Shown here: positions 1-64,000 of the stretch, piece by piece
Numbering within the stretch: the first letter of the stretch is position 1
Layout of the letters: each line of letters begins with the position of its first letter
Assembly: GCA_945910005.1 (NCBI GenBank)
Contig: OX246747.1
Coordinates: forward strand, 33,708,293 to 33,772,292
Direction of reading: 5' to 3'
DNA from: Isoperla grammatica
Taxonomy: Eukaryota; Arthropoda; Insecta; Plecoptera; Perlodidae
Length of the DNA: 64,000 nucleotides
The notes under the pieces: model-generated
The model's database searches: none
What the model was told of the DNA's origin: nothing
The model's input: the letters and a program-made list of their open reading frames with translations, nothing else
Position numbers and translations under genes: made by a program

Positions 1-642
1 CCAATAGTACGTTTTATGTGTTCTCATAATCGGTTTTTCCGGCCAGACAGTGAGCCGAATTCCAAGTTGTTATTGTTCAACGCGACCACGTTAGGGTGGT
101 GTCACACTATGCGTTGCTAACGGTCCTGCAAGAGCGGAACGCTTTTGAGGGATGGTGACAGCACACGCTTTTAAATGCGAGGTGTCACACTTGTGCGTTG
201 CCAACGCGTCCAACGGATGCTACCGCAGCATGCTGCCGCGTAGACGGACGAGCGGACAGCGGGATTTGAGCGACAACACACGTAGTTAGATGCAAGGTGT
301 CACACTATGCGGTTGTAACGGAGCGTTAGCAAGTTGTTTGTACTGTTTTCCACAATGTTTGATGTGAACAAGTTCATTTAATTTCTTGTTTACTTTTCGT
401 TAAATATATTTGTATCCATTTTTTGTAACCTTTCTTTGTGTGCTTTCAGTTTTTGTATAATGACTAATGAGGTATATTTTTTACCTACGTACTCTCACTA
501 TGGTTTAGTCTTTTGAATTGTATGTTTATGTTTAAGCCACAGTTAAGCCTGTATAAGTGCTTTGTGGCTTTTTATATAGAGAACCATTTTTATGTTAATT
601 TGTATAATTTATAATCGAATAAGAAAACTTATTATTAGTATT

Positions 643-767
643 ATTATTTTATTGTTGCAATACATACAAACTCGGTCAAAACCGGCATAAACATGTTGTA
701 CGGACACAAATGTCAAGTATTTCCATGTGTTTACATTATTAAAATCTACTTAGAACTACTTAATATA
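643..767 (+). repeat. Dispersed repeat, inverted copy of 3937-4088
   Basis: This stretch, with motifs such as AACATGTTGTACGGACAC and CAAGTATTTCCATGTG, recurs in reverse complement at 3937-4088. The copy here is interrupted by a LINE tail with a TTC microsatellite that the other copy lacks, so the LINE tail is a later insertion. Confidence 0.7.
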
Positions 768-828
768 TCTTCTTCTTCTTCTTCTTCTTCTTCTTCTTCT
801 GCTTCTCAAATGCCCACATTTGGCTATA
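768..828 (-). mobile_element. LINE 3' end fragment with (GAA)n tail
   Basis: Read on the minus strand it is AGCCAAATGTGGGCATTTGAG followed by GAA repeats. This is the same 3' terminus as the element at 2775-3152. Only about 30 bp of body plus the tail is present. Confidence 0.65.
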
Positions 829-932
829 CTACTGAATATATCATTGTCCACATTATTTTTTCCAAACCGAACTGTGGATGCTATGTACGGTCGTGGAGGA
901 TTTGTACTCATCCCAGCATTCGCTCTTTTGGA

Positions 933-939
<7 letters not shown>

Positions 940-1024
<85 letters not shown>

Positions 1025-1044
1025 GATTATTATTATTTTCATTA
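940..1044. repeat. (ATT)n microsatellite
   Basis: About 100 bp of ATT trinucleotide with a few interruptions. Long Ile, Leu or Tyr runs in all frames are artefacts of the repeat. Confidence 0.95.
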
Positions 1045-1331
1045 TTTATTTAGTTTAAAATTTTTTTTCAGAACAGATAAAACTTATTCTAAACATGGTT
1101 AAATTTAAATTTAATTCGTGTTTTTATGAGCACACCGCTAAGTGCCCCCTTGCCACCCCTGTGGACACCCATGCACAGAGCCATGTGTTCTCACTTAATT
1201 TTATCTGCCATTCTTCGGATTTTAATCAACGTGCTATCCTGCTACCGCAGTATAGTGTGACAGGTAGAGGCCATCCGCTTTAAGCGCATCCGCTTTTGTA
1301 GGAGCGTCAGCAACGCATAGTGTGACACCAG

Positions 1332-2520
1332 CCTTAGTCATTCATCCCAGTTCTGCGAAGCGCCCTCCACCCCCTTCCATCGCTCAACACAATGCAACCC
1401 AGCAGCCAGTGAGTGACTTGACCTTGACCAGCTGCATCTCGTTCCGCGTGGGAGGGGGGTGGGGGGTCTCTGAAAAGGTCGTTTTATCTACGATCTCGGC
1501 TGCCGGCACTGAGGTTCTTTACCTCCCTCGCTGATACAACCTTACGTAAATATGTTTATTTTTGGAGAGCGTTTTTTTTTTTTTTTTTGAAAACCGGTTT
1601 TAAACCGGTTTCGAATTCGGTTACCCGGTTAGTAATTTTAGTAACCGATGTCATCACTAGTAGGGCCCAGGCCTAGACCTAGGCGAACTCATTGGTGAGA
1701 GGTTTGGGACAATCCACTAGCCCTAGAGTGTAGAAAACACTATTTATATAAATTTAAAATGTATACTAAGCATATAACTCATTTGGACTATCAAATATGT
1801 AATGACCATCCACTTTTTCTGGGCCATTCTCTCCACAAGCAATCTTGCACACTTCTCCATCCATAATTACGCGCCTTTTTGCAACCTGCTACAACTTTAC
1901 TGAAAGCGCTCCACCTCTCGAGTAGGAGCACTTTCAGTAGAGTTGTAGCAGCTACCATTTCGTAATCGAACACTTTTGTAGTAGCGCCAACTTACTACCA
2001 AAGCGCCTGCTCCCATAGAACGAACGCTTTTGTAGTACTGTCGCACATACAGAACGAACAGACCTTATGTAGGGCCTACAGGCCAAAAAACATTAAATTT
2101 AAAAATGAAAACTAAAAAAACATAAAGTGAAATTTCAAAAAGTCCCCATTATATCATAATTGTCTTCAATTCAATTCATTTAACATTCTCAGCTATTATC
2201 ACATGTTAACATAGTACGATCAATATGGTATAGGGCCTACAACACTTGCGAATATACCGGTAGTAACACTAGTCTTTTGTTGAGGATGCATTGCATAAAA
2301 CAAAGCAAACGTTACACTTTACCAATAACACTGACTACAAGAAAGAAAGTCTTCGTCGCCTCTGCAGGACTATGTCCCTCAAGAATACAACAAATCAAAT
2401 CAAAAAATCTTCTATTAAAAAACTAATACAAATTTGGGTACATTCATTTTCAATTTGGGTTTTTCTACAAATCCAAAATTTGGAAAAAAAAAAAATCCTG
2501 AAATAAAAAAAGTGTCTCAC
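1332..2520. other. No gene recognised; hairpin sequences
   Basis: I searched this stretch for the exon that should follow GEN1 exon 7 and found no convincing one. It holds a poly-T run near 1570, accggttt-like inverted motifs (1590-1640), and a perfect-looking hairpin at 1888-1950. Confidence 0.6.
1888..1950. repeat. Short hairpin / MITE core
   Basis: The arm TGCTACAACTTTACTGAAAG (from 1888) is repeated as its inverse at 1925-1950 with one or two mismatches and a loop of about 12 bases. This is probably the centre of a foldback transposon. Confidence 0.5.
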
Positions 2521-8699
<6,179 letters not shown>

Positions 8700-9478
8700 A
8701 TTGCTTGGATAAATAACTTACGAAAATTAGAAAGGCGATTGTTTACGTACTGAAAATGTGAGGTTAGGTCTGTCTTTCAAGCATTTAGAATGTTATCACC
8801 TCTGTATATCTTGCTACCACTACGCTTATATCTAGCCAAGCAGCGCAGCCATAAAGTACGCACGAAAGAGTAAAAAGTCTAGGGCTATATAATACTATAA
8901 TTCAATATTAAACTTTGAAAGTCAATAACTGTCATTTTTATCAGATATTTTGAAAACAGCCGCGTAAATGCTCCACGGGAGGCAGCACTGTTCCCACTGT
9001 GCCCAACATAATACGAAAAATGTTAGCAACAGCAAAATACTGCTCATTGCCCCTACTACTGCTCTAATCTCTTCCCTACCCTACAACTGCTCATTTTCCG
9101 TCTGCCTTGGCGGACGTACAAATGTGGCCATCTAAAATTGCGAAAACAAACGTTTTCAAAAGATGGTTTTAGTCAAGAAAAAAAAAACAGATTGGCAGCG
9201 ATTAAGCGGCAAATTTTAAAACCAACCAGACAATGACAAAGGTTATTACAGCCATTTACGATTCAATTTATTGATTTTTACAGATTTACAACTGAAATGT
9301 TTTGCCCAGTAAACATTTTGCTATGAATAATATGTTTACCCATTCCTCTTGAAAATTAAAAAATCACATTTGTATAGTATCACTTTTATGATTCTGCTTT
9401 TATACATATCGCCATTGAGTTTATAAACCCAATGATATCGCTTTTCTTTATTCCTACATCATTTATTTGGGTAAAGGG
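8700..9478. other. GEN1 5' flank, no gene recognised
   Basis: This should contain the GEN1 5' UTR and promoter. I see no TATA box at a persuasive distance and no coding exon on either strand. Confidence 0.5.
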
Positions 9479-10059
9479 TAAGGTGACCAGACGTACCGGT
9501 TTGACCGGTACAGTACCGTTATCGGAACACTTGTACCGGTGTCCCGAGAGATTCACGTATTTTTACCGGTTTGTAATTTTTGGGGAAAAGGTGTCCCGGT
9601 ATTCTGTCACTAAAGACAACCTTGTCGATTGTAACAGTGGGGGGAGGGAGGAGGGGGGGCTTACAGTTGCTAGCCCTCGACACAAGCGGGTTGCATTCGC
9701 AGACGCTGACTCACACAATCACGCACTCACTCAACTCAGTCAGCCGAGTTTATTCCGTCAACAGGCGGCTGGCGAAATACGACCGGGCGGGCATAGGCCT
9801 AACATGCCTACAAAAATATACCCACATTCATTTAAATACTTGATATATATTAATAAAAATGTATATGAATAATAATGTATTGACATTTATTTTGTTTTAT
9901 TAATTCATGTAAGAAAGCTGTTTTCTGGGCATTTTGCACGCAAATTTGAATTAAAAATGCTTCGCCTCTTTCGCCCCAGATCCCGTGCTTGTCCATAGAG
10001 TTCGTAATTCTTACACTTCGTTTGTCGCGGTTTGCAATATTCAAAATATGGTCACCTTA
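9479..10059. mobile_element. Possible DNA transposon with TAAGGTGACCA ends
   Basis: TAAGGTGACCA at 9479 is matched by TGGTCACCTTA ending at 10059. The left part contains repeated ACCGGT motifs. No target duplication is evident and the inverted repeat is short, so the call is tentative. Confidence 0.4.
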
Positions 10060-10079
10060 GTTCACCTTAGTTTCCACCA

Positions 10080-10240
10080 TTGATCTTGGGCATCCCAGGA
10101 ATCAGTATTGGCATGCCAAGCTCGACACATCATTTTCTTCAACTTCGTTCTCTTCGTGTATGACTTTCTCTCACCGTTCCACCATGGTTCCACCAACTCT
10201 CCCCACTTTTTCCTGTCCTCCCACCATCTCTCTCTGTTCT
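10080..10240 (-). mobile_element. Decayed LINE fragment
   Basis: The minus strand reads roughly WWEDRKKWGELVE followed by degenerate sequence. Related WEDRKRW-type peptides occur near 20990-21070 (minus) and 27030-27090 (plus). I infer remnants of one reverse transcriptase C-terminal region. Confidence 0.3.
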
Positions 10241-10485
10241 AAAAACGTAATTTTATATTAATCGAATGGCGTCATGTATTATGGCTGGCTACTTTGACGA
10301 TCAAAGATTACAAACTAGTTTGCAATCTTTGATTGACGATGGAGGTAGCTTTGAAATCTTTTCGGCATATAATGTTCGATTTCGTTCTTCATAGATCAGC
10401 TTGCTCTGGGCTACAGCCCCCCCCCCCCCCACACTACCGCACGGTAATCCCGAAGATATCGTTTCATAAACATAATCTTTGAGAT

Positions 10486-10910
10486 TGTATTTATTTATTT
10501 ATTTATTTATTTTATTGTAGGAATTAAGGCCAGTGTAGGGCACAATGCCCTCTTTAGCCTGATGAGTGATGATTGATGAATGATAATGAGGAAGGGAGGA
10601 GGGGAAGCCTGATACCGGCACGTAGCCTACTCCTGCCGAAAAGTACCAAGGGGACCATCAGCTTTACGTCCCATCCGAAAAGACGGTGTAACTTTGACCA
10701 GTCATAGGTTCCTCCACTAACCTGGACTGTTGACGAGAAGAACGAAGCTGTTACACAAGCTTTGAACCCTCCAATCCGCTCTAACCAACGGTAACTAGTG
10801 TTTCGGAGGAGAGTGGTCACCCATCCACCTCCTGACCTAGCCCGAGGTTGATTATCTTCGGTGTTCGTTTGGGAACTGGCTAAGCGACCGCGGCTAAACC
10901 GTTGGCTTTA
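10486..10910 (-). mobile_element. Full-length SINE with 5S rRNA-like head
   Basis: On the minus strand the head contains AATCAACCTCGGGCTAGGTC and then TGGATGGGTGACC. These resemble the 3' half of 5S rRNA (AAGCA-CGTCGGGCC-GGTTAG and TGGATGGGTGACC, box C of its internal promoter). The body has the GATGGGACGTAAAGC motif, and the element ends in a (TAAA)n-type tail. A polymerase III-transcribed, 5S-derived SINE is the best fit. Confidence 0.6.
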
Positions 10911-10971
10911 TGTAATTTTGAAAAACATTTCTTCTATGATGTTTATTGTTCTGAACCGCAGTTTTGTGTAC

Positions 10972-11170
10972 CCGTTGTCTTAATGGGGGGGTTGGGGAGA
11001 GTGTACCCTAATCACGAGGTGGGGGGGGGGGGGGGGGTAATTTATTTTTATTTTATTTTAGGGCATTTTTATGGAATGATAAGCATAATATAGATGGGCC
11101 CCCTTAGTAAATCTTGGGGGGAGGGTTGACTCTGCCACCGGGCTATAAGGCCCAGCCACAGAAGAGAGCT
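10972..11170 (+). mobile_element. CR1-like LINE 3' UTR copy
   Basis: CTTGGGGGGAGGGTTG, TCTGCCACCGGGCTATAAGG and CCCAGCCACAGAAGAG recur almost unchanged at 36446-36497 in the full LINE. This is a severely 5'-truncated copy. Its 3' end runs straight into the CTA microsatellite. Confidence 0.85.
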
Positions 11171-11421
<251 letters not shown>

Positions 11422-11635
11422 CCCGCCCGGCCCCACCCCTTGAGCCGACTACGTCACAAGCCTGAGATGACTCACTCAGTCAGTCGCGCTCAGCGCATAG
11501 CACGAAGTGGATGTGCGGCCGCTGTTCTCCTGTACAGGTAAGACTTTTACGTTTTTTTTAAACTTTTATTCGCTAAATGTGTGTTTCGTGGTACGATAAT
11601 GCTGTGTACGAGAGCCGAGAGCTGTGGGTGGTGGA

Positions 11636-12572
11636 CAGTGCCGTATCGAAGGGGGGGGGGGGGGGGTGATGATGATTCCTTGTTTGTTCTCCACTGGGAC
11701 CGTAGTAGGTCGTTTCTCAATTTTATTTAAACTTTAAATCCATCATTGTCCTCTAAATAGTTACTGCAGTATTAGTTTTTACTAACGTTTAAACATTTTT
11801 CTGTTTAGACCTTTGCGTCGGCTTTATTGTTGGAGGGGGGGGGGGGGGGGGGTTGATGATGATTCCAAATTGTTTGTTCTCCAATTGACCGCCTAGTTGA
11901 TCGTTCTTACATACTCTGCTTGTTACCTCTAAAGTTCATGCAAATCGTTTCTTGTAAACTACGTTATACTCAGGGTTTGATGCATATAGTGGGTCAGGGA
12001 GGGGTGAAACCCATAATAGGTGTAAAGGCTGATGTAGATAAGCTTGTAGTGGGCTAGTGAGAGAAATGTGTTTTCGTAGCCTGAGGTGATCGCAGCTCGC
12101 AGTGAAACCCATAATGGGTGTAAAGCCTGATATAGATAAGCTTGTAGTGGGCTAGTGAGAGAAATGTGTTTTCGTAGCCTGAGGTGATCGCAGCTCACAG
12201 TGAAACCCATAATAGGTGTAAAGGCTAATGTAGATAAGCTTGTAGTGGGCTAGTGAGAGAAATGTGTTTTCGTAGCCTGAGGTGATCCCAGCTCGCAGTG
12301 AAACCCATAATAGGTGTAAAGGCTGATGTAGATAAGCTTGTAGTGGGCTAGTGAGAGAAATGTGTTTTCGTAGCCTGAGGTGATCGCAGCTCGCAGTGAA
12401 ACCCATAATAGGTGTAAAGCCTGGTGTAGATAAGCTTGATCCTACAATCCGTTATCTGTGCTTCTATATAGGCCTACATGCTTTTAAATTATAAGAATCG
12501 TTTTTGTAGGTAGGCCTAGTGGGGAGGTGCGAGGTGGGGTTAGGCCCCAAAATTCCCTTCGGTATGCCACTG
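11636..12572. mobile_element. TIR element carrying a 98-bp satellite
   Basis: The left end CAGTGCCGTATCGAAGGG matches the inverse of the right end CCCTTCGGTATGCCACTG with three mismatches. CAGTGGC-type ends are common in hAT elements. Inside are two poly-G/TGATGATGATTCC copies (about 11650 and 11838) and the satellite array. A target duplication is not clear. Confidence 0.45.
11975..12445. repeat. 98-bp satellite array, about five copies
   Basis: The unit contains GATAAGCTTGTAGTGGGCTA, GAGAAATGTGTTTTCGTAGC and TGAGGTGATCGCAGCTC with a 98-bp spacing. It is the same family as 55003-57108. The left flanks of the two arrays also match (TATACTCAGGG ... GGAGGGGTGAAACCC). Confidence 0.95.
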
Positions 12573-12967
12573 AAAATAATGATACCATTTATACTTAAAG
12601 CAGTGTTGTAAGGGACCTGAGGCCTAAATGCGACTAATCGAATGGTGAACATGACACCTGCATTTTTCGTAAAAAAGACGCGATCCGGCCGAAGTGAAAC
12701 CAAAAACCCGGACATTTCATGCTTTTATTTAAAAGCCGCCCGGACGCATGAAGAGCATACGAAAAAGAGGACATGTCCGGTTTTAACCGGACAAATGGCA
12801 ACCCTAGTAATGTTGTACCCTTCTGACTATCTGCATTGGTAGGGGGAATCGTTAGTTTCACCATTGTTGAGCTGGCATTCTTAGCGACATGTTTGAAGCG
12901 CCAACTCACTGCGTGACGTCACAGGGTATGAGAGGCAACGCGCCAGAACAAGACGTGGACTTTAGCC

Positions 12968-13404
12968 CTTAGACCAGTAATATAGGTAGACGGAGTATGA
13001 CGTCATCGCGAGTGAGACCATCATTGAAACCACGTGATGTGGGGACAAAGCCTTCTCGACCAATCCGCGATAGACTGCATTCTTAGCGAGAAGTTCGCAG
13101 GTTTGCCGCTAGATGGTGTTAAGTGCGCGGCAACTACGTTTGACATTTGACAAAGGATGTATTATTATTTGTATTTCCTCAGAAATGATTAGTGAAGGTA
13201 CTGTTAATCTTAGTTAACATATTTTTAATTTGCACTTATTGAAAATGATCATTTTTCTTTACACAACGATGTACTGTTTGTACTGTTCATACGCAAACGC
13301 TTTAAATTGCCGCGCATCCTATCCCCACATCACGTGGTCTCAATGTTGGTCTCACTCGCGGCCGGTCGGTAGCATCTGCTTGCTCCGTCTATTACTGGTC
13401 TAAG
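12968..13404. mobile_element. hAT-type MITE with 8-bp TSD
   Basis: The direct repeat CTTTAGCC flanks both ends (12960-12967 and 13405-13412). The terminal inverted repeats of about 80 bp start CTTAGACCAGTAAT and end ATTACTGGTCTAAG. They include the matching GCGAGTGAGACCA and CCACGTGATGTGGGGA blocks. No transposase is present. Confidence 0.8.
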
Positions 13405-13835
13405 CTTTAGCCCCCCCGGCTTTGAATCAGACACATCGCAGACAGAGTCTGTTGTGACGAGGTACGTCTGTGACCTTGGCCTCATAGTGGGGGGGGGGGG
13501 GGGGGGGGGGGAGGGGAGACAGTCTGTGGTTTGGTACTCTTGACATAATATTAAAAGTATGGTGGTTTCGCTTTCGTTAGAATTAAAAACCATGCATTTT
13601 TTTGAAAGGGAGTGAAAATTATATAGGGGATGAGAGAGAGAGAGAGTGATAGAATGAGGGAGAAAAATAGAGAGAGATTTCATAAAGGAAGGGTTAAGGT
13701 CTGTAGGGGACATTTTTTTCTATCATATATTTTATGTCAACATTAGTTTCATAAAAAGGTATTGTAAATAAACCCACACTAATCTGAAACTGTATCTCTG
13801 ATTTCCTACGACGCTGAGCTGACTCGATTGCAAGA

Positions 13836-14036
13836 CCGACGCAGCCCGATGCGACATGGCTGGACTTCTACGCAAGCGTCGCTACAGCCAGCTTACCTCG
13901 AGACCTTCGTTGCGGTGATATGCCCGATGCGACATGGCTGGACTTCTACGCGAGCGTCGCTACAGCCAGCTTACCTCGAGACCTTCGTTGCGGAGACCTT
14001 CTAGCGGCACAAATTAACCTCGTATGAGGTGACAAG
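13836..14036 (+). ncRNA. Exon-like module A (tandem exon array)
   Basis: Contains two copies of an 85-bp unit (GCCCGATGCGACATGGCTGG ... CCTCGAGACCTTCGTTGCGG), then TTCTAGCGGCAC and a donor-like GAG|GTGACAAG|GTGAGTAA. It is related to the blocks at 14534, 16036 and 17506. A frame reading MAGLLRKRRYSQLTSRPSL is open within each half but interrupted by TGA between them. Coding status is unclear; I list it as part of a possible non-coding transcript. Confidence 0.4.
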
Positions 14037-14533
14037 GTGAGTAATAAACAATTTAGAGGAATATGCAATTTAAAAAAGCGTCATAAATGCACAAATATGT
14101 AGTAGTAGTAGGGCTAATTTCATAATATATCACGATATAAACGTGCGTTTTTTCATTTTTTTTTCATTTTTATTTTTCTAAACTCCAAAATTATCACTTT
14201 TTTACAAAATCATGACTTACTTATATAAAAATAATTAAAATATATATACAAAAAAAATCGTTTTGAAGATCAAGAGTCAAGCTTTTCTTAGGTATAACTC
14301 CCACATACATACCTTCGATATACTTCGGCACAATATTATCGAGAAAAGTGGCAAAAACCCCCAGCACCAGGGGAAGGACCTGCCTACAAAGTCCAGCACC
14401 CAAAGTGTTTTGGCAATATCGACGTGATTTTTTTTGGCGTCTATATTTTTGTGATCATTTTTTTTTTTGGATCATTATTGATATGGAATTTTACGTTGGT
14501 TGACATCCCTAAATAAGACTGTTGTTTTTCTAG

Positions 14534-14686
14534 GATCTTCTGAGAGCAACGGCGGCCACTTTAGTGCGTACCAACATTGTCTAATGCGACATCGCTAGAC
14601 TTCCTCGCAAGCATCGCCACAGCCAGCTTACCTCGAGACCTTCGCTGCGGAGACCTTCTAGCAGCACATATTACCCATTTTATGAG
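14534..14686 (+). ncRNA. Exon-like module B
   Basis: Preceded by a pyrimidine tract and TTTCTAG, starting GATCTTCTGAGAGCAACGGC. It contains AGCTTACCTCGAGACCTTCG and ends TATGAG|GCGAGT. The donor is GC rather than GT. The reading frames are broken by stops. Confidence 0.4.
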
Positions 14687-15007
14687 GCGAGTAATTAACA
14701 ATTTAAATGAATTAAACAATTAAAAAAGAATAAACAATTTAAAAAAGCGTCATAATTGCACAAATATGTACCTAATTCGCCTGTAAAAAGAAACAACACG
14801 CTCCAAGCGGACAAAACGAGAAACGCTAAGGTGAGGTCGTTGTCAAGATTCGCGGCGCGCTAAGAATGTTACACATCTTCACTTACCACGTTCTAGCCGT
14901 TATTGTATTGATTTTTATGGTTTAACTTATATGACAATTGTTAGTTGGCATATCAATTATTGTTGTAAGGATGCTTTCAAAATAATATAGGTAATAGTTA
15001 ACTTGTT

Positions 15008-15379
15008 ATGACAATTCACGCATCGGAGATGGACAGCTCTAGAAAATTGTTTTGTTTTCTCAGACTCAATTGGCAAAAAACTAATGATCGGATGTGTTCG
15101 AGAGTTCTCAATACATGCGTAGCAGCCTTTGTAGACAATAACAAAATAAACTTTCTAGATAGAAAGTGCACTGAACGCAAATTCGTAGCATGCACTAAAA
15201 TGCAAGGTGCGAATTTTCACGGCCGAACCGCACGCCGAGACTACATATCCAATGTTATATTTGTAAAACAAATCGTTATTTATGGATGTTTATCGTATAT
15301 GAATGGCTCACGGGTCTTCTACATTGGTACAGGCTTTCATATACGTATATATCGACAGTACTGGCTGCTTAGATTTTAA
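15008..15379 (+). other. Orphan open frame of 123 codons
   Basis: An open frame from ATG at 15008 with no recognisable domain. It lies between exon-like modules in otherwise non-coding sequence. I give it little weight as a gene. Confidence 0.15.
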
Positions 15380-15506
15380 TATAATTAATAAAAACTGTTG
15401 TTACGCATATAGTGGCTATGTTAAGCTGCCTCCACCCACCTCATCGTAGCTGCCATCACTCACTTCTCGCGGCGACAGTAACGCTATCTCTTGACAATTT
15501 TATAGG

Positions 15507-15890
15507 CGTATAGTAGGATCGCTATATAATCACCTCCCTGAAAACATGAAAACTGTAAAAGACATTAAGCTATTTAAATGCAAATTAAAATACCATTGAC
15601 AAGTAAATATTATTCAGCAGAAGAATATTTAGAGTGTTTGTAAAGTAATTATCAGCTACACTCTGATAACAGGAATGCTCCTAGTTTATTGCACACATGT
15701 TTGTTTTATAGAAATGTAGTATATGTTTTTTTATATAATATGACAGCTACTGTAATCCATCAATGCAATATTTTATTATATGTACAATGTATGTACGTAG
15801 TACCTAATTTGTAATTTTAGCCAATTAATGACAACCCAAATACTTTATAGTTTATACGCTTATGTGTAACCATGAGTTTTAAAGAGGCTA
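15507..15890 (+). mobile_element. CR1/L2-like LINE 3' fragment
   Basis: YNHLPENMKTVKDIKLFKCK followed by LKYH and a stop at 15597-15599 is the typical C-terminal LP-x-x-I...F-K-x-x-L motif of a LINE reverse transcriptase. The 3' UTR ends AAAGAGGCTAATAAATGAAA. The same terminus with a (CTACAT)n tail occurs at 54640-54722. Confidence 0.7.
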
Positions 15891-16035
15891 ATAAATGAAA
15901 TATAAATGTTATGGGCAATATCAATGTGATATTTTTTGGCGCCTATATTATCGGGATAATTTTTCTTTTTTGGATGATTATTGATATGGAATTTTACGTC
16001 GTTTGACATCCATAAATAAAACTGTTTTTTTCTAG

Positions 16036-16180
16036 GATCTTCCGAGAGCAACGGCGGTCACTTTGGTGCGTATCAACGCTGCCTAATGCGACAGCTTCTA
16101 CGCAAGCATCGCCACAGCTAGCTTACCTCGAGACCTTCGTTGCGGAGACCTTCTAGCGGCACATATTACCCTCGTATGAG
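16036..16180 (+). ncRNA. Exon-like module C
   Basis: TTTTTCTAG|GATCTTCCGAGAGCAACGGC starts the block and CTCGTATGAG|GTGAGTCC ends it, so both splice signals are canonical. About 85% similar by eye to modules B and D. Stops interrupt all frames. Confidence 0.45.
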
Positions 16181-16277
16181 GTGAGTCCCCTGATACGGCT
16201 GTAACTTGACACCGACTCCATTCTACTTTCATTGGCACTCGTTATAAATAAATATAAAACATAATACATTATATTGT

Positions 16278-17245
16278 TTTTTTTTTTTTTTTTTCTTCTT
16301 GTGCCAAGATGGCTTTTTCAGCCATTCTTTTGTCTTACTATCCAATATAAAACTGCTTCCTTTTCTGGCCTGCTCATATCATTGGGCAGGGAGTCGATAA
16401 AAACCTTGAGGGCAGCACATCTAAAAAGATGTGCCCTGTCTTGTACATCGGAGCTGCACAATTTACACGTTGCCGGTTCTTTGCTGATGTTAAAGCGGCT
16501 CAGGTGATGCTGCAGGACGTCATGGCCTGTTGCCAGCCGGAACTGGGCGGTGGCCGTCTTTCTGGACCAATTTTTATCAGGTCCTCTGTTGATCTCTGCC
16601 CACCAGCTTTTGGCTCGTAAGGCCTCTTCATATGTGCTTTTGTACGCCTTTTTGATGGCTGTCTTGATCTTGATTTTAGCACCTCTGAAGGACGTAGCCG
16701 CAGCTTGTGGAGGAGCAGCTTTCGTAGCTTTTTTGGCCAAGAAATCAGCTTTTTCGTTGCCCAGGATCTGGCAGTGGCTAGGGATCCATTGAATTTCTAG
16801 TTCTTTATTCTGCTGACGGAGACTGGCAAGGGAGTTTTTGAAGAGCAGCGATTGGGGGTGGAGGTTCACTGCTTGAGAGACAAATTGGATTGCTGAAGCG
16901 CTGTCGCTAAGGATAACAAATTTTGTCTTGTTGAGTGGGAAGGCTGGCACCTCTGCAATTTTTTGAGCCGCTCTGGCGATGGCTGCAACCTCCGCATCGA
17001 AGTATGTTGTGCCGACGCCCATCGGAGTGGCTTCCTCGAAGAAAGTGCAGTAGATGCTATAGCCGGTTCTATGTGTGGCTGAGTCGTAGGAGCCATCCGT
17101 GAAAATGTGCACCCACTCTTTCAGAGGAAAATACTTTTTCAAGTGTACCTCAGTTAGCGCTTTCAGCTCTTTCTTGTCGAGACCTTCCTTTTTCTCAATG
17201 CCATCTATTTTTATTCCTGGTATAAGCTGATTGGATCTATCTGGA
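16278..17245 (-). mobile_element. 5'-truncated LINE with RNase H domain, 12-bp TSD
   Basis: The direct repeat ACATTATATTGT flanks it (16266-16277 and 17246-17257), and a poly-A tail (poly-T on plus) marks its 3' end. The open frame (stop at 16318) encodes an RNase HI-like domain with D-E-D-D residues in FTDGSY, DAEVAAI, LSDSASA and NEKADFLAKKA. A Cys-His knuckle (TCKLCSSDVQDRAHLFRC) follows, then a short C terminus. This layout is typical of I-clade and related LINEs. The endonuclease and reverse transcriptase parts are missing. It sits inside the exon-like array, between modules C and D. Confidence 0.92.
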
Positions 17246-17505
17246 ACATTATATTGTAAGTATGCTATAAATAAATAAGTCGCAATGAGTATAATAAACA
17301 AATTAAAAAAGCATCATAAATGCACAAAGATGTAGTAGCAGTGCTTATTTAATAAAATATTGTATTTAAATTTAATGGGTAATATCAACGGGATATTTTT
17401 GGCGCCTAGGTATTACCACGATATTTTTTTTTACTACTGCATGATCATTGATATGGAATTTTACGTCATTTAACATTCCTAAATAAAACTGTTCTATCTT
17501 TCTAG

Positions 17506-17653
17506 GATCTTTGAAGAGCAAACGGTGCCTCATTTGTACGTACCGATGCAGCCCAAGCTATTTTGGACTTCTACACAAGCATCGCTACAGCCAGCTTACC
17601 GCGAGACCTTCGTTGCAAAGAACTTCTAGCGGCACATATTACCCTCGTACGAG
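17506..17653 (+). ncRNA. Exon-like module D
   Basis: TTTCTAG|GATCTTTGAAGAGC starts it and CGTACGAG|GTGAGT ends it. It is the only copy open throughout in the frame SLKSKRCLICTYRCSPSYFG... to the donor, although it is also the most diverged. Compare modules A to C. Confidence 0.45.
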
Positions 17654-18086
17654 GTGAGTTCACTGATACGGCTGTTACTTAACATGTCACTGCAGCAATA
17701 ACTGTTATATCACAGACTTATTATGTTGCTGGTAAATTTTATCTATTTCAATTTGCACTGTTACCCTTCTTCCTATGTTTGAACAGAGCAAGAAGGGTAA
17801 CAGTGCAAAAAACAGTGCAAAAAACTTTTGTCATTTTAAACGTAGGCTATGTAGTATTACTAAAGATATCCCACACTTTGGGTTAAATGCTCCAAGCAAC
17901 ATTTTATTTGATGTGATTAAATTATTCTGGGCGATGACACCCTAAAATGTTATACAAATCAAATAATATATTATCTAAAATGTGAAATAAATCAAATCAA
18001 ATAATATATTATGTCTATTAACTTTAAGTCCCAGTGTCCTGAATAGACTGGGGGTACTCTATGTGTACTACTACATAGATACCTAC

Positions 18087-18453
18087 ACAGTGGCATATCC
18101 GAGGGGGGGGGGGGGGGTAATGGGTTTCAAACCCGCCCAAGCTAAAAAAAAATACATGCAAAAAAGGAAAGAAAGGAGGAGGAAACTATTTATTTAATTA
18201 CTCATATTACAAGTAATATTAATTGTATTAAATTTTATTTGTAATCATTTGTACATTCTCTTAAACCTTTTCTATGACATTGACCAATTCTAGAATGAGT
18301 TCACAGGCTTTGAAAATGTCATATTATATGACGAAAAAAATTCACAAAAGGCAAAAACATTTCTGGCGGTTGGGGCTATCACCCCAGACCCCTTGCTGAT
18401 TGGCATGTTCAACCCCCCCCCCCCCCCTTGCAAATTCCTGGATATGCCACTGT
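18087..18453. mobile_element. hAT-like foldback element with poly-G/poly-C flanks
   Basis: The ends ACAGTGGCATATCC and GGATATGCCACTGT are perfect inverses. They are followed internally by a poly-G run on the left and a poly-C run on the right. TACCTAC (18080-18086) and TATCTAC (18454-18460) are a probable target duplication with one mismatch. Confidence 0.65.
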
Positions 18454-18600
18454 TATCTACTAACTACCTACTCAATATAACTAGTATAAAACAAAGACTC
18501 AATTCCAATATCATCATAATATTCCACAACAAAATGACTTGTTTTCTCCGTTGCGCTTAAAAGTGCATTTGGTCTTATCTGTTGGTATTCTTGTTTTCAG

Positions 18601-18905
18601 AGACGCGCCACGCTGGACGGACATCGACATCAACCAACTGATCGTGCTTGGATCGGGGCGACAACAACGATGCGATACTACAACACAACGGTAGACTGAC
18701 ATTGAAGTTGTACAAGCCCAGGCGAAGACTTCGAGACTACGAGATCACTCTACCATGCATTCACTATACGTGCTGGGTTACTCATCAAATTTGTTTGCAA
18801 ACGACTTTGATTGCAATAATAGAGACACAGAGCAACAAGAAGCATCGTAACATCATTCGAAAACACAATCGAGATCGATCAAAGACTGGCTTCATGACAA
18901 TGTAG
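18601..18905 (+). ncRNA. Possible exon E
   Basis: Begins after CTTGTTTTCAG|AGACGCG, a good acceptor. GC content is higher than its surroundings. No 3' donor stands out. It is listed only because it is collinear with the other plus-strand exon-like blocks. Confidence 0.25.
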
Positions 18906-19379
18906 AAGTTTTATAAACTGCCCTGAACATTACTACGAGAATTAAAGTGCAGTGACCCAAAGGTTACGTATTAAAATTGGTGGTAGCTAAACACGAGATA
19001 AAAACAATAATGGCATCCACCAACAGACAATATTTGAAGGCACTACAGTACAGTACGAAGTGCACCACATCATTTTGACTCGGGCTAATTTGCAACACTG
19101 CCGAGATGAAGAAAAACCTGGCCGATCGCAATGGGGATAAGGGATATAAGCGCGTGACCAATCACCATTCACAATCCGGCGCGCGACTATCCCTAATGGC
19201 TGGAGGACTCACAACATAACACAAAACATAACAGACTCGCTTTAATGTACAATCTTGGCAAAAATCTGTCGCCGTAAAGACGTAACACTAGAAGCGAACA
19301 CACAAGTACGTTTGTAATGCATGGAAAGAGAAAAACGCATATCACATCCCGACCATAACAATAGGAAGTTGCTAAAACT

Positions 19380-19942
19380 TACCTCGAGATCTTCAGTTGA
19401 TGAACGCAGCTTCTTGGTTGGCCTACTTGGTGAAAGAACTTCCTCTGACACCTTTGCCTCTTGTTACCATCTATTGAGAACTTTCTTCAAGACTTTGGCT
19501 CTATAGAGAGCTTATCTCATGATATTGAACCTACATGGAACTTCCTTCGAGACTTTGGCTCTACATATAACTTACCATGAGATTTGAGAACTTGCTTTTA
19601 AGAATCTGCCTCTACAGAGAACTTACCTCTTGATCTCTATCTAGTCCTCAAAGAACTTCTTTTGAGATGTTCTCTACAGAGAACCTCCCTCATCATTTTG
19701 AGCTGTCAAAGAACTTCTTTTGAGGTCTCAATTCTACAGAGAACTTCCCTCGTGATCTTGAACTCTACATGGAACTGCCTTCGAGACTCGGCTCTACAGA
19801 GAGAGCTTCTCTCGTTCTCACAAGAGGAGACAGCTGTAGAACTAAAGACAGACACCAACACAAGAGGAAGGGAACTTCAAGGGATCGTCGCCTCATCTTG
19901 GGTCTCCTATCAAACACACGGCACATTGAAGAGAAAGGCTAG
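19380..19942 (+). ncRNA. Exon-like block F with internal tandem repeats
   Basis: Starts with CTTACCTCGAGATCTTCAG, close to the CTTACCTCGAGACCTTCG of modules A-D. It continues with about eight imperfect copies of a 60-65 bp unit (CTCTACAGAGAACTTCCCTC, GAACTTCTTTTGAG). It ends AAAGGCTAG|GTGAGCAG. A 94-codon frame spans the 3' half, but I see no known domain. Confidence 0.4.
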
Positions 19943-20380
19943 GTGAGCAGCCGTCAGAATTACTTAATTTCTTCTGTCTTTACTTTGCCAACCAGTGTGC
20001 ACGTCCACTTTCATGGGAAATCTTCGCGTTGCCACAGTTTTCCCGATCCATGTCTTGGTTGGTTGTCCGGGCCCAATCTATGAGACCCTACCCCTTCCCC
20101 CGTCTCCCAGAAACATGTGGATGTGTAGTCAACATAGATAAACTGTGTGAATGATTTGACCAACAGTCACTGGTTATTGGATTCCAAAAAGCTTTTAACA
20201 AATAGAATTTCTAATTCTTTGGTAAAACTAGTTTTAACTGTTTGGTCAGGATAGTTATGATTTATTTTTAAAGAAAAAGTCAGAACATTTTGAAAATAAA
20301 GAAATACCTAAAACAAAAACAAAAATAAAGAATAACGTTCATGGTATGTCGGTCTAAACTCTGTGATATCTTTCTTTCAG

Positions 20381-20489
20381 TGGACACCCCTGCCAAGACG
20401 GCTCGGCCACCTTCGGTCCACCAACAAGTGGAGAGACTTTCTCCACGTGATCCACGACGTGAAACAGCGGACGCATCTCACCCTATCAG
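20381..20489 (+). ncRNA. Exon-like block G
   Basis: A 109-bp block between TCTTTCTTTCAG|TGGACACC and CCTATCAG|GTGGGT, both strong splice signals. One frame is open throughout (VDTPAKTARPPSVHQQVERL...). It does not join in frame with block F, so coding status is unresolved. Confidence 0.45.
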
Positions 20490-21307
20490 GTGGGTTCAGT
20501 GGTCGGACTATCTAGCTAGTTGAGCACAGTCTTCATGCCTACTGTTCAATCAGCCTTGAGAACCACAGTATATGAATGAAGTCGGACCTTAGTGTAAACG
20601 CTAGAAGCAGCCATAAAAATAAGGGTTACAGAAATCTCGAAAACATTCACCTACGGAAGTCGAAGTGCGGTCAATTACAGAGCACAATAAATTATACAAT
20701 AGTGAGGGTTAATGTTTTCTAGATGCCATTTGAGTGGGGTGGAAGGAGCATGGGCCGAGAGGGAACAACACATCGAGGCTCCATTCATCCACTATGTTTC
20801 TCAACGCTGATTCCACAGTAGTCATGTCACAGTCTTCCCTTTCAATCCTGAATTAATTTCGTAGGTTATATTAACATTTCAAGTTCATAAACTAAAATCA
20901 TTATTTTTTCAATACATGAAAAACATTGTTCAAAATTCATCATCATCATTATCCATTGCGGTTTCCTGCTTCTGGCAGGGTCAGCTTGGGTTTCTCAACT
21001 AAATTTTTCCACCTCTTCCTATCTTCCCACAATCGTACTTCCTCTACTTGCTCCCAGTTCACTCCTCTTGTCGTTTAAATTAAAAATCTTAATTTTGAAG
21101 CCAGTGCTGATTGACCAATCCAGTAAGCTGTCAGTAGATGCATACGTAGAAATATAGTAGATATATAGTACAGAAAATGGTTTAATTTTTATCACCTTTT
21201 CTTTGATAAAATGAGTTTTATAGTATTATTTTTTATACCATGAAAACATCAATACCGGTACCTAAACTAATTTAGGTTAAAAATCACCGAAAAAGACTAT
21301 TGTATAT

Positions 21308-21779
21308 TAGGGATAACATCGGGTAGTAAAATCTGGATTCGATTCCAGCCCTTCAAGGATTCGGGTAACCCGAATCCTGAAAGTGTAAATCACGTCGCTC
21401 AACATGTTATTTGAAGGCCATTGACCGCCCGTGGCAGAAGCTGCCAGCGTGCGTTCTGTCAGCCAGTGATGACGGTCGGGATGGGGTAGGGGTAGGCCGA
21501 GAGCCAGTAGGAGCACAGGCAAACCAGAACTCGCCCGCAGCAATCACACCACATAAAATAGGCTTAGTCTACTTTTAATCAAGCCGATAATGGGTACATA
21601 ACGGAGCGGGAAAGTATTTTATTGAATGGAAACAAGTCATTTTGTTATCACCATTGTTGGCGCATTGTTGAAGCATACAACAATTCACCTAAAAATGTAC
21701 CAGAACAAGATTCGAATCCTTAGAACGGATTCGGGTAATTTTTGGATTCGGGTAACCCGGATACCCGATGTCATCCCTA
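21308..21779. mobile_element. hAT-type MITE with 8-bp TSD
   Basis: TTGTATAT flanks both sides (21300-21307 and 21780-21787). The ends TAGGGATAACATCGGGTA and TACCCGATGTCATCCCTA are inverses with one mismatch. The subterminal GGATTCGGGTAACCCG motif occurs near both ends. No transposase is present. Confidence 0.85.
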
Positions 21780-21857
21780 TTGTATATTGTTTATTTTGTT
21801 TAAAACTCTTACAAACAAAGTTGTCAATGCTAATTTGTTCCCTTGTTTGTGTTGCAG

Positions 21858-22087
21858 ATGGGAACACACCAAGTTGACTGCAGCTATACAACGCACCTAA
21901 TCGACTGCAGACACAACACGTCAAGTCAACAGCAGCTTCAACATGTCAAGTCAACTGCAGCTGCAAAGCCTCAAGTCGACTGGAGCCCCAACCAGACCTT
22001 CACGGAGCGCCAGCCAAGGAGCAACGAAGCAATGGTTCTATGTTCACTGATTTTAGAGATGTGCAAAAATGGTGTTTTAGAGACTTA
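21858..22087 (+). ncRNA. Possible terminal exon H
   Basis: Follows TTTGTGTTGCAG. It contains degenerate repeats of GTCAAGTCAACTGCAGC. If read from its first ATG it is open for 76 codons to a TAA at 22085-22087. The best-supported phase from block G would instead stop after about 15 codons. Confidence 0.3.
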
Positions 22088-23949
22088 AATTTCACGGCTT
22101 AAGACTGTTCATTCCACTGCCAGTAGGGACAAGTTTTCACACTTCTGTAGGCTTTTACTCGTGTTCGCGATATCTGTCGACAATTCGTCTACGATTACTT
22201 AACATAACTAACCCATTCAGACACTTCCACGAGTTCTGCCCATGGTAGACTTATCAGGAGTGTCAAAAATTCGAAGGGCCATTTCCATGTAACACATTTT
22301 AAGTGAAACATTATTTTTCAAGTTTGGACACTGCAAAATGCCCCAGAATTGAGATAAAAATACTTTTTTTAAGATTGATTTTAAGAAATAAATCCAATCC
22401 AATTTTATATTTTGGGATTTATTCCAAATCCAAAATTTGCCAAAATTGTGTAATTTTTTGAAGATTTTTTTCTCTTTAAATTGCATGTTTGATTATATTT
22501 GCAGAATTGTACTTTCACAAAGGGAAAATAATGATGTCTGAATGGGTTAATTAAATGCTTATTAACTAAAAGGCCTGAACACTGGAGCGTTAGTCATTAG
22601 CCGGACGCGCGAGCCGTTAGCTCTACTATTCGCATGCGTGTTTTCATTCGAGAGTTTCTCGGGAACCAGCAACATGATTCTGACCTTTCATCCACCACTG
22701 AACCGTAGAATCTTCAACCGATTACATATGTTACTTTACTATTGCAATACATAGCACCTCCTTTTAAATCTGTTAGAGCAATTACAGAACATACTAAATT
22801 AGGTGCAAAAACACTGGTACAGCAAACATTTTTAACTTTGGACCCCTAAATAAAAAATTATGAATTTATGATCAGGTTGATCATGTTTTTTGATCGCAAA
22901 TCATGTTCTGCCAGATATTTTGAAAAAATAAACACACACATGTGCTGGTTTTATTTAAACTCTCGAATGAAATTTGACTTCTTTAACATCCCGGTACGCG
23001 CGAATGGCAATTACGGTATTATTTTTTACATTTTTATTTTCTACGCCGAGAACCACATTTAACAGTAACAACCATTAAAAGTAGATTGTTACTCAATGTC
23101 ACAGTTGCGTGCACTTATGAAATCGCAAAATTTGCTTCTGTAAGAGTAAGAAACGAAGGGTAAATGATAGGGAAGTTCGTTAAAACGCGACAGAAGAGTT
23201 TGAACGTTTAGAACTTTAAACATAAAATATTCGTAGTCGATTTTCCATTGTCGTTACGCAGAAAATCACAATAGTATCAATTATGGTGGTTTATTCAGTT
23301 TCTCAAGTCGGCTCAAACTCAAAGCACTTCCAGTTCACGCTGTGCAGCCACTGACTTTCTTTGCTTGTCACCGTCATCACCCTCTTTGAAGGTATAATTC
23401 CAAATTTAAAAAAATAAACTCTTTTATCATGTGGGGGGGGGGGGGGGGGGGGGGCAGCGTATTTACGTTCAAACGTCGTTTTAAAACGAGGATAATCATT
23501 TCGGATGTTAAACACGTTACCCCTTACCTAGTGCTTGAAGATATTGACAAGCATAGCTTTAATTGTCATTTTGCACGTTCTTAACGATCGATTTCAGAAA
23601 CTTCAGGATGATTTACGTAAGATGTCGATTGATTTAAAAGAAAAACAAGTGACAAGCGTATAAGAGTAACAATCGGTTTTCATTTTGAGCTCAAATTCAT
23701 CAAAAAAGTTTAGAGCGAGAGTAGAATTTCGCATGACAATTCGCGTTTTAAGACACAATCGCTAATTTTGTCGCTAGTTCGCGCGTTCACCTATAATATC
23801 GCGAAAATCACAAACTGAAATTGATACTCTGAACCGCAAGTCAGGTGATTCGTGTGCAATTGAATATGGAGGGATTAGTATAACTTGAAAAACGCAAATT
23901 TTGCTGGCACCATTTTTGCACATCTCTTGCTATTTCTTTCTTTCTTTCT

Positions 23950-23982
<33 letters not shown>

Positions 23983-24160
23983 CTCTTGTCATCATCATCA
24001 TCATCTTGCTCTGAACAGTGATGGGAAGCGGTGTGAAGGTGGGCTGGATGGACATGAGACTTGTCTTGTTGCCATGTAACCCCTCTCCATGCCCAGCTTG
24101 CGCGACACACTCAAGCACGAGCGCTCCCATCACTGTTCACAGGTCCCATTCACTTGTGCT
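22088..24160. other. No gene recognised
   Basis: Mostly AT-rich unique-looking sequence. It includes a poly-G run of about 22 at 23432-23453 and a CT microsatellite near 23950-23983. Confidence 0.6.
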
Positions 24161-24164
24161 CACT

Positions 24165-24510
24165 TCTCACATTTCTCATCATTTGTTTCTTTGCTTGCTT
24201 CATTTGTTTCTTTGCTTGCTTCATTTGTTTCTTTGCTTGCTTCATTTGTTTCTTAGCTTGCTTCATTTGTTTCTTTGCTTGCTTCATTTGTTTCTTTGCT
24301 TGCTTCATTTGTTTCTTTTGCTTGCTTCATTTCATTCTTTGCTTGCTTTATTTCATTCTTTGCTTGCTTCATTTCATTCTTTGCTTGCTTCATTTCATTC
24401 TTTGCTTGCTTCATTTCATTCTTTGCTTGCTTCATTTCATTCTTTGCTTGCTTCATTTCATTCTTTGCTTGCTTCATTCTTTCCTTTGCTTGCTTCATTC
24501 TTTCCTTTAG
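24165..24510. repeat. 21-bp minisatellite with two sub-types
   Basis: The unit TTTGCTTGCTTCATTTGTTTC dominates the left third. From about 24325 it changes to TTTGCTTGCTTCATTTCATTC, and at the end to a CATTCTTTCC version. Because the unit is divisible by three, all frames stay open, which produces false proteins of about 80-180 residues. Confidence 0.95.
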
Positions 24511-25254
24511 TTATCATTCTTTGCTTTGTTAATGTTTGCTTGTTTCATTGGTTATATTTAATTTACTAATCAATAATTTGTAACTCATATATATATATAT
24601 ATATTTTGTAATCATGTTTATTTGGTAATAATTAATATACAATTCATGTAATAACATATATAATGTAAACATACATATATAATATATAATAAACATTGTA
24701 CAATAGAACAAAATAAATAAAATATATAAGTATTAAAAATAAACTAAGTCTTTTTAATGAAAAAAAATAAACTAAGTCCAAAACCTGGTTCCTTTTTGAA
24801 GATTTTTGAAAGCGCCTGTTGGAGATAGCCATTTTTTCGCAGGCAAGAAATCATGCGACCAGGTTTAGCGCGAAACTTTGGCATGCCACTCGGACTATAC
24901 TGTCCAACACCGGACGAGACTGATGACTGCCGAGAACAAGGATCGAAGGCAGCAAAGCCAGAGTGAAGCGGCGGCCTAAGTGTCTGCCGCCACTTCACTC
25001 CGTCTTTCTTGCGTTCGATCCCTCAGAGTTCACACAGTCATCAGTCCCGTCTACAGAGCGATTGGTTTGCCAAAACTTCCTGCAACAAGTAAGTATACAG
25101 TTATGAGCATAAGTAAAACAACACGGACGATTATTGAAAGATAAAGACGACACTCCATCATTTGCATCTCGGCCATAACTAACTGTGTTCCTATTTTTTT
25201 TCCTGCAAACGATTTGATTAAGTCATTTAGCATTCGTGCCAGTCAACTCTTATG

Positions 25255-26100
25255 GATGTTGTCTTTCATTTGGCAAAGTATCAGACAATTTGAGTTCACT
25301 TCAAATTTTGAAAATTTATGAAGACTAAAAATGGCTCAAAGTTTTTTTTTTCAATTTTCATAGTTTTTATCATCAGATCATATTCTTGGGTACTTTTTGA
25401 ATCCAAAGAGACCATCAGTTCCTAAATCCATATATATTTGGACTTACAATTACAATAAGAATGAATTGAATCGAATATATTAACGTGGCTCCAGCCCTGT
25501 GTTATCAAAATATATGAAATAAATTTAACTTATAAAGCATCTTTTGGGTGTTGTCTTTCATTTGGCAAAGTATCGGACAATTTGAGTTCCCTCCAAATTT
25601 TGAAATTTTATTAAGGCTATAGACTTAGTTGAAAAATGTCTCAAAGTTTTTTTTTGCAATTTTCATAATTTTTATCATCAGATCATATTCTTGGGTACTT
25701 TTTGAATCCAAAGAGACCATCAGTTCCTAAATCCATCTATATTTGGGCTTACAATTACAAAAAGAATGAATTGAATCGAATATATTAAAGTGGCTCCAGC
25801 CCTGTGTTATCAACATACTGTAAATTTCACTTATCAAGCATCTTTTGGGTGTTGTCTTTCATTTGGCAAAGTATCGGACAATTTGAGTTCCCTTCAAATT
25901 TTGAAAATTTGACAAATTGGCTCCAAGTTTTATTTTTTGCAATTTTCAGAGTTTTATCATCAGATCATATTCTTGGGTACTTTTTGAATCCAAAGAGACC
26001 ATCAGGTCCAAAATCCATCTATATTTGGACTTACAATAAGAATGAATCGAGTAGAATATATTAAAGTGGCTCCAGCCCTGTATTATCAACATGAAGTAAA
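25255..26100. repeat. Tandem repeat of about 295 bp, three copies
   Basis: GTTGTCTTTCATTTGGCAAA starts copies at about 25258, 25552 and 25849. Each contains ATCAGATCATATTCTTGGGT, AATCCAAAGAGACCATCAG and GTGGCTCCAGCCCTGT. Unit function unknown; no long frame is shared by the copies. Confidence 0.9.
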
Positions 26101-26795
26101 TTTAATTTATTGTACATCTGTAACTGTGTTAACTGTATAATTAAAACAATATAAGAATAGACGCAAGTGTCGATAAATTAAAACGTAAACAGCGGAGTTG
26201 TCAAATACTCACGGTGGGGTACACATTTGTTTTCAAGTGAACGCTAATCCCGTACTATTCACAACAGATGAAAAGGAAAAGCAAACACTACCGGCAGTGT
26301 TCCTACTTGCTATGCTAAGTATTATTATTATTAATTTTGTCTATTCTTGTCATCACAAAAAAAAAATTAAAAGTTTTGACAAGAAACGGCGTCGACGCTA
26401 GCAAGTATGCTAAGTATGCAAATGATGGAGATGTCACTTCAACACAGTTAATGTAACTTGAGCACAACTCTTTCACGACTACTGTACTATGAATTTAATT
26501 AAGCTCACATTTACTTTTGCTCATAGCTGTACACAAATAGCCAGCGGTACACAATTGAGACATTCAATTCAAGCCTCACACCATTTAAGAAATTGCAGTA
26601 GAAGAATTAAGTTTACATTTTATACACTGAATGAATAGAGTTGTAATTGCAAGTAGGTAGGCATATGCCCTATATGTAGAGATACGTTTTGTAGATATGT
26701 ATAATTACGTATTAATTTTCTCTAAATTTAACATTTTCTAGCATCTATTTTTTCTTTTCATATTGATCAAAACCTCAACTGGGGACAGTGGAAAT
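26101..26795. other. No gene recognised
   Basis: AT-rich sequence without a coding signal or clear repeat. Confidence 0.55.
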
Positions 26796-26799
26796 TAAG

Positions 26800-27125
26800 T
26801 TCTCAAGAAGTGTAAAGGGAGTTACAAAGATGCACAAGATAAGAAGCGGGATTAGAGAGTTTGAGGTTTAAACTAGGAAAAGAACCTCTAAGATGGGATG
26901 GACATAGACAAGATAATAAGATGAGACTTTGAAGCAGCAGAGGCGAGGAAAAGAAAAGTAGAAAGGGCAAGAGAGAAATGGGAAGAATTATAGTTAAAAA
27001 AAAACGAGATAAATCGTGGGTGGTACAACTGTGGGAAGACAGAAAAGAGTAGAATAAATTGGTGGAGAGGCAGAAGGAAGTAATGCTGAGTCTGGCAAGC
27101 TTAGTAGCTACAAGTTTCATGCCCA
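26800..27125 (+). mobile_element. Possible decayed LINE coding remnant
   Basis: Purine-rich plus strand with degenerate peptide similarity to the 10080-10240 remnant (W-x-x-R...LVE). Frames are broken. Confidence 0.25.
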
Positions 27126-27129
27126 AGAT

Positions 27130-28910
27130 AAGTGTGGAAAACCACCACCCAACCCAACACAGTTGGAACTGAGTTGAAGATTATTATTTTCAACAAAACC
27201 TTGAATATGAGAGTTTCTTGCACAAACTCATGAGCAGGTATTTAAAATCAATTCATTTGTAACTATTTCGTGGTTTAGAATGTGTGAACTAAATTTCAAT
27301 AAGAATGAGAATGCCTTATTTTTTTGAAAAATAAGCATTTTCTAGTATTTGCGAAAATAAAATAGTACATGTCACCGATTCAGCATCTAAAACCTAAAAA
27401 AAGAAAAAACGTATCTCTACCTATATAGGATTTAATAATCTATAAATCCCAAGAAATTATATATCGTAATAATGTGCCGCTTTACCGAGAATGTCTAAAT
27501 TACATACCGCTGGCAAAACACACAGGTTACAAGTGGTGGTGGGTAGTGGTAGCGTAAACATTACAATAGCATTTCATTGAATTCATTACAGTGGTACGCA
27601 AGCGCTTCAACGCACGACCACACCACCGACAGATCGTCACTAAGACAACGTGGCCGACGCGTGTTTACACTCAACGAGCTCATTAACGCTGACCACGGGG
27701 AGGATTCCTAACATGGGCTGGGCTACCCAATTTACTACAGGGAGGAGGGAGCGTTTAAACGCTGAAATCTGAACGCTTAGTCTGTTAAGTGTTAATTAAT
27801 AATATTATTATGTAATATTTATATTGTAATGTATTTATTATCACATTGTTAAATATTAATAATAATAATTATTATTATCAACATTAAGAATCAACACTTG
27901 CACACAATCAGAAGCACAAAGGACACTACAAGGAAAGCGTAATGTGTGCATGCATGAAAGCACTTTGGCAAATTTAAACGTTTAAACTTGGTCGAATGTT
28001 TAGGGTTTTATCCGAGCTGGAGACGAGGTCACGAGTTAACGGCGGTAAAAAACAGACAAGAGTACACGATACCGTTAAAAATAGTCGAAATAAAAATAAA
28101 TGTTTGCATTGAAATATAATTATTGAAAAAACTAGACAAACTTTTCTCCTGATGATGATGACCTGCATGTTTCATTAATATATTAACCACGGAGACTAAA
28201 TGAATTTCAGTTTGAAAGACCTACAACGACGAAACGTGTCGTGGATCGAGGTAAAACTTTCAAGTAACGCTAGCCAACGGTCGTCATCAGAGAGTATGTT
28301 TTGAGCACTCGTACCTGTTTTCCCCCACTCGTGGCTTCTTCTCCATCTCAACTAACCTAGCCCAAGTTGCTTTAATTAGCATGATTATTTTCCTGCTATT
28401 CCTTATTTTGATTATTTTCTTGAAAAACACATTTACTATAAATATTGTATCAATGAATCAAGACACTAAAAGTTAAACACAAAATGAAGGTATTTCATAG
28501 TAAAATCACTTGTCTCTAAAGACATTACTACTGAACATTGCTGTGAGCATTGCGACATGGGAGGGTAGGTAGGAACACCGCGAGAATGAGTCGTTGAGCT
28601 TGACGCGTCACGCCACGAATCATTGCTAGCTCCAACGTTGCCAGAGTTGCATCGTATTATCATAGTGTGCATTACCATAAGTGTGTGCATAAGAGTTAGT
28701 ATGAATTACACATGCAATGCCATGCTAGGTTGCCAAAGCTATGCAGACTGCATATGTTGCAAGATCATTACAGAAAATTAACATTTTCAATGATAAATCA
28801 CTAATTCAACCAGGTTCAGTGGCACTGCTCAGAGAAAGTTGAATCACCTATACTCTTTCATTTACCAACCGGATTGAAATGAAAACGAATAAGTGAATAT
28901 ATTTGTATTT
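27130..28910. other. No gene recognised
   Basis: AT-rich. A short AATAATAATAATTATTATTAT palindrome lies near 27858-27878. No convincing exon. Confidence 0.55.
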
Positions 28911-28913
28911 AGG

Positions 28914-29026
28914 CCTACCCACTCAGTTATAAGAACTGATTTTCAGTGGGGGACATTTATACAATTTATTATGTACTTTGTTGCTTTGACGGCTCCAAAG
29001 TCACCGTTTACATGTAAACTGGTTAA
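28914..29026 (+). repeat. Dispersed repeat, second copy split at 41925-42335
   Basis: CTACCCACTCAGT ... CAGTGGGGGAC and TCCAAAGTCACCGTTTAC occur here within 113 bp. At 41925-42335 the same outer parts are separated by the MITE at 41981-42126 and other sequence, which shows nested insertion there. Confidence 0.7.
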
Positions 29027-29504
29027 AGTCAAGTTGCAAAGTTAAAAAGCATTACACTTGCTGGACACTTAAATACAAATGTTCCTACAAAAGTCTACGT
29101 GAAACCTAGAACTTGTGAACTGGCAAGGGTATAAGCATACACAACCCTCATGCACGTATCTCGACACAAATCAAGAAACCTAGACTCGGAGTGAGAAGCT
29201 ACGCTTAATTCACTGCTTGATGCGCGTTGGAATTAGCAATGAGATCTGTTTCTGCGACCTGTAAGGGTCAACCCCTTCTATTACTCAAGGTTGTTTTGTT
29301 TCACTCACACATTCTCCCATGTAGACTCCTTCTGTTGACCTTGACTGCGCAGCTTCCTGCAACAACAAAAGTTCAAGGTTGGCATGAGAAACATTGCCCG
29401 ACTGCATTCAGTGATGCCAACTGCTTAAACATGTTTTATAAAATACCTACATGAATCAGGGAGATTAAGATCGTTTGACTAATTAATACTGGACGTAGTA
29501 ATCT

Positions 29505-29735
29505 AGGCCCAAGATAAACCATGGCAAGAATATGGCATACAGGCATAAAGTTAGAAACTTTGACAGACGAAGACTTATTGGGAAAATATCTGCACCAAAT
29601 AAAGAGTTTATGTAACTAAGTGCTATTAAAAAGTGTATGAACAAGACAGAAACCCCCATATTAGGAAGAGGAACGAAAATAAACTTTTTACTAAGTACCG
29701 TATAATCGGTCAAAAGTGGGCATTTGAGAAGCTTT
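29505..29735 (+). mobile_element. Degraded LINE fragment related to 2775-3152
   Basis: AAACCATGGCAAGAATATGG, TATTGGGAAAATATCTGCACC and GTGGGCATTTGAGAAG parallel the ordered motifs of the element at 2775-3152. Frames are broken. Confidence 0.65.
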
Positions 29736-29904
29736 AAGTAGGTATGTATTAAGAGCCTATGGACTTTTGTATGGCTAACCAAAATATAAGATTCATCAAA
29801 CAACATAAATCAATGATTCCACTCACCAAGAATAACTTGGGCTCGCAAGATGTTTCTTGACCAGCGAGGGGATGATCTGTTATTGCTGAGGAAGAAGCAA
29901 ACAC

Positions 29905-30115
29905 AAACAGGTATGGACATGTTACAAGCAATACAGTTACACAACACTGACAAGCAAGTACAGTAGTAGGCCTACAAACAATAAACATACATGGCCATAT
30001 AACAAGCAATACAGTTACACACCATGACAAGCAAGTACAGTTATCAGTAGAATAGTGTACAGTAGCAACAAGCAATACAGTTACACAGTATGACAAGCAA
30101 GTAGTAAATCAGTAC
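29905..30115. repeat. Imperfect tandem repeat of 60-75 bp, three copies
   Basis: ACAAGCAATACAGTTACACA and TGACAAGCAAGTA recur near 29931, 30003 and 30069. Confidence 0.75.
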
Positions 30116-31257
30116 GGTACATCCATCATTATAGAATCAATAACTTTTCTTCAATGTATCTCATTTTGAAAATATTTTCTTCGAGTTCTTCAAGTCATGT
30201 CACTCATTTCACTTCGCATGATCAGTCTTCTTTTGTCAAGTAAAAAGCAATCATAATCAAAAACACAAAACATTTTAAAGCACGTGAAATCAACTATAAC
30301 GACAATCATGAACAGATTTTTGTAAAAGTCAATTTGAAGTTGCCACTGTTCGTTCACTCCAGATAGGAGTAAAATCTTCATGTTAATTTTGTTTTTTAGA
30401 TTGATAATTAGTTAATTACTACTTAATTATAAACATCGTATGCTAAATAGTAGGTCATCACATAATTATTAACAACATAGGCCCTAAGCACTGTTTAACT
30501 TCATTCCTTATTTTTGTCAAATGTCATTTGGAACTGTTCCCATCTCTGAAATCGGTAATCACTTTTGATAAGACAATATAGGCCTATACATAAATACGTA
30601 AGAAGTGAGCACACCACTGTTCAGATTAGAGGGGTATAAAAAATTCAAATGTTCTTTAGCAGGTCTGCAAAACTACGGATTATATAATACTACTGTGTAG
30701 ATCAAAGACATTTAAAAAAGTAGGCTATATATATATAATATTACACAAAACTTACTATTCAGACTTAACTCTTGACAGTTATGAAAACATTCTTCAGAAG
30801 AACATATATCAACAGTAAATTATGATTCTCTAAACTGAACATACCAATAGCCTATGTACAATTCATACATTTCTAAATTATTGAATCATTTATACACAAT
30901 GGTACTTACTTCAATTACATGACTATTGTTAACATTAATTAGTTTTACAATTTAATAACAAGACAATAGTCTACTATTTAATAGGCTTAGGCCGCTTATG
31001 AAACTCCATATCTAGATAACATCAACAAACACTACATAGGCCTACAATAGACATATGCACAACCTAGCAAACATAGCTTATTTGACAAATGCACTTTCTA
31101 GCCAATTAACAAAATACATTTAAACATGAATTATCATTCAATATGCCAAGAACAGAACAATCAATCCGATTAATTCAAAAGTATTAACACTTAAGTAAAA
31201 AGTTTTCTTGTAATATTATACTGAAAAAGATTGTTTATGAATCTTGATGGTAAATAC
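30116..31257. other. No gene recognised
   Basis: AT-rich sequence up to the LINE 5' end. No exon or structured repeat seen. Confidence 0.55.
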
Positions 31258-31601
31258 AGTTGCTCACAACTCGTCGAGGTGGTCGGACGTGCTTTCGGGA
31301 TTTCCGGGCTGATAGATACATTACAATACAAAGGCTGAGCGGCTGAGCTGTCACTGACATATAGCGGAGAAACAAGGGGTGTGGCAGATAAGTACTCCTC
31401 TCAAGTATAAGTGGGCATCTTATTTCATTTTTAGGGAAGTGTTGTGGGGTGTTTAATACATTTATTTATAATACATTTTAAGGTGATTTTAGGGATTTTA
31501 AATAATTGGATTTTAAAATATTTTAGGCGTTTTATTTCATAATTTTTGCGCAAGTGTTGTAGGTTCCTATTGTTGTTCATATTGTTGTGAGTTATTGTGA
31601 A

Positions 31602-32045
31602 ATGGGGGATGATCTATGTGGAGTTTGTGGCAAGCCTGTGGGGGATCAGGATCAGGGGATTGGTTGTGAAGGGAGGTGTCAGGGTTGGTTTCATATAGGT
31701 TGTGTGGGCGTATCGCAAGAGGCTTATGAGGGGGTTGGGGGGGAGGGCTTTGAGTGGTATTGTCCCAAGTGTAGGACTGGGAGGGTGGGAATGGCCTGTA
31801 TTGAGGAGGAGGTTTGGAGAGGTTTGATAGATGAATTGGAGGAGCTGAGAGGCATGAATCGTAGGGTGTTGGGGGAAGAAGGGTTGCTGCAAAGGTTGAA
31901 GGAGGAAGTGGAGGGGCTTAGGGAAGTTAATGCAAATTGTGAAAGGAGGATTGAGGAGTTGGAACTCGCCGTAAAGGAGTTGAAAGAGGGGAAAAGAGTG
32001 TTGGAGACGTTGACTGGAGGAGGGAAGGGGGGAGGTAGCTGTTGA
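31602..32045 (+). CDS. LINE ORF1a: PHD finger plus coiled coil
   Basis: First ATG at 31602; 147 residues. A PHD-type zinc finger occupies residues 6-57 with ligands C6, C9, C22, C26, H31, C34, C54, C57 (CGVC...CEGRCQGWFHIGC...WYCPKC). PHD fingers usually bind histone H3 tails. Residues 70-140 are a Leu/Glu-rich coiled coil, likely for oligomerisation. It ends in a Gly-rich tail at TGA 32043-32045, in a poly-G context where the frame of ORF1b is offset by one base. PHD and esterase modules are known in ORF1 of CR1-like elements, so this and the next frame were probably one protein. Confidence 0.85.
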   Translation: MGDDLCGVCGKPVGDQDQGIGCEGRCQGWFHIGCVGVSQEAYEGVGGEGFEWYCPKCRTGRVGMACIEEEVWRGLIDELEELRGMNRRVLGEEGLLQRLKEEVEGLREVNANCERRIEELELAVKELKEGKRVLETLTGGGKGGGSC

Positions 32046-32067
32046 TGAAGTGGTATTAGGGGTGGGG

Positions 32068-33162
32068 ATGGGAGTGGAAGTACATAGTGAGTGTGCGGGG
32101 TTAGAGAAGGAGGAGTTTAGTGGATTAATTGTGGGAGGAGGTAGGGTTGAGGGGGAGGGTGGGAAGGTTGTAGCTGAGGGCGTGGAGGTAGAGGGGAAGG
32201 GTGGTGGTGTCACTGAACGTGTTAGCGACTTGTTTCAAGTGACAGGGGTCCAAGCATTGGCGCATTGCGTGGGGGCGGATTTTAAAATGAGTGCGGGCAT
32301 TGCAAAGAGTTTTCGGGATAGGTATGGGAGGGTAGAAAATTTGAGGAGGCAGGGGAAGGGTGTAGGGGAGGTAGCAGAGATGGTGGTTGATGGTATGATG
32401 TTGTGGTACATGGTGACGAAGGGGAGATCTTGTGGGAAGCCTAAGCTGGAGGATGTGGAAGAGTGTCTGAAGAAAGTGAGGGATAGGTGTGCTGACAAGG
32501 GAATTAAGCGGGTGGGTATGCCCAGGGTTGGGTGCGGGTTGGACTGTCTGAAATGGGAGGATGTACGGGGGGTGATGGAGGGGGTTTTCGATGGATCAGG
32601 GGTGGAGGTTGTGGTGTGCAGCAGGGAAGAGGGAAGGGAGGGGAGGTTGATGCCAGGAATAAGCAAGTTCCTGCTCATTGGGGATTCCATGATTGGTAAA
32701 GCAGCGCGGGTGTGGCAGGCGAATGGTGGAGAAGCCGAGGTGTATGGGGGGATTAGGATAGGCGAAGTGACGGAGATGGTGGAGGGAAGGCGGGGAAGTG
32801 ATGATATTGAAGTGGTAGTGCTTAATGTGGGTACGAATGACCTGGGGAGGGGTGCAAGTGGTCTGGAGGTGGCAAGGCAAATGGAGGGGTTGGTGAGGAT
32901 GGTGAAGGAAAGATATAGCCATGCAAGGGTAGTGGTTGCGGGAGTGCTGGATAGGACGGATAGGAAAGGAATTAGGAAGGAAACTATTGTAGAAGTGAAT
33001 GAGAGGTTGGCCGGGGTGTGTGGGGTGGTCGGGGCGACGTTCGTAGACAGCAGGGTGTGGGTGGGGAGGGAGTTTTTATCGGGGGACGGTCTGCATTTAA
33101 ACCGCGTTGGGGCGAGGGAGCTAGGGCATCTTCTTGTTAGGGTAGCTCAGAGTCTGGCATGA
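32068..33162 (+). CDS. LINE ORF1b: TARG1-like macrodomain fused to SGNH hydrolase
   Basis: The frame is open from about 32021, after a stop; the first ATG is 32068 (364 residues). Counting from codon 32050, residues 57-192 match the ADP-ribosyl hydrolase TARG1/OARD1: DLF, ALAHCVGADFKMSAGIAKSF, MVTKGRSCGKPKLEDV and MPRVGCGLDCLKWEDV. Both TARG1 catalytic residues have counterparts, K124 (human K84) and D165 (human D125). Residues 205-369 are an SGNH/GDSL esterase-like domain with block I GDS (211-213), block III NVGTND (259-264) and block V DGLHLN (345-350). I infer an ORF1 product that binds or cleaves ADP-ribose ester links and has an esterase module. Activity is untested. Confidence 0.88.
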   Translation: MGVEVHSECAGLEKEEFSGLIVGGGRVEGEGGKVVAEGVEVEGKGGGVTERVSDLFQVTGVQALAHCVGADFKMSAGIAKSFRDRYGRVENLRRQGKGVGEVAEMVVDGMMLWYMVTKGRSCGKPKLEDVEECLKKVRDRCADKGIKRVGMPRVGCGLDCLKWEDVRGVMEGVFDGSGVEVVVCSREEGREGRLMPGISKFLLIGDSMIGKAARVWQANGGEAEVYGGIRIGEVTEMVEGRRGSDDIEVVVLNVGTNDLGRGASGLEVARQMEGLVRMVKERYSHARVVVAGVLDRTDRKGIRKETIVEVNERLAGVCGVVGATFVDSRVWVGREFLSGDGLHLNRVGARELGHLLVRVAQSLA

Positions 33163-33237
33163 CAGGAAAAAAGGCAAGGAAGTGTTGGTGGAAAGGGGTA
33201 TGGGTGTGATAGGGGTTGTAGGGTTGGAGTCAGACTT

Positions 33238-36078
33238 ATGGTAGTAAATTGTAGGAGTGTCAGGAGTGTAAATAGGATGGATAGGCTATGGTCGCTAATT
33301 GAGGTCTATGAGCCGGACGTGGTGGTATGCGTTGAGACTTGGTTAGATGAGGAGGTTGGAAATGGAGAGGTAGGTAGGAAAGGTTTTGACATATTTCGTA
33401 GGGACAGGAATAAGAATGGTGGTGGCGTTATGGTTGTTAGCAAGAGTGAGGTTAGGGGTAGGTTAATGTGGGAGGACAAAGAAGTGGAGATGTTGTGTGT
33501 AAGGGTTACGCTAGGAGAGGGTGTTCATATGGACGTTGTTGGGGTGTATAGACCCAAGGATACTGGTGAATGGGAGGTGTTGGATAGGATTGAGGAGGTA
33601 GTGTCGAGGGGGGAGGAGAGGGCGTTGGTGATTGCAGGGGACTTGAATATGCCTGGGGTTCATTGGGAGGGGGGTAGGGAGGATTTGGGTGGAAGGAGAC
33701 AAGAGTGGGCATGTAGGGTGATTAATGAGGGTTTTGTGCAGGTTGTGAAGGAGGGTACTAGGGCTACTGTAAGTGAAAGGGGACAAAAGAATAACATTTT
33801 GGATGTGGTTTTAGTGAGACCGGAGGAGGCGTGGAGTTACTCGGAGGTGGTGGAGGGTATGAGTGATCACAAGGTGCCATTGGTGGAGTTGGAGTTGGAA
33901 GTCAAAAAAAGGGTGGATGATCAGGAAGAAAATATAAGAGCGGGAAAAATATGGAAGTATGGTATGGCTAATGTTGAGTGTTTGCAAAGGGAATTGTTGG
34001 ACAGGTATGAGGCTTGGGCACATAGGGAGGAGGGGGCAAATGAAAAATGGGAAAGTTTTCTTGTTATTTATAGGGAGCTTTTGGAACGATTTGTGCCGTG
34101 TGGGAGAAGGAGAGGAGGCGAGGACCCACCTTATTACAACAGGAGGATTAGATGGTTAAAAAGGAAGTGTAGAGGGTTGTATAGGAACTACAGAAGGTCA
34201 GGTAAGGGAAGGGATAAACTTAAGGAGTGGGAAGGGATCCTAGCTAGGGTCAAGGTTGAAGCTAGGGATGAGTACATGTTGGGCTTAATGGATGAGGAAC
34301 GGGGGCAGGGGCAAAGGTTATACCGTTATCTAGGGAGTCGGAAAGGAAAGGGGGAGATTCCGACTTTAAGGGGGGATGGGGGTGAGGTGTTTTCAACTAA
34401 TATGGAAAAAGCTGAGGCTCTGAATGATTATTATGGAGGGGTGTTTCAGGACGATGGGGGGGTGGGGCTGGGGGGGAGCGACCAGGGTGGGGCGGGAGGG
34501 AATACCTTTTCAATATCCAATAGGGATGTGAGAAGGGTGATAAACAGTTTGGGGGAGGGGAAGGCTCCGGGGCTGGATGGGCTGACGAGTAGGTTTCTGA
34601 AGATTGGTGGGGAGGCAATCGTGTCATATATGGGGGATATATGTAGGAGGTCGTTACAGGAGGGTAAAATCCCAGAAGGGTGGAGGGAGGGTTTAGTTGT
34701 GCCAATTTACAAGGGTGGGGAGAGAGGGCAGGTGGGAAATTACAGACCGGTAAGCCTTACATCTGTTGGAAGCAAGGTAATGGAGAGGTTGATTGTAAAC
34801 TATATTAGGAGGTTGTTGGAGGGGAGTGGGTTTTTCGTTAAAGAGCAGCACGGGTTCAGAGAGGGGCATTCTTGTGAATCGCAGTTGGTGGGTCTGGTAC
34901 AGGATATAGGGGAGGCTTTGGATGGGGGGCAGGAGGTGGATGCCATATTTTTGGATTTCCAGAAAGCTTTTGATAGGGTACCGCATGGGAGGCTCATAGA
35001 GAAGGTTGATGGTTGTGTTGAGGATAAGGGGGTGGTGAATTGGATTAGGGATTTTTTAACAAGCAGGCACCAGAGGGTGAGGGTGGGAAATGACATATCA
35101 AGTAGTGCACGCGTCACCTCTGGGGTGCCGCAGGGGTCGGTTTTAGGTCCCCTGTTATTTATCATTTTTATGAATGACATTGGAATTGGATTAAAGTCGA
35201 ATATTAGGCTGTTTGCTGACGACTTCGTCATTTACAGGGTAATAAAGGGGATGATTGATGTAAGGTTGTTGCAAAAGGATTTGGAGGGGATTGAGGAGTG
35301 GCTAAGAATAAATGGAATGGGTTTAAATGCGGGTAAGTGTAAGATGGTGGGTTTTACAAGGAAAATGAAGGCGGAGTGCAGGGAGTACATGTTGATGGAA
35401 ACCTTGTTAGAGAGGGTCGACAGTTACAATTACAAGTATTTAGGCATTGTGCTGGCTGACAACTTGGGGTGGGGGAAACAGGTGCAGGAGGTAGTTAGGA
35501 AGGGAAATAGGTCTTTAGCATTTGTAATGAGGAATCTGAGGGGGGCCAGTAGGATGGTCAAGGATAAGGCTTATAGGACGGTGGTCCGGCCGGTGTTGGA
35601 ATACGGAGGAGCAGTGTGGGACCCGTACAGGAAGGGGGAAGTTGAGGAGGTCGAAAAGGTGCAGGGTAGGGCAGCGAGAAGAGTTACGGGTAAGGTTAGG
35701 CGGTGGAGATGGGAGGATGAGGAGGGTGGTAATGGGAGGAGGGTGTACGACAGTGTTTCAGGAATGGTGAGGGAGCTGGGGTGGGAGTCTTTGGAGGAAA
35801 GGCGGAGGAAGGATAGGCTAGGGAACTTTTATAGGATCGCTCGGGGGGTGGGAGGATGGAAAGAAATGCAAGAAAGATTGGTTAAGGGAAAGTATCGGGC
35901 GAGGGGGGACCATGAGTGGAAATTTCAGAGGGAGGGTAGGAATACTGATGTGGGGAAATTTTCTTTTATCGATCGGACAATTAAAGAATGGAACGAGTTG
36001 CCTGGGAGGGTAGTTGGGCAGCATTGCGTAAAGAATTTTAGACGGAATCTCATTCAGGGTGCGGGTGGGGAGGGATGA
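33238..36078 (+). CDS. LINE ORF2: APE endonuclease and reverse transcriptase
   Basis: 946 residues from ATG 33238. The AP-endonuclease-like domain is at the N terminus: NCRS (4-7), ETW with E33, GVYRP, AGDLN (D134, N136) and SDH (208-210). The reverse transcriptase has APGLDGLTSRFLK, NYRPVSLTS, FLDFQKAFDRVPH, SGVPQGSVLGPLLF and the catalytic FADD at 659-662 (35212-35223). The C-terminal region has VLEYGGAVW and WNELPGRVV motifs. All catalytic motifs are intact, so it may be active. This organisation and the 3' repeats point to the CR1/L2 group. Confidence 0.95.
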   Translation: MVVNCRSVRSVNRMDRLWSLIEVYEPDVVVCVETWLDEEVGNGEVGRKGFDIFRRDRNKNGGGVMVVSKSEVRGRLMWEDKEVEMLCVRVTLGEGVHMDVVGVYRPKDTGEWEVLDRIEEVVSRGEERALVIAGDLNMPGVHWEGGREDLGGRRQEWACRVINEGFVQVVKEGTRATVSERGQKNNILDVVLVRPEEAWSYSEVVEGMSDHKVPLVELELEVKKRVDDQEENIRAGKIWKYGMANVECLQRELLDRYEAWAHREEGANEKWESFLVIYRELLERFVPCGRRRGGEDPPYYNRRIRWLKRKCRGLYRNYRRSGKGRDKLKEWEGILARVKVEARDEYMLGLMDEERGQGQRLYRYLGSRKGKGEIPTLRGDGGEVFSTNMEKAEALNDYYGGVFQDDGGVGLGGSDQGGAGGNTFSISNRDVRRVINSLGEGKAPGLDGLTSRFLKIGGEAIVSYMGDICRRSLQEGKIPEGWREGLVVPIYKGGERGQVGNYRPVSLTSVGSKVMERLIVNYIRRLLEGSGFFVKEQHGFREGHSCESQLVGLVQDIGEALDGGQEVDAIFLDFQKAFDRVPHGRLIEKVDGCVEDKGVVNWIRDFLTSRHQRVRVGNDISSSARVTSGVPQGSVLGPLLFIIFMNDIGIGLKSNIRLFADDFVIYRVIKGMIDVRLLQKDLEGIEEWLRINGMGLNAGKCKMVGFTRKMKAECREYMLMETLLERVDSYNYKYLGIVLADNLGWGKQVQEVVRKGNRSLAFVMRNLRGASRMVKDKAYRTVVRPVLEYGGAVWDPYRKGEVEEVEKVQGRAARRVTGKVRRWRWEDEEGGNGRRVYDSVSGMVRELGWESLEERRRKDRLGNFYRIARGVGGWKEMQERLVKGKYRARGDHEWKFQREGRNTDVGKFSFIDRTIKEWNELPGRVVGQHCVKNFRRNLIQGAGGEG

Positions 36079-36498
36079 AATTACTAAATTTTTACTAACT
36101 TACGAAAAGGGGTTTTATATTATTGAGGGTTGTACTTGTTTTAATTAGTGGACACAGTAAGTAACGTTTTTAATAACTATTTTATACTAGTATTGCTCGT
36201 GATTTTGGTACTTTTACTTAAGTGGACAATGGGCATATAGGCTTAATTTAGGCTGATGCCTTGCATTGCTATTTTTATGGACTTGACCGATCAGTGGTTT
36301 TAATTATGGACTTGGGCCGTGGTCTTAACGGGGGGATGGGTAGACTGTACCTAAATCATGAGGTAGGGGGGTAAATTTTATTTTGATTTTATTTTGATAT
36401 GAACATATATATCTGTGTATATATAGATGCCCACTTATTAAATCTTGGGGGGAGGGTTGCCTCTGCCACCGGGTTATAAGGCCCAGCCGCAGAAGAGT

Positions 36499-36523
36499 GT
36501 CAGTAATCAGTAATCAGTAATCA
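36499..36523 (+). repeat. LINE 3' tail repeat
   Basis: Three to four units of CAGTAAT at the end of the element. Tandem 3' tails of this sort guide target-primed reverse transcription in CR1-like LINEs. Confidence 0.8.
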
Positions 36524-36531
36524 GTAAATAC

Positions 36532-37014
36532 CAAGTGTGGTAGACTACTAAATGTTGTCCCATGTATTAGTAGTATTTTACTAGTAAGTAGTAGACCTAG
36601 GCCTACCCACATTATTTTAAGTGAACAATTATACTGAATTAGACCTATGTATCGGTACAGTAATTATTCTGTAAGTAACAACTTAGTTCTGTTTAAGCAC
36701 TTTTTTAATATATGTCCTTCGCAAGCCACAACCGAACTGTTAATCTGGCCCACCATTGACCACAATATACTTTACAATCTTGAGGATGGGTCAACGTGAC
36801 CTAAGCCCGCATGCATTCACTGTTGAATCTGAAACAAGACACAGAAATTAATTAAAATACATACCGTGGGCCTACCGTCATATTAGGAGCTCTTGGCTTA
36901 CACGTTGCTTCTTTGTCCTCACTAATATTGATATTATTGCCCTATACCCAGGTAGCCAATATGGCTAGGGCCTTTGCTCTCATTTTGAAAGCGCTAACTT
37001 GGTAGAGGCATGAA
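36532..37014. other. Spacer between two LINEs
   Basis: No gene or known repeat seen. TAGGCCTA-type motifs are present. Confidence 0.5.
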
Positions 37015-39452
37015 TTGTGCATGAATTATACATGGCATGAATTATATTCCTCGACAAATACTGACGAACAGTACAATTGTTTTCTGAAAACCTTCAAGCT
37101 TATGTTTGAAGAGGCATTCCCACTAAAAATCACAAATATAAAAAACAAACATAAGAGATGGGTAACACCTAAGTTAAGAGATCAGGGAATAAAGCTACGG
37201 ACACTACATAGACAAGCTAAATTATCAGGAAACCCTCTAAAAATAGAAGACTATAAAGCCCAAAATAAACTGTATAAAAAAGACCTAGCAAAAGCTAAGC
37301 AAACAACAAATACTAACTGGATACAAAAATCCGAAAATAAAAGCAAGGCCATCTGGAACATAGTAAAGAATGAGACGTATACTGATAAGACCCGGAAAGA
37401 CCACAATATAGTACTATCCATAGCGTCATTGGTAAACAATCATGTACCCGTTAAAAATAACCTCGGGGCCACGAATACAAAAATAGACCAGCCGCACTCG
37501 GTGGCATCGCTGTTTAATAACTATTTTGTAAATATACACAAAAGCATAGTGACAACTAGCACTAAATCAGATCCAATAGAGCTATTTCACAAACAAAATA
37601 AAACATTCGTTAACAAATTCAACTTCACTGAAATCACGGAAAAGGACATCGTGACTTCTGTAAGAAAACTAAAAAATACTAGCTCCTGTGGTTGGGATGA
37701 AATCCCAACCACAGTGATTAAAAAATGTATATCCTCATTAAAAGCTCCCCTTAGCTTTGTATTTAATACATCAATAAAAAGTGGAGTTTTTCCTGAGAGA
37801 TTAAAATATTCAGTAATCACACCCATATATAAAAACGGTGATAAGACAGATATAGCGAACTACAGACCCATCTCGATACTACCCACCTTCTCAAAAGTGC
37901 TCGAGAGTATTGTTAAAAAACAGCTAATGGACTTCCTTACAGAAAATAAAATCATAACTGGTGCCCAACATGGTTTCATGGTTGGCAGATCTACAAGCAC
38001 GGCATTTTTTGATTTTAATAAATATGTAATAAATTCTCTAGATGCGGGTAAACATACACTGGGTATTTTCTGTGACCTTTCGAAGGCATTCGATTGTGTA
38101 GACTTTGACATTCTCTTAGACAAACTAAGACTAATAGGTTTCAGTGATCAAACATTAAACTGGTTTGAATCCTATTTAAAAAAAAGAAAGCAACAAGTTA
38201 AAATTGTATCTGCAAACGAGAAGGGGCACATAGAAAGTCATTGCTCCCCATGGCTAGAAAGTCTAGCAGGAGTGCCCCAAGGCTCCATCCTGGGCCCGAT
38301 TGCTTTCCTCGTTTATATAAATGACCTAGAATCTTACATAAATTCCGATGAAGTAATACTTTATGCGGATGATATAACATCCCTAATTATAGACAACTGC
38401 CTCTTAGCTATTGAAGAAAAGGCTAATGCAGTTGCATTCAAAATAAATGACTGGTTATCAGCAAATAAACTAGCTTTAAACGGAAAAAAGACAAATTTCA
38501 TACACTTTAAACTAATAAAAAAGGCAGCTAAAGACAACCTAGTCGTTACAGTGAATAAAACGAAAATTAACGAGGTTGACCATTCAAAAATGCTAGGAAC
38601 CATAATAGACAACTCCCTTAGTTGGAAAGACCATTTAAAGTCCCTGTGTGCCCAGTTAGCATCCGCCTGCTTTGCCCTGAAAGTAATAAAAAACTCTATT
38701 GGCAGTAAAACTGCAAAAATGGCGTACCACGCATATTTTGAGGCTCGCCTCAAATATGCTATCCCCATGTGGGGTAACTCAACAAACTCTCAAGATGCTT
38801 TTATACTACAAAAGAGAGCTGTCAGAACCATTGCAGGCCTTAAAAACATTGAATCATGTAGAGAAGCTTTTAAAAATCTTCAAATCATAACTATGCCAAG
38901 CCTCTACATCCTGGAAATCCTAAAACAAGTAATTAAAAACAGGCAAGATTTCACACCAAACACAGGCATTCACACGCATAACACACGACAGACAGGACAC
39001 CTTCATACAAATCAATACAACACAAAAAAAGGTCAGACATCGATAGTAAATATGGGCGTAACCCTATATAATAGCCTACCTTCCAACATAAAAGACTTAA
39101 CAAATACAGACAAACAACTACTAGCAATAAAAACTTATCTGATAGAAAACTGCTTCTACAATATAAATGAATATATCAACAATGAAAAGGATGACATGTT
39201 TACCTATGCTTAAGTTATATGTAGGATAACAAATATGATACTGTCCACCAATCTAACCACTAAATTGTAAATAATTGTAAATATTTGTGTATGTGTATAC
39301 ATATAAATTATAGTAGATTTTTCTGAGTAGGTAATACAATACCTATGTAATAAGCTGTATATATATGTATAGTTATAGTACTAAATGACAACTCCAATGT
39401 TACACTGTAACCAAAAAGGATGCTAATAAAACTGAACTGAACTGAACTGAAG
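37015..39452 (+). mobile_element. 5'-truncated CR1-like LINE insertion
   Basis: Includes the open frame above, a 3' UTR of about 220 bp, AATAAAACTGAACTGAACTGAA and an (ACTGA)n tail ending near 39452. The exact 5' boundary and a target duplication were not found. Confidence 0.85.
37021..39213 (+). CDS. 5'-truncated LINE reverse transcriptase (second family)
   Basis: An open frame of about 730 residues starting within the linker before the RT domain; no endonuclease is left. RT motifs: NTSSCGWDEIPTTVIKK, NYRPISILPTFSKVLE, FCDLSKAFDCVDFDIL, AGVPQGSILGPIAFL and catalytic YADD at 38362-38373. The C terminus has YFEARLKYAIPMWGN. A-rich codon use contrasts with the G-rich LINE upstream, so it is a different family. 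No internal stop, but the missing 5' part makes it dead on its own. Confidence 0.92.
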   Translation: MNYTWHELYSSTNTDEQYNCFLKTFKLMFEEAFPLKITNIKNKHKRWVTPKLRDQGIKLRTLHRQAKLSGNPLKIEDYKAQNKLYKKDLAKAKQTTNTNWIQKSENKSKAIWNIVKNETYTDKTRKDHNIVLSIASLVNNHVPVKNNLGATNTKIDQPHSVASLFNNYFVNIHKSIVTTSTKSDPIELFHKQNKTFVNKFNFTEITEKDIVTSVRKLKNTSSCGWDEIPTTVIKKCISSLKAPLSFVFNTSIKSGVFPERLKYSVITPIYKNGDKTDIANYRPISILPTFSKVLESIVKKQLMDFLTENKIITGAQHGFMVGRSTSTAFFDFNKYVINSLDAGKHTLGIFCDLSKAFDCVDFDILLDKLRLIGFSDQTLNWFESYLKKRKQQVKIVSANEKGHIESHCSPWLESLAGVPQGSILGPIAFLVYINDLESYINSDEVILYADDITSLIIDNCLLAIEEKANAVAFKINDWLSANKLALNGKKTNFIHFKLIKKAAKDNLVVTVNKTKINEVDHSKMLGTIIDNSLSWKDHLKSLCAQLASACFALKVIKNSIGSKTAKMAYHAYFEARLKYAIPMWGNSTNSQDAFILQKRAVRTIAGLKNIESCREAFKNLQIITMPSLYILEILKQVIKNRQDFTPNTGIHTHNTRQTGHLHTNQYNTKKGQTSIVNMGVTLYNSLPSNIKDLTNTDKQLLAIKTYLIENCFYNINEYINNEKDDMFTYA

Positions 39453-40450
39453 AGTATAATAGTATATGCCAGAACGAAATGGTCCCGCGTTTATAACTGG
39501 CAGTAAGGAATGACGTCAAATAACGTTTCGAACACCCAGCAGATTCGCTACCGGTTATGGACCAGTTGTAGTCGCTGAAGGTGTTCAACCAGGTTTCGGA
39601 CCGTCCCATAAACATGTTTGAGACCTATCTAGGCTAGGCCTAGCTGTATTCTGTAAGCTATTTGATTTTCTCTTTAGGTCCACGGAGCGTTTGAAACCTT
39701 TATGTCTAGGTGCTAGGCCAAGAAAGTAGGTGGTAGGCCTAGGCCTTACTAAGTAGGCAAATACTCTAAACAGCCGAATAGCGGCTGGCTGGAAAGCTGT
39801 GGATTTTAACGTTATGCGGGAGACCAATGCTGAGAGCGGTGGTATAGGCCTATCATTCATGTGTGGCAGGGGTTTTTCGCCCAAAACTGCAATGCAAACC
39901 TATTTCAAGTGGGCACCCAGGGCCCTTCAAGAAAAGGCAACCTATGTATAGGGTTAGTACAATCTACTTACCCCATGATTCTCGGTTTTGATTAGGCCTA
40001 GGCCTATGGCAACAAGTGGATGAGGGCCTCCCGAAGCCGGATCCACTTAGCGAAATCGTTACGGTACCTTAAAGTAACCAAATACACGAATTTAAATTGC
40101 TAAATGCGTAAGTGTTAAATAACATTACTAAAACATGAACTTAAACAGTACTTACATGTTTATTTTATAACAAAGTTAGGTAATTCACAGATATGTTTTG
40201 CTGTCAGCCATTTTGGGAGTGGCTATTCTCACGGTACGGTATGTGAGAAATACTAAATAAAAATATAATGTAATAAAATGTGTTATGCTTATGTTATATA
40301 GTAACTTAAATGTATTAAATCCATAATTTACTACCAGATCTAATTAAAAAGTGAAACAAAGAGTCCAAAATTAATTTCCCGTGAAACCTACGTGAGCCAT
40401 TATTCAAACTAGCTGGCCGAAGTCGGTAGTTCGAGACTTCGAGACCGTCC
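39453..40450. other. No gene recognised
   Basis: Contains several TAGGCCTAGGCCTA motifs (39630-39740, 39990). No exon seen. Confidence 0.55.
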
Positions 40451-40452
40451 AA

Positions 40453-40480
40453 AGAATTCAAATTCAAATTCAAATTCAAA
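40453..40480 (-). repeat. (TTTGAA)n, probable LINE tail
   Basis: AATTCAAATTCAAATTCAAA followed by an A/T-rich stretch resembling a LINE 3' UTR on the minus strand. The body to the right, up to about 40700, is not securely identified. Confidence 0.5.
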
Positions 40481-40735
40481 TATTTATTTTATTTTCTTAC
40501 ATTTTACACAATATACAATTACATGTACACAGAACATTGTCGAATGAAGAAGAACACATTTTGAGGTTATGTCAGTCTGTGTCAAAAGGAATTCGCTGAT
40601 CAAACTCGTCTCGTGTATTAAAACAAGAAAATACCGATAATACAATGGCAATACCGTAAGCATAATAAGTACTTGAGGAATTTTTGGAGTTTTAAGTGTA
40701 AAGGCTGAGTTCAAATCTTCTTCTTTGATAGCAAT

Positions 40736-41256
40736 ATGATGAACACAATGTTTTTCCGGTGCCAGAGTCTCCAATACAAAACAACGAAATTCAATTCCAG
40801 TTTGGCAGATTTGCCAAAAGCTTTTTTGTCGACGGCAAATCCTACATTTGATCAGAAATATAAGCCTAAATATCGCAACCCTGAAAAAGCCGAGTCAATG
40901 CCCGTTGTACAATATCCAATTGCATCTCAAATGGATAGGAGAGTGTATGTTTGGGGCCTTGCAGAGCACGGTGCTCTTGGTAATCATCGAAAAGACGGCA
41001 GTAGGACTCAACACTACAAGCACAGACCGGCCAGGCTTCACTTCGCCGAGCTGCACAGGATTACCGACATTGCGTGCGGTTACGGTTTCACGGCATATGC
41101 GGTCAATTCAAAAGATCAATACAAAGTGTTTGGTTGTGGTTATTAATACGGATTCCCAAATCGGCTACCACGCTACTAGAAGAGAGCATCCATTAGAAAT
41201 AATCCTTACCCCTTCGCCAGTCGAATTGCCGTTCGCTAACCCCGATACGATCAAGA
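40736..41256 (+). pseudogene. RCC1L: RCC1L-like (mitochondrial RCC1 family) pseudogene fragment
   Basis: From ATG 40736 an Arg/Lys-rich, presequence-like N terminus is followed by RRVYVWGLAEHGALGNHRK, ITDIACGYGFTAYAVNSKD and VFGCGY, which resemble the first RCC1 blades of RCC1L (WBSCR16). At about 41139-41146 one extra T creates a stop. The match resumes in another frame: NTDSQIGYHATRREHPLEI, ILTPSPVELPFANPDT. Homology ends there, with no splice donor visible. Intronless across several blades, frameshifted and truncated, so I call it a pseudogene, probably retroposed. An assembly error over a real first exon is less likely. Confidence 0.75.
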
Positions 41257-41980
41257 AAAAAGAGTGGTCATCATGGGTCTTGAACCCGAGACCTCTAGAA
41301 TGCAAAGCGACGATTTACTGTATGCGCCACGCCACCCGATGAGAATTGCACTGCTTACACTGGTGCAGAGCTCACCATTGTCTCAATGTATTTCATAGCT
41401 GGAGTGTTCAGATAGTTCATATCATAACCTTCTACAACCTATAAAATACGATATGGGACTCGAACCGTGGACCTTTAGTTTTAGTAGCGGGAAAACACAT
41501 AAGACAAACCGTCAATACCCCAAAGATGTTTAGTGTATTAAGAAAGTTGACTCAGATTTTTGATTTCGAGTGATATTCTTGACATATCTTTAGTGTTTTA
41601 ACTATATTTGTTATTATTATTTTCTGTAATTCTTACTTTCTTGCAATTCTACCTTTCCATCGACAAGACAGACTGTTGTATAAGACTGTTGTATCTTAAC
41701 TTGTTTATTATTGTTTATTAGCAGCTCATAAAGTTATTGTAACGTCTATTATGTACCTGTCAGTAGGTATTGATCAGTGTAAAAACAAATGTATTGTAAT
41801 TTATATTGATTTGTAATATGTGGTAACTGAATAAAACAATTGAATTATCTAAATGAACTCCAATCTTTATTTCCGGTAACGTCCTAAAATAAAAATAAAA
41901 TAAATAAATTCACATTTAGAGTCTACCCACTCAGTAATTAAACTGATTTGCAGTGGGGGACTTTAATTTAAAGCGTCTAA
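41257..41980. other. Repeat-like sequence without a gene
   Basis: Contains two tRNA B-box-like motifs on the minus strand (GGTTCAAGACC near 41282, GGTTCGAGTCC near 41466) that hint at SINE remnants, without a full tRNA shape. Confidence 0.35.
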
Positions 41981-42126
41981 GGGCCGGTATTTCAATGTCC
42001 AGTTAAAATCTACTTCTCAGTTAAATTGTTTTCACCATGACAACGGCCAATAGAAATACATCAAACTTGGCTTACTTGACAGTTAAATTTACTTGACACT
42101 TTAACTGGACATTGAAATACCGGCCC
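41981..42126. mobile_element. Harbinger-like MITE, 146 bp, TSD TAA
   Basis: GGGCCGGTATTTCAATGTCC and its inverse GGACATTGAAATACCGGCCC are the perfect ends. TAA flanks both sides (41978-41980, 42127-42129). It splits the repeat described at 28914. Confidence 0.9.
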
Positions 42127-42339
42127 TAAACCAACCCTGTAGGCTTCAAACACCATCGACGAGTGAGCGATAACCAATCAAAGATCGATATTTCAAATAC
42201 GAAACATATGAATCAGTGATTGGACAGTGCGAACACCTGCGGACAAAATGCCAGAATCAACAAGGCCAATTCAGAACAACTTTGAATTTATTGAGTGCTT
42301 CGTTGCTAGGACGGTTCCAAAGTCACCGTTTACTTATTC

Positions 42340-43380
42340 CTAAGCCAAGAACTATTAAATAAGACTGTTTTAAGAGACCCCCTACCTACCTGCGAGTATA
42401 CTCACTGGGGGTCAGTGCTCTTACATTGTATTTATGTTTTATCAACAGTATGTTATATATTTTATATTCATGTTTTTTTTTTTATACTAAGCAATTATGA
42501 AGATTGAATATTGTTTATTAATTTTGTAATTTGTATCCGTGCCATATTGTAAGATTAGGTTTTGCCTTGGACATGGGTTAGTCCCACACAGACGCCTTGG
42601 GTTGATTAGGATGATTATATTATATGTTTTTATATAATATTTGTACTGTACTTTATATCATATTTGTACTATTTTTTTTGTATGTTGAGGGGTGACAATA
42701 CAGCAACACACCTATATCTATGTATTCATCAATAAAGATTTTCTTAGTAACTCTTGTTTTCTGTTTTCTATTTTGTATTTTGTATGTTCCATTATTTTTG
42801 GTTTGTTGTAATGTTTGGATAAACTTTTTTTCATTAATTTTTCCAGGTTGTAATTTATAATTTTATATTCCCAAATTGCTATATTTAGTTTTTAACGAGG
42901 TGTTGCCAGCTCGATTTTTTTTGTACACTGATTTTTTTTGATTTTGTATTTTTTTTATTTTTTTTATTGCAATTGATTTTTTTATTTTTTATTTTATCTG
43001 TTTTGTATTGATGTTTCTTTGACTCTTGTCTTTTTTATTATTTTTATTTTTTTACAGTGATTTTTTTACCATTTTGATACATTCGATTTGTTTAGTGATT
43101 TTTTTATTTCAGTGATTTTTCATTCTTTTTTCTTTGGCATAGTGTTTTTTTTACCATTTTAGTTATTTTGATTTTTTTTTATAAGTGTACACCGATTTTT
43201 TTAGTTGTCAACCCCTCGATTTTAACTACTTTTATTATGGCTTGGTAGTCACTCTTTGTGTTTGTAGCTGTGCTCTTTTCTGTACTGTACTCTATACAGT
43301 TTCGAAAACACGAATAAAAATATTAAAATAAAATAAAATAAATAAAATATTTCAATCTCAATTTTCTGTTTATACATATA
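42340..43380. other. T-rich intergenic sequence
   Basis: Strongly T-rich from 42880 to 43200 with GATTTTTTTT-like repeats. AATAAA-type LINE ends are possible near 42735 and 43312. No gene seen. Confidence 0.5.
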
Positions 43381-43616
43381 TTGTCGTGTGCTGGATCGAT
43401 GTCGTCCTCAGGTTCCGGTCACAGGATTGATGATCTCGCTCTCAGGACCTTCCAGGATGTAGTTGGCCGTATTCAGCTGCGATCACAGAGCTTCGTAGCG
43501 GGAAAACTTGTCCCCAAGCCAAGGAGTACTGACGTAGGCCACTCTTCTACAGCTTTGTGTGTATTGTACGACATTGTACTCTTTGTAGCCGCCATATTGG
43601 ACCGTGACGTCATACA

Positions 43617-43745
43617 AAGCAACATTGTGGATGGTGACGTCATAGATGAGTGAGGCATAGCCAATCAAATATCAGTATTTGTAAAAGCCACCCGCTGATT
43701 GGCTCCGACTCGCTCATATATGACGTCAGCATCCACAAGATTGCT
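43617..43745. mobile_element. Foldback MITE
   Basis: AGCAACATTGTGGATGGTGACGTCAT-like left arm pairs with ATGACGTCAGCATCCACAAG on the right. The TAGCCAATCA/TGATTGGCTC blocks also pair. A 90-codon open frame overlaps the left arm and is not a gene. Confidence 0.65.
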
Positions 43746-43952
43746 GTAGAATCACTTTACTTAGATCCTGAATTATGAACTATTTAGTAAAGCTACTATC
43801 TTGTTTTAACCATGACATCCAGACTTCCCATTGGTTGTTGCCATGGTGAAAACAAACTAGTAGCCGACTAATAAATATTTCAGGAAGTTATAAGGACCTA
43901 TAGGGAACTCGCAACTGACGCCGGACAACTGATGACAACTGATGCCGGACTA

Positions 43953-44212
43953 CAACAATGGAACAAATGAATTGAACTGATGGACAAACAATCAGCTGTC
44001 AAAATAATAAAATTGTAACTATACAAATAAAAACAAGTAGTGTAGCAATAGTAACTGCTCGCCATTTAAAACTTTTAATGATGGACAACGACTAAGTGAA
44101 AGTTTTGTATGTGTATTTGTTTGTTTTTTGTTTTGTTTTCCAAATTCAGCAGAAATTATTTTTTGACAGCTTGTTGTTTGTCCATCGATTCAATTCATTT
44201 GTTTCATTGTTG
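43953..44212. mobile_element. MITE with about 54-bp TIRs, copy 1
   Basis: CAACAATGGAACAAATGAAT at the left is the inverse of ATTCATTTGTTTCATTGTTG at the right. The repeat extends through the GATGGACAAACAA and AGCTGTCAAAA blocks. Copy 2, in the opposite orientation, is at 53220-53476. Confidence 0.85.
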
Positions 44213-44425
44213 TCTTTTGGTGTTGCTAGTAGCCTATTAGAGACTCAAAATTTCAAATAGATAGCGCTGCTAGGAAACCCCCTTATCTGCGCCATTGATG
44301 ATTTAACAATAAAACAACATTGAACGTAACAGTTTATTTTCTTGACACCAGAATGCATCTAATCTATTTTGAGTAGCCAATAAGGTGTATTTGAAAGCTT
44401 CTGAATGCGTTGTTGGTTGCCATGG

Positions 44426-44592
44426 TATACTTGGCCCAATATTAACTTACATATGCTTTCGTCACAGGCGAGACACTCGTAGCCAACCAGCGAACCGCCC
44501 GAGACAAGCGCGCGCAAATACCGATCGCTGATTGGCTACGAACCCGTCGCCTGTGACGAAAGCATGTGTAAGATAGTCTTGGGACAACTATA
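44426..44592. mobile_element. Foldback MITE of the GCTTTCGTCACAGGCGA family, copy 1
   Basis: GCTTTCGTCACAGGCGA and its inverse TCGCCTGTGACGAAAGC bound a stem. The inner TCGTAGCCAA.CAGCGA and TCGCTGATTGGCTACGA blocks extend it. Other copies are at 59177 and 60286. Confidence 0.85.
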
Positions 44593-44670
44593 TCACTCGT
44601 CGATGGTGTTCAGAGCCAACAGGATTGTCTTAGTGGCTTTAAAATTTATGTCCTCCACCCCTGAAAATCA

Positions 44671-44822
44671 GGGCGTATCTCAATGCTCTATTTTGCCGCT
44701 AGTCGACTAGCCTAGTGGACTAATGTAACAATTAGTGATAATTAATTTCAACAATCATTGATTGTTGTTTTAGTGCACTAGGCTAGTCGACTAGCGTCAA
44801 AATAAAGCATTGATATATGCCC
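44671..44822. mobile_element. Foldback MITE, about 150 bp
   Basis: GGGCGTATCTCAATGCTCTA pairs with the right end (AAAGCATTGATATATGCCC). GCTAGTCGACTAGCCTAGTG pairs with CACTAGGCTAGTCGACTAGC. Confidence 0.75.
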
Positions 44823-44985
44823 AGTCTTGTTACTGAGAGGGGTAGACTCTAAATATGAATTTATTTATTTATTTAAATCCTAAGAAAGTATGTAAACCAA
44901 TCTTAATAAAAAAAATCACACTACGCTTCCCTATAGTTTACAGTAATCTTGGGATTCCAACTGGAAGAGGGTGAGTCGCCAATGA

Positions 44986-45112
44986 TAAGGGCGTATTCCA
45001 ATTTAAAGTGTTTAGTCGACTAGCTTCCCTAGCAGACTAATACAACAATTGTTAATTGTTGTGTTAGTCGGCGAAGCAGGCCAGAGAATAGAGAAGTTGG
45101 AACATGCCCTTA
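44986..45112. mobile_element. Foldback MITE, about 127 bp
   Basis: TAAGGGCGTATTCCAA and TTGGAACATGCCCTTA are imperfect inverse ends. The centre is CAACAATTGTTAATTGTTGTG. Related in its GGGCRTAT ends to 44671-44822. Confidence 0.65.
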
Positions 45113-45143
45113 CTTATACCTCGGTCTCACTTGTGACTTAAAT

Positions 45144-45594
45144 GGGTCATTTAAATACCTAGTAAACACACTTATGGTAGCAACATTTTGGTTGTTAAGA
45201 GTGAAGGATACCTCTACGTAAAAAACCGTAGAAAAGTTTCAGTTTGAGACACAAAATCGAAAATCTGAGAAACCATAGCGCAGTGGTTTGGTAAGCCCTA
45301 CAGACTGAATGATAAATGTATTTAACGTTATCATCAGTATGACTCTGATAACTATTTCCTTAAACTACTAAGGAAATAAGTCTCACAGTCATTCTGATTA
45401 TAATATAAGATACATTTATCATTCAGTCTGTAGGGCTTATCAAACCACAGCGCTATGATTACTTAGACTTTCGATTTTGTGTTTCAATCTTGAGATATAA
45501 TTAAAAAATGAAAATTGTCTGCGGTGTTTGACGTAGAGGTATCCGTCGCCCTTAAGAAACAAAACGTGTGTGTTTACTTATAGGTAAATGACCC
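45144..45594. mobile_element. Long foldback element, about 450 bp
   Basis: Arms of roughly 190 bp: GGGTCATTTAAATACCTAGT with GTAAATGACCC, GAAGGATACCTCTACGT with ACGTAGAGGTATCCGTC, and AAGCCCTACAGACTGAATGA with TCATTCAGTCTGTAGGGCTT. A one-arm copy lies at 53725-53897. Confidence 0.8.
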
Positions 45595-45599
45595 ACTCA

Positions 45600-46476
45600 G
45601 TACCGTGCGAAGAACAGAGGCTTAAGGTACCAGACCATAATCACTGCAGCTTTCATTATTATTAATTTTCGATTTATTACACACACTAAAATACGTTATA
45701 AATACAACAAACATAGGGTAAAATATAGTTTATAAATGTAGGAAACTGTTTTTTTTGTTTTTTTGTAATTTCTTGTCCGATGTCAGTTGATTTTTTTGTT
45801 GTTTATAAATAGTTTTATTTTTAATTTACAAATTGACACGATTTGAACATTTCGTTTTTTTTCTCACGGAATATTGATTTGAAAGAAGAATTACACAGTA
45901 ATTGCTGACCTTCTATATCCTGTGGTGTGTTGTTTCGATAGTAAGAAGCTATGCTAGGTGGATAAGCAGGTGCTGCTAGATCGATAGTATTTGGCCCTGA
46001 AAAAAAAGAAAAAGCCAAAATTTAACGTCCATCAGGCAAAAAATTACAAAAAATCATATCATTTTTTTTTTTTTTTTAGTTTCCATAGATATTTCAAGAA
46101 TCTGCAGTAGCTAAATAAGTACTTTTTTTAAGGGTACAAACGCGAATATTTGACGAAATCTTGTGCAAAAATAAGTAAATTCACTAAATTGTTGCATAAA
46201 TATATATTTTATAAAATATGCATAGTTTTAAATTAAAACACATCTGATAATATCTCATTAAAGTGGTAGTAGGCCTAGTGGAATTTTAAAGAATCTTATA
46301 AGCTAGTATATTGCCAATTACACAATACATAACCTTCCCTAAACAAATAAGTGCGTGCCTACGTTGAAGTGTATTTTCACTTTAAACTTTGAACCGACAA
46401 GACAAAAACAAAACAAAAGACGAATACATATATCCTCATAGTTTCCACACTGAAACCAAAATCGTATCTCCATCGA
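45600..46476. other. 3' flank and probable 3' UTR of the coiled-coil gene
   Basis: The minus-strand gene ends at 46477. TTTATT at 45814-45819 (AATAAA on the minus strand) could be its polyadenylation signal. No other gene seen. Confidence 0.35.
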
Positions 46477-49400
46477 TTAAGTTTTGGCAGCATCCACTGG
46501 TTTTTGCACAGTAGGCCTAGCCAAAGTTTTAATGTTCATCTTTTTGTAGTAATTCCTGAGGAATACGTCGTGCGGTACAAGATCTTCCGCCGAACTGGTA
46601 CCGTTGATTTGTCGCGCACGCGCAATCAAGATCACGTCTCCCCTCCCCTCCCCGTCGTCATCATCTTCTTCTCCTCCTCTAGGAGAGTGGGCGTCTCCGT
46701 TTAACGCACCGGCCACGCCTACTACGCGTTTAGGTGCGGCGTCCATCACCACGTTACCCCTCCCCTCCACGCTCGACGAGTGGGCGTCTCCCTTTGACGC
46801 CATGACCGCGCCCACCTCGCGTTTAGGTGCGGCGTCCATCAGTACGTTACCCCTCCCCTCCACGCTAGAAGAGTGGGCGTCTCCGTTTACCGCCACGGCC
46901 ACGCCTACCTCGCGTTTAGATGTGGCGTCTAGGCCCCTCCCCTCCACGCTAGACGAGTGGGCGTCTCCGTTTTCCATCACCGCCCCGCCCACGTCCCGCT
47001 CGGGACCCGTGTCTACCCCCACCGCCCCCTCCTCCACCCGATAGCCCGTCTGACTGAACCAACCGAGTTCGAACGAGCCGCCACTCGGATCATCCGTCTT
47101 CGCACTCGGACACGTCGTCGCCTTTTGGTCGGTCGGGCGTCGCGACGTACGCGGCGGCGGCGGACGTTCGGCAATCTTCGGGTCGCCACGTCGGCTTCCC
47201 TCGGCAACAACCACCACATCGGCAGTCGGCGATCGTGCGGCACTTTTCGTGGGACTCTTCTTCACCTCGTCGCCGCCGACATTCTTCCTGCTCGTTTTCT
47301 TTATGACGTCCGACCAATCGCTGACGAGTTTCTTCATAATGAAATTCCGAGTGGTCGATAGATTCTCCATCCCTCTCGATTGTTTTAGTGAAAATCCCTT
47401 GAAATTATTCTTTTTCGAATCTGGCGCCGTACTCGCCTTGTTTTTCGTCTTGTCATTCTTACTACTCGACTCCGCGACAATAATCGGATGTTTTACAACC
47501 GGCTTGTCTACCAGATCGATCTTGTTTCTGAGGACGGTTGTCCCCTTGCTCGTCAACTTTACCTTGTTCGTAAAGATACCCTTCAATTTACTACCACCTT
47601 CCGTCTTTTGTGTACCGTTTTCCTTGATCGCAGATTCACTCTTTAAGCATTTATCCACAAAACTTGGCGACCTCAGGTCGTCGTGTTTCTTTGACGGTGG
47701 CGACGTCGTCGTCACGACGGGTTTCTCCACCAGCTTGGTGACTCTCGTCATCGCCGCAGCAGTCAAATCCTTTCGCCGATTATCGTCTATGACGATAATC
47801 GGCGTCGATTCGACCCTACTCTGCTGCAACAACGTCATCCTCGACCGAGTCGCGATGACGCTCTCGCCTTCGGCGGAATTCGTTGCTGACATCTTCGTTC
47901 TCCTTTCGTCAGCGTTGTTTTTCATCTCGGCGGCAGAGGATTTCGCCTCCTTTGGAGTAGCACGACTTGCGGGCAGCGTAATGGCGGCGGCTTCTTTACC
48001 GGCGGGCGCTTTCCCGACGGTCGTTTCCTTCGCGAGCGCGTTATAATAGGCGAATTTCTTGTCGGCGGCGGCAACGACGCACGCGGGTAGCGCGGCCGTC
48101 GTGGACGTTTCCACGCGCATGTTCGTCGTGTTGTGATGGTGACCTCCGAGAAAGTTTTGAAAAAACTCTTTGGCACACGTCGGTAACTCGCCGAGAGCGC
48201 TAAACACCGACGAACGCGACGTCTTGTTCAAACCGCCGCCACCGGTCTTGGATCCCTGTTGTGGTTGTTGTTGTTGTTTGCGATGGTCGTGGTGGTGGCG
48301 ATGGTGGTGGTGGTGGTGGTGACTACTCTGTCGGTTCGTGTGCGTCGTCGAACATTTCTGCTCGTTGAGTTTGACGAATTCGCCGCGTAGTCCCTGGGCG
48401 GCGTCGCGCATCGCGTCCAACTCGTCGCGGCTACACTGGCCGCGGTAGACGGTGCTGTTGATGGCGCGCAACGAGACGACGAAGCGCGGGTTCGACAGCA
48501 TCTCGGCGAGATCTTCGGCGAGACATTCGGTGGCGGCGTTGGGGGGCGGAGGTTTCGTCGCCTCCTGCTCCCGTTTTCTCGTCGTCGTCGTCGTCGCGTG
48601 GTGATGTTGGGGACGAGATTCCTTGGCCGTCTCCGGCGTGTGTTGACGTTGCCGCGAATTCGGACGCCTCTCGTGATCTTTCTTCGTCGTCGTCGTCGTC
48701 TTCGTCTTCGTCTTCGTATCCCTTTCACGCCTATCCTCTTCTCGCCGACGATCCTTACTCTCTCGGCTGTCTCGCCCGCAAGTCTTACTCGTATTGTCCG
48801 CCATCCGCGCGTTCGGACTATATTTTCTTGTACTCGTATCCGCCATCCGCGCATTCGGACTATTTCTTCTCGTACTTGTATTATCCGCCGTCCGCGCATT
48901 TGGACTATATTTCCGCGTACTCGTATCCACCATCCGGGGGTTCGGACTATTTCTTCTCGTACTCGCATTATCCGCCGTCCGCGCGTTCGGACTATATTTC
49001 CGCGTACTCGTATCCGCCGTCCGCGCATTTGGACTATATTTCCGCGAACTCGTATCCGCCGTCCGCGCGTTCGGACTATTTCTTCTCGTACTCGCATTAT
49101 CCGGCGTCCGCGCGCTCGGACTATTTCTTCTATCGCCACTTTTTCCGTCTGCGTTTCCAGCCGCGTACACAAAACTACACAACGTTTCCGACGTGCGCGG
49201 CGTCGACGTCATCAACGTAACGTCGCTTCGCTTTCGTCCGCCGCCACCATTCAGACGTGTCGACCGGGCAAGACACTTTCTTCCCCTTCTCGCCGTCGAT
49301 TGTTGGTCGTCGTCGTCGTCGGTGGTGGTCGTGGTCGGCGGACTCGCCGTCGTCGGCGAGTGCGCGCGCACCCCCAGATGCCAGTGTTTCATGACGAAGT

Positions 49401-51372
49401 CGGCCATGCTGTCGGGTAGCGACGAAGAACCGTCCTCGCTGACGGACACGACTTTCACCGACGCGCGCTTCGTGTCGTGGTGTGGCGACGACCAATCGGA
49501 GCGTTGTCGCTCTCCGCGTCTCGCGGCGATGCCCTCGTCAACGTTGTTGTTGTTGGTGGTTGTGTTTCTCACGGGACTACGAGCGTGATCGCCGTGTTTC
49601 TGCTTTGCGTGACCGTCGACAAACCCGTGCGATTGTCTGGGCGGCGGAACCACATACTCCACACTAGACGGTAGACTACTATCGTCGGGCAATTCCGTAA
49701 TCCTACTCAATCTGTCAAAGGGCAACACCTTGACGTGCTGCTGCTGCTGCGGTGGCGGCGAATTATTGTCGACGATAACGTATCCAAGATTCTTCTCCGG
49801 AAGCTTCGACGCGTCGACGACATCCGCAGCGTTATTACGAGTGCGCGTCGGTGAACTGTGACGAACTCTAGTACCGGTATGTTGATGTTGTTGTTGTTGT
49901 TGTTTTTGTGGCAGTTTGTCGTCGCATTTTGGTGGCGGCGGTTCGTTTTTGTTGTTGGTGTTGTTGTTGATGTTGCTACCGATGAGGGTACCGATTTCGA
50001 CGTGACGTCGATGTGCGTATTCCTCGAGGGTGCGTCGAAACAGTTCCTGACAGACGGTCTTTGCCGAACCGAGGCTGTTGACCTCCGAACTGTCGTCGTC
50101 TGATGTATCGTCGTCGTCGTCGTCGTCTTCGTCGTCAAGTCTAGTCGTCGTCGTCGCGGTACGGCGGTGATGATCGACGGACGACGGCGGCGATGACAAC
50201 GTTTGCGTCTCGTCCTTTTCGGCGGACGGCGTCGGCGAACGCGAACGAGAACGAGGTCTTTGAAAGGAGGACGGCGGCGGATGTGGTGACGCTTCAACGA
50301 CGACCACCTTTCTTGCGGGGGCGGGGGAGGGAGTCGTCGTACTACCGCGGGAACAACAACCACCGCTCGACGGATCAAACTGTTTACCATCCTCTTTCCC
50401 GTGCGGCGGTGAGGTGGCGGTGGTGCCCTTTTCGAAACACTTCCTCATCGGCGACGTCCTGGCGCTCGTGCGATACTGTATCTCGCTGCGCACGACGTCG
50501 GCGTCGAGACGATGCGGTCGGATACGTTCGCGCAACTCGTCGAGGTCGATCAGTAGTCGCGCCTGAAAGATCTCCTCCTCGGACATGGTCGAGAGGAGAC
50601 GCGTCAATTGAGGCTTCGTCGAGAACTCGTGCAACACGTTGCGCAACATCAGATCGAACTCTTCGTAGGTGAACACCATGTTGTTGTTGCGGGCGGCGGT
50701 CGTGTCCTCGTCGGAGGCGGATGGCGGTGGAATGTTGTGGTTCTCGGTGCTGCTCACGCCGAGCAGTACCCTACCCATCGTCGGTCGCACAGGTGTCTCC
50801 TCTCTCGGCGGCGACGACGATATCGCGTCCAACGTCTTCTTCTTATCATTATTACCGATACCGTCGAGTTTCGCGCCGCCGCGTAACTTCTCGTTAATCA
50901 ACGAGTGTACCACCTCGAGAAACTCGACAAACTGGTCGGCGTTGACGACGCGCGCGGCGTGCGCGTCGACGCGCGCCGCGTCCGACGCCGACAGACCGAG
51001 ATCGTCGGCGTCGACGAAGCGTACGCGTCGCGCGTCGACGTCGCCGCAGCATCGCAACAGGTGCGTCTGACGTTTGAGACAGAAGAAGACGTTGTCCGAG
51101 AGCGGTACGAGATGGATACCCAAGCGTTTGTACCGTTCGGCCTTGAGGAGTTTCAACTCGAGGTCGGCGATCGTGTTCTCGAGGCGGACGCGCGTCTCGT
51201 GGTTGCGCGTCTCGTCGTGTTCGAGTTTGAGGACGAGTTCCTCGAGCTCGCGTATTCGCACCCTGTTCTCGTTCTTGACGTTGGCGAGTTGTGAGGGCGT
51301 GAGATGGAGGCTGGCAGCACCGCTTTCTGCGGACGTCGTACCCGAGAGGGAGAGACGCGGCTCGGAGGACTT
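46477..51372 (-). CDS. Coiled-coil gene, 4.9-kb last exon
   Basis: Acceptor TCGTTACAG|AAGTCC. It encodes 1631 residues. The first 80 or so hold a coiled coil (VRIRELEELVLKLEHDE). Two compact segments follow (VNADQFVEFLEVVHSLINEK and VFTYEEFDLMLRNVLHEF). The rest is low-complexity: an Asp run, His runs, Gln runs, many R-x-S-P sites, SPNAR repeats (48790-49135) and GDAHSSSVEGRG repeats (46690-46985). It ends PVDAAKT. Other-frame readings of this exon give many false Arg- or Ser-rich frames. Confidence 0.9.
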   Translation of the reverse strand, partial: KSSEPRLSLSGTTSAESGAASLHLTPSQLANVKNENRVRIRELEELVLKLEHDETRNHETRVRLENTIADLELKLLKAERYKRLGIHLVPLSDNVFFCLKRQTHLLRCCGDVDARRVRFVDADDLGLSASDAARVDAHAARVVNADQFVEFLEVVHSLINEKLRGGAKLDGIGNNDKKKTLDAISSSPPREETPVRPTMGRVLLGVSSTENHNIPPPSASDEDTTAARNNNMVFTYEEFDLMLRNVLHEFSTKPQLTRLLSTMSEEEIFQARLLIDLDELRERIRPHRLDADVVRSEIQYRTSARTSPMRKCFEKGTTATSPPHGKEDGKQFDPSSGGCCSRGSTTTPSPAPARKVVVVEASPHPPPSSFQRPRSRSRSPTPSAEKDETQTLSSPPSSVDHHRRTATTTTRLDDEDDDDDDDTSDDDSSEVNSLGSAKTVCQELFRRTLEEYAHRRHVEIGTLIGSNINNNTNNKNEPPPPKCDDKLPQKQQQQQHQHTGTRVRHSSPTRTRNNAADVVDASKLPEKNLGYVIVDNNSPPPQQQQHVKVLPFDRLSRITELPDDSSLPSSVEYVVPPPRQSHGFVDGHAKQKHGDHARSPVRNTTTNNNNVDEGIAARRGERQRSDWSSPHHDTKRASVKVVSVSEDGSSSLPDSMADFVMKHWHLGVRAHSPTTASPPTTTTTDDDDDQQSTARRGRKCLARSTRLNGGGGRKRSDVTLMTSTPRTSETLCSFVYAAGNADGKSGDRRNSPSARTPDNASTRRNSPNARTADTSSRKYSPNARTADTSTRKYSPNARTADNASTRRNSPNPRMVDTSTRKYSPNARTADNTSTRRNSPNARMADTSTRKYSPNARMADNTSKTCGRDSRESKDRRREEDRRERDTKTKTKTTTTTKKDHERRPNSRQRQHTPETAKESRPQHHHATTTTTRKREQEATKPPPPNAATECLAEDLAEMLSNPRFVVSLRAINSTVYRGQCSRDELDAMRDAAQGLRGEFVKLNEQKCSTTHTNRQSSHHHHHHHRHHHDHRKQQQQPQQGSKTGGGGLNKTSRSSVFSALGELPTCAKEFFQNFLGGHHHNTTNMRVETSTTAALPACVVAAADKKFAYYNALAKETTVGKAPAGKEAAAITLPASRATPKEAKSSAAEMKNNADERRTKMSATNSAEGESVIATRSRMTLLQQSRVESTPIIVIDDNRRKDLTAAAMTRVTKLVEKPVVTTTSPPSKKHDDLRSPSFVDKCLKSESAIKENGTQKTEGGSKLKGIFTNKVKLTSKGTTVLRNKIDLVDKPVVKHPIIVAESSSKNDKTKNKASTAPDSKKNNFKGFSLKQSRGMENLSTTRNFIMKKLVSDWSDVIKKTSRKNVGGDEVKKSPTKSAARSPTADVVVVAEGSRRGDPKIAERPPPPRTSRRPTDQKATTCPSAKTDDPSGGSFELGWFSQTGYRVEEGAVGVDTGPERDVGGAVMENGDAHSSSVEGRGLDATSKREVGVAVAVNGDAHSSSVEGRGNVLMDAAPKREVGAVMASKGDAHSSSVEGRGNVVMDAAPKRVVGVAGALNGDAHSPRGGEEDDDDGEGRGDVILIARARQINGTSSAEDLVPHDVFLRNYYKKMNIKTLARPTVQKPVDAAKT

Positions 51373-54300
51373 CTGTAACGAAGACAAGACAATCATACCG
51401 GGGGGTAGTGACCTTGTATGACCTTGTAACCTTGTGGCCTTGTGACCTCGTGGACTTGTGACTTGTGACCTTGTAACCTTGTGACCTCGTAACCTCGTGA
51501 CCTTGTGACATCATGACCTTGTGTCCTTGTGACATTGTGACCTTGTGACCTTGTGATGGTGCGGGTGATTGTATTGTTATGTATTCTATATATTATCTGC
51601 ATTCTGCAACAGGACCGAGGTCCCACTAGTGCAAATTTAATATTCTGTACAATAAGATGATTGATGAATGATTATGGGGAGAGAGGAGGGAAAACCTGAT
51701 ACCAGCACGTAGCCTACTTCTGTCAAAGAGTACCGAGGGTACCATCGGCTTTACGAAAGGAGGTTGTCGTAAGGAAGGTAGTCGATTGCCGAGGACATAA
51801 TAATATGCAACAGGTAGGGAAGGGGAACGCAGAATGTCGACCTACAGCAAGTCATCCCCACAGAAGTAAAAGGAAGCCGCTATCTATCTCTGGTGCAGAA
51901 ACTCGAGCAGTAGGCGCGATACCTTTGGCGGTAAAGGCGATAAGATAACGCGCTATCAGTCCACGGGTTAGGGGGTCATCCACTGTTGGGTTATACCTTT
52001 GGCGGCACAGGTGATAAGATAACGCGCTATCAATACACGTGTTAGGGGTTATCTACTGTCGACTTTCTGCAGGTCGACTTTACGGGTACCCGTAGGGAAG
52101 TAGACTCACCCGCCAGGTGTCTCCAAAGCCCATCAGACTCTCCATGGTGCTGACGTCGCGTCCCTTGACCTTGAGCACCTCGATCACCTGGTTGCGCGTC
52201 TCCAACAGGCGCTGTTGGTTGTGCGCGTAAAAGTCGCGCTGTTTCAGTTGTATCTCCTGCGAGGCGCAACGCAGGTCCAACTCTTTGGTGCGTTCCAGCA
52301 TCTCGCGCATCGACGCCTTCAGCTCCGCCACCTGTAAGAGTCACCGCCCCCGTTAGAAGTAATCGGGCTGGTAAATGATATGGGCAGGTCAGAAAAAGAA
52401 GCCGTTTTATATTGGATAGCGAAGAAGAGGAATTGCTGAGGAAGGCATCTCTGCACAGGAAAAAAAAAAGAAGTGATCGCCTACCCCCACGGGTACGGAA
52501 CTACCCAAATTCAGACGGTCGAAAAATGATGATGATATTTGGGTTCGGTTGTACGTCACATATTTTTGCAACGAGGCTAATCGTGACTTGGTTGTAAAAC
52601 CTTTTTTAAATGCTTTGAAATTTTGCCAAAATAATATGATGTGATTCCCCCGAGAGTTTTTTCAATGAATATGATCCATTTTTAATTGTTCCTATTAAGC
52701 TTTTTTAAATAAACAAATATCTACCAACTTAGTTTTACAAGAACTCGTTAAACTATATCTAAGGGTCCTAGACCAGTTTTGAAAATGGTATATCATTTAT
52801 GACGCACTGGGGGTAGAAAATTGTCCTTGTACGAGTAAGAAAAAAAATCTTGAACGAAAAATTGCGTAAAAAAATAAAAAATAAAGCAAGCTCCATAAAT
52901 GTTCACGAGTATGTCGTGCGTCGCCCGAGTGACCACCGACCGAGGTGGGCGGTGGAGACCCGCGAAGGTGGCGCACCTGGTGTTGAAGAGTGGCGACCTC
53001 AACGCGATCCGCGTCCTCCGTCTCCGAGATGCGCAACGAGTTCAACAGGTCCTGGAGCTTCTCGATCTTCTCGTGGGCCAGACTACAGTGTTTCTCTCTG
53101 CAACAACAACAGGTGGCAGCACAGGTAGCTTTCAATAGACGTCACGTGGCGGCCATTATGAGGTACACATTGCTTGTTTACATTTGTTGTGTCAATAGGG
53201 CACTAGCAACACCGAAAGACAACAATGAAACAAATGAATGGAATCGATGGACAAACAACAAGCTGTCAAAAAATAATTACTTCTGATTTTGGAAAACAAA
53301 ACAAAAAACAAACAAATACACATACGAAACTTTCACTTAGTCGTTGTCCATCATTACAAGTTTTAAATGGCGAGCAGTTACTATTGCTACACTTGTTTTC
53401 ATTTGTATGGTTGCAATTTTATTATTTTGACAGCTGATTGTTTGTCCATCAGTTCAATTCATTTGTTCCATTGTTGCAGTACGGATGTAACGTCAGTTGC
53501 GGGTTCCCTATACAGTGTTTCTCTCTGCAACAACAACAACAGGTGGCAGCACGATCGTGACAACACCGAACACGTATTCATAGTCGTCACCTACCCCTAG
53601 AGCGCCCATTGTTGCCAGATAACAGTTTCTTGCAGGTTATTCCCCCCATATAGAAAACAAATCCATAGCAACAACGGGAGCCCCTAGGTAACGACTATGA
53701 ATACCTTAAGCAGTGTTTGATCAGAGACCATGACCCTTAAGAGCGAAGGATACCTCTACGTCAAAAACCGCGTATAATGTTTAGTGTTTAATTATATCTC
53801 AAGAATGAAACAAAAAATCTGAAATCTGAGTAATCAAGGCACTGTGGTTTGATAAGCCCTACAGACTGAATTATAAATGAATTTAACATTATATGCGTGT
53901 GCGTGTGCGTGTGCGTGTGCGTGTGCTCTCACCTGGCAGTCAGCCGCTCCTTCAGGTCTTTGTTCTCGTTCCGCATCTGTTCCATCTCCTCCACCAACTC
54001 GGCGTTAGGTTGCTCCAGGATCGTGAACTCGTTCTGTGAGGCCTTTATTTGACCCTCGTTCTCTTGCACCCACTGGTACATGTGCTCCTGTAACAGTGTC
54101 ACGTAAATGTAATCATATATTCAATTTCTATTATGCATGCTGTTAGAATAAGATTTCATTTCATTTTTATTCGTGCAATTTACAATTTACAATGGTTTGT
54201 GTAACACACGTCATAAATACATGGTGTAATACTAAAAATTAAAACAGAGTATAGTTGAGACTGTAAGAATGACGGCCCCCTCCTCATCCCCTCCACAGCT

Positions 54301-57300
54301 ACCCGACCCCCCTCAACTCCATGAAACAGCAAACTGAACAACTGAAACAAACTGATTTTCAGTTAAGTATTTCATTTTGTCAGGTTGTCATAAAGTTGAG
54401 GGGGGTCGGGTTGCTGTTGAGGGGATAAGGAGGGGGCCGTCATTCTTACAGTTTCTCAACTATAGTACAAATCTAGTTACATTATAACACACGACCATCG
54501 ACCAGTCTACAGCGTTCTTATTGAAAGGAAAGTTCACTACATTATAAAATTCATATCAAATACTGTAGGGCACTTTATACACAAATACAAATGAGAGTAC
54601 AAAATGTGAAATGAAATCACACTTTGTATTATTTATCAAAATGACAACTCGAATATTCCATATATATCATGTATAAAATCGAATTTTATAAAGAGGCTAA
54701 TAAATCTACATCTACATCTACACAGTGGTCAGGACGTACCAATATCTTTGCCACGACTGTACGTCGGACGGGAATGAGCAGTAGCCTATACGTCCGGCAG
54801 TTTTCTATGCGGTCCGCCACCGTGGCGGACCGCAAAGAAAACTAGTTGTAGGCTCTACGTACGCCAAGACGGCCAACGAATTGTAGGCTACACGGCCACC
54901 AGTATGTTGTTGCTAACTGTTATTGCTAAAGCTCTGAATTTCATAAGTGACTTATGACTAGGGTTGCCATAAGTTGTGGTGGTAAAAAGAGGACATTTTA
55001 ATAAAGAGTGGTATACTCAGGGATTAATGAGTCAAGGAGGGTTGAAACCCATGGTACGTGTACAGGCTGACGTAGATAAGCTTGTAATAGGCTAGTGAGA
55101 GAAATGTGTTTTCGTAGCCTGAGGTGATCCCAGCTCGCAGTGAAACCCATGATACGTGTACAGGCTGACGTAGATAAGCTTGTAATAGGCTAGTGAGAGA
55201 AATGTGTTTTCGTAGCCTGAGGTGATCCCAGCTCGCAGTGAAACCCATAATAGGTGTACAGGCTGATGTAGATAAGCTTGTAGTAGGCTAGTGAGAGAAA
55301 TGTGTTTTCGTAGCCTAATGTGATCCCAGCTCACAGTGATACCCATAATAGGTGTACAGGCTGATGAAGATAAGCTTGTAGTAGGCTAGTGAGAGAAATG
55401 TGTTTTCGTAGCCTGAGGTGATCCCAGCTCGCAGTGAAACCCATAATAGGTATACAGGCTGCTGTAGATAAGCTTGTAGTAGGCTAGTGAGAGAAATGTG
55501 TTTTCGTAGCCTGATGTGATCCCAGCTCACAGTGAAACTCATAATAGGTGTACAGGCTGATGTAGATAAGCTTGTAGTAGGCTAGTGAGAGAAATGTGTT
55601 TTCGTAGCCTGATGTGATCCCAGCTCACAGTGAAACCCATAATAGCTGTACAGGCTGATGTAGATAAGCTTGTAGTAGGCTAGTGAGAGAAATGTGTTTT
55701 CGTAGCCTGAGGTGATCCCCGCTCGCAGTGAAACCCATAATAGGTATACAGGCTGATGTAGATAAGCTTGTAGTAGGCTAGTGAGAGAAATGTGTTTTCG
55801 TAGCCTGATGTGATCCCAGCTCACAGTGAACCCCATAATAGGTGTACAGGCTGATGTAGATAAGCTTGTAGTAGGCTAGTGAGAAAAATGTGTTTTCGTA
55901 GCCTGAGGTGATCCCAGCTCACAGTGAAACCCATAATAGGTGTACAGGCTGATGTAGATAAGCTTGTAGTAGGCTAGTGAGAGAAATGTGTTTTCGTAGC
56001 CTGAAGTGATCCCAGCTCACAGTGAACCCCATAATAGGTGTACAGGCTGATGTAGATAAGCTTGTAGTAGGCTAGTGAGAAAAATGTGTTTTCGTAGCCT
56101 GAGGTGATCCCAGCTCACAGTGAAACCCATAATAGGTGTACAGGCTGCTGTAGATAAGCTTGTAGTGGGCTAGTGAGAGAAATGTGTTTTCGTAGCCTGA
56201 TGTGATCCCAGCTCACAGTGAAACCCATAATAGGTACATACAGGCTGCTGTAGATAAGCTTGTAGTAGGCTAGTGAGAGAAATGTGTTTTCGTAGCCTGA
56301 TGTGATCCCAGCTCACAGTGAAACCCATAATAGGTGTACAGGCTGATGTAGATAAGCTTGTAGTAGGCTAGTGAGAGAAATGTGATTTCGTAGCCTGATG
56401 TGATCCCAGCTCACAGTGAAACCCATAATAGGTGTACAGGCTGCTGTAGATAAGCTTGTAGTAGGCTAGTGAGAGAAATGTGTTTTCGTAGCCTGAGGTG
56501 ATCCCAGCTCACAGTGAAACCCATAATAGCTGTACAGGCTGCTGTAGATAAGCTTGTAGTAGGCTAGTGAGAGAAATGTGTTTTCGTAGCCTGATGTGAT
56601 CCCAGCTCACAGTGAAACCCATAATAGCTGTACAGGCTGCTGTAGATAAGCTTGTAGTAGGCTAGTGAGAGAAATGTGTTTTCGTAGCCTGAGGTGATCC
56701 CAGCTCACAGTGAAACCCATAATAGGTGTACAGGCTGCTGTAGATAAGCTTGTAGTAGGCTAGTGAGAGAAATGTGTTTTCGTAGCCTGAGGTGATCCCC
56801 GCTCGCAGTGAAACCCATAATAGGTATACAGGCTGATGTAGATAAGCTAGTAGTGGGCTAGTGAGAGAAATGTGTTTTCGTAGCCTGAGGTGATCGCAGC
56901 TCGCAGTGAAACCCATAACAGGTGTACAGGCTGATGTAGATAAGCTAGTAGTGGGCTAGTGAGGGAAATGTGTTTTCGTAGCCTGAGGTGATCGCAGCTC
57001 GCAGTGAAACCCATAACAGGTGTACAGGCTGATGTAGATAAGCTAGTAGTGGGCTAGTGAGGGAAATGTGTTTTTGTAGCCTGAGGTGATCGCAGCTCGC
57101 AGTGAAACATACACATTCATTCATTTCACTTATAACAGCATATCCACAAGAATTTAGTTTCAAATATCAACAATAAGTGCGTGTACTTCTTGCTTTGACT
57201 TTGTAACGCATGTAATGATGGTGTTCATTTGTTCTGTCTGCGTAAATAAATACAATGTGTACATTTGTGCCTTCATTTTTCATATTTTGTCTAAAACACA

Positions 57301-60300
57301 ATTTTAATATTATTTATTATTGTTGCATATTATTATTGTATTGTATATAATAAATAAAAGAATACGTGAATGTTGCTATGTGTTCACCTTACACTTCCCC
57401 TTCAATGTTTGTAATCATGTGGAACTATTGTTTGTGTTTATTATTGTTTGTATTGTATAATCAATAAAGGAATATGTGAATGTTGGTATGTTTTCACCCT
57501 ATCTCTCCAATATTTGCAACATGTATAACTATTGTTTGTCTTAATTATTAATTGTATTGTATAATCAATAAAATAATATGTGAATGTTGGTATATTTTCA
57601 CCCTACACTTTCCCTCCAATGTTTGTAATCATGTGGAACTATTGTTTGTGTTTATTATTGTTTGTATTGTATAATCAATAAAAGATTTATGAATGTTGGT
57701 ATGTGTTCACCCTACACAATGAGGCCCAGTATATTTGCGTTAACTTGAGTATTTCAACACTACAAACTCCCAAATAGAAAATAAAATAGACCACAACGAA
57801 CATACTTTCTCAAAAAACACACCGTTCGATAATATTTTAAACCTAGTTAGAAATAATTACGTTTATAGGTCCCTCCCTATACAACCTTTCATAGACTACG
57901 CATAGACGTAATTTCTTATTTGATAGAAGACGTGCGCATGTTTATTAGACATGAATACAATTGGCATTACGCTCTCTATTGGCAGATATAAACAAAGTGC
58001 AAGAAATTCCAGCTTGTTCGAGTTAATTACGTTTATAGGTCGTTGATACAACAGTTCATAGATTACGCTGTTAAACGTATACCATTGATTTGATAGAAGA
58101 CGTCGTGATATTTAACTGATTTGAACACTCCATCTTAACGTTTAGAGCTAATGGGCCATGTTTGTGTATTGAACCATTATAATCAGCTGTTAAACCAAGA
58201 TTTACTAGAAAACCACGATTGCCAATTTATATTAACGGAAATCGAAAGAATTTACCTTTTGAAAGGAAAAGAATTGTAACGAAATACAACAGCGCGCTTC
58301 CTGTTGGCCCTCTAAACTCTATTTCACGGTCTATTATACATATAATGGTCATTAGCTCTAAACGTTTCGTTACCACTAAGAGCGGATGGGCTTTATAGGC
58401 CACCTAGGTCAGGAGGTGGATGGGTGACCACTCTCCTCTGAAACGGTTAGAGCAGATTGGAGGGTTAGAAAGCTTGCGTGTAACAGCTTCGTTCTTCTCG
58501 TCAACTGCTCGGGAGTCCAGGTAAGTGGAGGAACCTATATGACTGGTCAAAGTTACACCGTCCTTTCGGATGGGACGTAAAGCCGATGGTCCCCTTGGTA
58601 CTTTTCGACATGAGTAGGCTACGTGCCGGTACCAGGCTTCCCCTCCTCCCTTCTTCATTATCATTCATCAATCATCACTCGTCAGGCTTAAGAGGGCATT
58701 GTGCCCTACACTGGCCTTAATTACAGTAAAATATATAAAATAATAGGCAACTCAAAGTAGACTAGATGCAATCTGGTGGCAATCAAATAAACTTCTATTA
58801 GGAGGAGATTACTCATCGTTGATTCGTTGAAACTATGAATGGCGCTGACAAGGAAGTAGCTTAGCAGCGCCATCTATTGTTAGTTTGAGTCTCCTGGTTG
58901 TGTAACCATCAATGGCGCTGACAAGGAGGTAGCTTAGCAGCGCTATCTATTGTTAGTTTGAGTCTCCTACACCGGCAAGCTTACCATGTCGTTGATCTTC
59001 TCGAGCAACACCATCTGTTCCTGTCTTAGGCCGTCGTTCTCCGTCTCCAGATCGGCCAGCCGACCCCGGCAGAGATTCAGCTGTTCCCACACGGACACCT
59101 CCCGCTCGTTCAGCCCAAAGTCTGTAGACAAAACACGACACATTATAGGTACACACACACATACACATACACTATAGGCAACCCAAGACAACCATACACA
59201 TGCTTTCGTCACAGGCGAGGCATTCGTAGCCAATCAGCGATCGGTGTGCCTCGGGCGGTTCGCTGGTTGGCTACGACTGCCTCGCCTGTGACGAAAGCAT
59301 GTCTAAGGTAGTCTTGAATTGCCTTTACACTGTACGACACATATATACTAGTCCCAACAAAAGTATTTGCATACCGATCTCAGGTCATTGTCTACTGCCC
59401 CCTTTCAACCGGGCCAACTGAAAGAAAATCAACAGGTATACCTGGCGATCTTTCACATTTTCGTAAATGTACGGTTCGGCTTATAGGCGGTTTGGCCACA
59501 CTCACCGTTACAAGTAACCAACGGAAGGTCTTAAATTATCCCCAATGGACCTGTTTAGATTAAATGGTATAGGAATTAGTAAAGTAGAAAATTAAACTGC
59601 CACCTTGGACTCGGCTGTGTCGTAAGCATCAGAATACTTTCGTTAGGACAAATATACACACTAGCCGGCATGTTTTCAAAAACCTATTTGCAGAGAAGCT
59701 ATATTTAAGGTAAATAATTATTCAAATGATTTTTTATTTTTTGGTAATGACAGTAAAAACTGTAATGATATAAATTTTTCGTAGGAATCCCAGTTATAGG
59801 GCGCACACTAGCTTTACCTGATGTGCCTATCTTCAGGTGACTAACTAGGTATATTAGGGTGTTTGGATAGCTGGTAAGGAATGTCCGAGGGACTCAATGC
59901 CAGCATTCGCCTTTAGGACTGAGGAAAACCTCGGCGGAAAATCCTTCAGTCAGGACTGCCGGTGGCCGAAATCGAACCGGCGACGTCCCAAACTAGAGTC
60001 ACGCGTCTTGTACCTCCGAGCCACCTCTAGGATGAGACTACAAAACGGTGATCGTCACCAAAAGCTACAAACGAATGCGAGAGATTGTAAAACGTCGATT
60101 GAAACGTTACCTTCCGGCATCGACGGTAACTCTCGTCCTGGATTTGTCTGCCGCACCAGATTGATTGTCGCCCCCTCCACCAGTTTCAGGTAGTCGTCCT
60201 TCTTCGCCAGCTTCCGTTCTAGGTTCAACCTGCGCAGACAGACGTGCGCACGCGCGTTTCAGGACATTTCATTGTCTACACATGTTATAGTTGTCCCAAG

Positions 60301-63300
60301 ACTACCTCACACATGCTTTCGTCACAGGCGACTGGTTCGTAGCCAATCAGCGATCGGTATTGGACCGGATGTGTCTCGGACGGTTCGCTGGTTGGCTACG
60401 ACTGCCCCTGATGTGACGAAAGCAGGTGTTAAGTTATCTTGGGTCCACTATAATGTTAATGTTAAATACTTTAAGCACAGAGCTTTAAATGGGCAAATGG
60501 GCCATAACTACCCAGTGACAACCTGTCCCTCCCTCCCTCCCACCCTCATCACTTCCTATCCCTAATTCTATTTCTAAATTCCCTTACCGATTCACACTCA
60601 ACAACCTCCTCGGGTAACTCATTCCATTCCCTAACCTTTCTTTCAACAAATCCAAACCTACCCAGATCACTTCTTACCATCTGGCGCTGAAACTTCCATT
60701 TATGATCCCCCCCTCGCTCTGTATACCTCTTCTTGCAATCTGCTACGGGTTTCCCCCCACCCTCTTTCCCCCCTTAGTTTCTTTGTATAGATAACACATC
60801 CTATCACTCACTCGTCCTGTTTCATACATGTATACGGTATAGTTGTGATTTGTGACGGCAAATTCGTGAAGCAATGGCTACATTCCACTTTTTTTTTACA
60901 AGTTTTGTGAATTGATAATCGCGTCTCCTACCCCTAAAGGCGCCCGGTGTTGCTGCTCTGGATTTATTTTCTATATTATGGCAAATAACATGCATGAAGC
61001 TATTACCTAGCAACAACGGGCGCCCCTAGGTGTAGGGGACGACGACTTTGAATACGGACCTAAGATCTTGGATGATAGTTGGGTTTTACGTTCCACATGT
61101 TTTAAATTTGGCTAATCGAGACGTGTGGTTGAAATATGAAAATGGGGATGTTTTGAGGAAAGGTAGACGGACGGGGAGGAAAAGTACAAGGTGAGCGAAA
61201 GGGAAACGGGAGGAATAATGTTCTAGATAAAGTTATCCCCTCGCGGGATAAGAAACATCTCAAAGCTCATGATTGGCGATTACCCTGAAGACAACAAGTT
61301 GTCCCATAGATAAATAGTTATACTATATCATTATATCGGTGGGGGAGGGGGGGCCGGGGAGGGGGGTGGGGGGATGAGTAAGGACGTGTACGAAAGCCGG
61401 CGCTACCGTTGACGTAATCAATAATCATCAACAGTCATTAACTGGAAGTCATCCATTGTTGACGGCAATTGATTATTTTTTGTTTCACAACGTACTCGAC
61501 AGCTGACGTCTTCCAAATCGAATCCAGCAAGGGAGGGAGGGAAGGGCCACGGCGGTGGAGGAGAAATCTTACGTGATGATGATTGATTAATGGGGCTTAA
61601 CGTCTCATATTTGTGCAACAATGGCTAATCGAGACGATGAGCGAGTGATAATGAAGATGAGAAGATGATGATGAAGAATAAAGCCACATCCGAATCAGAT
61701 CCATTGTACGTCGCGTGGGTCGTCATATGGGAGTCAAGCAAGGGTGGGCAGGGCCAAGTGGGAGGAGAAATATTCAGTGGGACAGTGGGGGGGAAGGGGG
61801 GGTCCCTTTTCGTCGCCTCTTACGACTAGCAAAGTCACTCTGGGCCTATTGTACCCCGGGCCCAGACGGGCGAAATCTTACGTGGTACAGTGGGAGGGAG
61901 GGGGGAAAATCTACCAAGGAAGGGAGTTAAGGGCCACGGCGGTGGAAAAGGAATCTTAAGTGGTGGGAGGAAGGGGGGAGGGGGAGAGACAGGGCGCCTC
62001 TTACGACTGGCAGAGTCACAAAACAAGTGTGTATAGACCGACTCACATGTCGTCGCGTTCAGACTCCAGGGTGATGGCCGCCTCCTTCAACTGTCTCTCC
62101 AGGTCCTGGATCTTGGCCATGTTCTGGTTGTTGAGTCTGATGTGACTCTCGTTCATCTGGTGGAGGCTGCGGACAAACAGACAAACACACAGACATTATG
62201 AACACAACGCATTCCGTTATCTCGTTATAATGATTAGAAAACACAAATTTGAAGTTTATAGGTCGTTTGGTGACGTATACGACAACTACGATCGTGTGAC
62301 CTCGGCGTGTGTTTGGAGGACAGGGACAAGTGGTGGGAGGTTAGGAGTATGGGGAGGCGTAACAAGTGCACAGAGAACGTTGCGAGTGATCCGACCAACA
62401 GTCACTGAAGATTGGATACACACAACTTTCATAAGTCATTGCAAAACTATTTGACTTCTTTGGAATCTTTGGATAATTTTACAATAATAAGTAGTGCACC
62501 CCCTTCCTTACAACAACTCACGTCTCTGCATGGGAGTTCGACGAGCCTCCGCCTGTCCGAGATCAAGGTGACCTTGCCCCCCTTTCTCCCCTCCCCTCCA
62601 CCCTCCCTCCAACTCACGTCTCTGCATGGGAGTTCGACGAGCCTCCGCTAATCCGAGATCAATGTGACCTTGTCCCCCTTTCTCCCCTCCCCACCCCTCG
62701 TTCAACTCACGTCCACCTCTGAATGGGAGTTCGACGAGCCTCCGCTAGTCCGAGATCAAGGTGACCTTGCCCCCCCTCCCTCCCCTCCACAACTCCAACT
62801 CACGTCCTCCTCTGCATGGGAGTTCGACGAGCCTCCGCTAGTCCGAGATCAAGGTGACCTTGCCCCCCCTCCCTCCCCTCCACAACTCCAACTCACGTCC
62901 TCGTCTGTACGGGAGTTCGACGAGCCTCCGCTAGTCCGACATCAAGGTGACCTTACCCCCATCCCTCCCCTTCCCACCCCTCACCCCCTCCCACTCACGT
63001 CCTACTCTGTACGGGTATAGTTCGACGATCCTCCGCTAGTCCGAGATCAAGGTGACCTTGCCCCCCTCCCCTCCCCTCCCCCCCTCCAACTCACGTCCTC
63101 TGCATGGCGCTCTTCTCGTCCTTGATCTTGGCCAGCATCTCGACGTTGAGCTGCGACGTCCGCTCCTCCATCTTGATCTTGGCTACGAACTTGCTGTCGC
63201 GCTGCAGCACCATCTTCTTCATCTCGTCGAGTTTCGTTTCAAACTGTTTGATCTCGCGTCTTAGTCGCGCCACCTCGTCCTCGGCTTCTCTAAGCTCTTT

Positions 63301-64000
63301 GCGCTGTTTCGTCACCTCCTTCTCCACCAGTTCCTGCACGACAACCCCAGATAAACACGGTCCAGCGGTTAGAAGAGTAATTATAAAATTATATTTTCAA
63401 AAATAAAATTCTATTTTAATGTCTACGCTTTGCCTAATGCCGTTTTCCAATGGCTGCACTGGACCGCACTGAGTTCGCCTTTAACAATTAGCCCAACAAT
63501 ACACAACAATGAAATAGGTGCACCAGTGCGCTCTCAGTGCGGTCCATTGGGAAACGTCATAAGTTATTTGGTTGAAAAGCACGTCAACCGAGTTGGTCTC
63601 TTGAATTTTCTAGTCCCCTGTTCCTTGCGACACTAGTATGCCCAGTCTTCTTCCTTCATACATCTGCACCCACCTCTCTTGCTCAACCTACCTTGCTAAC
63701 CTCTATGAACTTCCTAGTCTCCTGTTCCTTGCGACACATGGATGCTCCCTCCTCCCCCTTCCCCATCCCTCCCACCATTAAGGCGTTTGAGCTCACCTAC
63801 CGTGCTCAACCTACCTGGCTGCCCTCTATGAACTTCCTGGTCTCCTGTTCCTTGCGACACTTGAAAGCCCCCTCCTCCCCCTCCTCCCCCCCCCTCCCCT
63901 ACCGTTTAGGCGTTTGAGCTCACCGGCCGTGCTCAACCTACCTTGCTGCCCTCTATGAACTTCCTGGTCTCCTGTTCCTTGCGACACTTGTACGCCCAGT
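46477..64000 (-). CDS. Long coiled-coil protein, 5' part outside the window
   Basis: Nine exons (63942->64000, 63095-63333, 62047-62166, 60111-60229, 58985-59121, 53933-54087, 52977-53097, 52110-52331, 46477-51372) join with canonical splice sites and matching phases (0,2,2,1,0,2,0,0) to 2021 residues and a stop. Residues 1 to about 450 form heptad-rich coiled coil. The last exon starts with more coiled coil, then two compact acidic segments, then a long basic, Ser/Thr/Pro/His-rich tail with repeats. No catalytic domain is seen. It looks like a cytoskeletal, centrosomal or scaffold protein, but I do not recognise the family. The introns hold MITEs, SINEs, satellites and LINE pieces, none interrupting an exon. 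Confidence 0.88.
46690..46985 (-). repeat. Protein-coding tandem repeat near the C terminus
   Basis: Three to four units of about 27 residues contain KREVG, NGDAHSSSVEGRG and a short linker (NVLMDAAP). They lie just before the C terminus. Confidence 0.85.
48790..49135 (-). repeat. Protein-coding tandem repeat, SPNAR units
   Basis: Eight units of 14-15 residues, consensus R-[RK]-[NY]-S-P-N-A-R-[TM]-A-D-[TN]-x-S-T, alternate between RRNSP and RKYSP types. The DNA unit is 42-45 bp, so the frame is preserved. Every unit has an S-P site with upstream Arg, a typical proline-directed kinase site. Confidence 0.92.
51405..51562. repeat. TTGTGACC-type minisatellite
   Basis: Irregular repeats of CTTGTGACCTTGTGACC. 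It lies in the last intron, next to the acceptor of the 4.9-kb exon. Confidence 0.9.
51645..51770 (-). mobile_element. SINE fragment
   Basis: GATGATTGATGAATGATTAT, CAGCACGTAGCCTACTTCTG and ACCATCGGCTTTACG match the 3' half of the SINE at 10486-10910 in the same orientation. Confidence 0.7.
51916..52056. repeat. 75-bp tandem duplication
   Basis: ATACCTTTGGCGG ... GATAAGATAACGCGCTATCA occurs twice, starting near 51919 and 51994. Confidence 0.85.
52110..52331 (-). CDS. Coiled-coil gene, exon 8 in view
   Basis: 74 residues in phase 0 at both ends: VAELKASMREMLERTKELDL, RCASQEIQLKQRDFYAHNQQ, RLLETRNQVIEVLKVKGRDV, STMESLMGFGDTWR. It looks the most conserved-like part of the visible protein and is the best query for a homology search. 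Confidence 0.92.
52977..53097 (-). CDS. Coiled-coil gene, exon 7 in view
   Basis: Encodes EKHCSLAHEKIEKLQDLLNS, LRISETEDADRVEVATLQHQ. Acceptor GTTGCAG|AGAG; donor CCAG|GTGCGC, slightly off consensus. Confidence 0.88.
53220..53476. mobile_element. MITE with about 54-bp TIRs, copy 2
   Basis: Opposite-orientation copy of 43953-44212, with the same ends and interior (ACTTTCACTTAGTCGTTGTC). It sits in an intron of the coiled-coil gene. Confidence 0.85.
53575..53703. mobile_element. Foldback MITE, GCGCCC/CAACAACGGG family, copy 1
   Basis: TATTCATAGTCGTCACCTAC pairs with GTAACGACTATGAATA, and CCCTAGAGCGCCCATTGTTG pairs with CAACAACGGGAGCCCCTAGG. A second copy is at 60914-61050. Confidence 0.75.
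53725..53897. mobile_element. One-arm copy of the long foldback element
   Basis: GAAGGATACCTCTACGTCAA and TTGATAAGCCCTACAGACTG match one arm of 45144-45594. The partner arm is missing. Confidence 0.7.
53933..54087 (-). CDS. Coiled-coil gene, exon 6 in view
   Basis: Encodes EHMYQWVQENEGQIKASQNE, FTILEQPNAELVEEMEQMRN, ENKDLKERLTA. A (GTGTGC)n run (53893-53926) lies just inside the intron next to the donor. Confidence 0.9.
54250..54464. mobile_element. Foldback MITE, 215 bp
   Basis: ACTGTAAGAATGACGGCCCC and CCCGACCCCCCTCAACT on the left match their inverses on the right. The outer TATAGTTGAGA and TCTCAACTATA extend the arms. Confidence 0.85.
54640..54722 (+). mobile_element. LINE 3' end with (CTACAT)n tail
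   Basis: TATAAAGAGGCTAATAAAT followed by CTACATCTACATCTACA. The terminus is shared with 15507-15890. Confidence 0.6.
55003..57108. repeat. 98-bp satellite array, about 21 copies
   Basis: Spacing of 98 bp between GTGATCCCAGCTC anchors. Copies vary at a few sites (GAGGTGATCC against GATGTGATCC, CTCGCAG against CTCACAG). The last three copies share AAGCTAGTAGTGGGC and CGCAGCTCGC variants, which resemble the 12-kb array. It sits in a coiled-coil gene intron. Confidence 0.97.
57340..57720. repeat. Tandem repeat of about 120 bp, four copies
   Basis: GAATGTTGGTATGTTTTCAC, CATGTGGAACTATTGTTTG and TGTATTGTATAATCAATAAA recur. Each copy ends with AATAAA, so several spurious polyadenylation signals exist on the plus strand. 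Confidence 0.9.
57850..58110. repeat. Two-copy direct repeat, about 170 bp
   Basis: TTACGTTTATAGGTC, TTTCATAGACTACGC / GTTCATAGATTACGC and ATTTGATAGAAGACGT occur in both copies. Confidence 0.65.
58137..58367. mobile_element. Probable foldback MITE
   Basis: AACGTTTAGAGCTAATGGGCC pairs with GGTCATTAGCTCTAAACGTT. The interior has no clear frame. Confidence 0.6.
58385..58735 (+). mobile_element. SINE, plus orientation
   Basis: Begins CTAGGTCAGGAGGTGGATGG in the 5S-like head, continues with GATGGGACGTAAAGCC and ends AGGGCATTGTGCCCTACACT, then an A-rich tail. Same family as 10486-10910. Confidence 0.8.
58838..58970. repeat. 73-bp tandem duplication beside exon 5 donor
   Basis: AATGGCGCTGACAAGGARGT and TAGTTTGAGTCTCCT occur twice with 73-bp spacing. 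The second copy ends 15 bp from the splice donor. Confidence 0.85.
58985..59121 (-). CDS. Coiled-coil gene, exon 5 in view
   Basis: Encodes FGLNEREVSVWEQLNLCRGR, LADLETENDGLRQEQMVLLE, KINDM. Donor ACATG|GTAAGC. A 73-bp tandem duplication abuts the donor on the intron side. Confidence 0.9.
59177..59323. mobile_element. Foldback MITE of the GCTTTCGTCACAGGCGA family, copy 2
   Basis: Left arm CAAGACAACCATACACATGC and right arm GCATGTCTAAGGTAGTCTTG with matching inner TCGTAGCCAATCAGCGA. Same intron as copy 3 is near, separated by exon 4 only. Confidence 0.85.
59961..60026 (-). repeat. tRNA-like SINE head or tRNA pseudogene
   Basis: On the minus strand GGTGGCTCGGAGG begins and GGTTCGATTTCGGCCACC ends the block. 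The first and last seven bases can pair as an acceptor stem, with a B box GGTTCGATTTC. It is shorter than a real tRNA and the anticodon arm is not clear. Confidence 0.5.
60111..60229 (-). CDS. Coiled-coil gene, exon 4 in view
   Basis: Encodes LNLERKLAKKDDYLKLVEGA and TINLVRQTNPGRELPSMPE. The proline-containing end breaks the coiled coil. Donor GGAAG|GTAACG. Confidence 0.88.
60286..60452. mobile_element. Foldback MITE of the GCTTTCGTCACAGGCGA family, copy 3
   Basis: TATAGTTGTCCCAAGACTAC at the left pairs with ATCTTGGGTCCACTATA at the right, with the same stem core as the other two copies. Confidence 0.85.
60540..60830 (-). mobile_element. CR1-like LINE fragment, RT C terminus
   Basis: The minus strand encodes YRARGDHKWKFQ, then FVERKVREWNELPEEVV, close to YRARGDHEWKFQ and FIDRTIKEWNELPGRVV in the LINE at 31258-36523. 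It is a truncated relative of that family in an intron of the coiled-coil gene. Confidence 0.8.
60914..61050. mobile_element. Foldback MITE, GCGCCC/CAACAACGGG family, copy 2
   Basis: TCTCCTACCCCTAAAGGCGCC pairs imperfectly with GGCGCCCCTAGGTGTAGGGG-like sequence at the right, and GTTGCT with AGCAAC inside. Confidence 0.65.
61330..62030. repeat. G-rich imperfect repeats
   Basis: GGGCCACGGCGGTGGA, AATCTTACGTG and CGCCTCTTACGACT recur two or three times (near 61545, 61800, 61930, 61990) in a G-rich stretch. No coding signal. Confidence 0.6.
62047..62166 (-). CDS. Coiled-coil gene, exon 3 in view
   Basis: Acceptor GTCCGCAG|CCTCC, donor GACAT|GTGAGT. Encodes LHQMNESHIRLNNQNMAKIQ, DLERQLKEAAITLESERDD. 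Confidence 0.9.
62517..63094 (-). repeat. Tandem array built on an exon edge and splice donor
   Basis: Six units of 93-102 bp lie downstream of the exon 63095-63333. The donor anchor CTCACGTC starts at 62517, 62613, 62706, 62799, 62892, 62994, and 63090 for the real site. Each unit repeats about 15 bp of the exon's 3' end with GTGAGTTG, followed by GAGTTCGACGAGCCTCCGC-type sequence. The spacings (96, 93, 93, 93, 102, 96) are all multiples of three. Confidence 0.92.
63095..63333 (-). CDS. Coiled-coil gene, exon 2 in view
   Basis: Acceptor GTCGTGCAG|GAACTG. Encodes ELVEKEVTKQRKELREAEDE through AKIKDEKSAMQR plus two bases, with strong heptads. The donor is AGGAC|GTGAGT; six copies of this exon edge follow in the intron. 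Confidence 0.9.
63601..63941 (-). repeat. Tandem copies of an exon 3' end with donor
   Basis: Three degraded copies, 104-127 bp apart, of the 3' part of the exon at 63942-64000. GTGTCGCAAGGAACAGG and TTCATAGAGG are retained, and two copies keep the GTAGGTTGAG donor. The most distal copy (63601-63650) also keeps the upstream ACTGGGC part. Confidence 0.9.
63942..64000 (-). CDS. Coiled-coil gene, exon 1 in view (partial)
   Basis: Encodes WAYKCRKEQETRKFIEGSK and ends in phase 0 at AGCAAG|GTAGGT. Its 3' half and donor are copied in tandem downstream (63601-63941). Confidence 0.85.

Follow-up and report, generated by a model that had tools for sequence, protein, structure and literature searches.

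The window, as we call the whole 64,000-nucleotide stretch of Isoperla grammatica DNA that was analyzed, contains a LINE copy whose ORF1 sequence combines a PHD finger, a TARG1-type macrodomain and an SGNH esterase. Based on sequence comparisons, the macrodomain module is present in several LINE families of this genome, in two domain orders, and additionally in the pol frame of a Ty3/gypsy-type element. There are strong indications that selection maintains the macrodomain, most likely as a functional (ADP-ribosyl)hydrolase. The fusion of these three domains in a LINE had been claimed in a first-pass annotation and was confirmed by matches to PF13472 (1.8e-13) and PF00628 (5.6e-9) and by 38% identity to human TARG1.

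The LINE copy in the window and its sister copies

The copy was assigned to family A and delimited by blastn against other copies in its own genome, the partners aligning over 31251-36519 (L085), 31253-36509 (L083) and 31260-36514 (L086). It has the following layout:

31258..36499, + strand, whole LINE copy of family A (blastn against other copies; ends to ~10-20 bp)
31602..32045, + strand, 5' part of ORF1 with PHD finger and coiled-coil-like stretch (open frame 31563-32045, first ATG at 31602)
31617..31772, + strand, PHD finger (Pfam PF00628, 5.6e-9; residues 19-70 of the frame from 31563)
32014..33162, + strand, 3' part of ORF1 with linker, macrodomain and SGNH esterase (open 382-codon frame)
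32188..32625, + strand, TARG1-type macrodomain
32419..32421, + strand, codon of the catalytic Lys (K136 of the frame, equivalent to TARG1 K84)
32542..32544, + strand, codon of the catalytic Asp (D177 of the frame, equivalent to TARG1 D125)
32671..33144, + strand, SGNH/GDSL esterase domain (Pfam PF13472, 1.8e-13; 4c1b, 8.7e-8)
33163..33240, + strand, spacer from the ORF1 stop (33160-33162) to the ORF2 ATG (frame open, no coding signal)
33241..36078, + strand, ORF2 (endonuclease ~33247-33870, reverse transcriptase ~34732-35451)
36079..36499, + strand, 3' UTR, common to other copies
36500..36527, + strand, (TCAGTAA)4 repeat at the 3' end (tandem repeat search)

The coiled-coil-like stretch in the 5' part of ORF1 was called by eye, and the top PHD match in the PDB for the PHD finger was Pygopus (2.4e-10). 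Codon usage in the 3' part of ORF1 is coding from ~32025 onward. In ORF2, an APE-type endonuclease (PF03372, 4.3e-11) is followed in the same frame by a reverse transcriptase (RT; PF00078, 1.4e-32); LINE-1 ORF2p in the PDB matches with 1.2e-20, and no RNase H domain was detected by Pfam at E ≤ 0.1 in the 971-aa frame. The spacer between the ORFs had a codon score of -2.07, whereas 36 ORF2 blocks of equal length all scored at least 0.84; given this lack of coding signal, we consider it unlikely that the TGA at 33160 is read through into ORF2. Within the 3' UTR, positions 36421-36497 share 91% identity with another fragment at 11088-11166, whose 3' end at 11166 leads into a (TAC)n array, unlike the (TCAGTAA)4 repeat of the window copy. 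A candidate target-site duplication, GTAAATAC, was dropped, as an 8-mer match arises in 33% of shuffles. The sense strand of the element (31602-36078) is highly G-rich and C-poor, with G fractions of 0.40-0.45, C fractions of 0.07-0.09, a GC skew of ~0.6 and at most 10% C at every codon position. A CR1 clade label for this LINE rests on domain content and is not established; the RT tree of our own sequences comprised 11 rows, none of them labelled CR1 or L2.

The window copy itself cannot encode the full ORF1 protein in one frame, a break that the first-pass annotation had overlooked: its 5' part ends at a frameshift stop at 32045. In the sister copies L083, L084 and L085 the PHD and macro-SGNH parts are continuous in a single ORF1 of 535 aa, and these single-frame copies are 99% identical to the window copy. 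The G-rich tract that separates coiled coil and linker is 8 bp shorter in the window copy, and the PHD and macrodomain parts are therefore in different frames. L086 has the same G-rich tract as L083-L085, but a stop further on. Apart from this, the window copy and L085 show only 8 mismatches over 5.27 kb (99.5% identity), which indicates that family A moved recently. Judged by its sisters, the two ORF1 frames reflect damage in the window copy and not in the family. Two genuine ORFs joined by a programmed shift or re-initiation were considered and dropped, because the sister copies have one frame.

The macrodomain and the esterase

The fold of the macrodomain is closest to TARG1. Lys136 and Asp177 of the window frame are in register with the catalytic Lys84 and Asp125 of TARG1, so that the earlier claim of retained catalytic residues held. 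Identity to human TARG1 was 36-52% in 14 retroelement macrodomain rows, and both catalytic residues were present in all 22 retroelement macrodomain rows compared, a set that excludes the damaged copy L088, in which the catalytic Lys is replaced by Glu. In a separate count of 22 ORF1 rows, from which L086, L087 and L099 were left out due to broken frames, 20 bear the macrodomain; the Asp is kept in 20/20 of these and the Lys in 19/20, with L088 as the exception. The residues are retained though the ORF1s of families C and D are only 26-31% identical to that of family A. Published studies describe human TARG1 as stripping ADP-ribose from DNA, with an inactive K84A mutant (PMC8501950, PMC11102865), and as a remover of aspartate/glutamate-linked ADP-ribose (PMC10933786).

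Among the wider relatives, 29 TARG1-like macrodomains from Planctomycetes, Chloroflexi, other bacteria and viral contigs (L024-L032, L034, L036-L043, L047, L064-L067, L069-L074) have Gln in place of the catalytic Lys, and at the Asp position Gly in 24 and Ala in 5. Going by these substitutions, the Gln-bearing macrodomains probably have another activity.

Purifying selection was assessed from dN/dS ratios (NG86). Between L084 (family A) and L090 (family B), where dS is near saturation (1.8), the macrodomain (138 codons) gave a ratio of 0.104, SGNH 0.179 and PHD 0.288. Among very similar copies, macrodomain ratios, based on few changes, scattered between 0 and 0.95 without clear constraint: 0.949 for L090 vs L106, 0.558 for the window copy vs L084 and 0.494 for L090 vs L093, and in four pairs of similar copies no replacement change and a few silent ones. 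This scatter in young copies is as expected for post-insertion decay. For the more distant pairs L095-L098 (within family C) and L101-L102 (within family D) dS is saturated and the ratio not computable. Of 28 columns conserved in 48 relatives with both Lys and Asp, 25 are kept in the window macrodomain, compared to identity with the stand-alone TARG1-like protein P0002 at 39 of the 110 other columns (Fisher 1.9e-7), a test that does not tell whether the constraint acted before or after capture. The third-position composition of the macrodomain segment nearly equals that of ORF2, so the segment has probably been resident for a long time.

The nearest solved sequence relative of the window SGNH domain is the esterase of the ZfL2-1 LINE ORF1p (4c1b, 8.7e-8). 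In 22/22 ORF1 rows all five catalytic positions (catalytic Ser, oxyanion Gly and Asn, Asp and His) are kept, in agreement with the first-pass claim of an intact SGNH site. The ZfL2-1 study describes an SGNH domain behind a coiled coil with the five catalytic positions conserved, as in the window family, and terms H191 and S228 transposon-specific (PMC3905857). The window family differs in having a macrodomain before SGNH and, at the equivalents of H191 and S228, Asn and Ala; families A and B have Asn and Ala/Gly, family C His and Ser, and family D His and Thr. Since ZfL2-1 is the nearest relative and family C keeps His and Ser, the esterase likely derives from known transposon stock, families A and B having lost the H191/S228 signature. 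The single-sequence model of the SGNH domain was poor (pLDDT 62.6), and its best PDB matches were mostly SGNH/GDSL-type hydrolases with an rmsd of 6-12 Å.

Distribution of the module among retroelements

With the macro-SGNH frame as query, the genome (874 Mb, 603 contigs) gave at least 120 matched places, which is a lower bound for the repeat family, some places being two pieces of one copy. A first sample of 20 stretches of 6.9-8.1 kb each was fetched. Long open ORF1s, measured stop to stop, had 535 aa in family A, 547-574 aa in B, 599-766 aa in C and 670-681 aa in D. The first-pass annotation had proposed a profile search for macro and SGNH domains; in a Pfam scan of ten long ORF1s, Macro was found in 10/10 (8 above the curated cut-off), Lipase_GDSL_2 in 8/10 at E ≤ 0.01 (5 above cut-off) and PHD in 9/10 (4 above cut-off), and motif residues were visible in the alignment where a Pfam model was silent. 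All four families share a single-frame ORF1 with the order PHD, coiled coil, macrodomain, SGNH. Otherwise they differ strongly, with ORF2 identities of 24-35%. A fragment in the window at 60552-60710 (- strand) has 85% identity at the protein level to the C-terminal part of the family B ORF2.

Family E (L103, L104, L105) has PHD, coiled coil and SGNH without a macrodomain. Its SGNH domain is 76% identical to that of family A, and in ORF2 the family shares 62% identity with A and 63% with B; its ORF1 is a single open frame of 379 aa in L103 and broken in L104 and L105. As families A, B, C and D all carry the macrodomain, the simplest reading is that family E probably lost it.

A second search of the genome, with P0002 as query, gave 150 scored matches of 297 candidates, every one at E ≤ 3.7e-26 and 135 of them in open frames of at least 300 aa. 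From this match list 11 loci were fetched; L112 and L119 were fragments. By blastp, the other nine were 37-51% identical to human TARG1 (E 6e-32 to 1e-45). The Pfam macro model was above cut-off only in L113 and L114, weaker in L110, L111, L115, L116 and L117, and silent in L109 and L118; for LINEs with the reverse order, and for the LTR element, the assignment is based on BLAST similarity to TARG1. The macrodomain precedes SGNH in L110, L113 and L114, and SGNH precedes the macrodomain in L111, L115, L116, L117 and L118. SGNH was detected by Pfam in L110, L111, L114, L116 and L118 (below cut-off in L110, L111 and L118) and read by eye from motifs in L113, L115 and L117. An endonuclease frame lies downstream in L111, L114, L116 and L118 (below the Pfam cut-off in L114 and L118). 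The ORF1 of L114 contains a truncated macrodomain like that of family D1, followed by a second, complete macrodomain and SGNH, which suggests a chimera from recombination between ORF1s.

L109 is a Ty3/gypsy-type element, with a gag frame followed by one frame for aspartic protease, macrodomain, RT, RNase H and integrase. It resembles other Ty3/gypsy retrotransposons in its zinc-knuckle gag, enzyme set and LTRs, but differs from them in the TARG1-type macrodomain between protease and RT (TARG1 match 4.2e-38). In gag, the zinc knuckle was above cut-off and the Ty3 capsid model only below its cut-off; Pfam detected no esterase in those gag and pol frames that were scanned. The LTRs (C9:28202479-28203206 and C9:28193524-28194250; 728 bp) are 99.86% identical, and a 1598-aa frame occurs at three places in the P0002 match list, L109 included. 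Frames of 286, 145 and 113 aa were also seen between pol and the 3' LTR (L109 with L120-L123, G000:C9:28193524-28203206). The first-pass annotation had overlooked this spread of the module over several LINE families in two orders and a Ty3/gypsy-type pol, as well as its absence in family E.

In macrodomain trees, the retroelement sequences group with human TARG1 against those of phages and bacteria, with support of 86/85 in a 35-row tree (22/80 relatives taken) and 73/85 in a larger tree (37/44 rows, leaving out four near-duplicate LINE rows and three viral rows). In the larger tree a single clade of retroelement macrodomains was neither established nor rejected (AU p 0.42-0.43), the SGNH-then-macro group was supported with 97/92, and the LTR element's macrodomain adjoined that of family C (84/85). 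The retroelement macrodomains may go back to one capture followed by exchange, or to several captures. Family D grouped with A/B in the 35-row macrodomain tree (97/86). In the RT tree it instead joined another LINE (94/95), namely the second LINE RT of the window, a 735-aa frame at 37006-39213 (+ strand) that is 24% identical to the first RT over 412 residues. An ORF1 swap in family D is only a suggestion, because AU tests do not reject the alternatives (p 0.09 and 0.078) and the A/B+D group was not recovered in the larger tree. A pairing of the window macrodomain with P0002 (98/93 in the first tree) vanished with more retroelement rows. The host OARD1 gene was not found in our searches of the genome, and C1:21585491, considered as a possible OARD1 exon, reads as a family D2 fragment.

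Searches of the viral (viral_contigs) and prokaryotic (genome_contigs) sets revealed no close relative of the fusion, nor did a set of 5.8 billion proteins with the full ORF or its macrodomain region, one search of which scored only the 7995 candidates sharing most words; the macrodomain piece alone found seven stand-alone proteins there. As these sets are prokaryotic or viral, or of uncertain animal coverage, the absence says little on other animals. Fifteen phage records, e.g., Bacillus phage G and Fusobacterium phages, match the TARG1-like macrodomain; the matches span the macrodomain part only, and 0/15 cover 80% of the query. The phage proteins represent a parallel use of the domain by other selfish elements.

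LINEs of the CR1/L2 type with PHD and/or esterase ORF1s were reportedly described by Kapitonov and Jurka in 2003. In such LINEs with type III and IV ORF1s (PMC4120745), ORF1 has PHD and/or esterase and the EN-RT ORF2 lacks RNase H, as here; the window family adds a TARG1-type macrodomain, placed after the coiled coil and ahead of the esterase, and no word starting with 'macro' occurs in the available text of that paper. It gives esterase ORF1s only in two vertebrate groups; PMC3905857 reports them in many animal phyla. The first-pass annotation knew of no described LINE with this combination, in agreement with our literature search, in which no macrodomain in a retroelement appeared in titles or abstract starts among the matches listed; as the search did not extend to Repbase, Dfam, preprints or most subscription journals, a catalogue entry for such an element may exist. 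One paper, in the text available, mentions macrodomain and retroelement, not together (PMC7217437).

Possible role of the macrodomain, and other features of the window

Of the two parts of our reading, the enzyme is well supported and its role is inferred; the action on PARP signalling suggested in the first-pass annotation belongs to the latter part, as no sequence result shows it. We consider it rather probable that the macrodomain is an active (ADP-ribosyl)hydrolase which removes ADP-ribose set by host PARPs on element proteins or nucleic acids. LINE ORF1p travels with the element's RNA. With the intact ORF1p arranged as PHD finger, coiled coil, TARG1-type macrodomain and SGNH esterase, the RNP would carry the enzyme to the target nick, where ADP-ribose could be removed from element proteins, cDNA or nicked target DNA, or from RNA ends. 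Following published work on the respective domains, the PHD finger might read histone tails and the esterase might handle membrane or lipid steps. PARPs act in antiviral control and at strand breaks, and PARP2 has reportedly been found active at LINE-1 integration sites. ZAP and PARP12 are named in one study among the interferon-stimulated proteins associated with LINE-1 ORF1p (PMC9839780). It is because of these links and of the activities of TARG1 that we favour an eraser on the RNP.

Human TARG1/OARD1, alike in fold and catalytic Lys and Asp, differs in being a stand-alone host enzyme, whereas here the domain is part of a retroelement ORF1 or pol. RNA virus macrodomains (alphavirus nsP3 and others) and phage TARG1-like proteins likewise pair a selfish element with a macrodomain of shared fold, but the alphavirus macrodomains among the matches listed are only 10-17% identical. 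That several LINE families and a Ty3/gypsy-type pol carry the same type of domain speaks for a common host pressure. Family E, without the domain, suggests that it is accessory and not core machinery; with two retroelement classes carrying it and one family lacking it, an arms-race accessory fits better than a core function.

Some macrodomains bind ADP-ribose without cleaving it, and the domain might accordingly be a reader that tethers the RNP to PARylated chromatin at breaks and takes part in site choice with the PHD finger, itself a reader in the same protein. We regard this as unlikely, given that the catalytic Lys and Asp, needless for a pure reader, are both kept in every one of the 22 macrodomain rows. 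Still less probable is a metabolic role, not directed against defence, in which macrodomain and esterase act on small molecules such as O-acyl-ADP-ribose: two TARG1 sequences in the PDB are named O-acetyl-ADP-ribose deacetylase 1 and the two domains lie side by side in LINE families of either order, but Pfam shows no esterase next to the macrodomain in the scanned frames of the LTR element, and family E has the esterase with no macrodomain. That the domain is a functionless passenger, a captured piece of a host gene, is very improbable despite its absence from family E and the lack of clear constraint in very young copies, in view of the dN/dS of 0.10 between families A and B and the catalytic residues kept across divergent ORF1s.

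Beyond the hydrolase activity itself, we tentatively suggest, at somewhat less than even confidence, that LINEs and a Ty3/gypsy-type element repeatedly took up, shuffled and exchanged a TARG1-type hydrolase as a counter-defence, and that ADP-ribosylation serves this lineage as a general defence of the germline against retrotransposition. If true, ADP-ribosylation would restrain retrotransposition here as it does some viruses and phages. We know of no earlier retrotransposon-encoded eraser of ADP-ribosylation. The proposal that ADP-ribosylation restricts animal retrotransposition, and that elements counter it with a virus-type enzyme, is testable, and natural variants are at hand for comparison: families that bear the domain next to family E, which lacks it, LINEs of either domain order, and an LTR element whose pol contains the macrodomain.

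Several further features were observed in the window. A 331-aa frame at 16321-17313 (- strand) has an RNase H domain (PF00075, 5.4e-11) and is probably part of another retroelement. A 5S rRNA-like match (Rfam RF00001) lies at 10783-10906 (- strand), with parts of the repeat also at 58404-58743 and 51656-51755, possibly a 5S-derived SINE. Finally, a 98-bp tandem repeat forms two arrays, at 12004-12438 and 55043-57108, which are ~93% alike and 43 kb apart.
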